This document shows, piece by piece, positions 1-64,000 of a stretch of 64,000 nucleotides of DNA (position 1 is its first letter; each line of letters starts with the position of its first letter). Below the pieces are notes generated by a model, which did no database searches, was not told the DNA's origin, and saw only the letters and a list, made by a program, of their open reading frames with translations. The stretch spans positions 6,324,015 through 6,388,014 of the forward strand of contig OX422204.1 of the NCBI GenBank assembly GCA_949130485.1. Reading direction: 5' to 3'. The position numbers and the translations under genes are program-made. Origin of the DNA: Agelas oroides. Lineage: Eukaryota > Porifera > Demospongiae > Agelasida > Agelasidae.

Positions 1-356
1 GAATATATCATATTTTGCCATGCGTGTCAACAATCTGCTAGTAACATATATATATATATATAGACATTGATTGGGCAGTCCTTGTGGCCTCAAGTAGACT
101 ATAGGCTATTCTGCTTTCAGCCTTCAAGAGCAGAAATATGACTGCTGGTATAATGGAGTTCGCTGTAAAAAGGGACAATTTTAAATCCCAATCCAGATGT
201 AATAGTGGTTCAAAAATATTATGGTACAGGCAGTTCACCAATCTAGCATTTTCTTGTTTGGCAAAAAAACGTACCGTGTGTACATAACTGTATGGTTGTT
301 GGATATCTGGTACTGTGACACTACCTTAAGGTGACCTTCACCCATTCCCTCCACAG
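1..356 (+). other. Intron or upstream sequence of the giant gene
   Basis: No coding exon is recognised. A short TA-dinucleotide tract lies near 46-62. The 3' edge carries the pyrimidine-rich acceptor of the first visible exon. Confidence 0.5.
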
Positions 357-611
357 GTGGGGTCCCCACCCTCCGTGATCTGAGCCTCATTTCTGTGCAC
401 AACTGGTATCTCCTCGGTCTACAACTGGGGGTCAGCGGGGATGAGCTAGACGAGATTGAAAGAAACTACCCTCGAGATAACCAAATGTGTAAGGTGAAGA
501 TGTTTGGCACCTGGCTAAGAGTGGACACAAGTGCAACATATGGGAAATTAGCCAGGGCTTTGCTTGTTGTTGGGAACAGGAGCCTTGCTGAAGCAATGTG
601 CACTGCAAGAG
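357..611 (+). CDS. Exon 1 visible: Death domain
   Basis: The acceptor is a pyrimidine-rich tract ending CCACAG at 356 and the donor is GTATGT at 612. The frame encodes about 84 residues with Death-fold spacing: an N-terminal helix (PTLRDL), then HNWYLLGLQLGVS, ELDEIE, MFGTWL and a final helix around GKLARALL. Death domains self-associate and recruit adaptors in apoptosis and NF-kB-type signalling. The exon ends in phase 1, as does the codon it starts in, so it is a symmetric phase 1-1 module that can be shuffled freely. The methionine-like start inside this frame is a GTG and is not taken as a real start. Confidence 0.8.
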
Positions 612-3600
612 GTATGTAGCCTTGCTCTCAGGCTCCTTCTCAGCTTTTTTTACATACTGTACATACAGTACAGGCTGGGGTGGAGCTTGGGAACAAGACT
701 AAGGTCACATGAATTTACTTGCATGTGTGTGTGTATACTATAGTGTGACCATGTTGTGGTGGGGCTGGGATGAGGGAGTGAAGTAGATATCTATTGTAGC
801 TGTAGACTTGGATGGAAGTACAACATAGCACCTCAGTGCTGTTAAGGCTGGCTCAGTTTTTTTTGGCGAATCTGTACAAGTGTGCGCACGCCTCTACGCG
901 CGCCTCTGCGTTTAATTAATTACCTAACCGCTTAATTCGATTACATTTGCAATTAGTGTAGAAGCCTTAGGTGTGGTTCCGTGTTTGCCACGTAGGTCGT
1001 GTGAAGTAGGCTATGTAACTTACACCAGTACAAGCTGTGGCGTCGCCATAGCTAGCCTCAGCGAGTGTCTCGTGTGTAAATCTAAATGCATGGAGTACAG
1101 TGGAAAGGATGACAAGCACGTGGCGGTAGCTATTGTTTTTAGTGCTACTATCTCTATGCTAGCGATGGTACAGAGTCCAATTACTATCTGCAACAAGTCT
1201 GACAGCCTGAAGATCGACGAGCTGACCTTTTACCCTCTCTCCTGACTTGATCCAGCACTGAATTTCCTGAAGTGGACCTGAGGGCTCGCTAATAATTCAC
1301 TGTTGACGTACTCGGGCAGCTTTAGGCATAATTAGATTCATATGCGAGCCGCACTGAGCCGGCTGGTAGTGAACAGTGTAACTTTGTGCCATTTTGCGGA
1401 AGGTAGAATGAAGCTATTTTGAGCTGAAATTTTCAACAATTTCTCTGCAGTAGTTGTTGTACTAGAATCCGGTTGGAAACAGCGCACAGATAAATCGTAC
1501 AAGCCAAGGTAAGTGGTAATGCGCAAGTGTTTGTCCGTTTTAGCCCAAAAATCGCCACTTTTCGGCTTTTATTTACTTTATGAAGGGTGCTGTACCCAGT
1601 TTCCAGGCACATTGGTGTTGTCCAGATGGTAAGCTTTCCAACGGTGCCAAAATTGCTGCAATTTACCTGGTGTTTACCATCCGCATTTTGAGAAATAGCT
1701 GCAAACGGTGTGCAATAATTATTCTTTTGTTTACAATGGGCGGGGTCGTTTCCATGGAAACGGAGTGTTTGTGGTTACTCTTTGGGGTATGTAGGACACA
1801 AATATTACCTTTGCTAGACCCAAGAGTGTAGCTGTTAGCAATCAGAACGATTTCAAAACTCCATGCATGCACACTTTTTGAACTAGAAAAAAAAGTTGAG
1901 CCAGCCTTAACTGCACTGAGACTGTGTTGTTTGTAATCAGCTTAATATTTCTTAGTGTTGCATGCTCACATGTTGAAACAGCATTACCCATTACCATGCT
2001 ATATTCCAGGGATTCCACTAGATGATAGTCCAGTAGTAGCTGTAGACTACACTGTGACGGAAGCAGTGGACTACACTGTGATGGAAGCATTGGGTCATCC
2101 CGCAGTTGGAGCAAGCATGACACCTACAGCCATGGGGCACCAGGCTGCAGGTATGTCACTATGTTCGTTTTAATCACTTACTGTGAACACAAACCAAACA
2201 TATGATAACTCATGATTTATGATAATTGTTTTGTTGTGTGAAAGGAAACGTTTATACCCATGGATACATAATTCCGAGTATCCTACCTTTTGCTTTGTGT
2301 TTTTACATGCTTATTGAGTCTGGCGAGTCTATACAGAATAACCATTGTGTTTAGTTTAGTAGCATCTATAGTTCTAGGCTTGTTCCCAGGCCCATCTGAG
2401 AAAGGTGCTTGGTATCCACTGTTCACCATGCACTAAATTAGTCTCGCAAGCCAGACCCACTTCTGCAAAAAAAGGGAAGGGTCTGGTGAACTGCATATAC
2501 AAGCCATGTCACACTGGAATGCAATTAGCTGGATGATGTAACCAGATTTCAAATAATGCACTCTTGAATTACCTGTTGCGGAGTATGCACGCTCCCCGAG
2601 AAGTGTAGTCGAAGTGTTTTTACAACTCCTAGCATAGTAGAAAAGATGTCCTAGCTCTCTTTCACCTTTTTCAAGACTGCTATTGCTACTTAAACAGTGA
2701 CGTAATGCATCATGTGACAAAATACTGCAACATGATTGACCGCACTGTACAGTGCAGCAGGACATGGCTTGTATGCGCAGTTCACCAGACCCTTCCCTTT
2801 CTTTGTGGAAGTGGGTCTAGCTTGCGAGACTAGCACTAAATTAATGCATAAGGCTTACATGAAATTATGCACATGTGGGTGAAATGACAGTCTATGTATC
2901 ATAGTCTCACGAAAGAGTGCCCATGGGCGGAGCACCTTACAAGTCCATCAAAGAGGGGGGTGGGTGCTCTTTTGAGTGCTGCCACATTTAACCACGAAAG
3001 AGCGCCCATGTCATGTTTACTCGATGCCCTCAAAGCAAGTGATTGGACAAACAATAACGTACAACGGAGCCACCAGTGGCTTCGAAGTCAAGGCCTGACG
3101 GCACGCAACACTCTGAATGGCACTATGTCACCGTGAGCTCGCGGTGCGCTCCACCTTATTTATGTCCGTCTACACAAAGCTGCCTTGTAATAACCTTTGG
3201 TGAAGTATAACACGAAATTTTATTACCTCAGATATGCATAGCACTCAAGGCTGTGATTCTCAAACCACTACATTAGCCATGCGAAGCTCGCTCCAGCTCA
3301 TTCGAGTAAACTTTGACCCTATACAGAGGGCTGGGCACTCTTTCGAGGGTGGGCGCTCTTTCACGAGACTACGGTATATGCATGTATTGCCAGCCATGAT
3401 CACAGCTTTGCTGTTGAGCCAGGACAATATGCACATCAACAGCAAAGGGTATAACTTTGTAACACAAATTATGACTTGCCAAAGGCAGCTAGGGAGGAAG
3501 TCCTTCTCATACAAATGCTGTTTTCTGCTTTAATTTGAGTGCCATTGCTTTACCATAAGTTACTGGCTGCTATGCAAAACAGTAGTATCCAGATCTTGCT

Positions 3601-6600
3601 TAAAAATAGCCATTATCAACAGTATGTGATTAAAGATAGAGCAATATGAATGTACCTTACATCACAGCACATGGAGATGACATATTATAGTCCAGAATTC
3701 CTAGAATGTTGGAAAAGTTGAGCACATGTGGATACCAGGATGATTTTTCTAATGGGCATGGGCTATAAGTTCATACTGCTACATAGGACAACAATGTTTA
3801 AACTTCTTACTGCAGTGTCACAGATGGCAGTGTTGACAGTAACTGAGCAGACACCCCCCAGTCTACAAGGAGAGGGAGAAACACAAACAAGTAAGACAAT
3901 GATTATGTCTACGGTGGTACGTTCAGCTGCACATATACATTTTGTGGCTGTTTATTGTCTCCCAGCAGGTTTATCCCCTCCCTCATCCACCTTTTCTGAC
4001 TGCACCTCCCCTCCTCCACCCTCCCTGGAGCCTGCTATAGTTCAGAGAGTGACCTACTCTCACCTTCTCCCACAAGCACACTCAGGTAATGTGGTAGCTA
4101 TGTGTATTGATTTACTGGGCTAGTCAAGTTTGAGAAAGAGCCACAGTCTTCTAGACTCAACTAAGTATTAATAAACATGTTGATAGCTAATCTTGTAGCA
4201 TTTGATCACTGGGTGGCGATGTTGACCGTATCCAACTTTATATGCAATATGTACAGAATGAAACTGGACAATCCATACTGTAAGTAATCAAAAGTTGGGA
4301 CAGTGCAAAGCCTAGCTAGACTGAGGTAGGGAGTCCACTAGGAACATTCGTTGTGTGACTACACTCCTTCACTTCCAGTTTGAGACTATGCTTATTACAA
4401 CTGTGATGTACATTGTGTTTTCCTTGCAGGTCATCAACAGCAGAGTAGACCTGCTCTTTTTGCACATGAGAATTGTCAAGCCATCATGAACAAATTTGCA
4501 AATTTTCAGAGAAGAGTGTGTGACAAATTGTTAACAGATGGAGTTGATACTGAACAAGTTCGACTATTTGTCATGAATCAATTCCCTCCCGGAGATTTTA
4601 TTCCTCCATCTCCAACAAGCTTGACAGAAATGTTCATGGCCATCACCCACCATCGCCTGTGGGATTACTTCCACTACTCCCCACTTGTGAGAATTGCTGA
4701 AGCTTTTGGTGCTGGAGATCATGAAATGGAGGATTGGGTTCAAACCTACAAGCAAGACTTGAAGGCTTACTTATTAGTAAAAACAGTTGAAGAATACATT
4801 GAGGCTGACCTTGACAATGCTGATACTCCTCCAGCAAACTGTGCAAAGTATGATCCTCGCTACTGTACTCCGGTGGAATGGAAAACCAATTTCATTGACC
4901 ACTCTTTGCACTACCTCACTGAGGTGTGGGAATTGTTCTCTTCTCACTATCTCATGCCTGATTCCCCACCGACAGCCTTACTCAATCGTATTCGCAGGGG
5001 CTGTTTTGAAGTGACATGGCTCATCCCATCAGGCTTGATACCCCCATTTATCAAGCAAGTGAAAATTAATGCCGAGTTCTTTCAGCAACATTGTATTCTA
5101 AAAGTAACAGTGGGGAAAGAGTGCATCTATGAGGAAATCACAGAGGGAAACACATCAGTAAGTTTTCTCTAAACCTCTTTTGAGAGCCTTCAAGTAAGGT
5201 TATACACATAACCCAAAAGCCATCGTGTGTAACAGTAGAACCCCGCTATTCCAAACCTCTGAAATGCGGACACCTTGTTTTAATGGACATTTTGCTCAGG
5301 TACAGATTGCATTAACAGCTGTACATTATAAATGTGGATACCTCGCTATTCTGTACAACGAACAGGTTTTTCAGTCCCTCTAGTACCTGGACTGTACAAA
5401 ATTCACTGGATAATGCGGATGCTGGGAGGCTTCTTACGCAAGATTGTCTGGTACCACTGATTCATTTAACTGGACATTAGGCCATAGCAGGGAATACCCA
5501 GTTTCTCATCCTGGAAATGACAAATCAGTGTGAGCTGATGCAGAAGTAACAAAACACAACTGTAAAAACACAAGAAAATGTAGTTGTTGGTACAAGGACA
5601 CAACTAAGTTTCTACTGTGTTTTCCAAAGGCTTCTATGGACAGTATTCAGTGTGGAAGCACATATATAATTGTATTGTGTTTTGAGAGGTGAAACTACCA
5701 AGAAATCGAGCACTTTGTACACAACACTTTGAGTATGGAAGTAATAATAGTCATGTGACATCCGGTATACAAAATGGATTCATGCTTAGAACTCTTGCTT
5801 CATGTTGGAATAAAGAGAATTTAGATGTCATGAGGATTCATCAATAGTAGAATGATCCTCCACCCTTACATCTGACCTGGACCATGTAGACTGCCATAAA
5901 TCATGAGCTTCTTCACCCAAGAGACTGCATTCTGGTTAGTTTTTGTACACCGGATGTCACATGACTATTATTACTTCCGTACTTGCAGTGCTCTGAACAA
6001 AGTGCACCCGTCAAGAAATCTGTATGGGCAGTAGATGAGAAAGAGGATATTTCCCTGCTGTGGCCTTATAATAGCACTGGTACACATAGTACTATCCTCT
6101 GGTTACCCTTTCTCACTAGCGTACAGCAAGGGGGAACTCTGGAACACGCCTTCGTAGCGCTCAACAGCATATATATAAATGCATTGCCACGCCTACCAAA
6201 AATACACTGGAAGCCTCCAAAATATGGATGCCTTTATATTCTGGACACGCAGCGTGTTCCCCATGTGTCCGCATTAGAGGGGTTCCACTGTAGTTGGCAG
6301 CTCTGGGAAAGGACCAAGTGAATTTGTCTCATAGGTGATGAGGCAGTAGAACTGACTTTGGGCACACTTTACTCAAGTTCCTGCAATATTTGTGGCATGT
6401 TATGTGGGTGGATCAAACTTACGCTTCTTGTACCATGCAACATACATACATACATGCATACATGCACAGGAGCCAGAACTTGCCCAGGACAAGGACACTC
6501 TCCCTTCCAAAGTACCACTGGAACCTGGGGGAGGAGCAGAACCTTACGGGAAGCCACAACAAGAGGAGAAATTTGATGACTATTACTGTGAGTTTGTCAA

Positions 6601-9600
6601 ACCACCTCTGAATACGTTTGAAACAGAATGTCCAATATGTAGCCTGGTACTTTGTGATCCACACCAATCTACTTGCTGTGGTACCACCCTCTGCCACTTA
6701 TGTAGTCAACAGATCCAAGCTAAGCACAAACCATGTCCAACATGTGGGGAAGACAACTTCGAAGTGTGTCCAAGCAAGAGCATGAAACGTTCCCTTAAGA
6801 AACTTACGAGAATAGCATGTGAAGGTGGTGACTTCAATAAAGTGTTTAAACTGATTAAAGCTGGTCAGGATCCGAAATATACCCTACAAAGAAGCCTGAA
6901 GCCTCTCCACTATGCTGCATTTCATGGGAACCTGGAGGCGGTGAGAACATTAGTTGAAGAGTATGGTTGTAACCCACGAAGTGCAGGTATGAACAAGTGG
7001 ACTCCACTGCATTATGCTTGTTATGGTGGTCACCGAGATGTAGTGAAGTACCTGGTCACTGAACTAAAATGTGATCCAAAGTTTAAAGCTCAGAGAGGAT
7101 ATCTTCCTCTTCATCTCACTTGTACAGATGAAGTACCAGATAATTACAGTGTGTGCTTGTTTGGTCAATACGGTTCATTGAGGTCTAAAAAACTCACTAG
7201 TGGTCATTATGAAGTTGCAAAGTTCCTCCTCACCGAGGGTGGATGTAATGTAACTGGGTCCAAAAAGTGTGCTCCTCCCCTAGTTGCACATTTAGCCTGC
7301 AGGTATGGAACAGTTGAGTTTGTGCAATTTCTTATTGAGCAGGAAAACTGTGATCCAAACAGCCAAAATAAAGACAAAGATACTCCAGTACATGTAGCTT
7401 CCAAATATGGCCATGTGGAAATCCTGAGGTATTTAGTGGAAACGAAACAGTGTAGTGTGGCGCAGCAAAACCAAGATGGAAATACTCCATTGCATTTGGC
7501 TTGTATGTTTCAATGTATTGAGACCGTACAGTATCTTGTAAGGAAGCAGCAGGACCTTATCATGATCGCCAATCATAAAAAAGAGCTACCTACACATATT
7601 GCCTGCTGTGAAGATTCACTAGGAATAGTTAAGCTTGTCACTTCTCCTTCAAATGTTGCTGCAAAGGCCCATAATGGAGCAACCCCTCTCCATGTGGCCA
7701 GTGCACACAGATTGCTAGATGTCATGAAGTGGCTTATTGAGGAGCTGCACTGTGATCCAGACATAAAAGATGATGGTAGTTTGACTCCATTACATTATGC
7801 ATGTGGTTATACCAGACATTATGAATATCTTTACCACAATAAAGGAAGTGTTCAAGATGAAAACATACAAGTTACAGAGTATCTAGTTGCAAATTGTGAA
7901 TGTGACCCAATGAAGATCAGAGGAAGCGTTTCTCCTATGAAAATAGCATGCAAAGCAGGCAACCTCAAGCTGGTGAAAGCACTTACTTGTGTGAATGTAA
8001 ATTGCATTGACAGTAATGGTGACACTCCATTACATCTGGCTTGCAGAGAGAAACAAATAGAAATTGTAAGATTTCTAATCCAGTTAGAAAAGCACTGTAG
8101 CCAAAAACTTCAGAATAAAAATGGTGAACTTCCCCTGCACATTGCCTGTGCTCATGGATCACTAAAACTGATAAAGCTGGTTAGCGACTGTGATGTAAAT
8201 GTCCCAGCAAAGAGTGGAGATACTCCAGTGCACATAGCTTGTAGGCATTCCCATATTGATATAGTTACTTACCTAATTCAGGATAAACATTCTGACCTGA
8301 ACATAGCAAATGATAAGGGTGAACTACCTTTACATATTGCTTGTGAACAGTCATGCTTGAGTTTAGTGGAATTGGTCAGCAATTGCAATCTTCATACTCA
8401 AGCAAACAGTGGATATACACCAATGCATGTGGCATGTAAGCGTGATGCTATAGAGATAGTCAAATACCTTGTTCAAGAAAAACAGTGTGAACCCAGCCAG
8501 CATCCTCAGCTGTATGATGATCTACTTATACACTGTGCATGTGCTAATGGGAATGCAGAACTTGTTAGAAAACTTGCAACTCCCACTAATGTGAGCACAA
8601 GACACCCTTATGGTTGTAGTGCAATCAAAATGTACCTGTATAGTTATAGCACATCATATGATACCACTGACAACTCTCATTTACGAGATGATGATGATGA
8701 TACACCATATGATAATGCAGTAGGAAACACTCCCTTACATGAAGCTTGCAAATATGCCAACATTGAGGTCGTGGCACTTCTAGTTAACGAATTCCAGTGT
8801 AACCAAAATGTTCCAAATGAGGAGGGGGAGCTCCCACTACATATTGCTTGTTCCAAGGGATCACCTGAAATGGCAAAACTAGTCAGCAACTGCAATGTGA
8901 ACTGCCAGACCATTTATGAGAAAAAGACACCACTACATAAAGCATGTGAAAATGAAGCATTAGAAGTAGTGAAGTACTTGATTCAAGGGAAGGACTGTGA
9001 TGTGGCACTTGCAAATGATGAAGGTGAAGTACCTTTACACATTGCTTGCAGTAAATTGTCTTTGGAAATGGTTCAGCTAGTCACTAATTCAGTTGTAGTC
9101 AGCATAAGAAACTATGGTGGCAACACTCCACTGCATATTGCATGTAAACATGGCCAAGTAGAGTTTGTGAAGTACCTCACTGAGCAGTATATGTGTGACC
9201 CCACAATTCAGAACAGGTCAAAGGAACTGCCACTTCATTACGCTTGCAATCATTCCTTGGAAATTGTAGAACTAGTGAGTGACTGCGACCCCAAATCCAG
9301 TACATCAGGTGGGGTAACACCTCTGCACATTGCTTGCCTACATAGGAAATTAGATATTGTGAGATACCTTATTGAGAACAAAAGATGCAGCCCGGATGTA
9401 GAGACCAATGATGGTCTTACTTTGCTGGACTATGCATGTGGCAATACAAGGCATAAATCCACTGCCTACATGTTAGATCTAGAACAGGAGAATGTCATTG
9501 AAGCAACACAAGCACAAGCTGCAGTTGTAAGGTACTTGATGAACGAGTGTGACTATGATCCAGCAAATGTTCTATCCTTATTTGTAAAAGCCCTCGAACA

Positions 9601-12600
9601 GAACAATCTGAAAATTGCTAAGTTACTTTGCACTAACACTGACATTGTAAACTATTCTGATACAGTAGGCAATACCCCTCTCCATATAGCCTGCATGTGC
9701 AAATGTTTAGAAGTTGTAAAGTTCCTGACTGAAGACAGAAAATGTAATCAACAAGTCAAGAATCAAGCTGGGAAATTACCATTGCATATTGCTTGTGAAT
9801 GTGGTAGCTCACTTGAACTTGTTCAACTAGTTAGCAACTGTGACATAAATGCTCAAACAACACTTGGTGATACCCCATTGCACATAGCTTGTAAACAAAA
9901 AGAACCTTTGTTTGAGGTAATAAATTTCCTGATTAAACAATGCAGGTGTGACCAAACTATTCAAAACAACAGTGGAGAGATACCTCTACACATTGCTTGC
10001 AAACAAAACTCACTTGAAGCCGTGAAGTTATTCAGCAAATGTGATTTCAGTGCTCAAACAGCACGTGGTGACACCCCACTGCACATAGCATGTAGGAACA
10101 ACAATATTGAGTTAGTACAGTGCCTGACTGAACAGTGCCTGTGTGATCAAACCATTCAAAATATAGATGGGGAACTGCCACTGCACATTGCTTGCAGCCA
10201 AGGGTCCCTTGCAATGGTGGAGCTGGTCAGCAACTGTGAAGTAAATGTTCAGTCAACAAACAAACAAACTGCATTGCAGATAGCTTGCAGTTACCCTCAA
10301 CAAAATGATATTGCACACTTCCTTGTTCACAGTAAAGGTGCAGATCCCAGTCTCTTGGATGAAAGTGGCCAAAGCCTTCTTCATGAAGCATGTATGAGTG
10401 GTAGTCTTGCTTTGGTCAAGATTCTTGCTGTTAGTGCCACAGTCCATTACAGAGATATAAACGGAAATACTCCACTTCATATTGCATGCAAAAACAACTT
10501 CTTGAAAGTTGCAACATTTCTGGTTGAGGAATTTCCAACTCAAATCGATCCAAGTATTCAAAATCACAATGGAAATCTAGCTTTGCATATTGCTTGTGGA
10601 AAACGCTCATTAGCTCTGACAAAGCTAGTGAGCAGTTGTGATCCAAATGTGATAAACCATGCTGGAAATACACCGTTACATGTGGCCTGCAAACAGAAGG
10701 CAGTTCAGTGTGTGAAGTACCTAGTTGAAGAAAGGGGCTGTGATGTTTCTGTGCAGAATGGTAATGGAGAACTTCCACTGCATGTTGCTGCCAGTACAAA
10801 ATCTATTAATGCTGTGAAGTTAGTTGGATATTGTGAAGTGAATTCCACAACAGAATCTGGAGATACACCTTTACACATTGCTTGTAGGAAAGGCAACCCA
10901 AAGATTGTGCAGTACTTAGTGAAAGAATTGAATTGTGATCCTGACATTCAAAACAAGTATGGGGAACTGCCTCTACACATTGCTTGCACACAGGCATCCC
11001 TGGAAATTGTGCAGCTAGTAAGTAATTGTGACCCTAATAAGAAAACATCAACTGGTGATACTGCATTACATTTTGCCTGTTGTAGAGCTAGTTTTCAGAA
11101 GGTTTCATACCTCCTAGAACAGGTTAGCTGCAATCCAGATATTCAAAATGCTAAAGGAGAAACTCCATTGCACATTGCTTGTCAAAAACAAGACCTGCAG
11201 ACTATAAAACTCATTGGAAAATTTGTCCATAATCCCAACTTAGTGACACCATCTGGTGACACTCCACTACATGTAGCTTTAAAAAACATCAAAAGATTTT
11301 CCCCAGCAGCAAAAGACATCATAAAATACCTCACCATCACAAGAAGTTGCAATCAGACGATTGCAAACAGTGCAGGAGAGCTCCCTCTTCACCTGGCATG
11401 CAAGTGTTCAGTGGAGTTTGTAGAACTAGTCAGCAAGTGCAACATTAACTCTCAAACAACGGATGGAAACACCCCACTACACATAGCCTGCAAAGAGAAA
11501 AAAACCGACATTGTAAAGTACCTCACTGAGACCAAGCATTGTGATGTCAATATACAAGATCAGAAGGGAGAATCACCTCTGCACATAGCCTGTAAAGAGA
11601 AAAAAATGGAGATTATTAAGTGCCTCATTCAGACTAAGAAGTGTGATCCTAATATACAAAATCAGAAAGGAGAAATGCCCCTGCACATAGCCTGTGGATG
11701 GGGTAATTTGAAAATGGCAAGACTAGTGTGTAAATGCAACATGAATGCAGTAACAACAACAGGTGATACCCCTCTTCATCTAGCTCTTTCTTCAAGTGCA
11801 TACTGTGAAAATGATAAGCTTGTGAAATTCCTCATCTCCAAAGGGCATTGCAATTTTACCATTCGGAATGATGAAGGGAAACTGCCACTGCACATTGCTT
11901 GTGAAAAACACCGCATTAAAACTGTCAGACTTGTTGGAAAATGTGATGTGAATGCAAGAACAAAGTCAGGAGATACTCCCCTACACATTGTTTGCAGAAG
12001 AAGTACTTACTATGTTGACAGTTTCGTACCAGAGATTAAGTACTTAGTGAAGGAGAGACGTTGTAACCTTACAATTCGGAACAATGATAATGAATTACCA
12101 TTGCACATTGCTTGTGAAGAGCACTCCATTGAAGTCATTAGACTTATTGGAGAATGTGATGTGAATGCAAAGACATCATCAGGAGATACTCCTCTACACA
12201 TTGTCTGCAGAAGAAAATGTTACACGTACTATGATAAAAAATTTGAAGCAGAAGTATTGGAAATTGCTAAGCACTTAGTTAAAGAGAGACATTGTGACCT
12301 TACAGTTCAGAACAAGGAGAAAGAATTACCACTGCACATCGCTTGCCAGAATTGTTCCTTAGATGTTGTGAAGTTAGTCAGTGAGTGTGATGTAGAACTA
12401 CAGACTGCTACTGGTGACACACCACTGCATATAGCCTGCAGAAGACTTAGAGGCAATAATGGTATAGTAGATTATCTCCTTGGGCAATGCAATCCCACAT
12501 CTTGTAACAGCGATGGTGAATTACCATTGCACATTGCTTGTAAAATGCACACTAAACTGGAGACAGTGAAGTTACTATGTGACTGTGATATTGATGTAAA

Positions 12601-15283
12601 CACCCGAACATTTCAATCTGGAGATACCCCACTGCATTATGCATGTAGGTATAACTACCACGAAGCTGTGAAGTACCTTATGGAAGAGAAATCTGGCAAT
12701 CCCTCCATACAAAACAGCAATGGACAACTGCCCCTTCACATAGCCTGCACCAATATGTCCTTCAAACTTGTGGAACTACTCAGTAACTATGATGCTGATT
12801 TCAACTGTAGAACACTCACAGGAGACACTCCATTACATGAAGTCTGTAAAGTGAACACTTATTTTTCTGATGAAAGGAAACAAGTGGTTCAGTTCCTTGT
12901 AGAAAAGGAGCATTGCGACCCAAACTGTCAGAACAATGCAGGAATGACTCCTCTCCACTATGCCTGTAAGCAGAATGCAAAGGAAATTGTACTGTATCTA
13001 CTTTCCACTGGTAAAGTGGGACCCTCAGTTACTACAAAGAACTCTGATGAACAAACTCCAGTAATGCTTACCGATGACATTGAAATCATCAGAAAGTTGC
13101 TGAAGCATGGGGCAGACCCTCACCCCTTATACCAGAGGTATGAAGAGTTCTTCAAAGAGTGTTCCTCAGAAACCCCACCACCTACACCATTCAACGTTCT
13201 TGTTCTAGGAAATGCTTCCACAGGCAAGACTACCTTGATTGAATCGCTCAAAGCGGAAGGGGAATCAGTTGTTCAGGACACAAGTCATGATGCACACACA
13301 GCTGGTATCATTCCTAATCGTTTTGAAAGCAAAGAGTATGGTCTTGTTACTTTCTATGACTTTGCAGGCCAGCATGAGTATTATGCAAGCCATGAGGCAG
13401 TGATTCAAACCATTGCAAGGAGCACTCCCCCAGCCATTATACTGCTTGTCAACATTAATGAAAGTGAAGAATACATCATGAAGAAAATACTCTACTGGTT
13501 GTCATTCATTAGTAACCAGTTCCCCACAGTCACAAGCCAACCACACCTTATCATAACAGGAAGCCATGCTGATATAGTAATGGGTCGTGGTGGTAATCCC
13601 CACACTAAGATCAAGTCTATCATTAACTCAATTCAAAGTCAGCTTGAAAACTCCGCTGCAAAGTTTGTTGCCTTCACCACAATGGATTGTCGTATCTCAG
13701 AATCCCCAGGGATAAGTAATCTTCGCCAGCATTTACAAAAATGCTCAAAAGAACTGAAAGGTCATGGAGTGATGAATTTCATGTCCCACTGCTTCCACAT
13801 CTACCTTCTTGAATATTTTCAACATCTTCCAGCTGTGTCTCTCAGCCAAATAACAAGCTGTTTGCTTCAAAAACAGAAGTTCAATCATATTGGTTACTCT
13901 TTATTTTCCTCATATTCTCATCAAATTGAAGACAGTGAGCCTAAAAGACTGTTGCCAACAAAACCTTCAGAGATAGACAGCATTCTTGAGGAGCTTAGTG
14001 AGAAGGGTCATGTTGTGTTTTTGAAGAGTTCTCGTAGACGAGCCAGTTGGGTCATTTTGAACAAAGAAGCTTTGCTAGGAGACATAAATGGGACAGTTTT
14101 TGCTCCAGTAGGGTTTCAACAGTACAAAGATCTAGCATCCAGCTCCAGCACTGGTGTGGTTCCCTTCTCCGCAATAGCAAGACATTTCCCCAAGTTTGAC
14201 CCGAATATGATTGTTAGCTTTCTTTCACACCTTGAATTCTGCCATGTGATTGCAGATGAAGAAGTATTGAACCTCATTGGAGGCAAATCACCCCATCCTA
14301 CTAATAGAAGTGCCTCTTTGGAGCCATATTTCCTTTTTCCTCACTTAGTTAGTATTGACCACCCACAAAACATTTGGAGGGTTGATGATAGCTCTGAATA
14401 CAACTGTAGCTGGTTCCTTTGGTGTTCAGAGGATCACCATTTCTTCACATCACGATTTCTTCAGGTTATTCTCCTACGATTAGCTTTCTCATTTGCTCTT
14501 GACATTCACATCAAAAAGTGCAAAAATCACCCAGCTATCCAGCGCCGTTGTTCCATTTGGAAGAATGGAATCTTATGGTTGAATGAAGATGGCATAGATG
14601 TGTTAGTTGAAATGAGGCAACAGAACCAAGTTATAGCAGTCATGATACGTTGCGATGAAGTGTCAGAAACAAGAATTGAATGCATTCACCTACGATCATT
14701 GGTTATTCAGAAGATTCTGAAGATGAAAGAGGAGTTCTGTTCTAAAGTTTCAACTAAAGAAGCCTTCATCAACCCAGATGAATTGCAGTATCCCCTGAGA
14801 TCTCTAGAAGACTTAACACTCTTTAGCTTGAGTGATGTGGCCAGGTCAGTCATCAATAAAAAGCGTTTTGTCATCTGCAGTGATGGTCGTTGTCGGCTGA
14901 AGCTTGAGAATCTGTTACTCTTTGAGCCCTATGCTGATCTTAGGATAGACATCCTCAAGGAGCTTTTTGATGAGGCAAACAAAGATACAGAAGTGACAGA
15001 CGAGTTTCTGAATCGTATTGCAAACGAGATTGTTAGAAAAAAAGACTCTAAATACATTGACTACAAAAAAGAATGCTTTCTGCAACTGTTTGATCTCCAT
15101 CCTGCATCACTCCAAGAAAAGGGAGCAAAAGGTCCGGTTCAGGACCTGGTTCAAATTTTCCAGCATTGGAGAGATCATAGTAAAGATCGGAGTTATGAAG
15201 GCCTAAGGAGAAAGCTTGATGAATACAGTGTCTTCTGTGGAAGAAACCCTCTGGTGAGATTTTCTCATGCTATATTATCTTAA
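357..15283 (+). CDS. Giant Death-RING-ankyrin-Roc-COR protein gene (six visible exons, 5' end outside window)
   Basis: Exons 357-611, 2010-2150, 3816-3890, 3969-4085, 4430-5157 and 6470-15283 are joined by GT-AG introns. Every junction keeps phase (four phase-1 introns, then one phase-0), giving about 3375 residues. Visible order: Death domain (residues ~5-80), Ser/Pro-rich linker, helical domain (~200-430), RING-like finger (~492-531), about 58 ankyrin repeats (~581-2662), Roc GTPase (P-loop at ~2685), COR (~2880-3135) and a Death-like C-terminus (~3280-3365). By family knowledge, ROCO proteins are GTP-switched scaffolds, and DAPK1 shares the ANK-Roc-COR-Death order. Here a Death domain and RING replace the kinase, so I infer a cytosolic death or innate-immune signalling scaffold. 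The first exon starts in phase 1, so at least one coding exon lies upstream. The 3' end is uncertain: a GTGAGA donor at 15254 could extend the protein beyond the stop at 15281-15283. Confidence 0.85.
832..1920. mobile_element. Non-autonomous terminal-inverted-repeat element in intron 1
   Basis: Inverted ends match over about 33 bp: the left end at 832-864 contains GTTAAGGCTGGCTCA followed by T-tract, and its complement lies at 1886-1920. The interior (about 1 kb) has no recognisable transposase; its short ORFs are unsupported. The element takes up most of the intron at 612-2009. Confidence 0.65.
2010..2150 (+). CDS. Exon 2: linker
   Basis: A symmetric phase 1-1 exon of 141 nt. It follows TATTCCAG and ends before GTATGT at 2151. 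It encodes 47 residues of low-complexity linker with an internal duplication (VDYTVTEA followed by VDYTVMEA). No known domain is seen. It is supported by its splice sites, by phase agreement with exons 1 and 3, and by an open frame throughout. Confidence 0.65.
2439..2832. mobile_element. MITE with ~72-bp TIRs and 9-bp target duplication (Mutator-like type)
   Basis: The ends read TAGTCTCGCAAGC... and ...GCTTGCGAGACTA, with TIRs of about 72 bp including a shared GGGAAGGGTCTGGTGAACTG. The flanks 2430-2438 and 2833-2841 are both GCACTAAAT, a perfect 9-bp target-site duplication. The element is 394 bp with no coding capacity. Long TIRs with 9-bp duplications fit a Mutator-like element. It sits in the intron 2151-3815. 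Confidence 0.85.
2902..3371. mobile_element. MITE with TAGTCTC ends, intron 2
   Basis: The ends TAGTCTCACGAAAGAGTGCC and the complement of TAGTCTCGTGAAAGAGCGCC form imperfect TIRs. Internal copies of the CGAAAGAG motif are present near 2995. No clean target duplication is visible, so the copy may be older. It lies 69 bp from the previous element and shares its terminal TAGTCTC. Confidence 0.65.
3816..3890 (+). CDS. Exon 3: short linker
   Basis: A 75-nt symmetric phase 1-1 exon between CTGCAG and GTAAGA. It encodes 25 residues including TEQTPPSLQGEGETQT, polar and probably disordered. An AG seven bases further in would break the phase, so 3816 is preferred. Confidence 0.55.
3969..4085 (+). 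CDS. Exon 4: Ser/Pro-rich linker
   Basis: A 117-nt symmetric phase 1-1 exon between CCCAGCAG and GTAATG. It encodes 39 residues, Ser/Pro-rich at the start (LSPPSSTFSD, then a run of prolines), consistent with a flexible spacer between the Death domain and the helical domain. The intron before it (3891-3968) is only 78 bp. Confidence 0.6.
4086..4429 (+). other. Intron 4 of the giant gene
   Basis: A 344-bp intron with GTAATG donor and a pyrimidine-rich TTTTCCTTGCAG acceptor. No repeats or other features are seen. Confidence 0.65.
4430..5157 (+). CDS. Exon 5: helical domain of the sponge/cnidarian Death-protein type
   Basis: The acceptor is TTTCCTTGCAG and the donor is GTAAGT at 5158 (phase 0). 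It encodes about 243 residues. The first part looks all-helical, with LWDYFHYSPLVRIAEAFG and a following MEDWVQTYKQDLKAYLL helix. The second part has FIDHSLHYLTEVWELFSSHY and a strand-like tail (CFEVTWLIPSGLIPPFI, ILKVTVGKECIYEE). I recall similar segments beside Death domains in sponge and cnidarian predicted proteins but know no assigned function. The switch to a phase-0 donor marks the border between shuffled phase-1 exons and the giant exon. Confidence 0.75.
5233..6290. mobile_element. pogo/Tc1-like non-autonomous element in intron 5
   Basis: The left end CAGTAGAACCCCGCTATT (5233) pairs with the right end, whose complement begins CAGTGGAACCCCTCTAAT (6290). Both arms continue into AATGCGGACAC. 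The flanks show TA or TAA on each side, as for Tc1/mariner-pogo insertions. The interior is not coding and hosts a second foldback at 5710-6005. Together they make up most of the intron 5158-6469. Confidence 0.6.
5710..6005. mobile_element. Nested foldback MITE, 65-bp arms
   Basis: Arms 5710-5774 and 5941-6005 are inverted copies with few mismatches. Both contain GGAAGTAATAATAGTCATG followed by TGACATCCGG, and outer GCACTTTGT. The spacer is about 166 bp. It is nested inside the larger pogo-like element. Confidence 0.75.
6470..15283 (+). CDS. Exon 6: 8.8-kb exon with RING-like finger, ~58 ankyrin repeats, Roc, COR and Death-like region
   Basis: The exon starts after CATGCACAG, in phase 0 with exon 5. 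The open frame reaches back to 6356, but no better acceptor is seen there. The RING-like finger lies at 6629-6750 (CPIC, TCCG, CHLC, CPTC). Ankyrin repeats fill about 6893-13140 in a regular alternation: a 31-residue type (ELPLHIAC...LVSNCD) and a 34-residue type (DTPLHIAC...KYL...CD...IQN). Roc follows: P-loop GNASTGKT at 13208-13231, switch II DFAGQHEYY near 13358 and a TGSHAD G4-like motif near 13556. COR occupies about 13800-14560. The C-terminus (about 14990-15250) has Death-like helices, including LVQIFQHWRD and YEGLRRKLDEYS. About 2937 residues are intact without a single stop or frameshift, which argues for a functional gene. Confidence 0.9.
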   Translation, partial: EPELAQDKDTLPSKVPLEPGGGAEPYGKPQQEEKFDDYYCEFVKPPLNTFETECPICSLVLCDPHQSTCCGTTLCHLCSQQIQAKHKPCPTCGEDNFEVCPSKSMKRSLKKLTRIACEGGDFNKVFKLIKAGQDPKYTLQRSLKPLHYAAFHGNLEAVRTLVEEYGCNPRSAGMNKWTPLHYACYGGHRDVVKYLVTELKCDPKFKAQRGYLPLHLTCTDEVPDNYSVCLFGQYGSLRSKKLTSGHYEVAKFLLTEGGCNVTGSKKCAPPLVAHLACRYGTVEFVQFLIEQENCDPNSQNKDKDTPVHVASKYGHVEILRYLVETKQCSVAQQNQDGNTPLHLACMFQCIETVQYLVRKQQDLIMIANHKKELPTHIACCEDSLGIVKLVTSPSNVAAKAHNGATPLHVASAHRLLDVMKWLIEELHCDPDIKDDGSLTPLHYACGYTRHYEYLYHNKGSVQDENIQVTEYLVANCECDPMKIRGSVSPMKIACKAGNLKLVKALTCVNVNCIDSNGDTPLHLACREKQIEIVRFLIQLEKHCSQKLQNKNGELPLHIACAHGSLKLIKLVSDCDVNVPAKSGDTPVHIACRHSHIDIVTYLIQDKHSDLNIANDKGELPLHIACEQSCLSLVELVSNCNLHTQANSGYTPMHVACKRDAIEIVKYLVQEKQCEPSQHPQLYDDLLIHCACANGNAELVRKLATPTNVSTRHPYGCSAIKMYLYSYSTSYDTTDNSHLRDDDDDTPYDNAVGNTPLHEACKYANIEVVALLVNEFQCNQNVPNEEGELPLHIACSKGSPEMAKLVSNCNVNCQTIYEKKTPLHKACENEALEVVKYLIQGKDCDVALANDEGEVPLHIACSKLSLEMVQLVTNSVVVSIRNYGGNTPLHIACKHGQVEFVKYLTEQYMCDPTIQNRSKELPLHYACNHSLEIVELVSDCDPKSSTSGGVTPLHIACLHRKLDIVRYLIENKRCSPDVETNDGLTLLDYACGNTRHKSTAYMLDLEQENVIEATQAQAAVVRYLMNECDYDPANVLSLFVKALEQNNLKIAKLLCTNTDIVNYSDTVGNTPLHIACMCKCLEVVKFLTEDRKCNQQVKNQAGKLPLHIACECGSSLELVQLVSNCDINAQTTLGDTPLHIACKQKEPLFEVINFLIKQCRCDQTIQNNSGEIPLHIACKQNSLEAVKLFSKCDFSAQTARGDTPLHIACRNNNIELVQCLTEQCLCDQTIQNIDGELPLHIACSQGSLAMVELVSNCEVNVQSTNKQTALQIACSYPQQNDIAHFLVHSKGADPSLLDESGQSLLHEACMSGSLALVKILAVSATVHYRDINGNTPLHIACKNNFLKVATFLVEEFPTQIDPSIQNHNGNLALHIACGKRSLALTKLVSSCDPNVINHAGNTPLHVACKQKAVQCVKYLVEERGCDVSVQNGNGELPLHVAASTKSINAVKLVGYCEVNSTTESGDTPLHIACRKGNPKIVQYLVKELNCDPDIQNKYGELPLHIACTQASLEIVQLVSNCDPNKKTSTGDTALHFACCRASFQKVSYLLEQVSCNPDIQNAKGETPLHIACQKQDLQTIKLIGKFVHNPNLVTPSGDTPLHVALKNIKRFSPAAKDIIKYLTITRSCNQTIANSAGELPLHLACKCSVEFVELVSKCNINSQTTDGNTPLHIACKEKKTDIVKYLTETKHCDVNIQDQKGESPLHIACKEKKMEIIKCLIQTKKCDPNIQNQKGEMPLHIACGWGNLKMARLVCKCNMNAVTTTGDTPLHLALSSSAYCENDKLVKFLISKGHCNFTIRNDEGKLPLHIACEKHRIKTVRLVGKCDVNARTKSGDTPLHIVCRRSTYYVDSFVPEIKYLVKERRCNLTIRNNDNELPLHIACEEHSIEVIRLIGECDVNAKTSSGDTPLHIVCRRKCYTYYDKKFEAEVLEIAKHLVKERHCDLTVQNKEKELPLHIACQNCSLDVVKLVSECDVELQTATGDTPLHIACRRLRGNNGIVDYLLGQCNPTSCNSDGELPLHIACKMHTKLETVKLLCDCDIDVNTRTFQSGDTPLHYACRYNYHEAVKYLMEEKSGNPSIQNSNGQLPLHIACTNMSFKLVELLSNYDADFNCRTLTGDTPLHEVCKVNTYFSDERKQVVQFLVEKEHCDPNCQNNAGMTPLHYACKQNAKEIVLYLLSTGKVGPSVTTKNSDEQTPVMLTDDIEIIRKLLKHGADPHPLYQRYEEFFKECSSETPPPTPFNVLVLGNASTGKTTLIESLKAEGESVVQDTSHDAHTAGIIPNRFESKEYGLVTFYDFAGQHEYYASHEAVIQTIARSTPPAIILLVNINESEEYIMKKILYWLSFISNQFPTVTSQPHLIITGSHADIVMGRGGNPHTKIKSIINSIQSQLENSAAKFVAFTTMDCRISESPGISNLRQHLQKCSKELKGHGVMNFMSHCFHIYLLEYFQHLPAVSLSQITSCLLQKQKFNHIGYSLFSSYSHQIEDSEPKRLLPTKPSEIDSILEELSEKGHVVFLKSSRRRASWVILNKEALLGDINGTVFAPVGFQQYKDLASSSSTGVVPFSAIARHFPKFDPNMIVSFLSHLEFCHVIADEEVLNLIGGKSPHPTNRSASLEPYFLFPHLVSIDHPQNIWRVDDSSEYNCSWFLWCSEDHHFFTSRFLQVILLRLAFSFALDIHIKKCKNHPAIQRRCSIWKNGILWLNEDGIDVLVEMRQQNQVIAVMIRCDEVSETRIECIHLRSLVIQKILKMKEEFCSKVSTKEAFINPDELQYPLRSLEDLTLFSLSDVARSVINKKRFVICSDGRCRLKLENLLLFEPYADLRIDILKELFDEANKDTEVTDEFLNRIANEIVRKKDSKYIDYKKECFLQLFDLHPASLQEKGAKGPVQDLVQIFQHWRDHSKDRSYEGLRRKLDEYSVFCGRNPLVRFSHAILS

Positions 15284-17790
15284 CAACTGTGTGGACATTC
15301 ACCATGTTGAAATGTAAAGAGAACCTGAATTTAGGTGGCCTTAACTTTTTGAATTAGGTACCTAGCCTCGTTCCCAGGGAAGCGAGGCTATTAGGTACCT
15401 ACATCCAAATTAGTTCCATGGTACCAGAATTGAGGTCCAAGATTAGAAGAGATTTTAATCCTTGCAAAAACATTTCATGTTTCAAATTGCACTCCACAGA
15501 ACATATTGAATGCATACTTCAACTGCTCTAGATATTTTGCTGCTTTGATCCCACACCTTCTAGCTTGCAACATGTTATACTTGGTTGACCTCAAGTGATA
15601 ATTATATAACTACCAAGCATTCTGAGAGCAGGATCCATATTAAAAGCTTGCAGCTGCAGTGTTCATATTTAGCTGGTATAAGAGTATGTAGTTATCATTT
15701 ATCTGTTTCTCAAACTCAGGAGCTGGAATGTATACAGTGAATGCAAGATGTTAGTACCATAACAGAACGAAAGTTTTATATTCATTTGTAGTTTCTGTAC
15801 ATGATTAGTACGTAGACTAGAGTCAGAGTAGCATATTTGGTACCAGTGTACATTGCTAGTATTGGATCTCATTTTTTTAATTGCTGGGATACCATATATT
15901 AACGTGTGCTAGGGGCTAGCTTCAAAACTCTTATTAGTTGTGTTTTGTATAGCATCATTATATCACTATGTGGTAGCTACCTTCAGTGCATGTCTTGTTG
16001 CTGTTAAACAGATTTCGCTGCACAACTTTCTGATTGAGTCCTATTTCTCTCCAGTGTAAGATGACCCACTCATGAGATCAGATCACTCGTCATCAGGTCA
16101 ACTTTCACAAGAACAAAGGAACACAAGATCAGCATGCAGTAGCTATATTTCCTAGCTGTCTAAATCAGGAGTAGCATAACACCAGTATTATATCTAGTAA
16201 CAATTACCTGAGGGTGAGTCACTTGGCCCAGCTGGTTGGGGTGGAAGAGAGCTGTAGGGAGGTAGTATACCTGCTACAAACACTAGGTGAGCTGGAGTCT
16301 GTTCTCCTCAGTTGAACAGTTGTGTGCATGAGTGTTTGTGTACAAATAGCTAACTAGTCTTGTTCCCATGCAGATATTTTCATTCAGTGTAGATGTGGTA
16401 GTTGTACTCAGACCCTCTGAGCTGGAGCATCAGACTGTTCAGTTAAGTGTTTATGATGGAAGTTTGTGTTCCCAGATCCTTTCATACTGTTTCCAATTAC
16501 CTTCCTTCCTGCATGCAATACTAAAACTTGTACGTCTGCACTGGGTTGAGTTTGGAAGTGAGATTAGTACATGTACTACTTTATGAAGGTCTACTTGGCT
16601 AAGATTTTGTCTAGATTAGCTTGTGCTGGTGGTGGTAATGAAACAAAGCCAGGTGAGGTCGTTTTGTCTGACATTCTCCTTTCCCACACACAACTGACTC
16701 CCCTGACTATACATGCAATACTGTATTCCACACTCTCCTAAACTTTCCTCGACTATCCAGAGCATGGGAACTATACTGCAAACCATACAAACACAGTAGT
16801 GAGGATAATGAATCACTCTGTTGTTATTGCTCTTTACCAGAAAGCATAGATTTGAGTTTCACCGGAATCTTTTAATTCCACTTACAATTTGGGCCCTTAC
16901 CAGCCTCACTACGTATAATCCTCGTACCTCAATTTTTACTCCTTAGTCACCTAACTTTAATGAGTGAGTCTGTTAGACGTGGACATTTGTAACTGAATAC
17001 TTGGGACAGTTGCTGAGTACATAAAACTTCATCAAAACTGAGTAACATTGTTTGTGAAGAATCGTTCAATTTCATCATCATATGTACAGTGAACCAAGAA
17101 AAGTGTGTCAAATAGCCAATTACAACATTGTACATAATTTTCTGTCTTGCAGGCAGCCAGCAAATCAAGTGCACTGTGGACTAGTAGAGACAAATATTGG
17201 ATTGAAATACACCTGAAGTTCTTCCCTAAGTTGTTAGAATAACTGTATGCTTGCAATATCATTTGGCAATCACCACCTCCTTTGTTACTTGACTGAAGGA
17301 GAAGCTACTAATGTATGAGATTCCTCTATAAACAGTATCTACACTAACACATTAGGATGTCTTCAATCACAATGATCTTCACAGTTATCCAATTAGTTTG
17401 GAAATCCAGGAATTGTTTGGTAAGTGAAACATGCCAAAGCTTTGCTGCTCAGACGTGCCTCAGTTCTGTTAATATGTCTCTGCTTAGTTGCTGAGGAAGT
17501 CTTCTCTGAGTATATACACTGCATGTACTGTATTTCTTCAATCAGATGCCGTGCCTGCTATGTTATTTGCAGCCCGTTTTTGTGCAGCTACTATCCAAAG
17601 ACGGCGTTTATTTCATTCAGAGCTTCTGATTGTGTTGCATTGCTACTATTTGAGGGCAGCGACCATTTGAGTGCAGCATCTAATCAAAGAAATACTGACT
17701 GAACATTCGGAATTGTGGTTCATATTACAGAAAGATTCATGATCCCAAATGACAGAACTGCAAGGATCAGGATAACCAAAGATAGCAGTG
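15284..17790. other. Region between the giant gene and the receptor pair, little recognisable
   Basis: Apart from the mini insertion at 15363, no coding, RNA or repeat structure could be supported. A 3' UTR or further 3' exons of the giant gene may be here; see the rejected candidates near 16186-16286 and 16377. Confidence 0.4.
15354..15399. mobile_element. 28-bp mini inverted-repeat insertion with 9-bp target duplication
   Basis: A 28-bp palindrome-like sequence (15363-15390) has ends TAGCCTCG and CGAGGCTA and core TTCCCAGGGAAG. It is flanked by identical 9-bp TTAGGTACC at 15354-15362 and 15391-15399. The terminal pattern TAGYCTCG and the 9-bp duplication match the larger MITEs at 2439 and 30859, so it appears to be an end-only remnant of the same family. 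Confidence 0.7.
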
Positions 17791-18123
17791 AAACTGTGCA
17801 CAGTTCATGGTTTACCAAGGGGAGACTTGTAGGATGATAAAAACTCAGGATGTACTTTTATAAATTATCACTTTTGGAAGTATGACACTGTCCAACTGAA
17901 ACATCTACTTTTGTACTCTCTCTCTCACACTGTGTATGCCTCTTTATTCACTGACTCTGCTTGCTATTGTTGCCACTGTTAAAGACAGCCACCTCTATAG
18001 CTCCTGTGCATAAACTGTGTGTACTAATATTGCAAACAGTGCTTCAGTGTTCAGTGGACTATGGGCAATTGAGGTGTCACATGGTACAAACAATAAGCAT
18101 TGGGACACATGTGCACCACCGAG

Positions 18124-18130
18124 TATAAAT
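18124..18130 (+). promoter_or_regulatory. TATA box of the first receptor copy
   Basis: TATAAAT lies 129 bp before the ATG at 18253. The matching TATAAA lies 125 bp before the ATG of the second copy, inside a conserved upstream block. Confidence 0.5.
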
Positions 18131-18252
18131 CGGTTTCTGATTTTCACCAAACACACCCAAATTTCCTTAAGTATATAAGTACGTATGTGTGTATGTACTT
18201 TAAGTTACTGTGCATATGTATAGCAGTCTAGCAGATTGTTGTGCTTCCAAAG

Positions 18253-21200
18253 ATGCCTTTACTCTACTGGCTTGTCATCACTGTCCTCAGTATTTCAGTT
18301 GCTAATGTGGTGAGTGAGTCGCAACTTGGTACTAGTGGCCTCACAGCACGCACCATTGTCCCTTCACCCACACCTGATTGCTGGAGTCCATCATGTCTCA
18401 CATGGTCACAGTGTCTGGTAGATCCCTCACAGTGCTTCACTTCTCACACCACTGTCACTATGCTACCTGGGGAATATATCCTCCATGAATATGTTGGAGT
18501 GTCTTGTGTAGTGTCACTCTCCATATATGGAAGTAGGTCTGCAGTCAACGGTAGTGCAAGAGAAAATCATGTGATTGTTAACTGTGAGTACAGAGAGGGT
18601 GGAATTGGGTTCATGAATGTGACAGACTTTTCTCTCTCTGGAATAATAATGGTCAAATGTGGAGTGCAGGGAGTAAACCGAGGTTTCCGTGGTAGGGATT
18701 TACGTTTTTTATATTTTGCACTGCATGTATATGAAGGAATTAATGTCACTCTCAGCTTCTTATTCATAACCGACAGCACTCAAATTGGGCTGCTGTGTGT
18801 AAATCTACTGGGTACTTCAGGTATACATGACTCAGTAATCATTCACAGTAGCTAACTACAGACTGTTGGAGAAGTACATGCGGTGAGAAGTGAAGTGTTC
18901 TGTGGATAGTTGGGAATGTCATGGCAGTAATGTGTTGGTGCTGTTTCTTACTCCATCGATCAAAGTTGCTTCAAATATCTCTAACTTTGTAGTCGAAAGA
19001 ACAAAGATATTGTATGGTGTAAAGTTGATGCCAAAAGATTCACTTTTAATGAGTGCAGGGGTTGCATTTGCCCTCAATCCAGGATTGGAATATGATGTAC
19101 ATATCACTATTGACAAGTGCTATGTTATGTTCAACATTCAACCACGTGCTGCCCATTTATATTTTAGAATATACAGCAGTTGTACCATTTTGGTAAAAGA
19201 CTCCACTTTTGGCTATGCATGCAAACAGATTAATAGAAAGTGACCCAATGGAACTGGTACCTGTCCTTAACTCTGATGGAGGGACATTATACTTTGAAGT
19301 CAGTGACGAGTATAGTGATACAGCTGCAATTTACGTACAAATTGATATGAATGGAGTTTACATAGCTGAGAATGTTGGAGGTGGCCTGTCTGTTTTCCTT
19401 GTTCCACAACTTTCTCAAAATAATGTTCGACTGAGACTTAAGAAAGTTCTAGTAGTACACAATTTCCTTGTCCAAGGTCGCTATGTTGTTCGATTTGACA
19501 AGATCATGACAAGTACTGGTAGTGTGTATATCTCCTTAGAATTAGTTGAGATAAGCAATAGTGTTCTTCTGTTTCAAGATGAAAGCGCATGGAGTCAAAA
19601 ATTATTTGATGTAACATCAGATTCTTGTGGTTTATCATTACAAAATACTGAAGTGCACTTGAAACAGACAGGAATTTTCAGTAACAAGATTCCTGCAGTG
19701 TGTATTTCCAATGGTGACCTGCATTTTCATGGAGTCAATGTTTTCAGAAACAACACAGGAAGACGATGTGGAGGTGCACTTGTCCTCCAAATGAACAGTC
19801 ACATTTACTTACACCGAGGTGCTCAAGTCTACATTTTAGAAAACATAGCACTCGAGCATATGGAGGAGAAATATGTGTTGATGATGGTTCATTTAATGAA
19901 ATATATGATGTGTGCTTCTATCAAATAGTGGATCTTGACATTCTTAACAACAAAGATACTCGTGTGTATTGCAAAGGAAATGTAGCACCAATAACAGGAT
20001 ATCCAATATATGCTGGAAGTGTGACTGAATGTTTTGCTGTAATTGCTGCAAAACAGCAAATAAATCCTGAAAAAATTGCTCGCGAATCACGTGCAATCTA
20101 TACACGTGTTTCGTTTCGACTTCCTGAACTTTTCACACCACTACTTGTATCAAGTGAGTTCTGACCCTCTTACGACTTGTTTTTGCTATTCAGGACCAGT
20201 GCTTATGTGTGATGGGACTGTGGTGCCAAGTATTAGTGTCTACCCTGGACAGACATTCAAGGTGTCAGCAGTAGGATATGGGATTGGAATTTCACCAGCA
20301 AGTGTTAAGAGTAGGATCAATGGTAAATATGAAATATTCCCAGAACTTCAAAGTTTGGGAAATGCATGTGAACCTCTCAAATACACAATCCTGGCTCCTG
20401 AGAACGTATCTGGGATTCTTGTGCAACTGGCAGTGGAAAGATCTTACATTAACATGAAGTATCTGAACCTTACCACCCTAAAGTGTCCCCAAGGCTTCAT
20501 GATACAACAATTTCAATGCAGATGTCATCCCAATGTTGCAACGAGCCTCTGTTCAATGTGACACCAACACTCAGAGTTTCACAAGATCAGGCTCTGTGTG
20601 GATTGGCATGGGGTCTGATGAGGAGGGACTCCTCACTCACATGTACTGTCCTAAGCATACTGCAAACTGCATGAGACTGATCTCAGCCTCACCAGTCCAG
20701 ATGTACAGTGTGCCTTTGGTCACTCTGGAGTTCTTTGTGGAAGTTGTGAGTCTGGTTTAGCTTTGATGCTGGGTTCATCCAAATGTCAGAATTGCTCCAA
20801 TATATACCTGCTTTTAATACTTCCATTTCTCGCTGCTGGTGTGCTACTGGTCATATTACTGGGCAGACTTAATCTCACAGTAGCCTCAGGAACAATGAAT
20901 GGAGTGCTGTTCTATGCCAATGTGGTGAAGGCCAGTAGCAATACACTTATTTCAAACTCTGTGTCAAAGTACTTTACGATCCTCTCTGCATGGCTAAATC
21001 TTGACTTGGGCATAGAAACCTGCTTCTCCAGTCACCTTGACATGTTCTGGAAAGTCCTCCTACAGTTTGCCTTCCCCCTCTACATCTGGCTACTGGTAGC
21101 TGGCATCATTCTCCTGAGTAGATACTCAACTGTAGCAGCTAGACTAAGTGGCAGCAACTCAGTCCCAGTTCTAGCCACCCTCTTCCTCCTCTCATATGCC

Positions 21201-22012
21201 AAAGTTCTTGCCACGATCATTGCTGCCTTCTCCTTCACATCTCTAGAGGCAGAGAAGATTAGTCCTCTTGTGTGGCTGCATGATGGGAATGTGAGGTTCC
21301 TGCAGGGAAAACACATAGCCTTGGTTGTGGTGTCCACTCTGTTTGCTCTATTCTACATTATCCCTCTTACCCTGCTCCTGCTCTTTGCCCCAGTCTTGCA
21401 GAGGGCACACAACCACAGGATAGTGAGGCTGGTTCAGAGGTTGAAGCCTCTATTGGATGCCTTCCAGGGACCCTACAAGGATAGATTTCACTGGTGGCCA
21501 GGACTGATGCTGGTGATAAGAATTATACTCTTTATTGCACTAACTGCCAACACAAAGCATGACCCGAGACTCAGTGCTCTATTTGTGGGTGTGACTGCCC
21601 TTCCCTTGGCTCTTCTTTCAGCTGCTGGAGTATACAAGAACAAGCTAGTGAACCTTCATGAGACTGCACTGAATAGCAACATGATAGTATTTGTATTGTG
21701 GTCATTCTTCAACTATAGCGCAAATGGAAGCAAGACTCAGTTCACAAAGCAGCAGCAAGCTACAGCATATACCATGATCAGCACCTTCTATATCCTGTTC
21801 ATGGTTGTTCTGGTCTACCATACTAGCAAGAAGCTCATAGACCTGGGCATACCTCAATACCTCTTTAACCTCCTCAAGAGACGAGGTGAATAGCTAATGA
21901 TAGTGGAGAGATGGAGGTAAGAGAGAGACAAGGGTCAGGCTGTGCTCCAGTACCTGCTCAACCTCCCACTGTCACCTTTGTGGAGTTGAGAGAGCCCCTC
22001 CTCACTGATTAG
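18253..22012 (+). pseudogene. Disabled copy of the beta-helix/multi-pass receptor gene
   Basis: It aligns end to end with the intact gene at 22912-26661 but carries several lesions. There is a 4-base GCTA insertion at about 18851 and, just after it, CAG GGA has become CGG TGA. Further frame changes lie near 19215-19240, 19855-19860 and 20060-20160, with one-base changes near 20528, 20650 and 21889. The last frameshift removes the cytoplasmic tail. The signal peptide, beta-helix region, Cys-rich stalk and membrane segments are still recognisable piece by piece, so the loss is recent. The open stretch 20763-21893 still encodes the membrane region. Sequencing indels cannot be ruled out, but the number of lesions against an intact neighbour makes a true pseudogene more likely. 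Confidence 0.85.
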
Positions 22013-22274
22013 ATACTCATATGACACAACAGTTACTGATACTCAAAATAACAATGTTGTATAGCTGTGTGTTTCTTGATCTAGCTAAACACAAAATATT
22101 ATTCTTCTGATTATGTCCTCATTTACTGTGTAAAGTTGTTTTAGTGATTTCTATCATACTGCTAAACAATGTCATCTTTTAGCAAAAATATCTTACACTA
22201 AACAATATTAATTTTAGCTCTGAAGAAAGTATGAGCCAGACCTCTCTTCTCCAGACACAAAACAACACTTTTCC

Positions 22275-22326
22275 TAGCCTCGTCCCCAGGCTCTTTCTTG
22301 TAGAAATGAGCCTGGGGACAAGGCTA
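22275..22326. mobile_element. 52-bp inverted-repeat relic (TAGCCTCG family)
   Basis: The ends TAGCCTCGTCCCCAGGCTC and their near-complement around 22308-22326 leave a short loop. The terminal sequence resembles the mini insertion at 15363. No clear target duplication is seen. It lies between the two receptor copies (22013-22500), where nothing else is recognised. Confidence 0.5.
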
Positions 22327-22786
22327 TATACTCTTTTCCAGCTAGGTATAAGATAGTAATGAGTGAGGGTGGTGTAGCTTGTGTTAGCTAATAAGACTAT
22401 CCTTTTTTTCTAGTTCATTCGTGCACTATCTGGCTACCAGGGTAGTTACTTTCATCATGTAATACTGCTACAGCTCAACAATTGACCAAAAGGTAACAAT
22501 GAAACTCTGCATGTGCGTTCATGGTTTACCAAGGGGAGACTTGTAGGATGATAAAAACTCGGGATGTACTTTTATAAATTATCACTTTTGGAAGTATAAC
22601 ATCCAATTGAAACAGCTACCTTTTTGTATACAGATCATTGTCTTTTCACACTGTGTATGACTCTTTTATTCAGTGACTCTTAAATACAGCCACCTCTATA
22701 GCTCCTATTTAGTATACAGTGGACAATTGAGGTGTCACATGGTATAAACAATAAGCATTGGGACACATTCTAGCTACCACGTAGAG

Positions 22787-22792
22787 TATAAA
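22787..22792 (+). promoter_or_regulatory. TATA box of the intact receptor gene
   Basis: TATAAA lies 125 bp before the ATG at 22912. It is conserved in sequence and position with the upstream copy. Confidence 0.5.
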
Positions 22793-22911
22793 ATTGCTTT
22801 GCTGAGTTTCACCAGACATACCCAACTTCCTTTGACTACATAATTGTGTATGAACTGAAGTGGTGCTGCTGTACATATGTAGCCGTCTAGCAGATTGTTG
22901 CACTTACAAAG

Positions 22912-25900
22912 ATGCCTTTACTCTACTGGCCAGTCACTGTTCTCAGTGTTGCAGTTGCTTGTGTGGTGAGTGAGTCACAACTTGGTACTAGTGGCCTCAC
23001 AGCACGCACTATTGTCCCTTCACCCAGACCTGATTGCAGGAGCCCATCATGTCTGACATGGTCACAGTGTCTGGCAGACCCCGCACAGTGCTTCACCTCT
23101 CACACCACTGTCACCATGCTACCTGATGAGTATATCCTCCATGAATATGTTGCAGTGTATGGTGTTGTGTCACTCTTCATATATGGAAGTAGGTCTGAAG
23201 TGAATGGTAGTGCAAGGGAGAATCAGGTGATCATTAACTGTGAGTACAGAGAGGGTGGAATTGGGTTCACGAATGTGACAGACTTTTCTCTCTCTGGAAT
23301 AACAATGGTCGAATGTGGAGTGCAGGGACTAAACCGAGGTTTTAGGAAAGGGGTGTTACCTTTCCCGTATTTTGCACTGCATGTATCTGAGGGAGTTAAT
23401 GTCAGCCTCAGTTTCTTGTTCATAACCAACAGCACCCAAATTGGGCTGCTGTGCATGAATCTATGGGGTACCTCAGGTATACATGACTCAGTGATCACTC
23501 ACAGTAACTACAGACTGTTGGAGAAGTACGTGCAGGGAGAAGTGGAGTGTTTGAAGGATGACTGGGAATGTCGTGGCACCAATGCATGGGTTGTGTTTCT
23601 CAATGCATCCAATATGTCTAACTTTATAATTGAGAGAACAAATGTTACTTATGGTGTGAACTTGAAACCAAATTGTAGTCAGTCAATGTCACGTGGTGCA
23701 GGGATCTCAGTTTACCTGGATCCAAGAATAGATCATGGCAGATGTGACATACTGATTACCATCGCAAAGTGCCGCTTTATGAACAACATTGATACACTTG
23801 CCGCCCATTTATATGTAGTAACTTTCAGTAATTGTTCTGTTCTGGTAGAAGACTCTAATTTCACCCGTGCAAACAGAATAACAGAAGGCGACCCAATGGA
23901 ACTGGAACCTGTGGTTCACGCTGATTCTGGAACATTATTCCTCAGTGTCAATGATGTGGATGGTATTGGAATTGATGCAGAAATTGTTATGAGTAAAGTT
24001 CACATAGCTGAGAATGTTGGAGGTGGCCTGCGAGTATCCCTTCTTTCACCACTTGCTCAAAGTTATATACATCTAAGAATGAAAAATGTTAAGGTAGTGC
24101 ACAATTATCTTGTCCAATATAATTTTAAGTGTAGTGGATGTATTGTTCGGTTTGCCAAAGAGCTTGTGACAAATGGTGGTGGTCTGAATGCCTCCTTGAA
24201 CTCAGTTGACATAGGCAATAACATTCTTGTGTTTCAAACAGAAAATACATGGATTTCAAACCCTTTTGATATAGGATCGTTATCAATAATAAATACTGAA
24301 GTGCACTTTAAACAGACGAGGTTTTTTAATAACAATATACCCGCAGTGTCTACTTATAATAGTGACCTCCATTTTCATGGAGTGAATGTTTTTGAAAACA
24401 ACACAGGAAGACAATGTGGAGGTGCACTTGTTCTTACAGTGGACAGTCAAATGTACTTGCATCAAGGTACTCAAGTTTATGTTTTGAATAACACGGCACT
24501 CAAGTATGGAGGAGGAATATGCGTGGATGGTGGTAAGGTTCCTGATTTAGTTGATAAATGTTTCTGGCAATTGTTGAATCCTGACATTCTTAGTAAAAAC
24601 GATACTTTTGTGTATTTTGAAGGAAATATAGCACCAATAACAGGACATGCAATATATGCCGGATCTGCTGTGAACTGCAATAGTGAAATTAGTTTCACAA
24701 AGCAAGGAAACATAATATTTGCACTCTTTGTCCATGTATTTCAAGTTGAATACCAGGACATCTCACCGCTCATTTCCTGGTATCAAGTGAGTTCACAACC
24801 CTTTACAGTCTGTTTTTGCTATCCAGGACCACAAATTATCTGTAATGGGACTGTGGTGCCAAATATTAGTGTCTACCCTGGACAGACATTCCAGGTTTTG
24901 GCAGCAGGAATGGGGGTTGGAATTTCACCAGCAGTTGTTAGGAGTAGGATCAATGATAAATATGAAATCTTCCCTGAACTTCAAAGTTTGGGAAATGCAT
25001 GTGAACCTCTCAACTACACAATCCTGGCTCCTGAGAACGTATCTGGGATTCTTGTGCAACTGACAGTAAGAGATTCCTCCGATGAGCAACCGACAGTATC
25101 TCCCGTTGATAAATATATAAATCTTACCACCATAAGCTGTCCCCAAGGCTTTGTCCTGCAACAGCTTAAATGCAGATGTCATCCAATGTTGCAACGAGCC
25201 TCTGTCCAATGTGATATCAATACTCAGCGTTTCACAAGGTCAGGCTCTGTGTGGATTGGCATGGGCACTGATGAGGAGGGACTGCTCACTCACATGCACT
25301 GTCCTAATGCATACTGCAAACTGCAAGAGACTGAAGTCAACCTCACCAGTCCAGATGTACAGTGTGCCTTTGGTCACTCTGGAGTTCTTTGTGGAAGTTG
25401 TGAGTCTGGTTTAGCTTTGATGCTGGGTTCATCCAAATGTCAGTATTGCTCCAATATATATCTGCTCTTAATACTTCCATTTCTCGCTGCTGGTGTGCTA
25501 CTGGTCATATTACTGGGCAGACTTGACATCACAGTAGCCTCAGGAACAATGAATGGAGTGCTGTTCTATGCCAATGTGGTGAAGGCCAGTAGTGATGCGC
25601 TCATCTCAAACTCTGTATCCAAGTACTTTACGATCCTCTCTGCATGGCTAAACCTTGACCTGGGCATAGAAACTTGCTTCTTTAGTCACCTTGACATGTT
25701 CTGGAAAGTCCTCCTACAGTTTGCCTTCCCCCTCTACATCTGGTTACTGGTTGCTGCCATCATTCTCCTGAGTAGATACTCAACAGTAGCAGCTAGGCTA
25801 ACTGGCAGCAACTCAGTACCAGTTCTAGCCACCCTCTTCCTCCTCTCATATGCGAAAGTCCTTGCCACGATCATTGTTGCCTTCTCTTTCACATCTCTAG

Positions 25901-26661
25901 AGGCAGAGAAGATTAGTCCTCTTGTGTGGCTGCATGATGGGAACTTGAGGTTCCTGTGGGGAAAGCACATAGCCTTGGTCCTGGTGTCTACTCTGTTCGC
26001 CATATTCTACATTATCCCTCTTACCCTGCTCCTGCTGTTTGCCCCAGTCTTGCAGAGGGCACACAACCGCAGGATAGTGAGGCTGGCTCAGAGGCTGAAG
26101 CCTCTACTGGATGCCTTCCAGGGTCCCTACAAGGATAGGTTTCACTGGTGGCCAGGACTGATGCTGGTTATACGAATCATACTCTTTATTGCACTAACTG
26201 CCAACACAAAGCATGATCCGAGACTCAGTGCTCTATTTGTGGGTGTGACTGCCCTTCCTTTGGCTCTTCTTTCAGCTGCTGGAGTATACAAGAACAAGCT
26301 AGTGAACCTTCATGAGACTGCACTGAATATCAACATGGCAGTGTTCGTACTGTGGTCGCTCTTCAACTACAGTGCATGTGGAAGCAAGACTCAGTTCACA
26401 AAGCAGCAGCAAGCTACAGCATACACCATGATCAGCATCTTCTATGTCCTGTTCATGGCTGTCCTGGTCTACCATATTAGCAAGAAGCTCACAGACCTAG
26501 GCATACCACAGTACTTCTTTCGCCTCCTCAGGAGACGAGATGAAATAGCTAATGATGATGATGGAGAGATAGAGTTACAGGGCTCAGGCTGTGCTCCAGT
26601 ACCTGCTCAACCTCCCACGGTCACCTTTGTAGAGTTGAGAGAGCCTCTCCTCACTGATTAG
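22912..26661 (+). CDS. Beta-helix ectodomain, Cys-rich stalk, multi-pass membrane receptor
   Basis: Intact single-exon gene of 1249 residues. The start at 22912 places a hydrophobic signal peptide (MPLLYWPVTVLSVAVACVVS) first. Residues ~30-750 form a long, N-glycosylation-rich ectodomain with repeated strand-turn patterns (NNTGRQCGGALVL, NNTALKYGGGICV) typical of right-handed parallel beta-helices. A Cys-rich stalk follows (~745-848; CAFGHSGVLCGSCESG, LGSSKCQYCSN). From residue ~850 to ~1215 there are seven or eight hydrophobic segments, then an acidic cytoplasmic tail ending REPLLTD. Such proteins recur in sponge and protist predictions. The ligand and signalling mode are unknown; a GPCR-like role is only a guess. 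No introns or breaks are visible. Confidence 0.85.
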   Translation: MPLLYWPVTVLSVAVACVVSESQLGTSGLTARTIVPSPRPDCRSPSCLTWSQCLADPAQCFTSHTTVTMLPDEYILHEYVAVYGVVSLFIYGSRSEVNGSARENQVIINCEYREGGIGFTNVTDFSLSGITMVECGVQGLNRGFRKGVLPFPYFALHVSEGVNVSLSFLFITNSTQIGLLCMNLWGTSGIHDSVITHSNYRLLEKYVQGEVECLKDDWECRGTNAWVVFLNASNMSNFIIERTNVTYGVNLKPNCSQSMSRGAGISVYLDPRIDHGRCDILITIAKCRFMNNIDTLAAHLYVVTFSNCSVLVEDSNFTRANRITEGDPMELEPVVHADSGTLFLSVNDVDGIGIDAEIVMSKVHIAENVGGGLRVSLLSPLAQSYIHLRMKNVKVVHNYLVQYNFKCSGCIVRFAKELVTNGGGLNASLNSVDIGNNILVFQTENTWISNPFDIGSLSIINTEVHFKQTRFFNNNIPAVSTYNSDLHFHGVNVFENNTGRQCGGALVLTVDSQMYLHQGTQVYVLNNTALKYGGGICVDGGKVPDLVDKCFWQLLNPDILSKNDTFVYFEGNIAPITGHAIYAGSAVNCNSEISFTKQGNIIFALFVHVFQVEYQDISPLISWYQVSSQPFTVCFCYPGPQIICNGTVVPNISVYPGQTFQVLAAGMGVGISPAVVRSRINDKYEIFPELQSLGNACEPLNYTILAPENVSGILVQLTVRDSSDEQPTVSPVDKYINLTTISCPQGFVLQQLKCRCHPMLQRASVQCDINTQRFTRSGSVWIGMGTDEEGLLTHMHCPNAYCKLQETEVNLTSPDVQCAFGHSGVLCGSCESGLALMLGSSKCQYCSNIYLLLILPFLAAGVLLVILLGRLDITVASGTMNGVLFYANVVKASSDALISNSVSKYFTILSAWLNLDLGIETCFFSHLDMFWKVLLQFAFPLYIWLLVAAIILLSRYSTVAARLTGSNSVPVLATLFLLSYAKVLATIIVAFSFTSLEAEKISPLVWLHDGNLRFLWGKHIALVLVSTLFAIFYIIPLTLLLLFAPVLQRAHNRRIVRLAQRLKPLLDAFQGPYKDRFHWWPGLMLVIRIILFIALTANTKHDPRLSALFVGVTALPLALLSAAGVYKNKLVNLHETALNINMAVFVLWSLFNYSACGSKTQFTKQQQATAYTMISIFYVLFMAVLVYHISKKLTDLGIPQYFFRLLRRRDEIANDDDGEIELQGSGCAPVPAQPPTVTFVELREPLLTD

Positions 26662-27290
26662 ATACTCATAAGTAACAAGCAATTTTCACAATTGCAATAT
26701 GACTGTGATTTGTGTACATATAATTAGTTATGCTTTTCCATGCTTAAGCCAAACCCAGGATGTCTAAAATGTCTTGTATTAGCTAGTAACAGCATTAACA
26801 GCACACATATGTGTCCCATTTTGCTGAATTGTGTGAAATTGTTCAGTGGTACATTTTAATATCTGGTGCATCCTTTCCAAAGAGTGATAACCTGTAAATT
26901 CATATTAAATATGACACACATAGTCCCTCCAGCTTGGTCCTCATGCATCCACTACACTCAATCAACATCCCAAAAGCAGCGTCAGCATGCATTATTATGA
27001 TTGACATTATATAGCTATGTCTCTTGCTATTTCCTAGCTGCATACACACTGCTGGCATGGAATATACACTTATATCTATAAAATCAGTAGCTATATAGGG
27101 TCATACAGGAGATAGCATTGATTAGCCCATCACAATCAAGGACGTGTATTCAAAAAGATCTTGTATCCCACCCTTTCCTAATCACTCCCTGCTTCTATCC
27201 AATGATATGAATCAGCATTGCAGTACCTATTAGGAGACAGAAAGTAACTAGAGTGTATTCATAGAATACTTACCCCGCGCGCTGCTGTGC
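26662..27290. other. Non-coding region after the receptor gene
   Basis: AT-rich sequence, presumably 3' UTR and intergenic. No repeat, ORF or RNA feature could be supported. Confidence 0.4.
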
Positions 27291-27292
27291 TG

Positions 27293-27337
27293 GTCTCTTC
27301 CCCAGACCCTTCGATGCAAAAGGTCTGGGGAAGAGAC
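27293..27337. repeat. Perfect 16-bp hairpin
   Basis: GTCTCTTCCCCAGACC at 27293-27308 is matched by its exact complement at 27322-27337, with a 13-base loop. It is probably a MITE relic. Confidence 0.6.
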
Positions 27338-27626
27338 ACAGAGGCGATTGACCTCGTACCCAGGCCTATAATTAGACCTCAAGAGGTGGAGTCAATAACA
27401 GCAAAATGAACGACAAGCTGGACCGGATAATCGCACATACGTTATAAACTAGAGAATGCAAGGCATTGTGGGGCGAGCCCGAGCGAGCGGTTGTCGTAGT
27501 AATTTGTTATTGTTGGTCACTGTGTAATATATAAACAAAGATAAAGTACAATTTCTGGCAGAGCAAATGAGCAGCGTTCATGAAGAGGAACAGGACAATC
27601 TGGTCACCATCTTCTTTGTTGTTGGA

Positions 27627-27935
27627 CATCATATAGCCACAAGGACCTCTGCAGTGACAGGTAATCGCAGTGGTCTTGCGAAGAGGTTCCATGGGGTAAG
27701 ACAGCCTTGCAGGCGATCCACTTGCAGGGTGGAAGAAGAAGAGAGACAAGCTGTTCGTGCTAAGTGTGAGAGTGCGTTTCTCACACTTAGCACGAACAGC
27801 TTGTCTCTCTTCCTCTTCCACCCTGCAAGGGGATCACCTGCAAGGATCCTGGACTGTCTTGCCCCATCCATGGAACCTCTTCGCAAGACCACTGCGATTA
27901 CCTGTCACTGCAGAGGTCCTTGTGGCTATATGATG
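27627..27935. repeat. 309-bp near-perfect palindrome inside an ORF fragment
   Basis: Two arms of about 150 bp (27627-27776 and 27786-27935) are inverted copies with few differences, among them a roughly 12-base length difference near 27845. Each arm encodes, on its outward strand, the same peptide start MEPLRKTTAITCHCRGPCGY. The palindrome therefore looks like an inverted duplication of the 5' part of a coding segment. Confidence 0.75.
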
Positions 27936-28205
27936 ATGACACCAATGCCAGCTTACGAGTTCTTCAGTCGGTTCCTGGCCTGGAAGTATTTTGGAAGACT
28001 GGCTGAAGTGGCTGGCAGGCGAGGCAACCGGATACTGACGGGTTCACGTAAGATACTACTGGACCTGCTGGATTTTTGGAACAGATCCAAGAAAGACTGT
28101 GGGTCTGAAGAAAAGAGATTCTTTGAAACATGCTGGTGTATCCCAACAGACACTGGAACAAAGATCCAGTTTTTGAAACTGGCCCAGGATAAAGCAGGAA
28201 ATTAA
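27865..28205 (+). pseudogene. Unidentified coding fragment with CHCRGPCG motif
   Basis: A plus-strand frame reads from MEPLRKTTAITCHCRGPCG through about 110 residues, including FSRFLAWKYFGRLAEV and EEKRFFETCWCIP, and stops at 28205. Upstream, the frame runs back through the palindrome to 27567. I do not recognise the protein. The Cys/His-rich start and repeat-rich surroundings suggest a transposon-derived or broken gene. The same peptide start is encoded on the minus strand of the left arm. Confidence 0.35.
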
Positions 28206-28302
28206 CAGACCTTATGTGCATTGCCGTTCCATTGCTGAACACACCTTCATGACAGCTCAACAGTTACTCGGCATCATCTCACAACTTAACTCTACATGGT
28301 CC

Positions 28303-28494
28303 CTACATGTCTGTTGCCAGCCTCTGCTCTCTTTGCTCGGGCGTTTCCTCCGCTCTAGCTCTTGCTCGACGTTCTCTGTCTTGTTCCCTACGCCTTTCCA
28401 GCCTCTGCTGTCTTTGCTCGGGCGTTTCCTCCGCTCTAGCTCTTGCTTGACGTTCTCTGTCTTGTTCCCTGTCTTCTTCCTGAGCTTGTTCCAT
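28303..28494 (-). pseudogene. Fragment encoding Arg/Glu-rich ETPEQR repeat peptide
   Basis: A 63-residue minus-strand frame contains two tandem copies of a unit with RARAEETPEQR and QRLERRREQDRER, encoded by a tandem DNA duplication of about 80 bp. Charged ETPEQR repeats of this kind often precede helicase or transposase-like proteins of mobile elements in invertebrates. No catalytic part is seen here, so it is a relic or a short leftover exon. Confidence 0.45.
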
Positions 28495-28990
28495 TTCCCG
28501 AAGTTTAACTAGATTCTAGCACACTGTATTGAGAGGAGAGATGGAGACCTACTGTAAAAGCTACACACTATCGCTATTGGTCGGCTTGTCTGTTATCCAG
28601 TGACTGTTAGCTATAGGCCTACTCGCTAAAAGCATGTGTAGCCTATGTTCTTTCTGTTTATGTTTCATGTAAATTGCTTGCATATACCTACTCAGCCTTC
28701 TCAGCAGTCGGAATAGGGAAGCAGGACGGTATAGTCTAAGTTCACCCGGTTTGAAACGGTTTCCGGTTACGTCACCTTAATAACTATTCATTTCACCCTT
28801 GTTTCTGTGGTAACAGGTGGGTATTATTTTCCATATACTGACAGGAAGTTGTAGATTCTGTAGATTCTGTTCCATATACCACAGAAGTTGTAAAATGATG
28901 TTTCCTATAAGCTACCTTGTTTACAGTGAAAACTACCATGTGTGTTTACTAATAACAACAAGGACCAATCAGAAGTGGAGAATATAACAG

Positions 28991-29101
28991 ATAAACCACA
29001 GTAGACAGGGATTTATGGTCCATAAACAACCCTCGCCCTCCGGCTGCGCCCTTGGGCTCGGGTGGTTTATGGACCATAAATCCCTGTCTACTGTGGTTTA
29101 T
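28991..29101. repeat. Perfect 37-bp-arm hairpin
   Basis: Arms 28991-29027 and 29065-29101 are exact complements around a GC-rich loop. The loop resembles that of the hairpin at about 29355-29463, so the two share an origin. Confidence 0.8.
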
Positions 29102-29644
29102 ATCCCACCTAGTATAGTTTGCCTATACAACAGGCGGGGGTTTTCTGTGATAATTTCCCTCCCTGAGGGCTACAAGGGAAATTATGGCTCATAATTCCCT
29201 CTCCATGTATTTTAGTTTACAGTCTACTACATTGTCATACTATAGTAACAGATTTTACATACAGTAAATAATATTGAAGTTACAGTAAACACTTGCACAT
29301 GTACAGATATGTTAAAGTAATAACAACAAAGGACCAATCAGGTGCGATATATAATAATTATAGCACAGGTGGCCAGGGATTTATGGCTTTAGTAAACAAA
29401 CCTCGTCCTTGGGCTACGCCCTCGGACTCGGTCTGTTTATGCCTGGCACCTGTGCTATAACTATTACATAATCCGTTGCGCACCTTATTAAATATTTATA
29501 ATTCATCGCGCTGCCATAAGTTAAATACATTAGACCATACTGCATGAACAATCAACGAACCACATCTCCCTTATAAAACAGGCCTAGATGTTATGCAAAG
29601 TCACCCACTATGGTGGCCGTCTGAAGCGGCTCATTAGCTAAATG

Positions 29645-29685
29645 GTTAAGGGTTAGAGTTAGGGTTACGGTTAGGGTTAGGGCTG
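29645..29685 (+). repeat. Short interstitial telomere-like TTAGGG tract
   Basis: Five or six imperfect GGTTAG/GGGTTA hexamers (variants GTTAGA, GTTACG) lie in a row inside the TIR element. TTAGGG is the usual animal telomere repeat. The tract is short and degenerate and is not a chromosome end. Confidence 0.6.
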
Positions 29686-29848
29686 GGGTCAGGGAATGTA
29701 TATAGTACTTCCTTTTTTTTTTCTCTGGTCTTATAAAATGTGATGAACATCTTTGCTTCGGTAGCCTCTTATGAAATTTAATAAGATGACGTAACCGTTT
29801 CAAACCGGGTGACTTAGTCTATCCCCGTACCATACGTAGCAACCCAAA

Positions 29849-30035
29849 CTGGTCCGGGGGACCACTTTCGGCTGCCAAAAGTGGTCCCCCGGACCGATTT
29901 TGGTTGCCAAATTTGGTCCTGCTAGGACCAGTTTTGGCAAGATGGGGCCATTTTTGGCAACCAAAAGTGGTCCGGGGGGACCATTTTTGGCGGCCAAAAT
30001 CGGTCCGGGGGAACACTTTTGGGTAGGACCGGTTT
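29849..30035. repeat. GGTCC palindromic repeat cluster
   Basis: About six alternating direct and inverted copies of a motif built from GGTCCGGGGGACCA and TTTTGGCnGCCAAAA. It is strongly self-complementary. No coding function is supported despite an open minus frame. Confidence 0.65.
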
Positions 30036-30436
30036 TCGCATGACAGTACTCATGTACAGCCGTATCCAAGCTATGGGCGTGGCCAATTGCCATATTTAAG
30101 GACACCGATAATCAGAAAAAGGGAGAACTACTAGAATGAAAGTGCTTTGTGCTAGTACCAGGACTACTAAGGGGCCGTCACAAACAGGTTTGTGTCACGC
30201 TTAACGTCATTATGACGTTAACTCCAGACCCCCCCCCTCCCCCCCAGCCTTAACGACAACTTGTCAAAGCACCACAGAACAGTGAGCAGCTTACTATAAA
30301 AGTGTCAAGTACATAAACCCAGCAGAGACTCCTGTCCACTCCTGATCCTGGTAGATCTCAGCTGCAGTCGCGACTATATAGCGCCGTGCTTTGCCCACGA
30401 ACAAGTTTAATAGCTCCAACAAACACGCATTGTCGG

Positions 30437-30537
30437 AGTGAATAATGTCCCCCCGTGAATAATGTCCCCCCGTGAATAATGTCCCCCCGTGAATAATGTC
30501 TCCCCGGACATTATTCACTAGTGAATATTGTCCCCCC
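30437..30537. repeat. GTGAATAATGTCCCCCC tandem repeat, left cluster
   Basis: Four direct copies of a 17-bp GTGAATAATGTCCCCCC unit are followed by an inverted copy (GGACATTATTCAC) and another direct copy, forming a palindrome. The same motif returns at 31388-31500. The stretch 30036-30436 holds only a C-rich run near 30230. Confidence 0.75.
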
Positions 30538-30858
30538 TCGTACATGCGCTTTCAAGGTGGTGTGAGGGCAAGGTGTCTGCGATTTGTATTTGCTAAGTTC
30601 AGAGCACTACAACTGGCAGCCGGGAACACGCATGGACCTGACAACAGCAGCGCGACCCACAATATACAGGTCGCAAGGATACGCTTTGTCTCGCGTTGCC
30701 AGACTAGATACGCTTAGCCTCGTAGGCTCGTACCCAGGCCTTCTGGACTTGTGTTTCACGGAAGCTTAGGCCTACCTTTCAGGCTTCTTTCCCTCTGTTA
30801 GCACTGCAAGCGACAAATGTCGGGTAAGAACGTCCAGGGTAAGAGTCTAGGAGACACT

Positions 30859-31168
30859 TAGTCTCGCGTAGCCAGACTCTCGCAGGGAGGAGAGTCTGGT
30901 GAACTGCCCATATAAGACTTGTTCCAACACCCACCCCAACTGGGGTGGGCGATAAGTAGCTGCGCACCACAGAGTTTACATTGCTTCGTAATCTGGTGTG
31001 AGTGAGGTTTCGTTCACTTGACACGTCGCTATTATAGCTGCATAGTACAAACGCTGTGGCTGTGAAGGCACTTATCGCCCACCCCAGTTGGGGTGGGTGT
31101 TGGAACAAGTCTTATATGGGCAGTTCACCAGACTCTCCTCCCTGCGAGAGTCTGGCTACGCGAGACTA
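30859..31168. mobile_element. 310-bp MITE with ~100-bp TIRs and 9-bp target duplication
   Basis: The ends TAGTCTCGCGTAGCCAGACT and ...CGCGAGACTA have arms of about 100 bp that include GAGAGTCTGGTGAACTGCCC. The flanks 30850-30858 and 31169-31177 are both GGAGACACT. It shares termini and the GTCTGGTGAACTG core with the MITE at 2439. It sits between the two GTGAATAATGTCC clusters. Confidence 0.85.
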
Positions 31169-31387
31169 GGAGACACTCTGCATAAATCATCCCTGACTCC
31201 ACTATCTATGCATAAATCGAGTGTGTGCCAAGAACGCCGTACGCATGGCTCCATAATCTTGCAGGCCCGGGGGCTGTGTGGCTTTTGAGGCCACTCCACT
31301 GGAATTACTTGCTTGTTTCAAAATGAACTCATCTTCCCACCTACTAGTGCCTGAATCCCCGCAGATGACAATTTTCAATCTTGTTCT

Positions 31388-31500
31388 AGGGGGGACAATA
31401 TTCACTGAGGTGGGACATTATTCACCGGTGAATAATGTCCTAGGGGGACAATATTCACTAGTGAATAATGTCCGGGGGGACAGTAGTCACCAGTGAATAT
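31388..31500. repeat. GTGAATAATGTCC repeat, right cluster
   Basis: Several direct and inverted copies of GGACATTATTCAC / GTGAATAATGTCC and GGACAATATTCACT. Together with 30437-30537 it may form the two ends of one ~1.1-kb foldback element invaded by the MITE at 30859. Confidence 0.6.
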
Positions 31501-31501
31501 T

Positions 31502-31531
31502 GGGAGGGGGGGGGGGGGGGGGGGGGGGGGG
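31502..31531 (+). repeat. Long G homopolymer
   Basis: An almost pure run of about 25 G residues directly before the first satellite monomer. It may form quadruplex structures and is a likely site of length error. Confidence 0.7.
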
Positions 31532-31539
31532 ACACTGTA

Positions 31540-31995
31540 CACTATGACAACGGCATTATACGGAGACGGATTTGTTAGCAGGCTCGTCAAGGTTTGTGCG
31601 CTTTTTGTACCGACTGAGGGTTCACATTTTTAAACTGTCAATACGCTAAGGTTCTTGTTGATATGCTATTTGCATTAGTGCAACCTTTGTTCCGGGCTAG
31701 GTTTAGCCGCGAATTTGCGTGAATTTCCATCGACGGTGTTATACGGCGTTGCAGGAGACGGATTTGTTAGCAGGCTCGTCAAGGTTTGTGCGCGTTTGTA
31801 CCGACTGAGGGTTCATATTTTTAATCTCTCCACACCCTAAGGTTCTTGTTGATATGCTATTTGCATTAATGCAACCTTTGTTCCGGGCTAGGTTTAGCCG
31901 CGAACTTGGGTGAATTTCCATTGACGGCATAATACGGCGTTGCAGGAGACGGATTTGTTAGCAGGCTCGTCCAGGTTTGTGCGCTTTTTGTGAAG
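31540..31995 (-). repeat. Satellite type A, first block (~2.4 monomers of ~191 bp)
   Basis: Direct repeats of a monomer with GATATGCTATTTGCATTAGTG, TTCCGGGCTAGGTTTAGCCG, GTGAATTTCCATTGACGGC and GTTGCAGGAGACGGATTTG. The minus strand carries the open 64-codon frame. The block ends abruptly in the middle of a monomer at about 31992. Confidence 0.9.
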
Positions 31996-32619
31996 TGGCT
32001 CTAGCACACTTTCTAATGCAGGTGTGCTTACACCACCATGTAGAAAGTGTGTGTAGCGCACTCAACAGTGCAAGTGTACTTTCAACACCATTTACAAAGT
32101 GTTTAGTGCACACTTAAGCATGTTATCAATATACCAGTAGCCCATGGTCAAAGGTGTTCAAGGTACACCGGTACCTACGAAATGATATACTATAGGTCAG
32201 CATGGTCATCTATATACCTACCTGATACTTATATTCTCCTTCCATTTGCAGTGCTTGAAGAGCTAGCTAGGGTTCTACTTGAAGTTAACGGATATGAAGA
32301 CACAAGCGGATATGAAGACACAAGTTAACAGATATGAAGACACAAGTTGGACAACAGTCAGTCTCAAGTTGGAGTGACAACATTAGTAACATGTCAATGC
32401 GTAGTTACTTTCATGTAGTTTCAGATAGTCCACTTAGTTACACTTCACACCACCTTTGAACAAACAAACACTCTCCGGTTAAATATGAAGATAATATTAG
32501 TTGTAAGGTACGTGGACCATGCATTATAAATTTATACTTATTCACTACAAGTACTCATGTTTATATTTCCCATTACAACAAGCAACAAACAAGAACAATG
32601 CATGAAAGTATTTGCTCAA

Positions 32620-35060
32620 GTCAGGGGTACATACATGTTCACCACCCAGTAATATCAATGACTGCTTACTTTAGTATTGATCATACAAATGTAGAGATGG
32701 AGAAGAATGCTGAAACCAAGATTTTACGTTAGTTGAAGGATTGGCATCTTTCTCAGCAAACTAAAGGTAAACGAACACCATTAAGGTAGGACAACCTTGA
32801 ATCACAAATCTCCGAGCCATGTGGACAGACTGATGGGTAATGTCTAAGCGTACACAAGATTCAAAAAAGTTTGTACCAAACTGCTTTCTCTAGCTGATAA
32901 TGCCAAAAAACTCAATTTTTAGTCCCTCAGCTAAAATAAAAATTTGCACCCTCTCCAAGGCTCCACCCCCAGTCTGACCACATCATCAACACACACACAA
33001 AACAAGTAAAAACTTTACGTATGGGTTTGTCCTGGGACCACTTCAGTTCCAGTCAACAGGCCAAAACACACATTTGACCTCAAAAGCAGTAATTTTGGCT
33101 ATGCTGGCTTTCAAGAAAAATTCGACACACCTCCACTCAAACCAACCAACACTGAGCCCAGTTTCAGAAAGCTCAACTCACCCTCTACAAAATTACGTAT
33201 GCTTTTTCCCGCTCACCTCCAGGCCAGGGAGTTATGCCCACAAACCTACTCCCTGTCATTGCCCCTAGAATGGAGCCAAGTTACACACATTCCCGCTAGC
33301 ATAAAATCGGGCGGGGCCTACAAGCCCGAAAAGTCAGCTTTCTACAGTACCTTTGCCAGACAACTGTGTGATGACACCCGTCTTCCAGGAGGGCTCTCTG
33401 CCTTTCCACCACACTCACAAACATTCAAGCCCACCCAGGCAAGCTTTGCACACACAAATAGCCAACCATCACATTCAACGAGCTAGAAAATCTTTTTACT
33501 GTTTTTTTTTTTGTTTTTTTTTTGTGTTGGAGGATTTCTTCAAAGTTCCGCCCAGCCACATGAAAGTGCCGCCAGACCACTACAAAGGGCCGCAGGCCAC
33601 ATCAAAGGGACACGCCCCCCTTGTTGATTCCGGTTGCCGCCATGGGAAAGTGTAAACAAGCCAATGAATTTCAATCGCGCCATTATGGTCACCCGACTCA
33701 TTAATTATTCATGAGCGGAATCGGCCCGATTCGCGATTCAAGGTTGTCCTACCTTAAATGTAGCTACATTTCTCCATATCTGGGGTATACGTGTTTGCCC
33801 AACAGGTAGCTAACTGAACCAACTGCTTGTTCTAATTATGAATGTAGAAGTGGTCAAGACCAAGATTTTGAGTTAGTTGATGGATTGGTATCCATCCGAC
33901 TCAGATAAAGGTAACTGATTACCAGAGAAAAGCTGTATGCCCATATCGGGGGTACATACATGCTTGCCCCAAAGGTAAGTGCACCGAATGCTTCATCTAA
34001 TATAAGTCTTGATCATAAATGCAGAGGTGGAAAGGAATGCTAAAACCAAAATTTTGAGTTAGTTGTATCTGTCTTAGCCAAACAAAGGTAACCGAATACC
34101 ATATAATGTGTACCCATTTGACCATGAATGCCACACAGGTAGTGTACCGGATGGTTGTTCTAAGTCATGATTATGAATGTAGAGGTGGAAAGGAATGCTA
34201 AAACCGAAACTTGAAGTAATTTGATGGATTGGTATTCGTCTGAGCCAACTAAAGGTAACCGAATACCATAAAATGTACCCATTTGGGCATATAGGGTGTA
34301 CGTACATGAACGCCCCACAGGTAAGTGTACCTGACGCTTGTTCTAAGTCACAATCATGAATGTAGAGGTGGAAAGGGATGCTAAACCCATATTTGAAGTA
34401 ATTTGATGGATTGGTATCCAACAAAAGTAACCGAATAGCATAAAATGTACCCATTTGGGCATATAGGGTATGTACAAGAACGCCCCACAGGTAAGTGTAC
34501 CGGACGCTTGTTCTAAGTCACAATCATGAATGTAGAGGTGGAAAGGAATGCTAAAAGCAAGATTTTGAGTTAGTTGATGGATTGGTATCCGTCTGAGCCA
34601 AATAAAGGTAACCAAATACCATAAAATGTACCCTTTTGGCCATATCGGGGCCGGGGTGCGTACATCAACACTCCGCAGGTAGTGTACCGGATGCTCGTTC
34701 TAAGTTGCAATCATGAATGTAGAGGTGGAAAGGAATGCTAAACCTGAGATTTGAAGTAATTTGATGGATTGGTATCCACCTGAGCCAAATAAATGTAACC
34801 GAATACCATAAAATGAACCCATTTGGTCATATCGGAGGTATACGTACATGAACGCTCCACAGGTAGGGTGTACCAGATGCTTGTTCTAAGTCACAATCAT
34901 GAATGTAGAGGTGGAAAGGAATGCTAAAAGCAAGATTTGAAGTAATTTAATGGATTGGTATCCACCTGAGTGAAATAAAGGTAACCGAATACCATAAAAT
35001 GTACCCTTTTGGCCATATCGGGTGGTATACGTACATGAACGCCCCACATGTAACTGTACC
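32620..35060. repeat. ~180-bp tandem repeat, about eight units
   Basis: Units share AATGTAGAGGTGGAAAGGAA, GATGGATTGGTATCC and AAAGGTAACCGAATACCAT, with a spacing of about 158-185 bp. One unit is split by the TTAA-type insertion at 32785-33753. Open frames on the minus strand simply follow the periodicity. Confidence 0.8.
32785..33753. mobile_element. TTAA-target element (piggyBac/Kolobok-type, non-autonomous)
   Basis: The TIRs begin GGTAGGACAACCTTGAATC at 32785 and end with its complement at 33753. TTAA is present on both sides (32781-32784 and 33754-33757). The host sequence is a known tandem unit (ACCATTAAATG versus ACCATAAAATG in siblings), which confirms a real insertion. The length is 969 bp with no transposase. 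Confidence 0.85.
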
Positions 35061-35069
35061 GGCAGTCAC

Positions 35070-36720
35070 ATGGTGAGCAGTCCTGAATATATAGAACAAT
35101 GTGTTGTCTTGCAAACGCTCCAGTTTCTAGTCGTCTGATGGGACATTACAATAAGGGGATCAAGGTTCTTTGCCAGACACAGCCCTCTGTGTGTCTACCC
35201 TCTGACCTCATTGCACATACCAATACATGTATCTCCTAGGCCTTATTTGCATACTGGAAGCAATCAAACACTTGAGGTAGCAAAGGCATGGAAACAAGGG
35301 TAGAGCAGAATATGTTTTCAAGACAAGCTTTCTCTTTCTCCCTCACATTAGTTTTCATACAAATGTTGAAATGTTTGGCCCAGCCTTGTTCCCAGCCCTT
35401 CTCTGCCTCTGTTTTGTATAGAGGGATCCTAAGAGATATGGTCATGTGTTGTGACATCAGGGGACAGAAGACATAGACACATGGAGGGCAGTACCTGATG
35501 AAGAAGCTTGGGTGAGGCCATTTCTTGTAATGAGCCTGGAGACCAGAGCATTTGCAAAGCAATTTAAGTGTCAAACAGCTTGTTCAATTCGTACTCTCAC
35601 GTTACATGCATTTTGACTTGCAACGTTAAGTGCATTCACTTATGAGTGCATATTTGCTATTAAGCACTAGTTGTGTGAATGTGGTCACTGTATAACTCTA
35701 AAGCACACACTGAATTGCACCTTGCTGTTACGTAGGTGCTCACTTCCTTCATAAGTGTAAATGCATGAGTACACGGTATTAAAACCAGCATCATCTCGTG
35801 TGTCTATACTCTGTCTACCTGATGCTATTACACATTGTGTGTGATTAGATCTCCCTTGCCTTCCCACCTTCCTACTTGGTATTTGTAAACTCCAAGTGGT
35901 CAAAGACTAGAAGAGGTTAAGGTCAAGGAATGAGGCTACGATGGCCAATGTTTAGAGCGAAGTTTACATCAGATATGTCCAAGAGTCAAATGCAATGTAA
36001 AATTCTAAAGATAGCTATGCACATTCACTCATCATGACAGTTTTGAGCATCACATCTGGCAAGTCCTGTGAGAGTTGGTTCATCAGCCCTTTTTGTTGCA
36101 TGAATCAGTTTAGACAACAGCATTCTCATCTCTTGTGATTCTGCATGAATGGTATATAGTTTCCAAGTCACTCGGACACCTTCATTGACACGTGTTCCGT
36201 TTGATGGCTTTCTTGATGTACTTGAGAGTGGTGAGTAGTATACAGCTGTTGAGCATGGCTGCCTCTACATGTAGGCTGTGTTGATGTCCCTAAAGGAGCA
36301 GGATGCATACATGGGTTTCTGTAAACAGCCACGTTAACGTTAACATCATTCTACACATGAAAATTAAGTGAGCAATTGTGGGTTTACCCTAACTTGTCAA
36401 GTGACCCATTTCCTTAACTTACACAACTACAGTGTTTTAACCCTTGACTGACATGTGTTCTTGTTGTTTTATACACACATATGAAATCAGGACACCAGAA
36501 GAACAGAGATGAAGAACCAGTTCAGGTGCATACTCCATTTGTTATTGAGCATCATTCATCAGTTGAAACATGCCATACAGACTGAACAATTCTTGTATTG
36601 GACGTGTACTCCCTGTATGCTCACAATTTTGTAGGTGCTTTCACAGCTATTTCTTGGCCTCCACTTCATTCTTGTCACTTGCAATACAAACATTTGAATA
36701 ATGCAAGTTTTTTTGAGTGC
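35070..36720. other. Stretch without recognisable features
   Basis: Ordinary AT-rich sequence. No gene, RNA or repeat could be supported; short ORFs on both strands lack splice or domain evidence. Confidence 0.4.
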
Positions 36721-37090
36721 ATTGCACACTGTATTTGGTGTAAATACCTGGTGTGCACAGTATTCACTGCAGGGTTCAAAGCACACTCTGGTGAATAGTG
36801 TGCAGCCCTACATCTAGTGTACAACACACATCATAGTGGGTGTGTAGAGCACTCCAGCATCTGCCATTCTGGACACAACACTCAAGGTGTGCTATGAACA
36901 CCATATTGGGTGTGCTGGGAGGTACTGTAGAAGCACACCAAATCTGGTGTGCGAAGACCACTGCATGAAGTGTGTAGAGGACACCATTATGTGGTGTGAT
37001 AAACACACTTCTCCAGGTGTGTTCATGGCACTATATCAGGTGTGCCAGGAGGTACTGTGTAAGCACACCAGATTTGGTGTGTTTCAAACA
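36720..37090. repeat. GGTGTG/CACACC subterminal repeats
   Basis: About nine irregularly spaced copies of GGTGTG or its complement, with a repeated GGGAGGTACTGT / AGGAGGTACTGT block. Similar motifs lie at 32000-32110 at the other edge of the interruption. Confidence 0.55.
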
Positions 37091-37104
37091 CTTTATTTCT
37101 AAGA

Positions 37105-38660
37105 GTATATGCTATTTCCATTAGTGCAACGTTTGTTCCGGGCTAGGTTTAGCCGCGAATTTCCATTGACGGCATTATACGGCGTTGCAGGAGACGGATT
37201 TGTTGGCAGATTCGTCCAGGTTTGTGCGCTTTTTGTACCGACTGAGGGTTCACATTAATTTTCTTAACTGTCCATACCCTAAGGTTCTTGTTGATATGCT
37301 ATTTACATTAGCGCAACTTTTGTTCCGGGCTAGGTTTAGCCGCGAATTCACGTGAATTTCCATTGACGACATTACACGGCGTTGCAGGAGACGGATTTGT
37401 TAGCTGGTTCGTCCAGGTGTGTGCGCTATTTGTACTGACTGAGGGTTCTCATTCTTACACTGTCCATACCCTAAGGTTCTTGTTGATATGCTATTTGCAT
37501 TAGTGCAACTTTTGTTCCGGGCTAGGTTTAGCCTCGAATTTGCGTGAATTTCAAATGACGGCACAATACGGCGTTGCAGGAGACGGATTTGTTTGCAGGT
37601 TCGTCCAGGTTTGTGCGCTTTTTGTACCGACTGAGGGTTCACATTTTTAAACTATCCATACGCTAAGGTTCTTGTTGATATGCTATTTGCATTAGTGCAA
37701 CCTTTGTTCTGGGCTAGGTTTAGCCGCGGACTTGCGTGAATTTCCATTGAGGGCATAATACCGCGTTGCAAGAGACGGATTTGTTAGCAGGTTCGTCCAG
37801 GTTTGTGGGCTTTTTGTACCGACTGAGGGTTCACATTTTTAAAGTATCCATACCCTAAGGTTCTAGTTGATATGCTACATGTATTAGTGCAACCTTTGTT
37901 CCGGGCTAGGTTTAGCCGCGAACTTGGGTGAATCTCCATGACGGCATAATGCGGCGTTGCAGGAGACGGATTTGTTAGCAGGCTCGTCAAGTTTGTGCGC
38001 TTTTTGTACTGACTGAGGGTTCACATTTTTAAACTGTCCATACCCTAAGGTTCTTGTTGATATGCTATTTGCATTAGTGCAACCTTTGTTCCGGGCTAGG
38101 TTTAGCCACGAAATTGCGTGAATTTCCATTGACGGCATAATACCGCGCTGCAAGAGATGAATTTGTTAGCAGGTTCGACCAGGTTTGTGCGCTTTTTGTA
38201 CCGACTGAGGGTTCACATTTTTAAACTGTCCATACCCTAAGGTTCTTGTTGATATGCTATTTGCATTAGTGCAACCTTTGTTCCGGTCAAGGTTTAGCCG
38301 TGAACTTGCGTGAGTTTCCATTGACGGCATAATACTGCGTTGCAAGAGACGGATTTGTTAGCAGGTTCGTCCAGGTTTGTGCGCTTTTTGTACCGACTGA
38401 GGGTTCACATTTTTAAACTCTCCACACCATAAAGTTCTTGTTGATAAGCTATTTGCATTAGTGCAACCTTTGTTCCGGTCTAGGTTTAGCCGCGAACTTG
38501 CGTGAATTTCCATTGACGGCATAAAACGACGTTGCAGGAGACGGATTTGTTAGCAGGCTCGTCCAGGTTTGTGCGCTTATTGTACCGACTGAGGGTTCAC
38601 ATTTTTATAAAGTGTCCATACCCTAAGGTTCTTGTTGATATGCTATTTGCATTAGTGCAT
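37105..38660 (-). repeat. Satellite type A, second block (~8 monomers)
   Basis: Monomer starts (TTAGTGCAAC) lie at about 37121, 37308, 37500, 37692, 37884, 38074, 38266, 38458 and 38652, a spacing of 187-194 bp and mostly 192. Orientation is as in the first block. The minus strand encodes repeats of SRLNLARNKGCTNA and FKNVNPQSVQKAHK. Confidence 0.9.
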
Positions 38661-40080
38661 ACTTTGTTGACTCTTCGTGCCCATAGCTTCTTGATAATAT
38701 GCACCTTGCTTTACAGCAACCTTTGTACCGAGCTAGGAAGAGTCACGAATGTACGCGAATTTCCATTGACGGAAATATACGGCGCTGCAGTGGACGCAGA
38801 TATTGGCCGGCCCGTACAGCTTTGTGCGCCTTTTGCACCGAGAAAGGTTTTACATTTTTCAACACTGAATGCCCATAGATTCTTGATAAGATGCACATTG
38901 GATTAGTGCAACCTTTGTACCGAGCTAGGATAAGTCGCGAATGTACGCGAATTTCCATTGACGGCACTATACTGCGCTGCAGGGGACGGAGATATTGGCC
39001 GGCCCGTACTACAATGTGCGCCTTTTGCACCGAGAAAGGGTTTACATTTTAATAAACTCTACATGTCCATAGCTTCATGATAACATACACCTTACATTAG
39101 TGCAACGATTGTACCGGGCTAGGAAGAGTCACGAATGTACGCGAATTTCCATTGACGGAACTATACGGCGCTGCAGGTGACCGAGATATTGGCCGGCCCG
39201 TACAGCTTTGTGCACCTTTTGCACCGAGAAAGGATTTACATTTTTAAACTCTTCATGCCAATAGCTTCTTGATAATATGCACCTTGCATTAGTACAATCT
39301 TTGTACCGAGCTAGGAAGAGTCTCGAATGTACGCGAATTTCCATTGACAGCACTATACTGCGCTGCAGGGGACGGAGATATTGGCTGGCCCGTACAGCTT
39401 TATGCGCCTTTTGTACCGAGAAAAGGTTTACATTTTTAAACTCTTCATGCCCATAGCTTCTTGATAATATGCACCTTGCATTAGTACAACCTTTTTACCG
39501 AGCTAGGAAGAGTCGCGAATGTACACGAATTTCCATTGACGGCACTATACTGCGCTGCAGGGGACGGAGATATTGGCCGGCCCGTACAGCTTTGTGCGCC
39601 TTTTGCACCGAGAAAGGGTTTACATTTTTAAACTCTTCATGCCCATTGCTTCTTGATAATATGTACCTTGCATTAGTGCAACGATTGTACCGGGCTGGGA
39701 AGAGTCGCGCGAATGTACGCGAATTTCCATTGACGGAAATATACGGCGCTGCAGGTGACCGAGATATTTGCCGGCCCGTACAGCTTTGTGCGCCTTTTGC
39801 ACCAAGAAAGGGTTTACAATTTTAAACTCTTGATGCCCATAGCTTCTTGATAATATGCACCTTGCATTAGTGCAACCTTTGTACCCAGCTAGGAAGAGTC
39901 GCGAATGTACGCGAATTACCATTGACGGAACTATACTGCGCTGCAGGGGATGGAGATATTGGCCGGCCCGTACAGCTTCGTCCGCCTTTTGCACCGAGAA
40001 AGGGTTTACATTTGAAAACTCTTCATGCCCATACTTTATGATAATATGCACCTTGCATTAGTGAAACCTTTGTACCGAGC
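38660..40080 (-). repeat. Satellite type B, block 1 (~7 monomers)
   Basis: Monomers of 192-194 bp with CTTGCATTAGTGCAACCTTT, GGAAGAGTCGCGAATGTACG, TTCCATTGACGG and GATATTGGCCGGCCCGTAC. It aligns without gaps to type A at roughly three quarters of positions, so A and B are subfamilies of one satellite. It follows type A directly in the same orientation. Confidence 0.9.
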
Positions 40081-43000
40081 GCAGTATAGTGCCGTCAATG
40101 GAAATTCGCGTACATTCGAGACTCTTCCTAGCTCGGTACAAAGGTTGCACTAATGCAAGGTGCATATTATCAAGAAGCTATTGGCATGAAGAGTTTAAAA
40201 ATGCAAACCATTTCACGGTGCAAAAGGCGCACAAAGCTGGACGGGCCGGCCAATATCTGCGTCCTCTGCAGCGCAGTATAGAGCCGTCAATGGAATTCGC
40301 GTACATTCGCGACTCTTCCTAGCTCGGTACAAAGGTTGCACTAATGCAAGGTGCATATTATCAAGAAGCTATGGCCATGACGAGTTTAAAAATGCAAACC
40401 CTTTCTCGGTGCAAAAGGCGCATAAAGCTGTTTTGGCCGGCCAATATCTCTTCCCCTGGAGCGCAGTATAGTTCCGTAAATAGAAATTCGCGTACATTCG
40501 CGACTCTTCCTAGCTCGGTACAAAGGTTGCACTAATGCAAGGTGCATATTATCAAGAAGCTATGGGCATGTAGAGTTTAAAAATGCAAACCCTTTCTCGG
40601 TGCAAAAGGCGCACAAAGCTATACGGGCCGGCCAATATCTCCGTCCCCTTGAGCGCAGTATAATTCCGTGAATGGAAATTCGCGTACATTCGCGACTCTT
40701 CCTAGCTCGGTACAAAGGTTGCACTAATGCAAGGTGCATATTATCAAGAAGCTATTGGCATGAAGAGTTTAAAAATGCAAACCATTTCACGGTGCAAAAG
40801 GCGCACAAAGCTGGACGGGCCGGCCAATATCTGCGTCCTCTGCAGCGCAGTATAGAGCCGTCAATGGAATTCGCGTACATTCGCGACTCTTCCTAGCTCG
40901 GTACAAAGGTTGCACTAATGCAAGGTGCATATTATCAAGAAGCTATGGCCATGACGAGTTTAAAAATGCAAACCCTTTCTCGGTGCAAAAGGCGCATAAA
41001 GCTGTTTTGGCCGGCCAATATCTCTTCCCCTGGAGCGCAGTATAGTTCCGTAAATAGAAATTCGCGTACATTCGCGACTCTTCCTAGCTCGGTACAAAGG
41101 TTGCACTAATGCAAGGTGCATATTATCAAGAAGCTATGGGCATGTAGAGTTTAAAAATGCAAACCCTTTCTCGGTGCAAAAGGCGCACAAAGCTATACGG
41201 GCCGGCCAATATCTCCGTCCCCTTGAGCGCAGTATAATTCCGTGAATGGAAATTCGCGTACATTCGCGACTCTTCCTAGCTCAGTACAAAGGTTGCACTA
41301 ATGCAAGGTACATATTATCAAGAAGCTATGGGCATGAAGAGTTTAAAAATGCAAACCCTTTCTCGGTGCAAAAGGCGCACAAAGCTGGACGGACCGGCCA
41401 ATATCTGCATCCGCTGCAGAGCAGTATAGAGCCGTCAATGGAAATTCGCGTTCATTCGCGACTCTTCCTAGCTCGGTACAAAGGTTGCACTAATGCAAGG
41501 TACATATTGTTGAGAAGCTATGGGCATGAAGAGTTTAAAAATGCAAACCCTTTCTCGGTGCATAAGGCGCACCAGGCTGTACGGGCCAGCCAATATCTCC
41601 GTCCATAGGAGCGCAGTACAGTGCGTCAATGGAAATTCGCGAACATTCGCGACTCTTACTAGCTCGGTACAAAGGTTGCACTAATGCAAGGTGCATATTA
41701 TCAAGAAGCTATGGGCATGAAGAGTTTAAAAATGCAAGCACTTCTTCGGTGCTAAACGCGCACAAAGCTGTACGGTCCGGCCAATATCCGCGTCCACTGC
41801 AGCGCAGCATAGAGCAGTCAATGGAAATTCGCGTTCATTCGCGACTCTTCCTAGCTCGGTACAAAGGTTGCACTAATGCAAGGTGCATATTATCAAGAAG
41901 CTATGGGCCCGAAGAGTTTAAAAATACAAACCCTTTTTCGGTGCAAAAGACTCACAAAGCTGTACGGCCCGGCCAATATCTGCGTCCACTGCAGCGCTGT
42001 ATAGAGCCGTCAATGGAAATTCGCATATATTCGCGACTCTTCCTAGTTCGGTACAAAGGTTGCTCTACTGCAAGGTGCATATTATCAAGAAGCTATGGCC
42101 ATGAAGAGTTTAAAAATGCAAACCCTTTCTCGGTGCAAAAGGCGCACAAAGCTATACGGGCCGGCCAATATCTCCTTCCCCTTGAGCGCAGTATAATTCC
42201 GTCAATGGAAATTCGCGTACGTTCGCGACTTTTTCTAGCTCGGTACAAAGGTTGCACTAATGCAAGGTACATATTATCAAGAAGCTATGGGCATGAAGAG
42301 TTTAAAAATGCAAACCCTTTCTCGGTGCAAAAGGCGCACAAAGCTGGACAATCCTGCCAATATCTGAGTCCACTGCAGCGCAGTATAGAGCCGTCAATGG
42401 AAATTCGCGTTCATTCGCGACTCTTCCTAGCTCGTTACAAAGGTTGCACTAATGCAAGGTGCATATTATCAAAAAGCTATGGCCATGAAGAGTTTACAAA
42501 TGCAAACCCTTTCTCGGTGCAAAAGGCGCACAAAGCTGTACAGCCCGGCCAATATCTCCGTCCCCTTGAGCGCAGTATAATTCCGTCAATGGAAATTCGC
42601 GTACATTCGCGACTCTTCCTAGCTCGGAACAAAGGTTGCACTAATGCAAGGTGCATATTATCAAGAAGCTATGGCCATGACGAGTTTAAAAATGCAAACC
42701 CTTTCTCGATGCAAAAGGCGCACAAAGCTGTTCGGGCCAGCCAATATCTCCGTCCCCTGGAGCGCAGTATAGTTCCGTCAATGGAAATTCGCGTACATTC
42801 GCGACTCTTCCTAGCTCGGTACAAAGGTTGCACTAATGCAAGGTGCATATTATTAAGAAAATATGGGCATGAATAGTTTAAAAATGCAAACCCATTCTCG
42901 GTGCAAAAGGCGCACAAAGCTGTACGGTCCGGCCAATATCTGCGTCCACTGCAGCGCAGTATAGAGCCGTCAATGGAAATTCGCGTTCATTCGCGACTCT

Positions 43001-46000
43001 TCCTAGCTCGGTACAAAGGTTGCACTAATGCAAAGTGCATATTATCACGAAGCTATGGGAATGAAGTGTTTAAAAATGCAAAACCTTTCTCGGTGCAAAC
43101 GGCGCACAAAGCTGTACTGGCCGGCAAATATCTCCGTCCCCTTCAGCGCAGTATAATTCCGTCAATGGAAATTCGCGTACATTCGCGTCTCTTCCTAACT
43201 CGGTACAAAGGTTGCACTAATGCAAGGTACATATTATCAAGAAGCTATGGGCATGAAGAGTTTAAAAATGCAAACCCTTTCTCGGTGCAAAAGGCGCACA
43301 AAGCTGAACGGGCCGGCCAATATCTCCGTCCCCTTGAGCGCAGGATAAATTCCGTCAATGGAAATTCGCTTATATTCGCTACTCTTCCTACCTCGGAACA
43401 AAGGTTGCACTAATGCAAGTTGCATATTATTAAGAAGCTATGAGCATGAAGAGTTTAAAAATGTAAACCATTTCTCGGTGCAAAATGCGCACAAAGCTGT
43501 ACGGGCCGGCCAATGTCTCCGTTCCATGCAGCGCTGTATAGCGCCGTCAATGGAAATTCGCATACATTCGCGACTCTTCCTAGCTCGGAACAAAGGTTGC
43601 ACTAATGCAAGGTGCTTATTATCAAGAAGCTATGGCCATGACGAGTTTAAAAATGCAAAACCTTTCTCGATGCAAAAGGCGCACAAAGCTGTTCGGGCCA
43701 GCCAATATCTCCGTCCCCTGGATCGCAGTATAGTTCCGTCAATGGAAATTCGCGTACATTCGCGACTCTTCCTCGCTCGGTACAAAGGTTGCACTAATGC
43801 AAGGTGCATATTATTAAGAAGCTATGGGCATGAAGAGTTTAAAAATGGAAACCCATTCTCGGAGCAAAAGGCGCACAAAGCTGTACGGTCCGGCCAATAT
43901 CTGCGTCCACTGCAGCGCAGTATAGAGCCGTCAATGGAAATTCGCGTTCATTCGCGACTCTTCCTAGCTCGGTACAAAGGTTGCACTAATGCAAGGTGCA
44001 TATTATTAAGAAGCTATGGCCATGAAGAGAATAAAAATACAAACCCTTTCTCGGTGCAAAAGGCGCACAAAGCTGTACGGGCCGGCTAATATCTCCGTCC
44101 CATGCAGTGCAGTATAGCTCAGAGAATAGAAATTCGCGAACATTCACGACTCTTCCTAGCTCGGTACAAAGGTTGCACTAATGCAAGGTGCGCATTATCA
44201 AGAAGCTATTGGCATGAAGAGTTTAAAAATGCAAACCATTTCACGGTGCAAAAGGCGCACAAAGCTGTACGGGCCGGCCAATATCTGCGTCCTCTGCAGC
44301 GCAGTATAGAGCCGTCAATGGAAATTCGCGTACATTCGCGACTCTTCCTAGCTCGGTACAAAGGTTGCACTAATGCAAGGTGCATATTATCAAGAAGCTA
44401 TGGCCATGACGAGTTTAAAAATGCAAACCCTTTCTCGGTGCAAAAGGCGCATAAAGCTGTTTTGGCCGGCAAATATCTCTTCCCCTGGAGCGCAGTATGG
44501 TTCCGTAAATAGAAATTCGCGTACATTCGCGACTCTTCCTAGCTCGGTACAAAGGTTGCACTAATGCAAGGTGCATATTATCAAGAAGCTATGGGCATGT
44601 AGAGTTTAAAAATGCAAACCCTTTCTCGGTGCAAAAGGCGCACAAAGCTATACGGGCCGGCCAATATCTCCGTCCCCTTGAGCGCAGTATAATTCCGTGA
44701 ATGGAAATTCGCGTACATTCGCGACTCTTCCTAGCTCAGTACAAAGGTTGCACTAATGCAAGGTACATATTATCAAGAAGCTATGGGCATGAAGAGTTTA
44801 AAAATGCAAACCCTTTCTCGGTGCAAAAGGCGCACAAAGCTGGACGGACCGGCCAATATCTGCATCCGCTGCAGAGCAGTATAGAGCCGTCAATGGAAAT
44901 TCGCGTTCATTCGCGACTCTTCCTAGCTCGGTACAAAGGTTGCACTAATGCAAGGTACATATTGTTGAGAAGCTATGGGCATGAAGAGTTTAAAAATGCA
45001 AACACTTTCTCGGTGCATAAGGCGCACCAGGCTGTACGGGCCAGCCAATATCTCCGTCCATAGGAGCGCAGTACAGTGCGTCAATGGAAATTCGCGAACA
45101 TTCGCGACTCTTACTAGCTCGGTACAAAGGTTGCACTAATGCAAGGTGCATATTATCAAGAAGCTATGGGCATGAAGAGTTTAAAAATGCAAGCACTTCT
45201 TCGGTGCTAAACGCGCACAAAGCTGTACGGTCCGGCCAATATCCGCGTCCACTGCAGCGCAGCATAGAGCAGTCAATGGAAATTCGCGTTCATTCGCGAC
45301 TCTTCCTAGCTCGGTACAAAGGTTGCACTAATGCAAGGTGCATATTATCAAGAAGCTATGGGCCCGAAGAGTTTAAAAATACAAACCCTTTTTCGGTGCA
45401 AAAGACTCACAAAGCTGTACGGCCCGGCCAATATCTGCGTCCACTGCAGCGCTGTATAGAGCCGTCAATGGAAATTCGCATATATTCGCGACTCTTCCTA
45501 GTTCGGTACAAAGGTTGCTCTACTGCAAGGTGCATATTATCAAGAAGCTATGGCCATGAAGAGTTTAAAAATGCAAACCCTTTCTCGGTGCAAAAGGCGC
45601 ACAAAGCTATACGGGCCGGCCAATATCTCCTTCCCCTTGAGCGCAGTATAATTCCGTCAATGGAAATTCGCGTACGTTCGCGACTTTTTCTAGCTCGGTA
45701 CAAAGGTTGCACTAATGCAAGGTACATATTATCAAGAAGCTATGGGCATGAAGAGTTTAAAAATGCAAACCCTTTCTCGGTGCAAAAGGCGCACAAAGCT
45801 GGACAATCCTGCCAATATCTGAGTCCACTGCAGCGCAGTATAGAGCCGTCAATGGAAATTCGCGTTCATTCGCGACTCTTCCTAGCTCGTTACAAAGGTT
45901 GCACTAATGCAAGGTGCATATTATCAAAAAGCTATGGCCATGAAGAGTTTACAAATGCAAACCCTTTCTCGGTGCAAAAGGCGCACAAAGCTGTACAGCC

Positions 46001-49000
46001 CGGCCAATATCTCCGTCCCCTTGAGCGCAGTATAATTCCGTCAATGGAAATTCGCGTACATTCGCGACTCTTCCTAGCTCGGAACAAAGGTTGCACTAAT
46101 GCAAGGTGCATATTATCAAGAAGCTATGGCCATGACGAGTTTAAAAATGCAAACCCTTTCTCGATGCAAAAGGCGCACAAAGCTGTTCGGGCCAGCCAAT
46201 ATCTCCGTCCCCTGGAGCGCAGTATAGTTCCGTCAATGGAAATTCGCGTACATTCGCGACTCTTCCTAGCTCGGTACAAAGGTTGCACTAATGCAAGGTG
46301 CATATTATTAAGAAAATATGGGCATGAATAGTTTAAAAATGCAAACCCATTCTCGGTGCAAAAGGCGCACAAAGCTGTACGGTCCGGCCAATATCTGCGT
46401 CCACTGCAGCGCAGTATAGAGCCGTCAATGGAAATTCGCGTTCATTCGCGACTCTTCCTAGCTCGGTACAAAGGTTGCACTAATGCAAAGTGCATATTAT
46501 CACGAAGCTATGGGAATGAAGTGTTTAAAAATGCAAAACCTTTCTCGGTGCAAACGGCGCACAAAGCTGTACTGGCCGGCAAATATCTCCGTCCCCTTCA
46601 GCGCAGTATAATTCCGTCAATGGAAATTCGCGTACATTCGCGTCTCTTCCTAACTCGGTACAAAGGTTGCACTAATGCAAGGTACATATTATCAAGAAGC
46701 TATGGGCATGAAGAGTTTAAAAATGCAAACCCTTTCTCGGTGCAAAAGGCGCACAAAGCTGAACGGGCCGGCCAATATCTCCGTCCCCTTGAGCGCAGGA
46801 TAAATTCCGTCAATGGAAATTCGCTTATATTCGCTACTCTTCCTACCTCGGAACAAAGGTTGCACTAATGCAAGTTGCATATTATTAAGAAGCTATGAGC
46901 ATGAAGAGTTTAAAAATGTAAACCATTTCTCGGTGCAAAATGCGCACAAAGCTGTACGGGCCGGCCAATGTCTCCGTTCCATGCAGCGCTGTATAGCGCC
47001 GTCAATGGAAATTCGCATACATTCGCGACTCTTCCTAGCTCGGAACAAAGGTTGCACTAATGCAAGGTGCTTATTATCAAGAAGCTATGGCCATGACGAG
47101 TTTAAAAATGCAAAACCTTTCTCGATGCAAAAGGCGCACAAAGCTGTTCGGGCCAGCCAATATCTCCGTCCCCTGGATCGCAGTATAGTTCCGTCAATGG
47201 AAATTCGCGTACATTCGCGACTCTTCCTCGCTCGGTACAAAGGTTGCACTAATGCAAGGTGCATATTATTAAGAAGCTATGGGCATGAAGAGTTTAAAAA
47301 TGGAAACCCATTCTCGGAGCAAAAGGCGCACAAAGCTGTACGGTCCGGCCAATATCTGCGTCCACTGCAGCGCAGTATAGAGCCGTCAATGGAAATTCGC
47401 GTTCATTCGCGACTCTTCCTAGCTCGGTACAAAGGTTGCACTAATGCAAGGTGCATATTATTAAGAAGCTATGGCCATGAAGAGAATAAAAATACAAACC
47501 CTTTCTCGGTGCAAAAGGCGCACAAAGCTGTACGGGCCGGCTAATATCTCCGTCCCATGCAGTGCAGTATAGCTCAGAGAATAGAAATTCGCGAACATTC
47601 ACGACTCTTCCTAGCTCGGTACAAAGGTTGCACTAATGCAAGGCGCGCATTATCAAGAAGCTATGGTCATGACGAGTTTAAAAATGCAAACCCTTTCTCG
47701 GTACAAAAGGCGCACAAAGCTGTACGGGCCGGCCAATATCTCCGTCCCCTGGAGCGCAGTATAAATCCGTCAATGGAAATTTGCGTAAATTCGCGACTCT
47801 TCCTAGCTCGCTAGAAAGGTTGCACTAATGCAAGGTGCATATTATTGAGAAGCTATGGGCATGAAGAGATTAAAAATACAAACCCTTTCTCGGTACAAAA
47901 GCCGTCAATGGAAATTCGCGAACATTCGCGACTCTTCCTAGCTCGGTAGAAAGGTTGCACTAATGCAAGGTGCATATTATCAAGAAGCTATGGTCATGAC
48001 GAGTTTACAAATGCAAACCCTTTCTCGGTGCAAAAGGCGCTCAAAGCTGTACGGGCCGGCAAATATCTCCGTCCCCTGAAGCGCAGTGTAATTCCGTCAA
48101 TGGAAATTCGCGTACATTCGCAACTCTTTCTAGCTCGGTACAAAGGTTGCACTAATGAAAGGTGCACATTATCAAGAAGCCATGGGCATGAAGAGTTTAA
48201 AAATGCAAACCCTTTTTCGGTACAAAAGGCGCACAAAGCTGTACGGGCCGGCCAATATCTCCGTCCCCTGGAGCGCAGTATAGTTCCGTCAATGGAAATT
48301 CGTATACATTCGCGACTCTTCCTAGCTGGGTACAAAGGTTGCAATAATGCAAGGTGCATATTATTAAGAAGCTATGGCAATGAAGAGTTTAAAAATACAA
48401 ACCCTTTCTCGGTGCAAAAGGCGCACAAAGCTGTACAGGCCGGCCAATATCTCCGTCCCCTGGAGCGCAGTATAGTTCCATCAATGGAAATTCGCGTACA
48501 TTCGCGACTCTTCCTAGCTCGGTACAAAGGTTGCACTAATGCAAGGTGCATATTATCAAGAAGCTATGGCCATGACGAGTTTAAAAATGCAAACCCTTTC
48601 TCGGTGCAAAAGGCGCATAAAGCTGTTTTGGCCGGCCAATATCTCTTCCCCTGGAGCGCAGTATAGTTCCGTAAATAGAAATTCGCGTACATTCGCGACT
48701 CTTCCTAGCTCGGTACAAAGGTTGCACTAATGCAAGGTGCATATTATCAAGAAGCTATGGGCATGTAGAGTTTAAAAATGCAAACCCTTTCTCGGTGCAA
48801 AAGGCGCACAAAGCTATACGGGCCGGCCAATATCTCCGTCCCCTTGAGCGCAGTATAATTCCGTGAATGGAAATTCGCGTACATTCGCGACTCTTCATAG
48901 CTCGGTACAAAGGTTGCACTAATGCAAGGTGCATATTATCAAGAAGCTATGGGCATGTAGAGTTTAAAAATGCAAACCCTTTCTCGGTGCAAAAGGCGCA

Positions 49001-52000
49001 CAAAGCTGGACGGACCGGCCAATATCTGCATCCGCTGCAGAGCAGTATAGAGCCGTCAATGGAAATTCGCGTTCATTCGCGACTCTTCCTAGCTCGGTAC
49101 AAAGGTTGCACTAATGCAAGGTACATATTGTTGAGAAGCTATGGGCATGAAGAGTTTAAAAATGCAAACCCTTTCTCGGTGCATAAGGCGCACCAGGCTG
49201 TACGGGCCAGCCAATATCTCCGTCCATAGGAGCGCAGTACAGTGCGTCAATGGAAATTCGCGAACATTCGCGACTCTTACTAGCTCGGTACAAAGGTTGC
49301 ACTAATGCAAGGTGCATATTATCAAGAAGCTATGGGCATGAAGAGTTTAAAAATGCAAGCACTTCTTCGGTGCTAAACGCGCACAAAGCTGTACGGTCCG
49401 GCCAATATCCGCGTCCACTGCAGCACAGCATAGAGCAGTCAATGGAAATTCGCGTTCATTCGCGACTCTTCCTAGCTCGGTACAAAGGTTGCACTAATGC
49501 AAGGTGCATATTATCAAGAAGCTATGGGCCCGAAGAGTTTAAAAATACAAACCCTTTTTCGGTGCAAAAGACTCACAAAGCTGTACGGCCCGGCCAATAT
49601 CTGCGTCCACTGCAGCGCTGTATAGAGCCGTCAATGGAAATTCGCATATATTCGCGACTCTTCCTAGTTCGGTACAAAGGTTGCTCTACTGCAAGGTGCA
49701 TATTATCAAGAAGCTATGGCCATGAAGAGTTTAAAAATGCAAACCCTTTCTCGGTGCAAAAGGCGCACAAAGCTATACGGGCCGGCCAATATCTCCTTCC
49801 CCTTGAGCGCAGTATAATTCCGTCAATGGAAATTCGCGTACGTTCGCGACTTTTTCTAGCTCGGTACAAAGGTTGCACTAATGCAAGGTACATATTATCA
49901 AGAAGCTATGGGCATGAAGAGTTTAAAAATGCAAACCCTTTCTCGGTGCAAAAGGCGCACAAAGCTGGACAATCCTGCCAATATCTGAGTCCACTGCAGC
50001 GCAGTATAGAGCCGTCAATGGAAATTCGCGTTCATTCGCGACTCTTCCTAGCTCGTTACAAAGGTTGCACTAATGCAAGGTGCATATTATCAAAAAGCTA
50101 TGGCCATGAAGAGTTTACAAATGCAAACCCTTTCTCGGTGCAAAAGGCGCACAAAGCTGTACAGCCCGGCCAATATCTCCGTCCCCTTGAGCGCAGTATA
50201 ATTCCGTCAATGGAAATTGCGTACATTCGCGACTCTTCCTAGCTCGGAACAAAGGTTGCACTAATGCAAGGTGCATATTATCAAGAAGCTATGGCCATGA
50301 CGAGTTTAAAAATGCAAACCCTTTCTCGATGCAAAAGGCGCACAAAGCTGTTCGGGCCAGCCAATATCTCCGTCCCCTGGAGCGCAGTATAGTTCCGTCA
50401 ATGGAAATTCGCGTACATTCGCGACTCTTCCTAGCTCGGTACAAAGGTTGCACTAATGCAAGGTGCATATTATTAAGAAAATATGGGCATGAATAGTTTA
50501 AAAATGCAAACCCATTCTCGGTGCAAAAGGCGCACAAAGCTGTACGGTCCGGCCAATATCTGCGTCCACTGCAGCGCAGTATAGAGCCGTCAATGGAAAT
50601 TCGCGTTCATTCGCGACTCTTCCTAGCTCGGTACAAAGGTTGCACTAATGCAAAGTGCATATTATCACGAAGCTATGGGAATGAAGTGTTTAAAAATGCA
50701 AAACCTTTCTCGGTGCAAACGGCGCACAAAGCTGTACTGGCCGGCCAATATCTCCGTCCCCTTCAGCGCAGTATAATTCCGTCAATGGAAATTCGCGTAC
50801 ATTCGCGTCTCTTCCTAACTCGGTACAAAGGTTGCACTAATGCAAGGTACATATTATCAAGAAGCTATGGGCATGAAGAGTTTAAAAATGCAAACCCTTT
50901 CTCGGTGCAAAAGGCGCACAAAGCTGAACGGGCCGGCCAATATCTCCGTCCCCTTGAGCGCAGGATAAATTCCGTCAATGGAAATTCGCTTATATTCGCT
51001 ACTCTTCCTACCTCGGAACAAAGGTTGCACTAATGCAAGTTGCATATTATTAAGAAGCTATGAGCATGAAGAGTTTAAAAATGTAAACCATTTCTCGGTG
51101 CAAAATGCGCACAAAGCTGTACGGGCCGGCCAATGTCTCCGTTCCATGCAGCGCTGTATAGCGCCGTCAATGGAAATTCGCATACATTCGCGACTCTTCC
51201 TAGCTCGGAACAAAGGTTGCACTAATGCAAGGTGCTTATTATCAAGAAGCTATGGCCATGACGAGTTTAAAAATGCAAAACCTTTCTCGATGCAAAAGGC
51301 GCACAAAGCTGTTCGGGCCAGCCAATATCTCCGTCCCCTGGATCGCAGTATAGTTCCGTCAATGGAAATTCGCGTACATTCGCGACTCTTCCTCGCTCGG
51401 TACAAAGGTTGCACTAATGCAAGGTGCATATTATTAAGAAGCTATGGGCATGAAGAGTTTAAAAATGGAAACCCATTCTCGGAGCAAAAGGCGCACAAAG
51501 CTGTACGGTCCGGCCAATATCTGCGTCCACTGCAGCGCAGTATAGAGCCGTCAATGGAAATTCGCGTTCATTCGCGACTCTTCCTAGCTCGGTACAAAGG
51601 TTGCACTAATGCAAGGTGCATATTATTAAGAAGCTATGGCCATGAAGAGAATAAAAATACAAACCCTTTCTCGGTGCAAAAGGCGCACAAAGCTGTACGG
51701 GCCGGCTAATATCTCCGTCCCATGCAGTGCAGTATAGCTCAGAGAATAGAAATTCGCGAACATTCACGACTCTTCCTAGCTCGGTACAAAGGTTGCACTA
51801 ATGCAAGGCGCGCATTATCAAGAAGCTATGGTCATGACGAGTTTAAAAATGCAAACCCTTTCTCGGTACAAAAGGCGCACAAAGCTGTACGGGCCGGCCA
51901 ATATCTCCGTCCCCTGGAGCGCAGTATAAATCCGTCAATGGAAATTTGCGTAAATTCGCGACTCTTCCTAGCTCGCTAGAAAGGTTGCACTAATGCAAGG

Positions 52001-55000
52001 TGCATATTATTGAGAAGCTATGGGCATGAAGAGATTAAAAATACAAACCCTTTCTCGGTACAAAAGCCGTCAATGGAAATTCGCGAACATTCGCGACTCT
52101 TCCTAGCTCGGTAGAAAGGTTGCACTAATGCAAGGTGCATATTATCAAGAAGCTATGGTCATGACGAGTTTACAAATGCAAACCCTTTCTCGGTGCAAAA
52201 GGCGCTCAAAGCTGTACGGGCCGGCAAATATCTCCGTCCCCTGAAGCGCAGTGTAATTCCGTCAATGGAAATTCGCGTACATTCGCAACTCTTTCTAGCT
52301 CGGTACAAAGGTTGCACTAATGAAAGGTGCACATTATCAAGAAGCCATGGGCATGAAGAGTTTAAAAATGCAAACCCTTTTTCGGTGCAAAAGGCGCACA
52401 AAGCGGTACGGGCCGGCCAATATCTCCGTCCCCTGGAGCGCAGTATAGTTCCGTCAATGGAAATTCGTATACATTCGCGACTCTTCCTAGCTCGGTACAA
52501 AGGTTGCACTAATGCAAGGTGCATATTATTAAGAAGCTATGGGCATGAAGAGTTTAAAAATGCAAACCCATTCTCGGTGCAAAAGGCGCACAAAGCTGTA
52601 CGGTCCGGCCAATATCTGCATCCACTGCAGCGCTGTATAGAGCCGTCAATGGAAATTCGCGTTCATTCGCGACTCTTCCTAGCTCGGTACAAAGATTGCG
52701 CTAATGCAAGGTGCATATTATCACGAAGCTATGGGAATGAAGTGTTTAAAAATGCAAAACCTTTCTCGGTGCAAACGGTGCACAAAGCTGTACTGGCCGG
52801 CCAATATCTCCGTCCCCTTGAGCGCAGTATAATTCCGTGAATGGAAATTTGCGTACATTCGCGTCTCTTCCTAACTCGGTACAAAGGTTGCACTAATGCA
52901 AGGTACATATTATCAAGCAGCTATGGGCATGAAGAGTTTAAAAATGCAAACCCTTTCTCGGTGCAAAAGGCGCACAAAGCTGTACCGGCCGGCCAATATC
53001 TCCGTCCCCTCGAGCGCAGTATAATTCCGTCAATGTAAATTCGCTTGTATTCGCTACTCTTCCTACCTCGGAACAAAGGTTGCACTAATGCAAGTTGCAT
53101 ATTATTAAGAAGCTATGGGCATGAAGAGTTTACAAATGCAAACTATTTCTCGGTGCAAAATGCTCACAAAGCTGTACGGGCCGGCCAATGTCTCCGTTCC
53201 ATGCAGCGCAGTATAGCGTCGTCAATGGAAATTCGCATACATTCGCGACTCTTCCAAGCTCGGAACAAAGGTTGCACTAATACAAGGTGCATATTATCAA
53301 GAAGCTATGGCCATGACGAGTTTAAAAATGCAAACCCTTTCTAGATGCAAAAGGCGCACAAAGCTGGTCGGGCCAGCCAATATCTCCATCCACTGGAGCG
53401 CAGTATAGTTCCGTCAATGGAAATTCGCGCGTACATTCGCGACTCTTCCTAGCTCGGTACAAAGGTTGCACTAATGCTAGGTACATATTATCAAGAAGCT
53501 ATGGGCATGAAGAGATTAAAAATGCAAACCCTTTCTCGGTGCTAAAGGCGCACAAAGCTGTACGGACCTGCCAATATCTGCGTCCACTGCAGCGCAGCAT
53601 AGAGTCGACAATGGAAATTCGCGAACATTCGCTACTCTTCCTAGCTCGGTACAAAGGTTGCACTAATGCAGGGTACATATTATCAAGAAGCTATGGGCAT
53701 GAAGAGTTTAAAAATGCAAACCATTTCTCGGTGCAAAAGGCGCACAAAGCTGTACGGGCCGGCCAATATCTCCGTCCCCTGGAGCGCAGTATAATTCCGT
53801 CAATGGAAATTCGCGTACATTCGCGACTCTTCCTAGCACGCTACAAAGGTTGAACTAAAGCAAGGTGCATATTATTAAGAAGCTATGGCCATGAAGAGAA
53901 TAAAAATGCAAACCCTTTCTCGGTGGAAAAGGCGCACAAAGCTATACGGGCCGGCCAATATCTCCGTCCCATGCAGTGCAGTATGGCGCCGTGAATGGAA
54001 ATTCGCGAACATTCGCGACTCTTCCTAACTCGGTACAAAAGGTTGCATTAATGCAAGATGCACATTATCAAGAAGCTATGGTCATGACGAGTTTAAAAAT
54101 GCAAACACTTTCTCGGTGCAAAAGGCGCACAAATCTGTACGGACGGCCAATATCTCAGTCCCCTGGAGCGCAGTATAATTCCGTCAATGGAAATTCGCGT
54201 ACATTCGAAACTCTTCCTAGCTCGCTACAAAGGTTGCACTAATGCAAGGTGCACATTATCAAGAAGCTATGGTCATGACGAGTTTAAAAATGCAAACCCT
54301 TTCTCGGTGCAAAAGGCGCACAAAGCTGTACGGGCCGGCAAAAATCTCCGTCCCATGCAGTATAGTGCCGTCAATGGAAATACGCGAATATTCGCGACTC
54401 TTCCTAGCTCGGTACAAAGGTTGCACAAATGCAAGGTACACATTATCAAGAAGCTATGGTCATGACGAGTTTAAAAATGCAAACCCTTTCTCGGTGCAAA
54501 ATGCGCACAAAGCTGTACGTGCCGGCCAATATCTCCGTCCCTTGGAGCGTAGTATAATTCCGTCAATGGAAATTCGCGTACATTCGCGACTCTTCCTAGC
54601 TCGCTACAAAGGTTGCACTAATGCAATGTGCATATTATCATGAAGCTGTAGTCATGACTAGTTTAAAAATGCAAACCCTTTCTCGGTGCAAAAGGCGCAC
54701 AAAGCTGTACGGGTCGGCCAATATCTCCGTCCCCTGGAGCGCAGTATAATTCCGTCAATGGAAATTAGCGTACATTCGCGACTCTTTCTAGCTCGGTATA
54801 ACGGTTGCACTAATGCAAGGTGCACATTATCAAGAATCTATGGGCATGAAGAGTTTAAAAATGCAAAGCCTTTCTCGGTGCAAAAGGCGCACAAAGCGGT
54901 ACGGGCCGGCCAATATCTCCGTCCCCTAGAGCGCAGTATAGTTCCGTCAATGGTAAGTCGCGAACATTCGCTACTCTTCCTAGCTCGGTACAAAGTTTGC

Positions 55001-56785
55001 ACTAATGCAGGGTACATATTATCAAGAAGCTATGGGCATGAAGAGTTTAAAACTGCAAACCCTTTCTCGGTGCAAAAGGCACACAAAGCTGTACGTGCCG
55101 GCCAATATCCGCGTCCACTGCAGCGCAGTATAGAGCCGTGAATGGAAATTCGCGTTCATTCGCGACTCTTCCTAGCTCGGTACAAAGGTTGCACTAATGC
55201 AAGGTGCATATTATCACGAAGCTATGAGCATGAAGTGTTTAAAAATGCAAAACCTTTCTCGGTGCAAAAGGCACACAAAGCTGTACTGGCCGGCCAATGT
55301 CTCCGTCCACTTGAGCGCAGTATAATTCCGTCAATGGAAATTCGCGTACATGCGCGACTCTTCCTAGCACGCTACAAAGGTTGAACTAATGCAAGGTACA
55401 TATTATTAAGAAACTATGGCCATGAAGAGATTAAAAATACAAACCCTTTCTCGGTGCAAAAGGCGCACAAAGCTGTACGGGCCGGCCAATATCTCCGTCC
55501 CATGCAGTGCAGTATAGCTCAGTGAATAGAAATTCGCGAACATTCACGACTCTTCCTAGCTCGGTACAAAGGTTGCACTAATGCAAGGTGCACATTATCA
55601 AGAAGCTATGGTCATGACGCGTTTTAAAATGCAAACCCTTTCACGGTGCAAAAGGCGCACAAAGCTTTACGGGCCGGCCAATATCTCCGTCCACTGGACC
55701 TCAGTATAAATCCGTCAATGGAAATTCGCGTACATTCGCGACTCTTCCTAGCTCGGTACAAAGGTTACACTAATGAAAGGTGCACATTATCAACAAGCTA
55801 TGGGCATGAAAAGTTTAAAAATGCAAACCCTTTCTCGGTGCAAAAGGCGCACAAAGCGGTACGGCCCGGCCAATATCTCCGTCCCCTGGAGCGTAGAGTA
55901 TAGTTCCGTCATTGGAAATTCGCGTACATTCGCGACTCTTCCTAGCTCGGAACAAACGTTGCATTAATGCAAGATGCATACTAATAAGAAGCTATGAGCA
56001 TGAAGAGTTTAAAAATGCAAACCCTTTCTCGGCGTAAAATGCGCACAAATCTGTACGGACCGGCCAATATCTCCGTTCCGTGCAGCGTAGTATAGCGCCG
56101 TCAATGGAAATTCGTATACATTCGCGACTCTTCCTAGCTGGGTACAAAGGTTGCAATAAGGCAAGGTGCATATTATTAAGAAGCTATGGCAATGAAGAGT
56201 TCAAAAATACAAACCCTTTCTCGATGCAAAAGGCGCACAAAGCTGTACGGGCCGGCCAATATCTCCGTCCCATGCAGTGCAGTATAGCGCAGGCAATGGA
56301 AATTCGCGAACATTCGCGACTCTTCCTAGCTCGGTACAAAGGTTGCACTAATGCAAGGTGCACATTATCAAGAAGCTATGGTCATGACGAGTTTAAAAAT
56401 GCAAACCCTTTCTCGGTGCTAAAGGCGCACAAGGCTGTACAGGCCGGCCAATATCTCCATCCCCTGGAGCGCAGTATAGTGCGTCAATAGAAATTCGCGA
56501 ACATTCGCGACTCTTCCTAGCTCGGTACAAAGGTTGCACTAATGCAAGGTGCACATTATCAAGAAGCTATGGTCATGACGAGTTTAAAAATGCAAACCCT
56601 TTCTCGGTGCTAAAGGCGCACAAGGCTGTACGGGCCGGCCAATATCTCCATCCCCTGGAGCGCAGTATATTGCGTCAATAGAAATTCGCGAACATTCGCG
56701 ACTCTTCCTAGCTCGGTACAAAGGTTGCACTAACGCAAGGTGCATATTATCAAGAAGCTATGGGCACGAAGACTTTAAAAATACA
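40081..56785 (+). repeat. Satellite type B, inverted block (~87 monomers) with higher-order repeats
   Basis: At ~40080 the array flips: ...TTTGTACCGAGC is followed at once by GCAGTATAGTGCCGTCAATG, the reverse orientation. The block runs to ~56785. Most monomers are 192 bp, and some are truncated (for example near 47899). The open 64-codon frame is now on the plus strand and runs up to 415 codons (41629-42876 and 45084-46331). Confidence 0.9.
40918..52703 (+). repeat. Three higher-order repeat copies of 3.5-4.2 kb
   Basis: The same variant-monomer order recurs at offsets of 3455 bp (40918 to 44373; 18 monomers) and 4166 bp (44373 to 48539). The 415-codon translations at 41629 and 45084 are identical, and the 170-codon frames at 42901, 46356 and 50521 differ by one residue. 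Copies 2 and 3 contain about 0.7 kb (around 47600-48360 and 51765-52524) that copy 1 lacks. A smaller 574-577-bp (three-monomer) duplication lies at 40089-41245. Confidence 0.85.
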
Positions 56786-59700
56786 AAGAGTCGCGAATGT
56801 ACGCGAATTTCCATTGACGGCTCTATACTGTGCTGCAGTGGACGCAGATATTGGCCTGCCCGTACAGCTTTGTGCGCCTTTTTCACCGAGAAAGGGTTTA
56901 CATTTTTAAACTCTTCATGGCTATAGCTTCTTTATCATATGCACCCTGCATTTGTGCAACCTTTGTACCGAGCTAGGAAGAGTGACGAATATACGTGAAT
57001 TTCCATTGACGGCTCTATACTGCGCTGCAGTGGACGCAGATATTGGCCGGCCCGTTGAGCTTTGTGCGCCTTTTACACCGAGAGAGGGTTTGCATTTTTA
57101 AACTCTTCATGCCTATAGCTTCTTTATAATATGCACCTTGCATTAGTGCAACCTTTGTACCGAGCTGGGAAGAGTGACGAATATACGCGAATTTCCATTG
57201 ACGGCTCTATAGTGCACTGCAGTGGACGCAGATATTGGCCGTCCCGTTCAGTTTTGTTCGCCTTTTGCACTGAGAGAGGGTTTGCAATTTTAAACTCTTC
57301 ATGCCCATAGCTTCTTTATAATATGCTCCTTGCATTGGTGCAACCTTTGTACCGAGTTAGGAAGAGTCGCGAATGCACGCGAATTTCCATTGATGGCTCT
57401 ATACTGCGCTGCAGTGGACGCAGATATTGGCCGGCCCGTACAGCTTTGTGCGCCTTTTGCACCGAGAGAGGGTTTGCATTTTTAAACTCTTCATGGCCAT
57501 TGCTTCTTGATAATATGCACCTTGCATTAGCGCAACATTTGTACCGATCTAGGAAGAGTCGCGAATGTACGTGAATTTCCATTGATTGCTCTATACTGCG
57601 CTGCAGTGAGCGCAGATATTGGATTGCCCGTACAGTTTTGTGCGCCATTTGCACCGAGAGAGGGTTTGCATTTTTAAACTCTTCATGGCCATTGCTTCTT
57701 GATAATATGCACCTTGCATTAGTTCAACCTTTGTACCGAGCTAGGAAGAGTGACGAATATACGCGAATTTCCATTGACGGCTCTATACTGCGCTGCAGTG
57801 GACGCAGATGTTGGCCGGCCCGTTCAGCTTTGTGCGCCTTTTGCACCGAGAGAGGGTTTGCATTTTTAAACTCTTCATGGCCATAGCTTCTTGATAATAT
57901 GCACCTTGCATTAGTGCAACCTTTGTACCGAGCTAGGAAGAGTCGCGAATGCACGCGAATTTCCATTGACGGCGCAATACTGCGCTGCATGGGACGTAGA
58001 TATTGGCCGGCCGTACAGCTTTGTGCACCTTTTGCGCCGAGAAAGGGTTTGCATTTTTAAACTCTTCATGCCCATAGCTTCTTTATAATATGCACCTTGC
58101 ATTAGTGCAACATTTGTGCCGAGCTAGGAAGAGTCACGAATATACACGAATTTCCATTTACGGCTCTATACTGCGCTGCAGTTGACGCAGATATTGGCCG
58201 GCCCTTACAGCTTTGTGCACCTTTTGCACCGAGAAAGGGTTTGCATTTTTAAACTCTTCATGGCCATAGCTTCTTGATAATATGCACCTTGGATTAGTGC
58301 AACCTTTATACCGAGCGAGGAAGAGTCGCTAATGCAAGCGAATTTCCATTGACGGCTCTATACTGCGCTGCACTGGACGCGGATATTTTCCGGCACGTAC
58401 AGCTTTGTGCGCCTTTTGCACCGAGAAAGGGTTTACTTTTGTAAACTCTTCATGGCCATAGCTTCTTGATAATATGCACTTTGCATTAGTGCAACCTTTG
58501 TACCGAGCAAGGAAGAGTCGCAAATGTACGCGAATTTCCATTGACAGCGCAATACTGCGCTGCATGGGACGTAGATATTGGCCGGCCGTACAGCTTTGTG
58601 CACCTTTTGCACCGAGAAAGGGTTTGCATTTTTAAACTCTTCATGCCCATAGCTTCTTTATAATATGCACCTTACATTAGTGCAACATTTGTGCCGAGCT
58701 AGGAAGAGTGACGAATATACACGAATTTCCATTGACGGCTCTATACTGCGCTGCAGTTGACGCAGATATTGGCCGGCCCTTACAGCTTTGTGCGCCTTTT
58801 GCACCGAGAAAGGGTTTGCATTTTTAAACTCTTCATGGCCATAGCTTCTTGATAATATGCACCTTGCATTAGTGCAACTTTTGTTCCGAGCTAGGAAGAG
58901 TAACGAATATACGCGAATTTTCATTGACGGCTCTATACTGCGCTGCAGTGGACGCAGATATTGGCCGGCCCGTACAGCTTTGTACGCCTTTTGCACCGAG
59001 AAAGGGTTTACTTTTATAAACTCTTCATGGCCAAACCTTCTTGATAATATGCACCTTGCGTTAGTGCAACCTTTGTACCGAGCTAGGAAGAGTCGCTAAT
59101 GCACGCGAATTTCCATTGTCTGCTTTATACTGCGCTGCAGTGGACGCAGATATTTTCCGGCCCGTACAGCTTTGTGCGCCTTTTGCACCGAGAAAGGGTT
59201 TACTTTCATAAACTCTTCATGGCCTTAGCTTCTTGATAATATGCACCTTGCATTAGTGCAACCTTTGTACGGAGCTATGAAGAATCGCGAATGTACGCGA
59301 ATTTCCATTGACGGCTCTATACTGTGCTGCAGTGGACGCAGATATTGGCCGGCCCGTACAGCTTTGTGCGCCTTTTGCACCGAGAGAGGGTTTGCATTTT
59401 TAAACTCTTCATGGCCATAGCTTCTTGATAATATGCACCTTCCATTAGTGCAACCTTTGTACCGAGTAGGAAGAGTCGCGAATATGCGCGCTAGTTTTCA
59501 TTGACGGCTCTATATTGCGCTGCAGTGGACACAGATATTGGCCGGCCCGTACAGCTTTGTGTGCCTTTTGCACCGAGAAAGGGTTTGCATTTTTAAACTC
59601 TTCTTGTCCATAGCTTCTTGATGATATGCACCTTGCATTAGTGCAACCTTTGTACCGAGCTAGGAAGAGTCGCGAATGAACGCGAATTTGCATTGACGGC

Positions 59701-62700
59701 TCTATACTGCGCTGCAGTGGACGCGGATATTGGCCTGCACGTACAGCTTTGTTCGCCTTTTGCACCGAGAAAGGATTTACTTTTATAAACTCTTCATGGC
59801 CATAGCATCTTGATAATATGCACCTTGCATTAGTGCAAGCTTTGTACCGAGCTAGGAAGAGTCGCAAATGTGCGCGAATTTCCATTGACGGCTCTATACT
59901 GTGCTGAAGTGGACGCAGATATTGGCCGGCCCGTACAGCTTTGTGCGTCTTTTGCACCGAGAAAGGGTTTGAAATTTTAAACTCTTCATGGCTATAGTTT
60001 CTTGATAATATGCACCTTGCATTAGTGCAACCTTTGTACCGAGCTAGGAAGAGTCGCAAATGCACGCGAATTTCCATTGACGGCTCTATACTGCGCTGCA
60101 GTGGACGCAGATATTGGCCGGCCCGTACAGCTTTGTGCGCCTTTTGCACCGAGAAAGGGTTTGCATTTTTAAACTCTTCATACCCATAGAATCTTGATAA
60201 CATGCACCTTGCATTAGTGCAACCTTTGTACCGAGCTAGCAAGAGTGACGAGAGTACGCGAATTTCCATTGACAGCGCAATACTGCGCTGCATGGGACGT
60301 AGATATTTTCAAGCCCGTACAGCTTTGTGCGCCTTTTGCACCGAGATAGGGTTTGCGTTTTTAGACTCTTCATGGCCATAGCTTCTTGATAATATGCACC
60401 TTGCATTTGTGAAACCTTTGTACCGATCTAGGAAGTGTCGCGAATGTACGTGAATTTCCATTGACGGCTCTATACTGCGCTGCAGTGGACGCAGATATTG
60501 GCCGGCCCGTACAGCTTTGTGCGCCTTTTGCACCGAGAAAGGGTTTGCATTTTTAAACTCTTCATACCCATAGAATGTTGATAAAATGCACCTTGCATTA
60601 GTGCAACCTTTGTACCGAGCTAGGAAGAGTCTCGAATGCACGCGAATTTCCATTGACAGCTCTATACTGCGCTGCAATGGACGCAGATATTGGCCTGCCC
60701 GTACAGCTTTGTGCGCCTTTTGCACCGAGAAAGGGATTGCATTTTTAAACTCTTCATGGCCATTGCTTCTTGATAATATGGACCTTGCATTAGTGCAACC
60801 TTTGTGCCGAGCTAGGAAGAGTGACGAATATACGCGAATTTCCATTGACGGCTCTATACTGCGCTGCAGTGGACGCAGATATTGGCCGGCCCGTACAGCT
60901 TTGTGCGCCTTTTGCACCGAGAAAGGGTTTGCATTTTTAAACTCTTCATGCCCATAGCTTCTTTATAATATGCACCTTGCATTAGTGCAACCTTTGTACC
61001 GAGCTAGGAAGAGTCGCGAATGCACGCGAATTTCCATTGACAGCTCTATACTGCGATGCAGTGGACGCAGATATTGGCCTGCCCGTACAGCTTTGTGCGC
61101 CTTTTGCACCGAGAAAGGGATTGCATTTTGAAACTCTTCATGACCATTGCTTCTTGATAATATGCACCTTGCATTAGTGCAACGATTGTACCAAGCTAGG
61201 AAGAGTCGCGAATCTACGCGCTAATTTCCATTGACGGCTCTATGCTGCGCTACAGTGGTCGCAGATATTGTCCAGCCCGCACAGCTTTGTGTGCCTTTTG
61301 AACCGAGAAAAGGTTTGTATGTTTAAACTCTTCATGCCCACAGCTTCTTTATAATGTGCACCTTGCATTAGTGCAACCTTTGTACCGAGCTAGGAAGAGT
61401 GACGAATATACGCGAATTTCCATTGACGGCTCTATACTGCGCTGCAGTGGACGCAGAAAATAGCAGGCCCTTACAGCTTTGTGCGCCTTTTGCACCGAGA
61501 AAGGGTTTGCATTTTTAAACTGTTCATGTCCATAGCTTCTTGATAATACGCACCTTGGATTAGTGTAACCTTTGTACCGAGCTAGGAAGAGTCGCGAAAG
61601 CACGCGAATTTCCATTCACAGCTCTATACTGCGCTGCAGTGGACGCAGATATTGGCCGGCCCGTACAGCTTTGTGCGCCTTTTGCACAGAGAGAGTGTTT
61701 ACATTTTAAACTCTTCATGGACATTGCTTCTTGATAATATACACCTTGCATTAGTGCAACCTTTGTACCGAGCTAGGAAGAGTCGCGAATGCACGCGAAT
61801 TTCCATTGACGGCTCTATACTGCGCTGCAGTGGATGCAGAAATTGGCCGGCCAGTACAGCTTTGTGTGCCTTTAGCACCGAGAAAGGTTTTGCCTTTTTA
61901 AACTCTTCATGCCCATAGCTTCTTGATAATATGCACCTTGCATTAGTGCAACCTTTGTACCGAGCTAGGAACTGCCGCGAATTCACGTGAATTTCCATTG
62001 ACGGCTCTATACTGCGCTGCAGTGGACGCAGATATTTGTCGGCCCGTACAGCTTTGTGTGCCTTTTGCACCGAGAAAGGTTTTCCCTTTTTAAACTCTTC
62101 ATGCCAATAGTTTCCTGATAATATGCACCTTGCATTAGTGCAACCTTTGTACCGAGCTAGGAAGAGTCGCGAATGCACGCGAATTTCTATTGACGGCTCT
62201 ATACTGCGCTGCAGTGGACGCAGATATTGGCCGGCCCTTACAGCTTTGTGCGCCTTTTGCACTGAGAAAGGGTTTGCTTTTTTAAACACTTCATGGCCAT
62301 AGCTTCTTGATAATATGCACCTTGCATTAGTGAAACCTTTGTATCGGGCTAGGAAGAGTTGCGAATATACGCGAATTTCCATTGACAGCGCAATACTGCG
62401 CTGCATGGGACATAGATATAGACCGGCCCGTACAGCTTTGTGCGCCTTTTTCACCGAGAGAGGGTTTGCATTTTTAAACTCTTCATAGCCTTAGCTTCTT
62501 GATAATATGCACCTTGCATTAGCGCAACCTTTGTACCGAGCTAGGAAGAGTCGCGAATGTACGCGAATTTCCATTGAGGGCTCTATACTGCGCTGAAGTG
62601 GACGCAGATATTGAGCGGCCCGTACAGATTAGTGCGCCTTTTGCACCGAGAAAGGGTTTGCATTATTAAACTCTTCATGCCCATTGAATCTTGGTGATAT

Positions 62701-64000
62701 GCACCTTGCATTAGTGCAACCTTTGTACCGAGCTAGGAAGAGTCGCGAATGTACGCGCTAATTTCCATTGACGGCTTAACACTGCGCTGCAGTGGACGCA
62801 GATATTGGACTGCCCGTACAGATTTGTGCGCCTTTTGCACCGAGAGAGGGTTTGCATTTTTAAATTCTTCATGGCCATTGCTTCTTGATAATATGCACCT
62901 TGCATTAGTGCAACTTTTGTACCGAGCTAGGAAGAGTCGCGAATGTACGTGAATTTCCATTGACGGCTCTATACTGTGCTGCAGTGGACGCAGATATTGG
63001 CCGGCCCGTACAGCTTTGTGCGCCTTTTGCACCGAGAAAGGGTTTGCATTTTTAACCTCTTCATGCCCATAGCTTCTTGATAATATGTACCTTGCATTAG
63101 TTCAACCTTTGTACCGAGCTAGGAAGAGTCGCTAATTCACGCGAATTTCCATAGACGGCTCTATACTGAGCTGCAGTGGACTCATATATTGGCCGGCCCG
63201 TACAGCTTTGTGCGCCTTTTCCACCGAGAAAGGGTTTACTTTTATAAACTCTTCATAGCCATAGCTTCTTGATAATGTGCACCTTACATTAGTGCAACCT
63301 TTGTACCGAGCTAGGAAGAGTTGCGAATGCACGCGATTTTCCATTGACGGCTCTATACTGCGCTGCAGTGGTCGCAGATATTGGCCGGCTCGTACAGCTT
63401 TGTGTGCCTTTGTACCGAGAAAGGTTTTGCCTTTTTGAACTCTTCATGCCCATAGCTTCTTGATAATATGCACCTTGCATTAGTGCAACCTTTGTACCGA
63501 GCTAGAAAGAGTCGCGAATGCAAGCGAATTTCCATTGACAGCTCTATGCTGCGCTGTTGTAGACGCAGATATTGGCCTGCCCGTACAGCTTTGTGCATCG
63601 TTTGCACCGAGAAAGGGTTTGCATTTATAAACTCTTCATGCCCATAGCTTCTTTATAATATGCACCTTGCATTAGTGCAACCTTTGTACCGGGCTAGGAA
63701 GAGTCGCGAATACACGCGAATTTCCATTGACAGCGCAATACTGCGCTGCAGTGGACGCAGATATTGGCCGGCCCGTACAGCTTTGTACGCCTTTTGCACC
63801 GAGAAAGGGTTTGCATTTTTAAACTCTTCATTGCCATAGCTTCGTGATAACATGCACCTTGCATTAGTGCAACCTTTGTACCGAGCTAGGAAGAGTCGCG
63901 AATGTACGCGCTAATTTCCATAGACGGCTGTATACTGCGCTGCAGTGGACGCAGATATTGGCCTGCACGTACAGCTTTGTGCGCCTTTTGCACCGAGAAA
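56786..64000 (-). repeat. Satellite type B, block 3 (~37 monomers), runs off the window
   Basis: At ~56783-56788 the array flips back: ...TTTAAAAATACAAA joins GAGTCGCGAATGTACG. Monomers are again in the orientation of 38660-40080. They vary more between neighbours than in the higher-order block, and no long-range copy was noticed. The array continues past 64000. Confidence 0.9.

Follow-up and report, generated by a model that had tools for sequence, protein, structure and literature searches.

The question raised by this locus is whether the first quarter of the window (the whole analysed stretch of 64,000 nucleotides, C22:6324015-6388014 in the 259-Mb, 141-contig assembly that was searched) codes for a single giant protein and, if so, where the parts of this protein come from. 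The initial annotation had described a splice-consistent gene of about 3375 visible residues, in which a DAPK1-like back half is joined to a new front half. The gene model itself was confirmed: six exons on the forward strand (359-15283), all with GT/AG borders, splice in frame into 3375 visible residues followed by one terminal stop, and the joined frame contains no internal stop. The phase at the exon end is 1 for exons 1-4 and 0 for exon 5. The model comprises the following features:

359-611, + strand: exon 1, Death domain (Pfam), opening at an acceptor.
612-2009, + strand: intron 1, whose 3' end (from about 1956) aligns with intron 1 of an NLR gene.
2010-2150, + strand: exon 2, chimeric, with the joint between 2020 and 2078.
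3816-3890, + strand: exon 3, linker, kept in module paralogs.
3969-4085, + strand: exon 4, linker, kept in module paralogs.
4430-5157, + strand: exon 5, conserved module of 240 residues, without a Pfam match of its own.
6470-15283, + strand: exon 6, RING-like finger, ankyrin array, Roc, COR, C-terminal tail and stop.

Since exon 1 opens at an acceptor, the start codon should lie farther upstream, outside the window; no evident first exon was found in the 800 bp preceding it. Exon 6 is embedded in a stop-to-stop open frame of 2975 residues (6356-15283). Introns 1, 2 and 5 harbor inverted-repeat elements (832-1920, with 33-nt inverted ends, 2439-2832 and 5710-6005, respectively).

In the rest of the window, two related genes with apparent multiple membrane helices lie in tandem (18232-21893 and 22891-26661), the second being one frame of 1256 residues and the first spread over several frames. 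From 37107 to 64000 there is a 192-bp tandem satellite of about 27 kb, the orientation of which flips near 40.08 kb and 56.79 kb; its period is divisible by three and thus produces long spurious open frames.

The visible domain order of the predicted protein is Death, 240-residue module, RING-like finger, about 59 ankyrin repeats, Roc and COR. The features within exons 5 and 6 are as follows:

4879-5136, + strand: C-terminal part of the module, proposed TRADD-N domain, on the basis of its motif and its alignment with the NCOA6_TRADD-N protein of the genome.
6629-6745, + strand: RING-like finger, with CCGT in place of CGH.
6798-6808, + strand: fusion joint, where similarity to the RING family stops and similarity to the ankyrin-Roc-COR family starts, the frame being kept.
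6890-13030, + strand: ankyrin repeats, about 59 (profile built from the repeats themselves; Pfam ankyrin E = 0).
13196-13567, + strand: Roc GTPase, with GNASTGKT, DFAGQ and TGSHAD (Pfam).
13763-14905, + strand: COR region, with a COR-B match at 14525-14905; the start of the region is an estimate.
14936-15280, + strand: C-terminal tail, conserved (20 sequences), Death-like at most.

The initial annotation had proposed Death and Roc profile matches as a check on the gene, and both were retrieved. Exon 1 matches Pfam Death with E = 1.5e-7, its best solved relative being the Death domain of RIPK1 (E = 0.0009); Roc reaches E = 3.4e-7 on the isolated piece, above the Pfam cut-off, and 4.9e-5 on the whole frame, below it. 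The Roc domain also matches a prokaryotic Roco protein (4wnr) and, with the family profile, the Roc chains of LRRK2 (1.9e-12). COR-B scores E = 0.0018 in the protein of the window, below the Pfam cut-off, and down to 3.3e-8 in its relatives (9 of 28 members). The two features that define a Roco (Roc-COR) protein, a Roc GTPase and a COR region following it, are both present. With a profile made from the repeats of the protein itself, 59 ankyrin stretches are recognized at E <= 1 and 56 at E <= 0.01, compared with the approximately 58 counted initially; along the array (6890-13030), a longer repeat type often alternates with a shorter one, which has about three residues fewer.

The ligand scheme of RING fingers is C3HC4. 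The finger of exon 6 departs from it, with a threonine at the expected histidine ligand and an extra adjacent cysteine, and its Pfam score is weak (E = 0.042, under the cut-off). In the 12 paralog fingers that were read, CCGT or CCGN occurs in five and the histidine in seven. As for the C-terminal tail, no Pfam Death match was found in 20 members, and the best Death chain among solved structures is that of FAS, with E = 0.65; the Pfam families hit by this tail were taken for chance matches. Within the part of the gene visible in the window, Pfam scans of exons 1, 5 and 6 did not retrieve any kinase. No NACHT was found in the Pfam scans of the gene either, whose NLR-like part consists only of exon 1 and the beginning of exon 2. 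According to these data, the Death domain, ankyrin array, Roc and COR of the original domain list hold, the RING is weak, and the Death-like end is not significant.

Viral and prokaryote sequence collections yielded no relatives. The origin of these parts was sought in the genome itself, which is plausibly that of a sponge judging by its gene content. Scoring covered the best 150 of 546 candidates for Death, 150 of 165 for RING, 150 of 156 for the module, 60 of 97 for Roc-COR and 103 of 291 for NACHT. The exon-5 module recurs in at least 123 matches at no fewer than 117 places, the RING piece in at least 146 matches and the Death exon in at least 150. When 29 module paralogs were inspected with flanks of 1.5 kb, a RING homolog was found downstream in 13 and a Death domain upstream in eight (with the exon of the window as query), to which a second Death type adds five more. 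Within 6 kb of the 117 listed module places, the window included, Death lies upstream of 33 and downstream of two, and RING downstream of 22 and upstream of four. Moreover, the residues opening exon 6 recur at the start of the RING exon in paralogs such as L045, L053 and L054. Because the paralogs keep the module/RING order and share this start of the RING exon, the order of exons 3-6 represents a property of the family.

The possibility that exons 1-5 and exon 6 belong to separate genes was rejected on the basis of the paralog order (Death, exon-5 module, RING) and of the two in-frame chimeric exons described below, which argue for the one gene of the initial annotation. The idea of a new front half did not survive the genome search: the module is recurrent, and excerpts of the literature on Amphimedon (PMC8195603) describe a unit of Death and TRADD-N.

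Beyond the RING, the module paralogs harbor a Cys/His-rich stretch, in a comparison made among paralogs other than the closest RING ones (L045, L052, L053 and L058); in both of the loci that were scanned there, a MATH domain follows (L059, 4.6e-28; L061, 2.5e-18). Among the matches listed, at least six for the module (five places) have NACHT within 15 kb downstream, and none has it upstream. The module loci in question, with a NACHT exon 4-13 kb downstream, are C3:15341811, C3:16791068, C3:15138406, C3:14962542 and C2:16908668; a module-RING-NACHT family, in which the same front end meets NACHT too, is possible.

What does the module represent? No match to Pfam TRADD-N (PF13820) was found in the 29 members scanned. 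The best Pfam family, TPR_BSK1_C, hits 11 of the 29 (best E = 0.0017) and was taken for chance. According to excerpts of Kaur et al. (PMC8195603), 357 Amphimedon proteins carry one to three Death-superfamily domains, then TRADD-N, then a C-terminus that varies (ankyrin repeats or SH3-LRR being the commonest), and the TRADD-N motif consists of a tiny residue and a serine at the beta2-beta3 turn, with cysteine as an occasional substitute. In the alignment of 29 module sequences, with strand positions assigned by eye, a glycine is invariant and the next residue is cysteine in at least 90%. One protein of the genome, C14:5494980, scores as PF13820 (NCOA6_TRADD-N) above the cut-off (2.3e-5), and it can be aligned with the module along 46 columns at the motif (a single hhalign comparison, E = 0.00035, probability 37%). 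Scored with the module profile, it was matched or exceeded by none of the 1363 reported shuffles (of 2000) and ranked first of 2096 tiles with 9.7 bits, an unrelated tile being close at 9.2 bits. The motif and the C14 protein, taken together, indirectly suggest that the module likely contains a TRADD-N domain. The single NCOA6_TRADD-N place of the genome (L072, C14:5494860-5495340) continues into a repetitive Ser/Thr-rich tail within a frame of 765 residues.

The dN/dS ratio is 0.34 over 2648 codons against the ankyrin-Roc-COR relative on C20 (C20:4742125; dS about 0.4). For exon 5, compared with five paralogs, it is 0.17-0.27; for the RING piece, compared with four, 0.22-0.38; and for the Death exon, compared with that of the locus L071, 0.25. 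These values are pairwise and do not divide the period preceding the fusion from the one following it, so that selection after the fusion is not separable.

The first joint lies in exon 2. The region 364-619 shares 84% DNA identity (blastn) with the Death exon of L071, which harbors NACHT in a downstream exon (E = 1.5e-25); among the matches listed, NACHT lies at most 4 kb downstream in eight of the nine closest Death paralogs, two of them sharing the same NACHT exon. L071 likewise aligns with the opening ten bases of exon 2 and with the 3' end of the preceding intron, and of 633 window tiles only the tile at this position scored so high. From 2079 onwards, donor included, exon 2 shares 73% identity with the final part of a Death-like exon in the module paralog L047. 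Given the L071 match of its start and the L047 match of the rest, exon 2 can be read as the start of an NLR exon fused to a truncated exon of the module family. Elsewhere on the same contig, a Death exon 82% like exon 1 (C22:6844001-6844255) has no NACHT within 6 kb among the matches listed and may be another reused NLR exon.

Alternatively, exons 1-2 might be an NLR leftover that splicing does not connect with the other exons, in which case the actual protein would begin elsewhere and comprise module, RING, ankyrin, Roc and COR. Among the matches listed, exon 1 most resembles the Death exons of NLR genes; other module paralogs use a different Death exon, and exon 2 is chimeric. However, the chimeric exon retains its acceptor, an open frame and the donor of the family, in a phase that fits exon 3, and exon 1 is constrained relative to its NLR paralog and still scores as Death; we consider this explanation unlikely.

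The second joint lies in exon 6. The three farthest-reaching matches to the RING family end, at the DNA level, at 6787, 6795 (L045, 75%) and 6798 (L052, 71%). The C20 copy matches 6808-16520 with about 81% DNA identity and one weaker stretch within, continuing beyond the stop codon. That gene possesses an ATG of its own beside the ankyrin array; in the 1.6 kb before the array no module or Death match was found, nor any RING finger core, the RING query matching only from its residue 110, past the finger. On that part of C20 the RING list contains one match, which is situated downstream and is limited to residues 106-137.

Ahead of its RING, exon 6 contains no methionine, so that an upstream partner is needed if the RING is translated. 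A methionine does occur after the RING, at 6782. Translation might instead begin at this methionine, giving an ordinary ankyrin-Roc-COR protein, with the front half untranslated or a separate unit; the ATG of the C20 relative just ahead of its array would fit such a start. The RING piece is nevertheless conserved, the acceptor of exon 6 and the residues after it match the RING exons of the paralogs, and the frame is open across the joint, so that this start seems to us even less probable than an NLR leftover.

Could the joints be artifacts of assembly? All three parents are multi-copy families, in which a mis-join is conceivable, but both joints are in frame within exons, and the parts differ from the closest relatives examined at 16-27% of DNA positions, where a mis-join of the listed copies would give near identity. 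An assembly chimera is thus very improbable. A neutral, non-functional fusion that is open by chance deserves somewhat more weight, though slightly less than a start at 6782: family copies do decay, as on C20, where the copy carries a frameshift close to its end and the tandem neighbour is broken, while here a frame of 2975 codons and five spliced exons are intact at a dS of about 0.4 from C20.

We therefore favour, with a probability of about 0.85, the reading that the gene is a composite of three families of the same genome, namely Death-NACHT, Death/module/RING (with TRAF-like members) and ankyrin-Roc-COR, with in-frame joints in exons 2 and 6. Judged by sequence comparison, neither half is new; what is unusual is the fusion of both halves. 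A list of domains alone would miss this fusion, because each half is ordinary once its family has been seen. Roc-COR occurs in the genome in at least 75 matches at 60 or more places, and only one of the 60 listed places, that of the window, is preceded within 40 kb by module, RING and Death. A distant Roc-COR match (C3:17672156-17673961) falls in an open frame of 5971 residues, larger than the fusion gene.

DAPK1 has a kinase before its ankyrin repeats and a C-terminal Death domain. It shares with the gene of the window ankyrin, Roc and COR in that order, according to excerpts of PMC6337361; the window gene differs in that no kinase was found, the ankyrin repeats are far more numerous, the C-terminal Death is not significant, and Death, module and RING stand in front. 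The absence of a kinase match and of a significant C-terminal Death, together with a resident family at no fewer than 60 Roc-COR places, indicates that calling the back half DAPK1-like went too far. The resident ankyrin-Roc-COR gene on C20 is similar from the array to past the stop, and it starts at its own ATG, without the front half in the stretch examined. The Death/module/RING genes of the genome share the order of these three parts, but continue with the Cys/His-rich stretch, and with MATH in L059 and L061, where the window gene has its ankyrin array; the TRAF plan (RING, then zinc fingers and MATH) differs from it at the same point.

The sponge NLRs (Death-NACHT), the likely source of exon 1, have a similar plan of sensor, switch and output; in the window gene Roc-COR stands in for NACHT, and the ankyrin repeats are the likely sensor. 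The NCOA6-clade TRADD-N proteins of Amphimedon resemble it in their N-terminal Death-superfamily domain(s), conserved domain and variable C-terminus, often ankyrin, although neither Roc-COR nor RING is named among the sponge C-termini in the excerpts of PMC8195603. In the actiniarian NG1 and NG3, immune-type domains are likewise fused to Roc-COR, the combinations being Roc-COR with TIR, or with kinase, Death and TIR; the partners are different, and the excerpts of PMC5094078 name no RING or ankyrin array. The domain architecture of the window gene was not found in the open-access literature.

How such a protein might work can be sketched from its families. Ankyrin arrays are protein-binding, Death domains associate with domains of their own kind, and intact RING fingers recruit E2 enzymes. 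Roc-COR proteins are nucleotide-responsive and dimerize via COR, according to excerpts of PMC6337361. In principle, the ankyrin array would bind a partner or a foreign ligand; GTP binding by Roc would alter the COR-mediated dimer; the altered dimer would cluster the Death, TRADD-N-like and RING-like parts; and these, once clustered, could recruit death-fold adaptors and ubiquitin machinery. Roc-COR would then switch in place of NACHT, so that the protein would amount to an NLR of the Roc-COR type. By analogy with known families, the most economical reading is a scaffold gated by GTP, with death-fold and putative ubiquitin outputs; the link between death-domain and ubiquitin signalling that had been suggested at the outset is supported as a possibility. 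This mechanism, a GTP-switched ankyrin sensor with Death, TRADD-N-like and RING-like outputs, is put forward tentatively, at somewhat less than even odds, and composite anatomy and mechanism together form the best joint explanation, one that we hold with moderate confidence.

A broader and more doubtful suggestion is that this sponge swaps switches under a Death/TRADD-N/RING front: MATH at some loci, perhaps NACHT at others, and, in the window gene, Roc-COR combined with a giant ankyrin sensor. If this were true, the gene would be the GTP-driven equivalent of an inflammasome-type NLR receptor, its ubiquitin output lying in the same chain. The gene also raises a testable question, namely whether a Roc-COR GTPase may do the work of a NACHT switch. 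For the immune receptors of early animals, an origin by domain shuffling is generally assumed. In this gene one joint can be placed within about 60 bases and the other within about 10, and the genome still contains relatives of the three parents; the birth of a giant signalling protein may thus be read directly.
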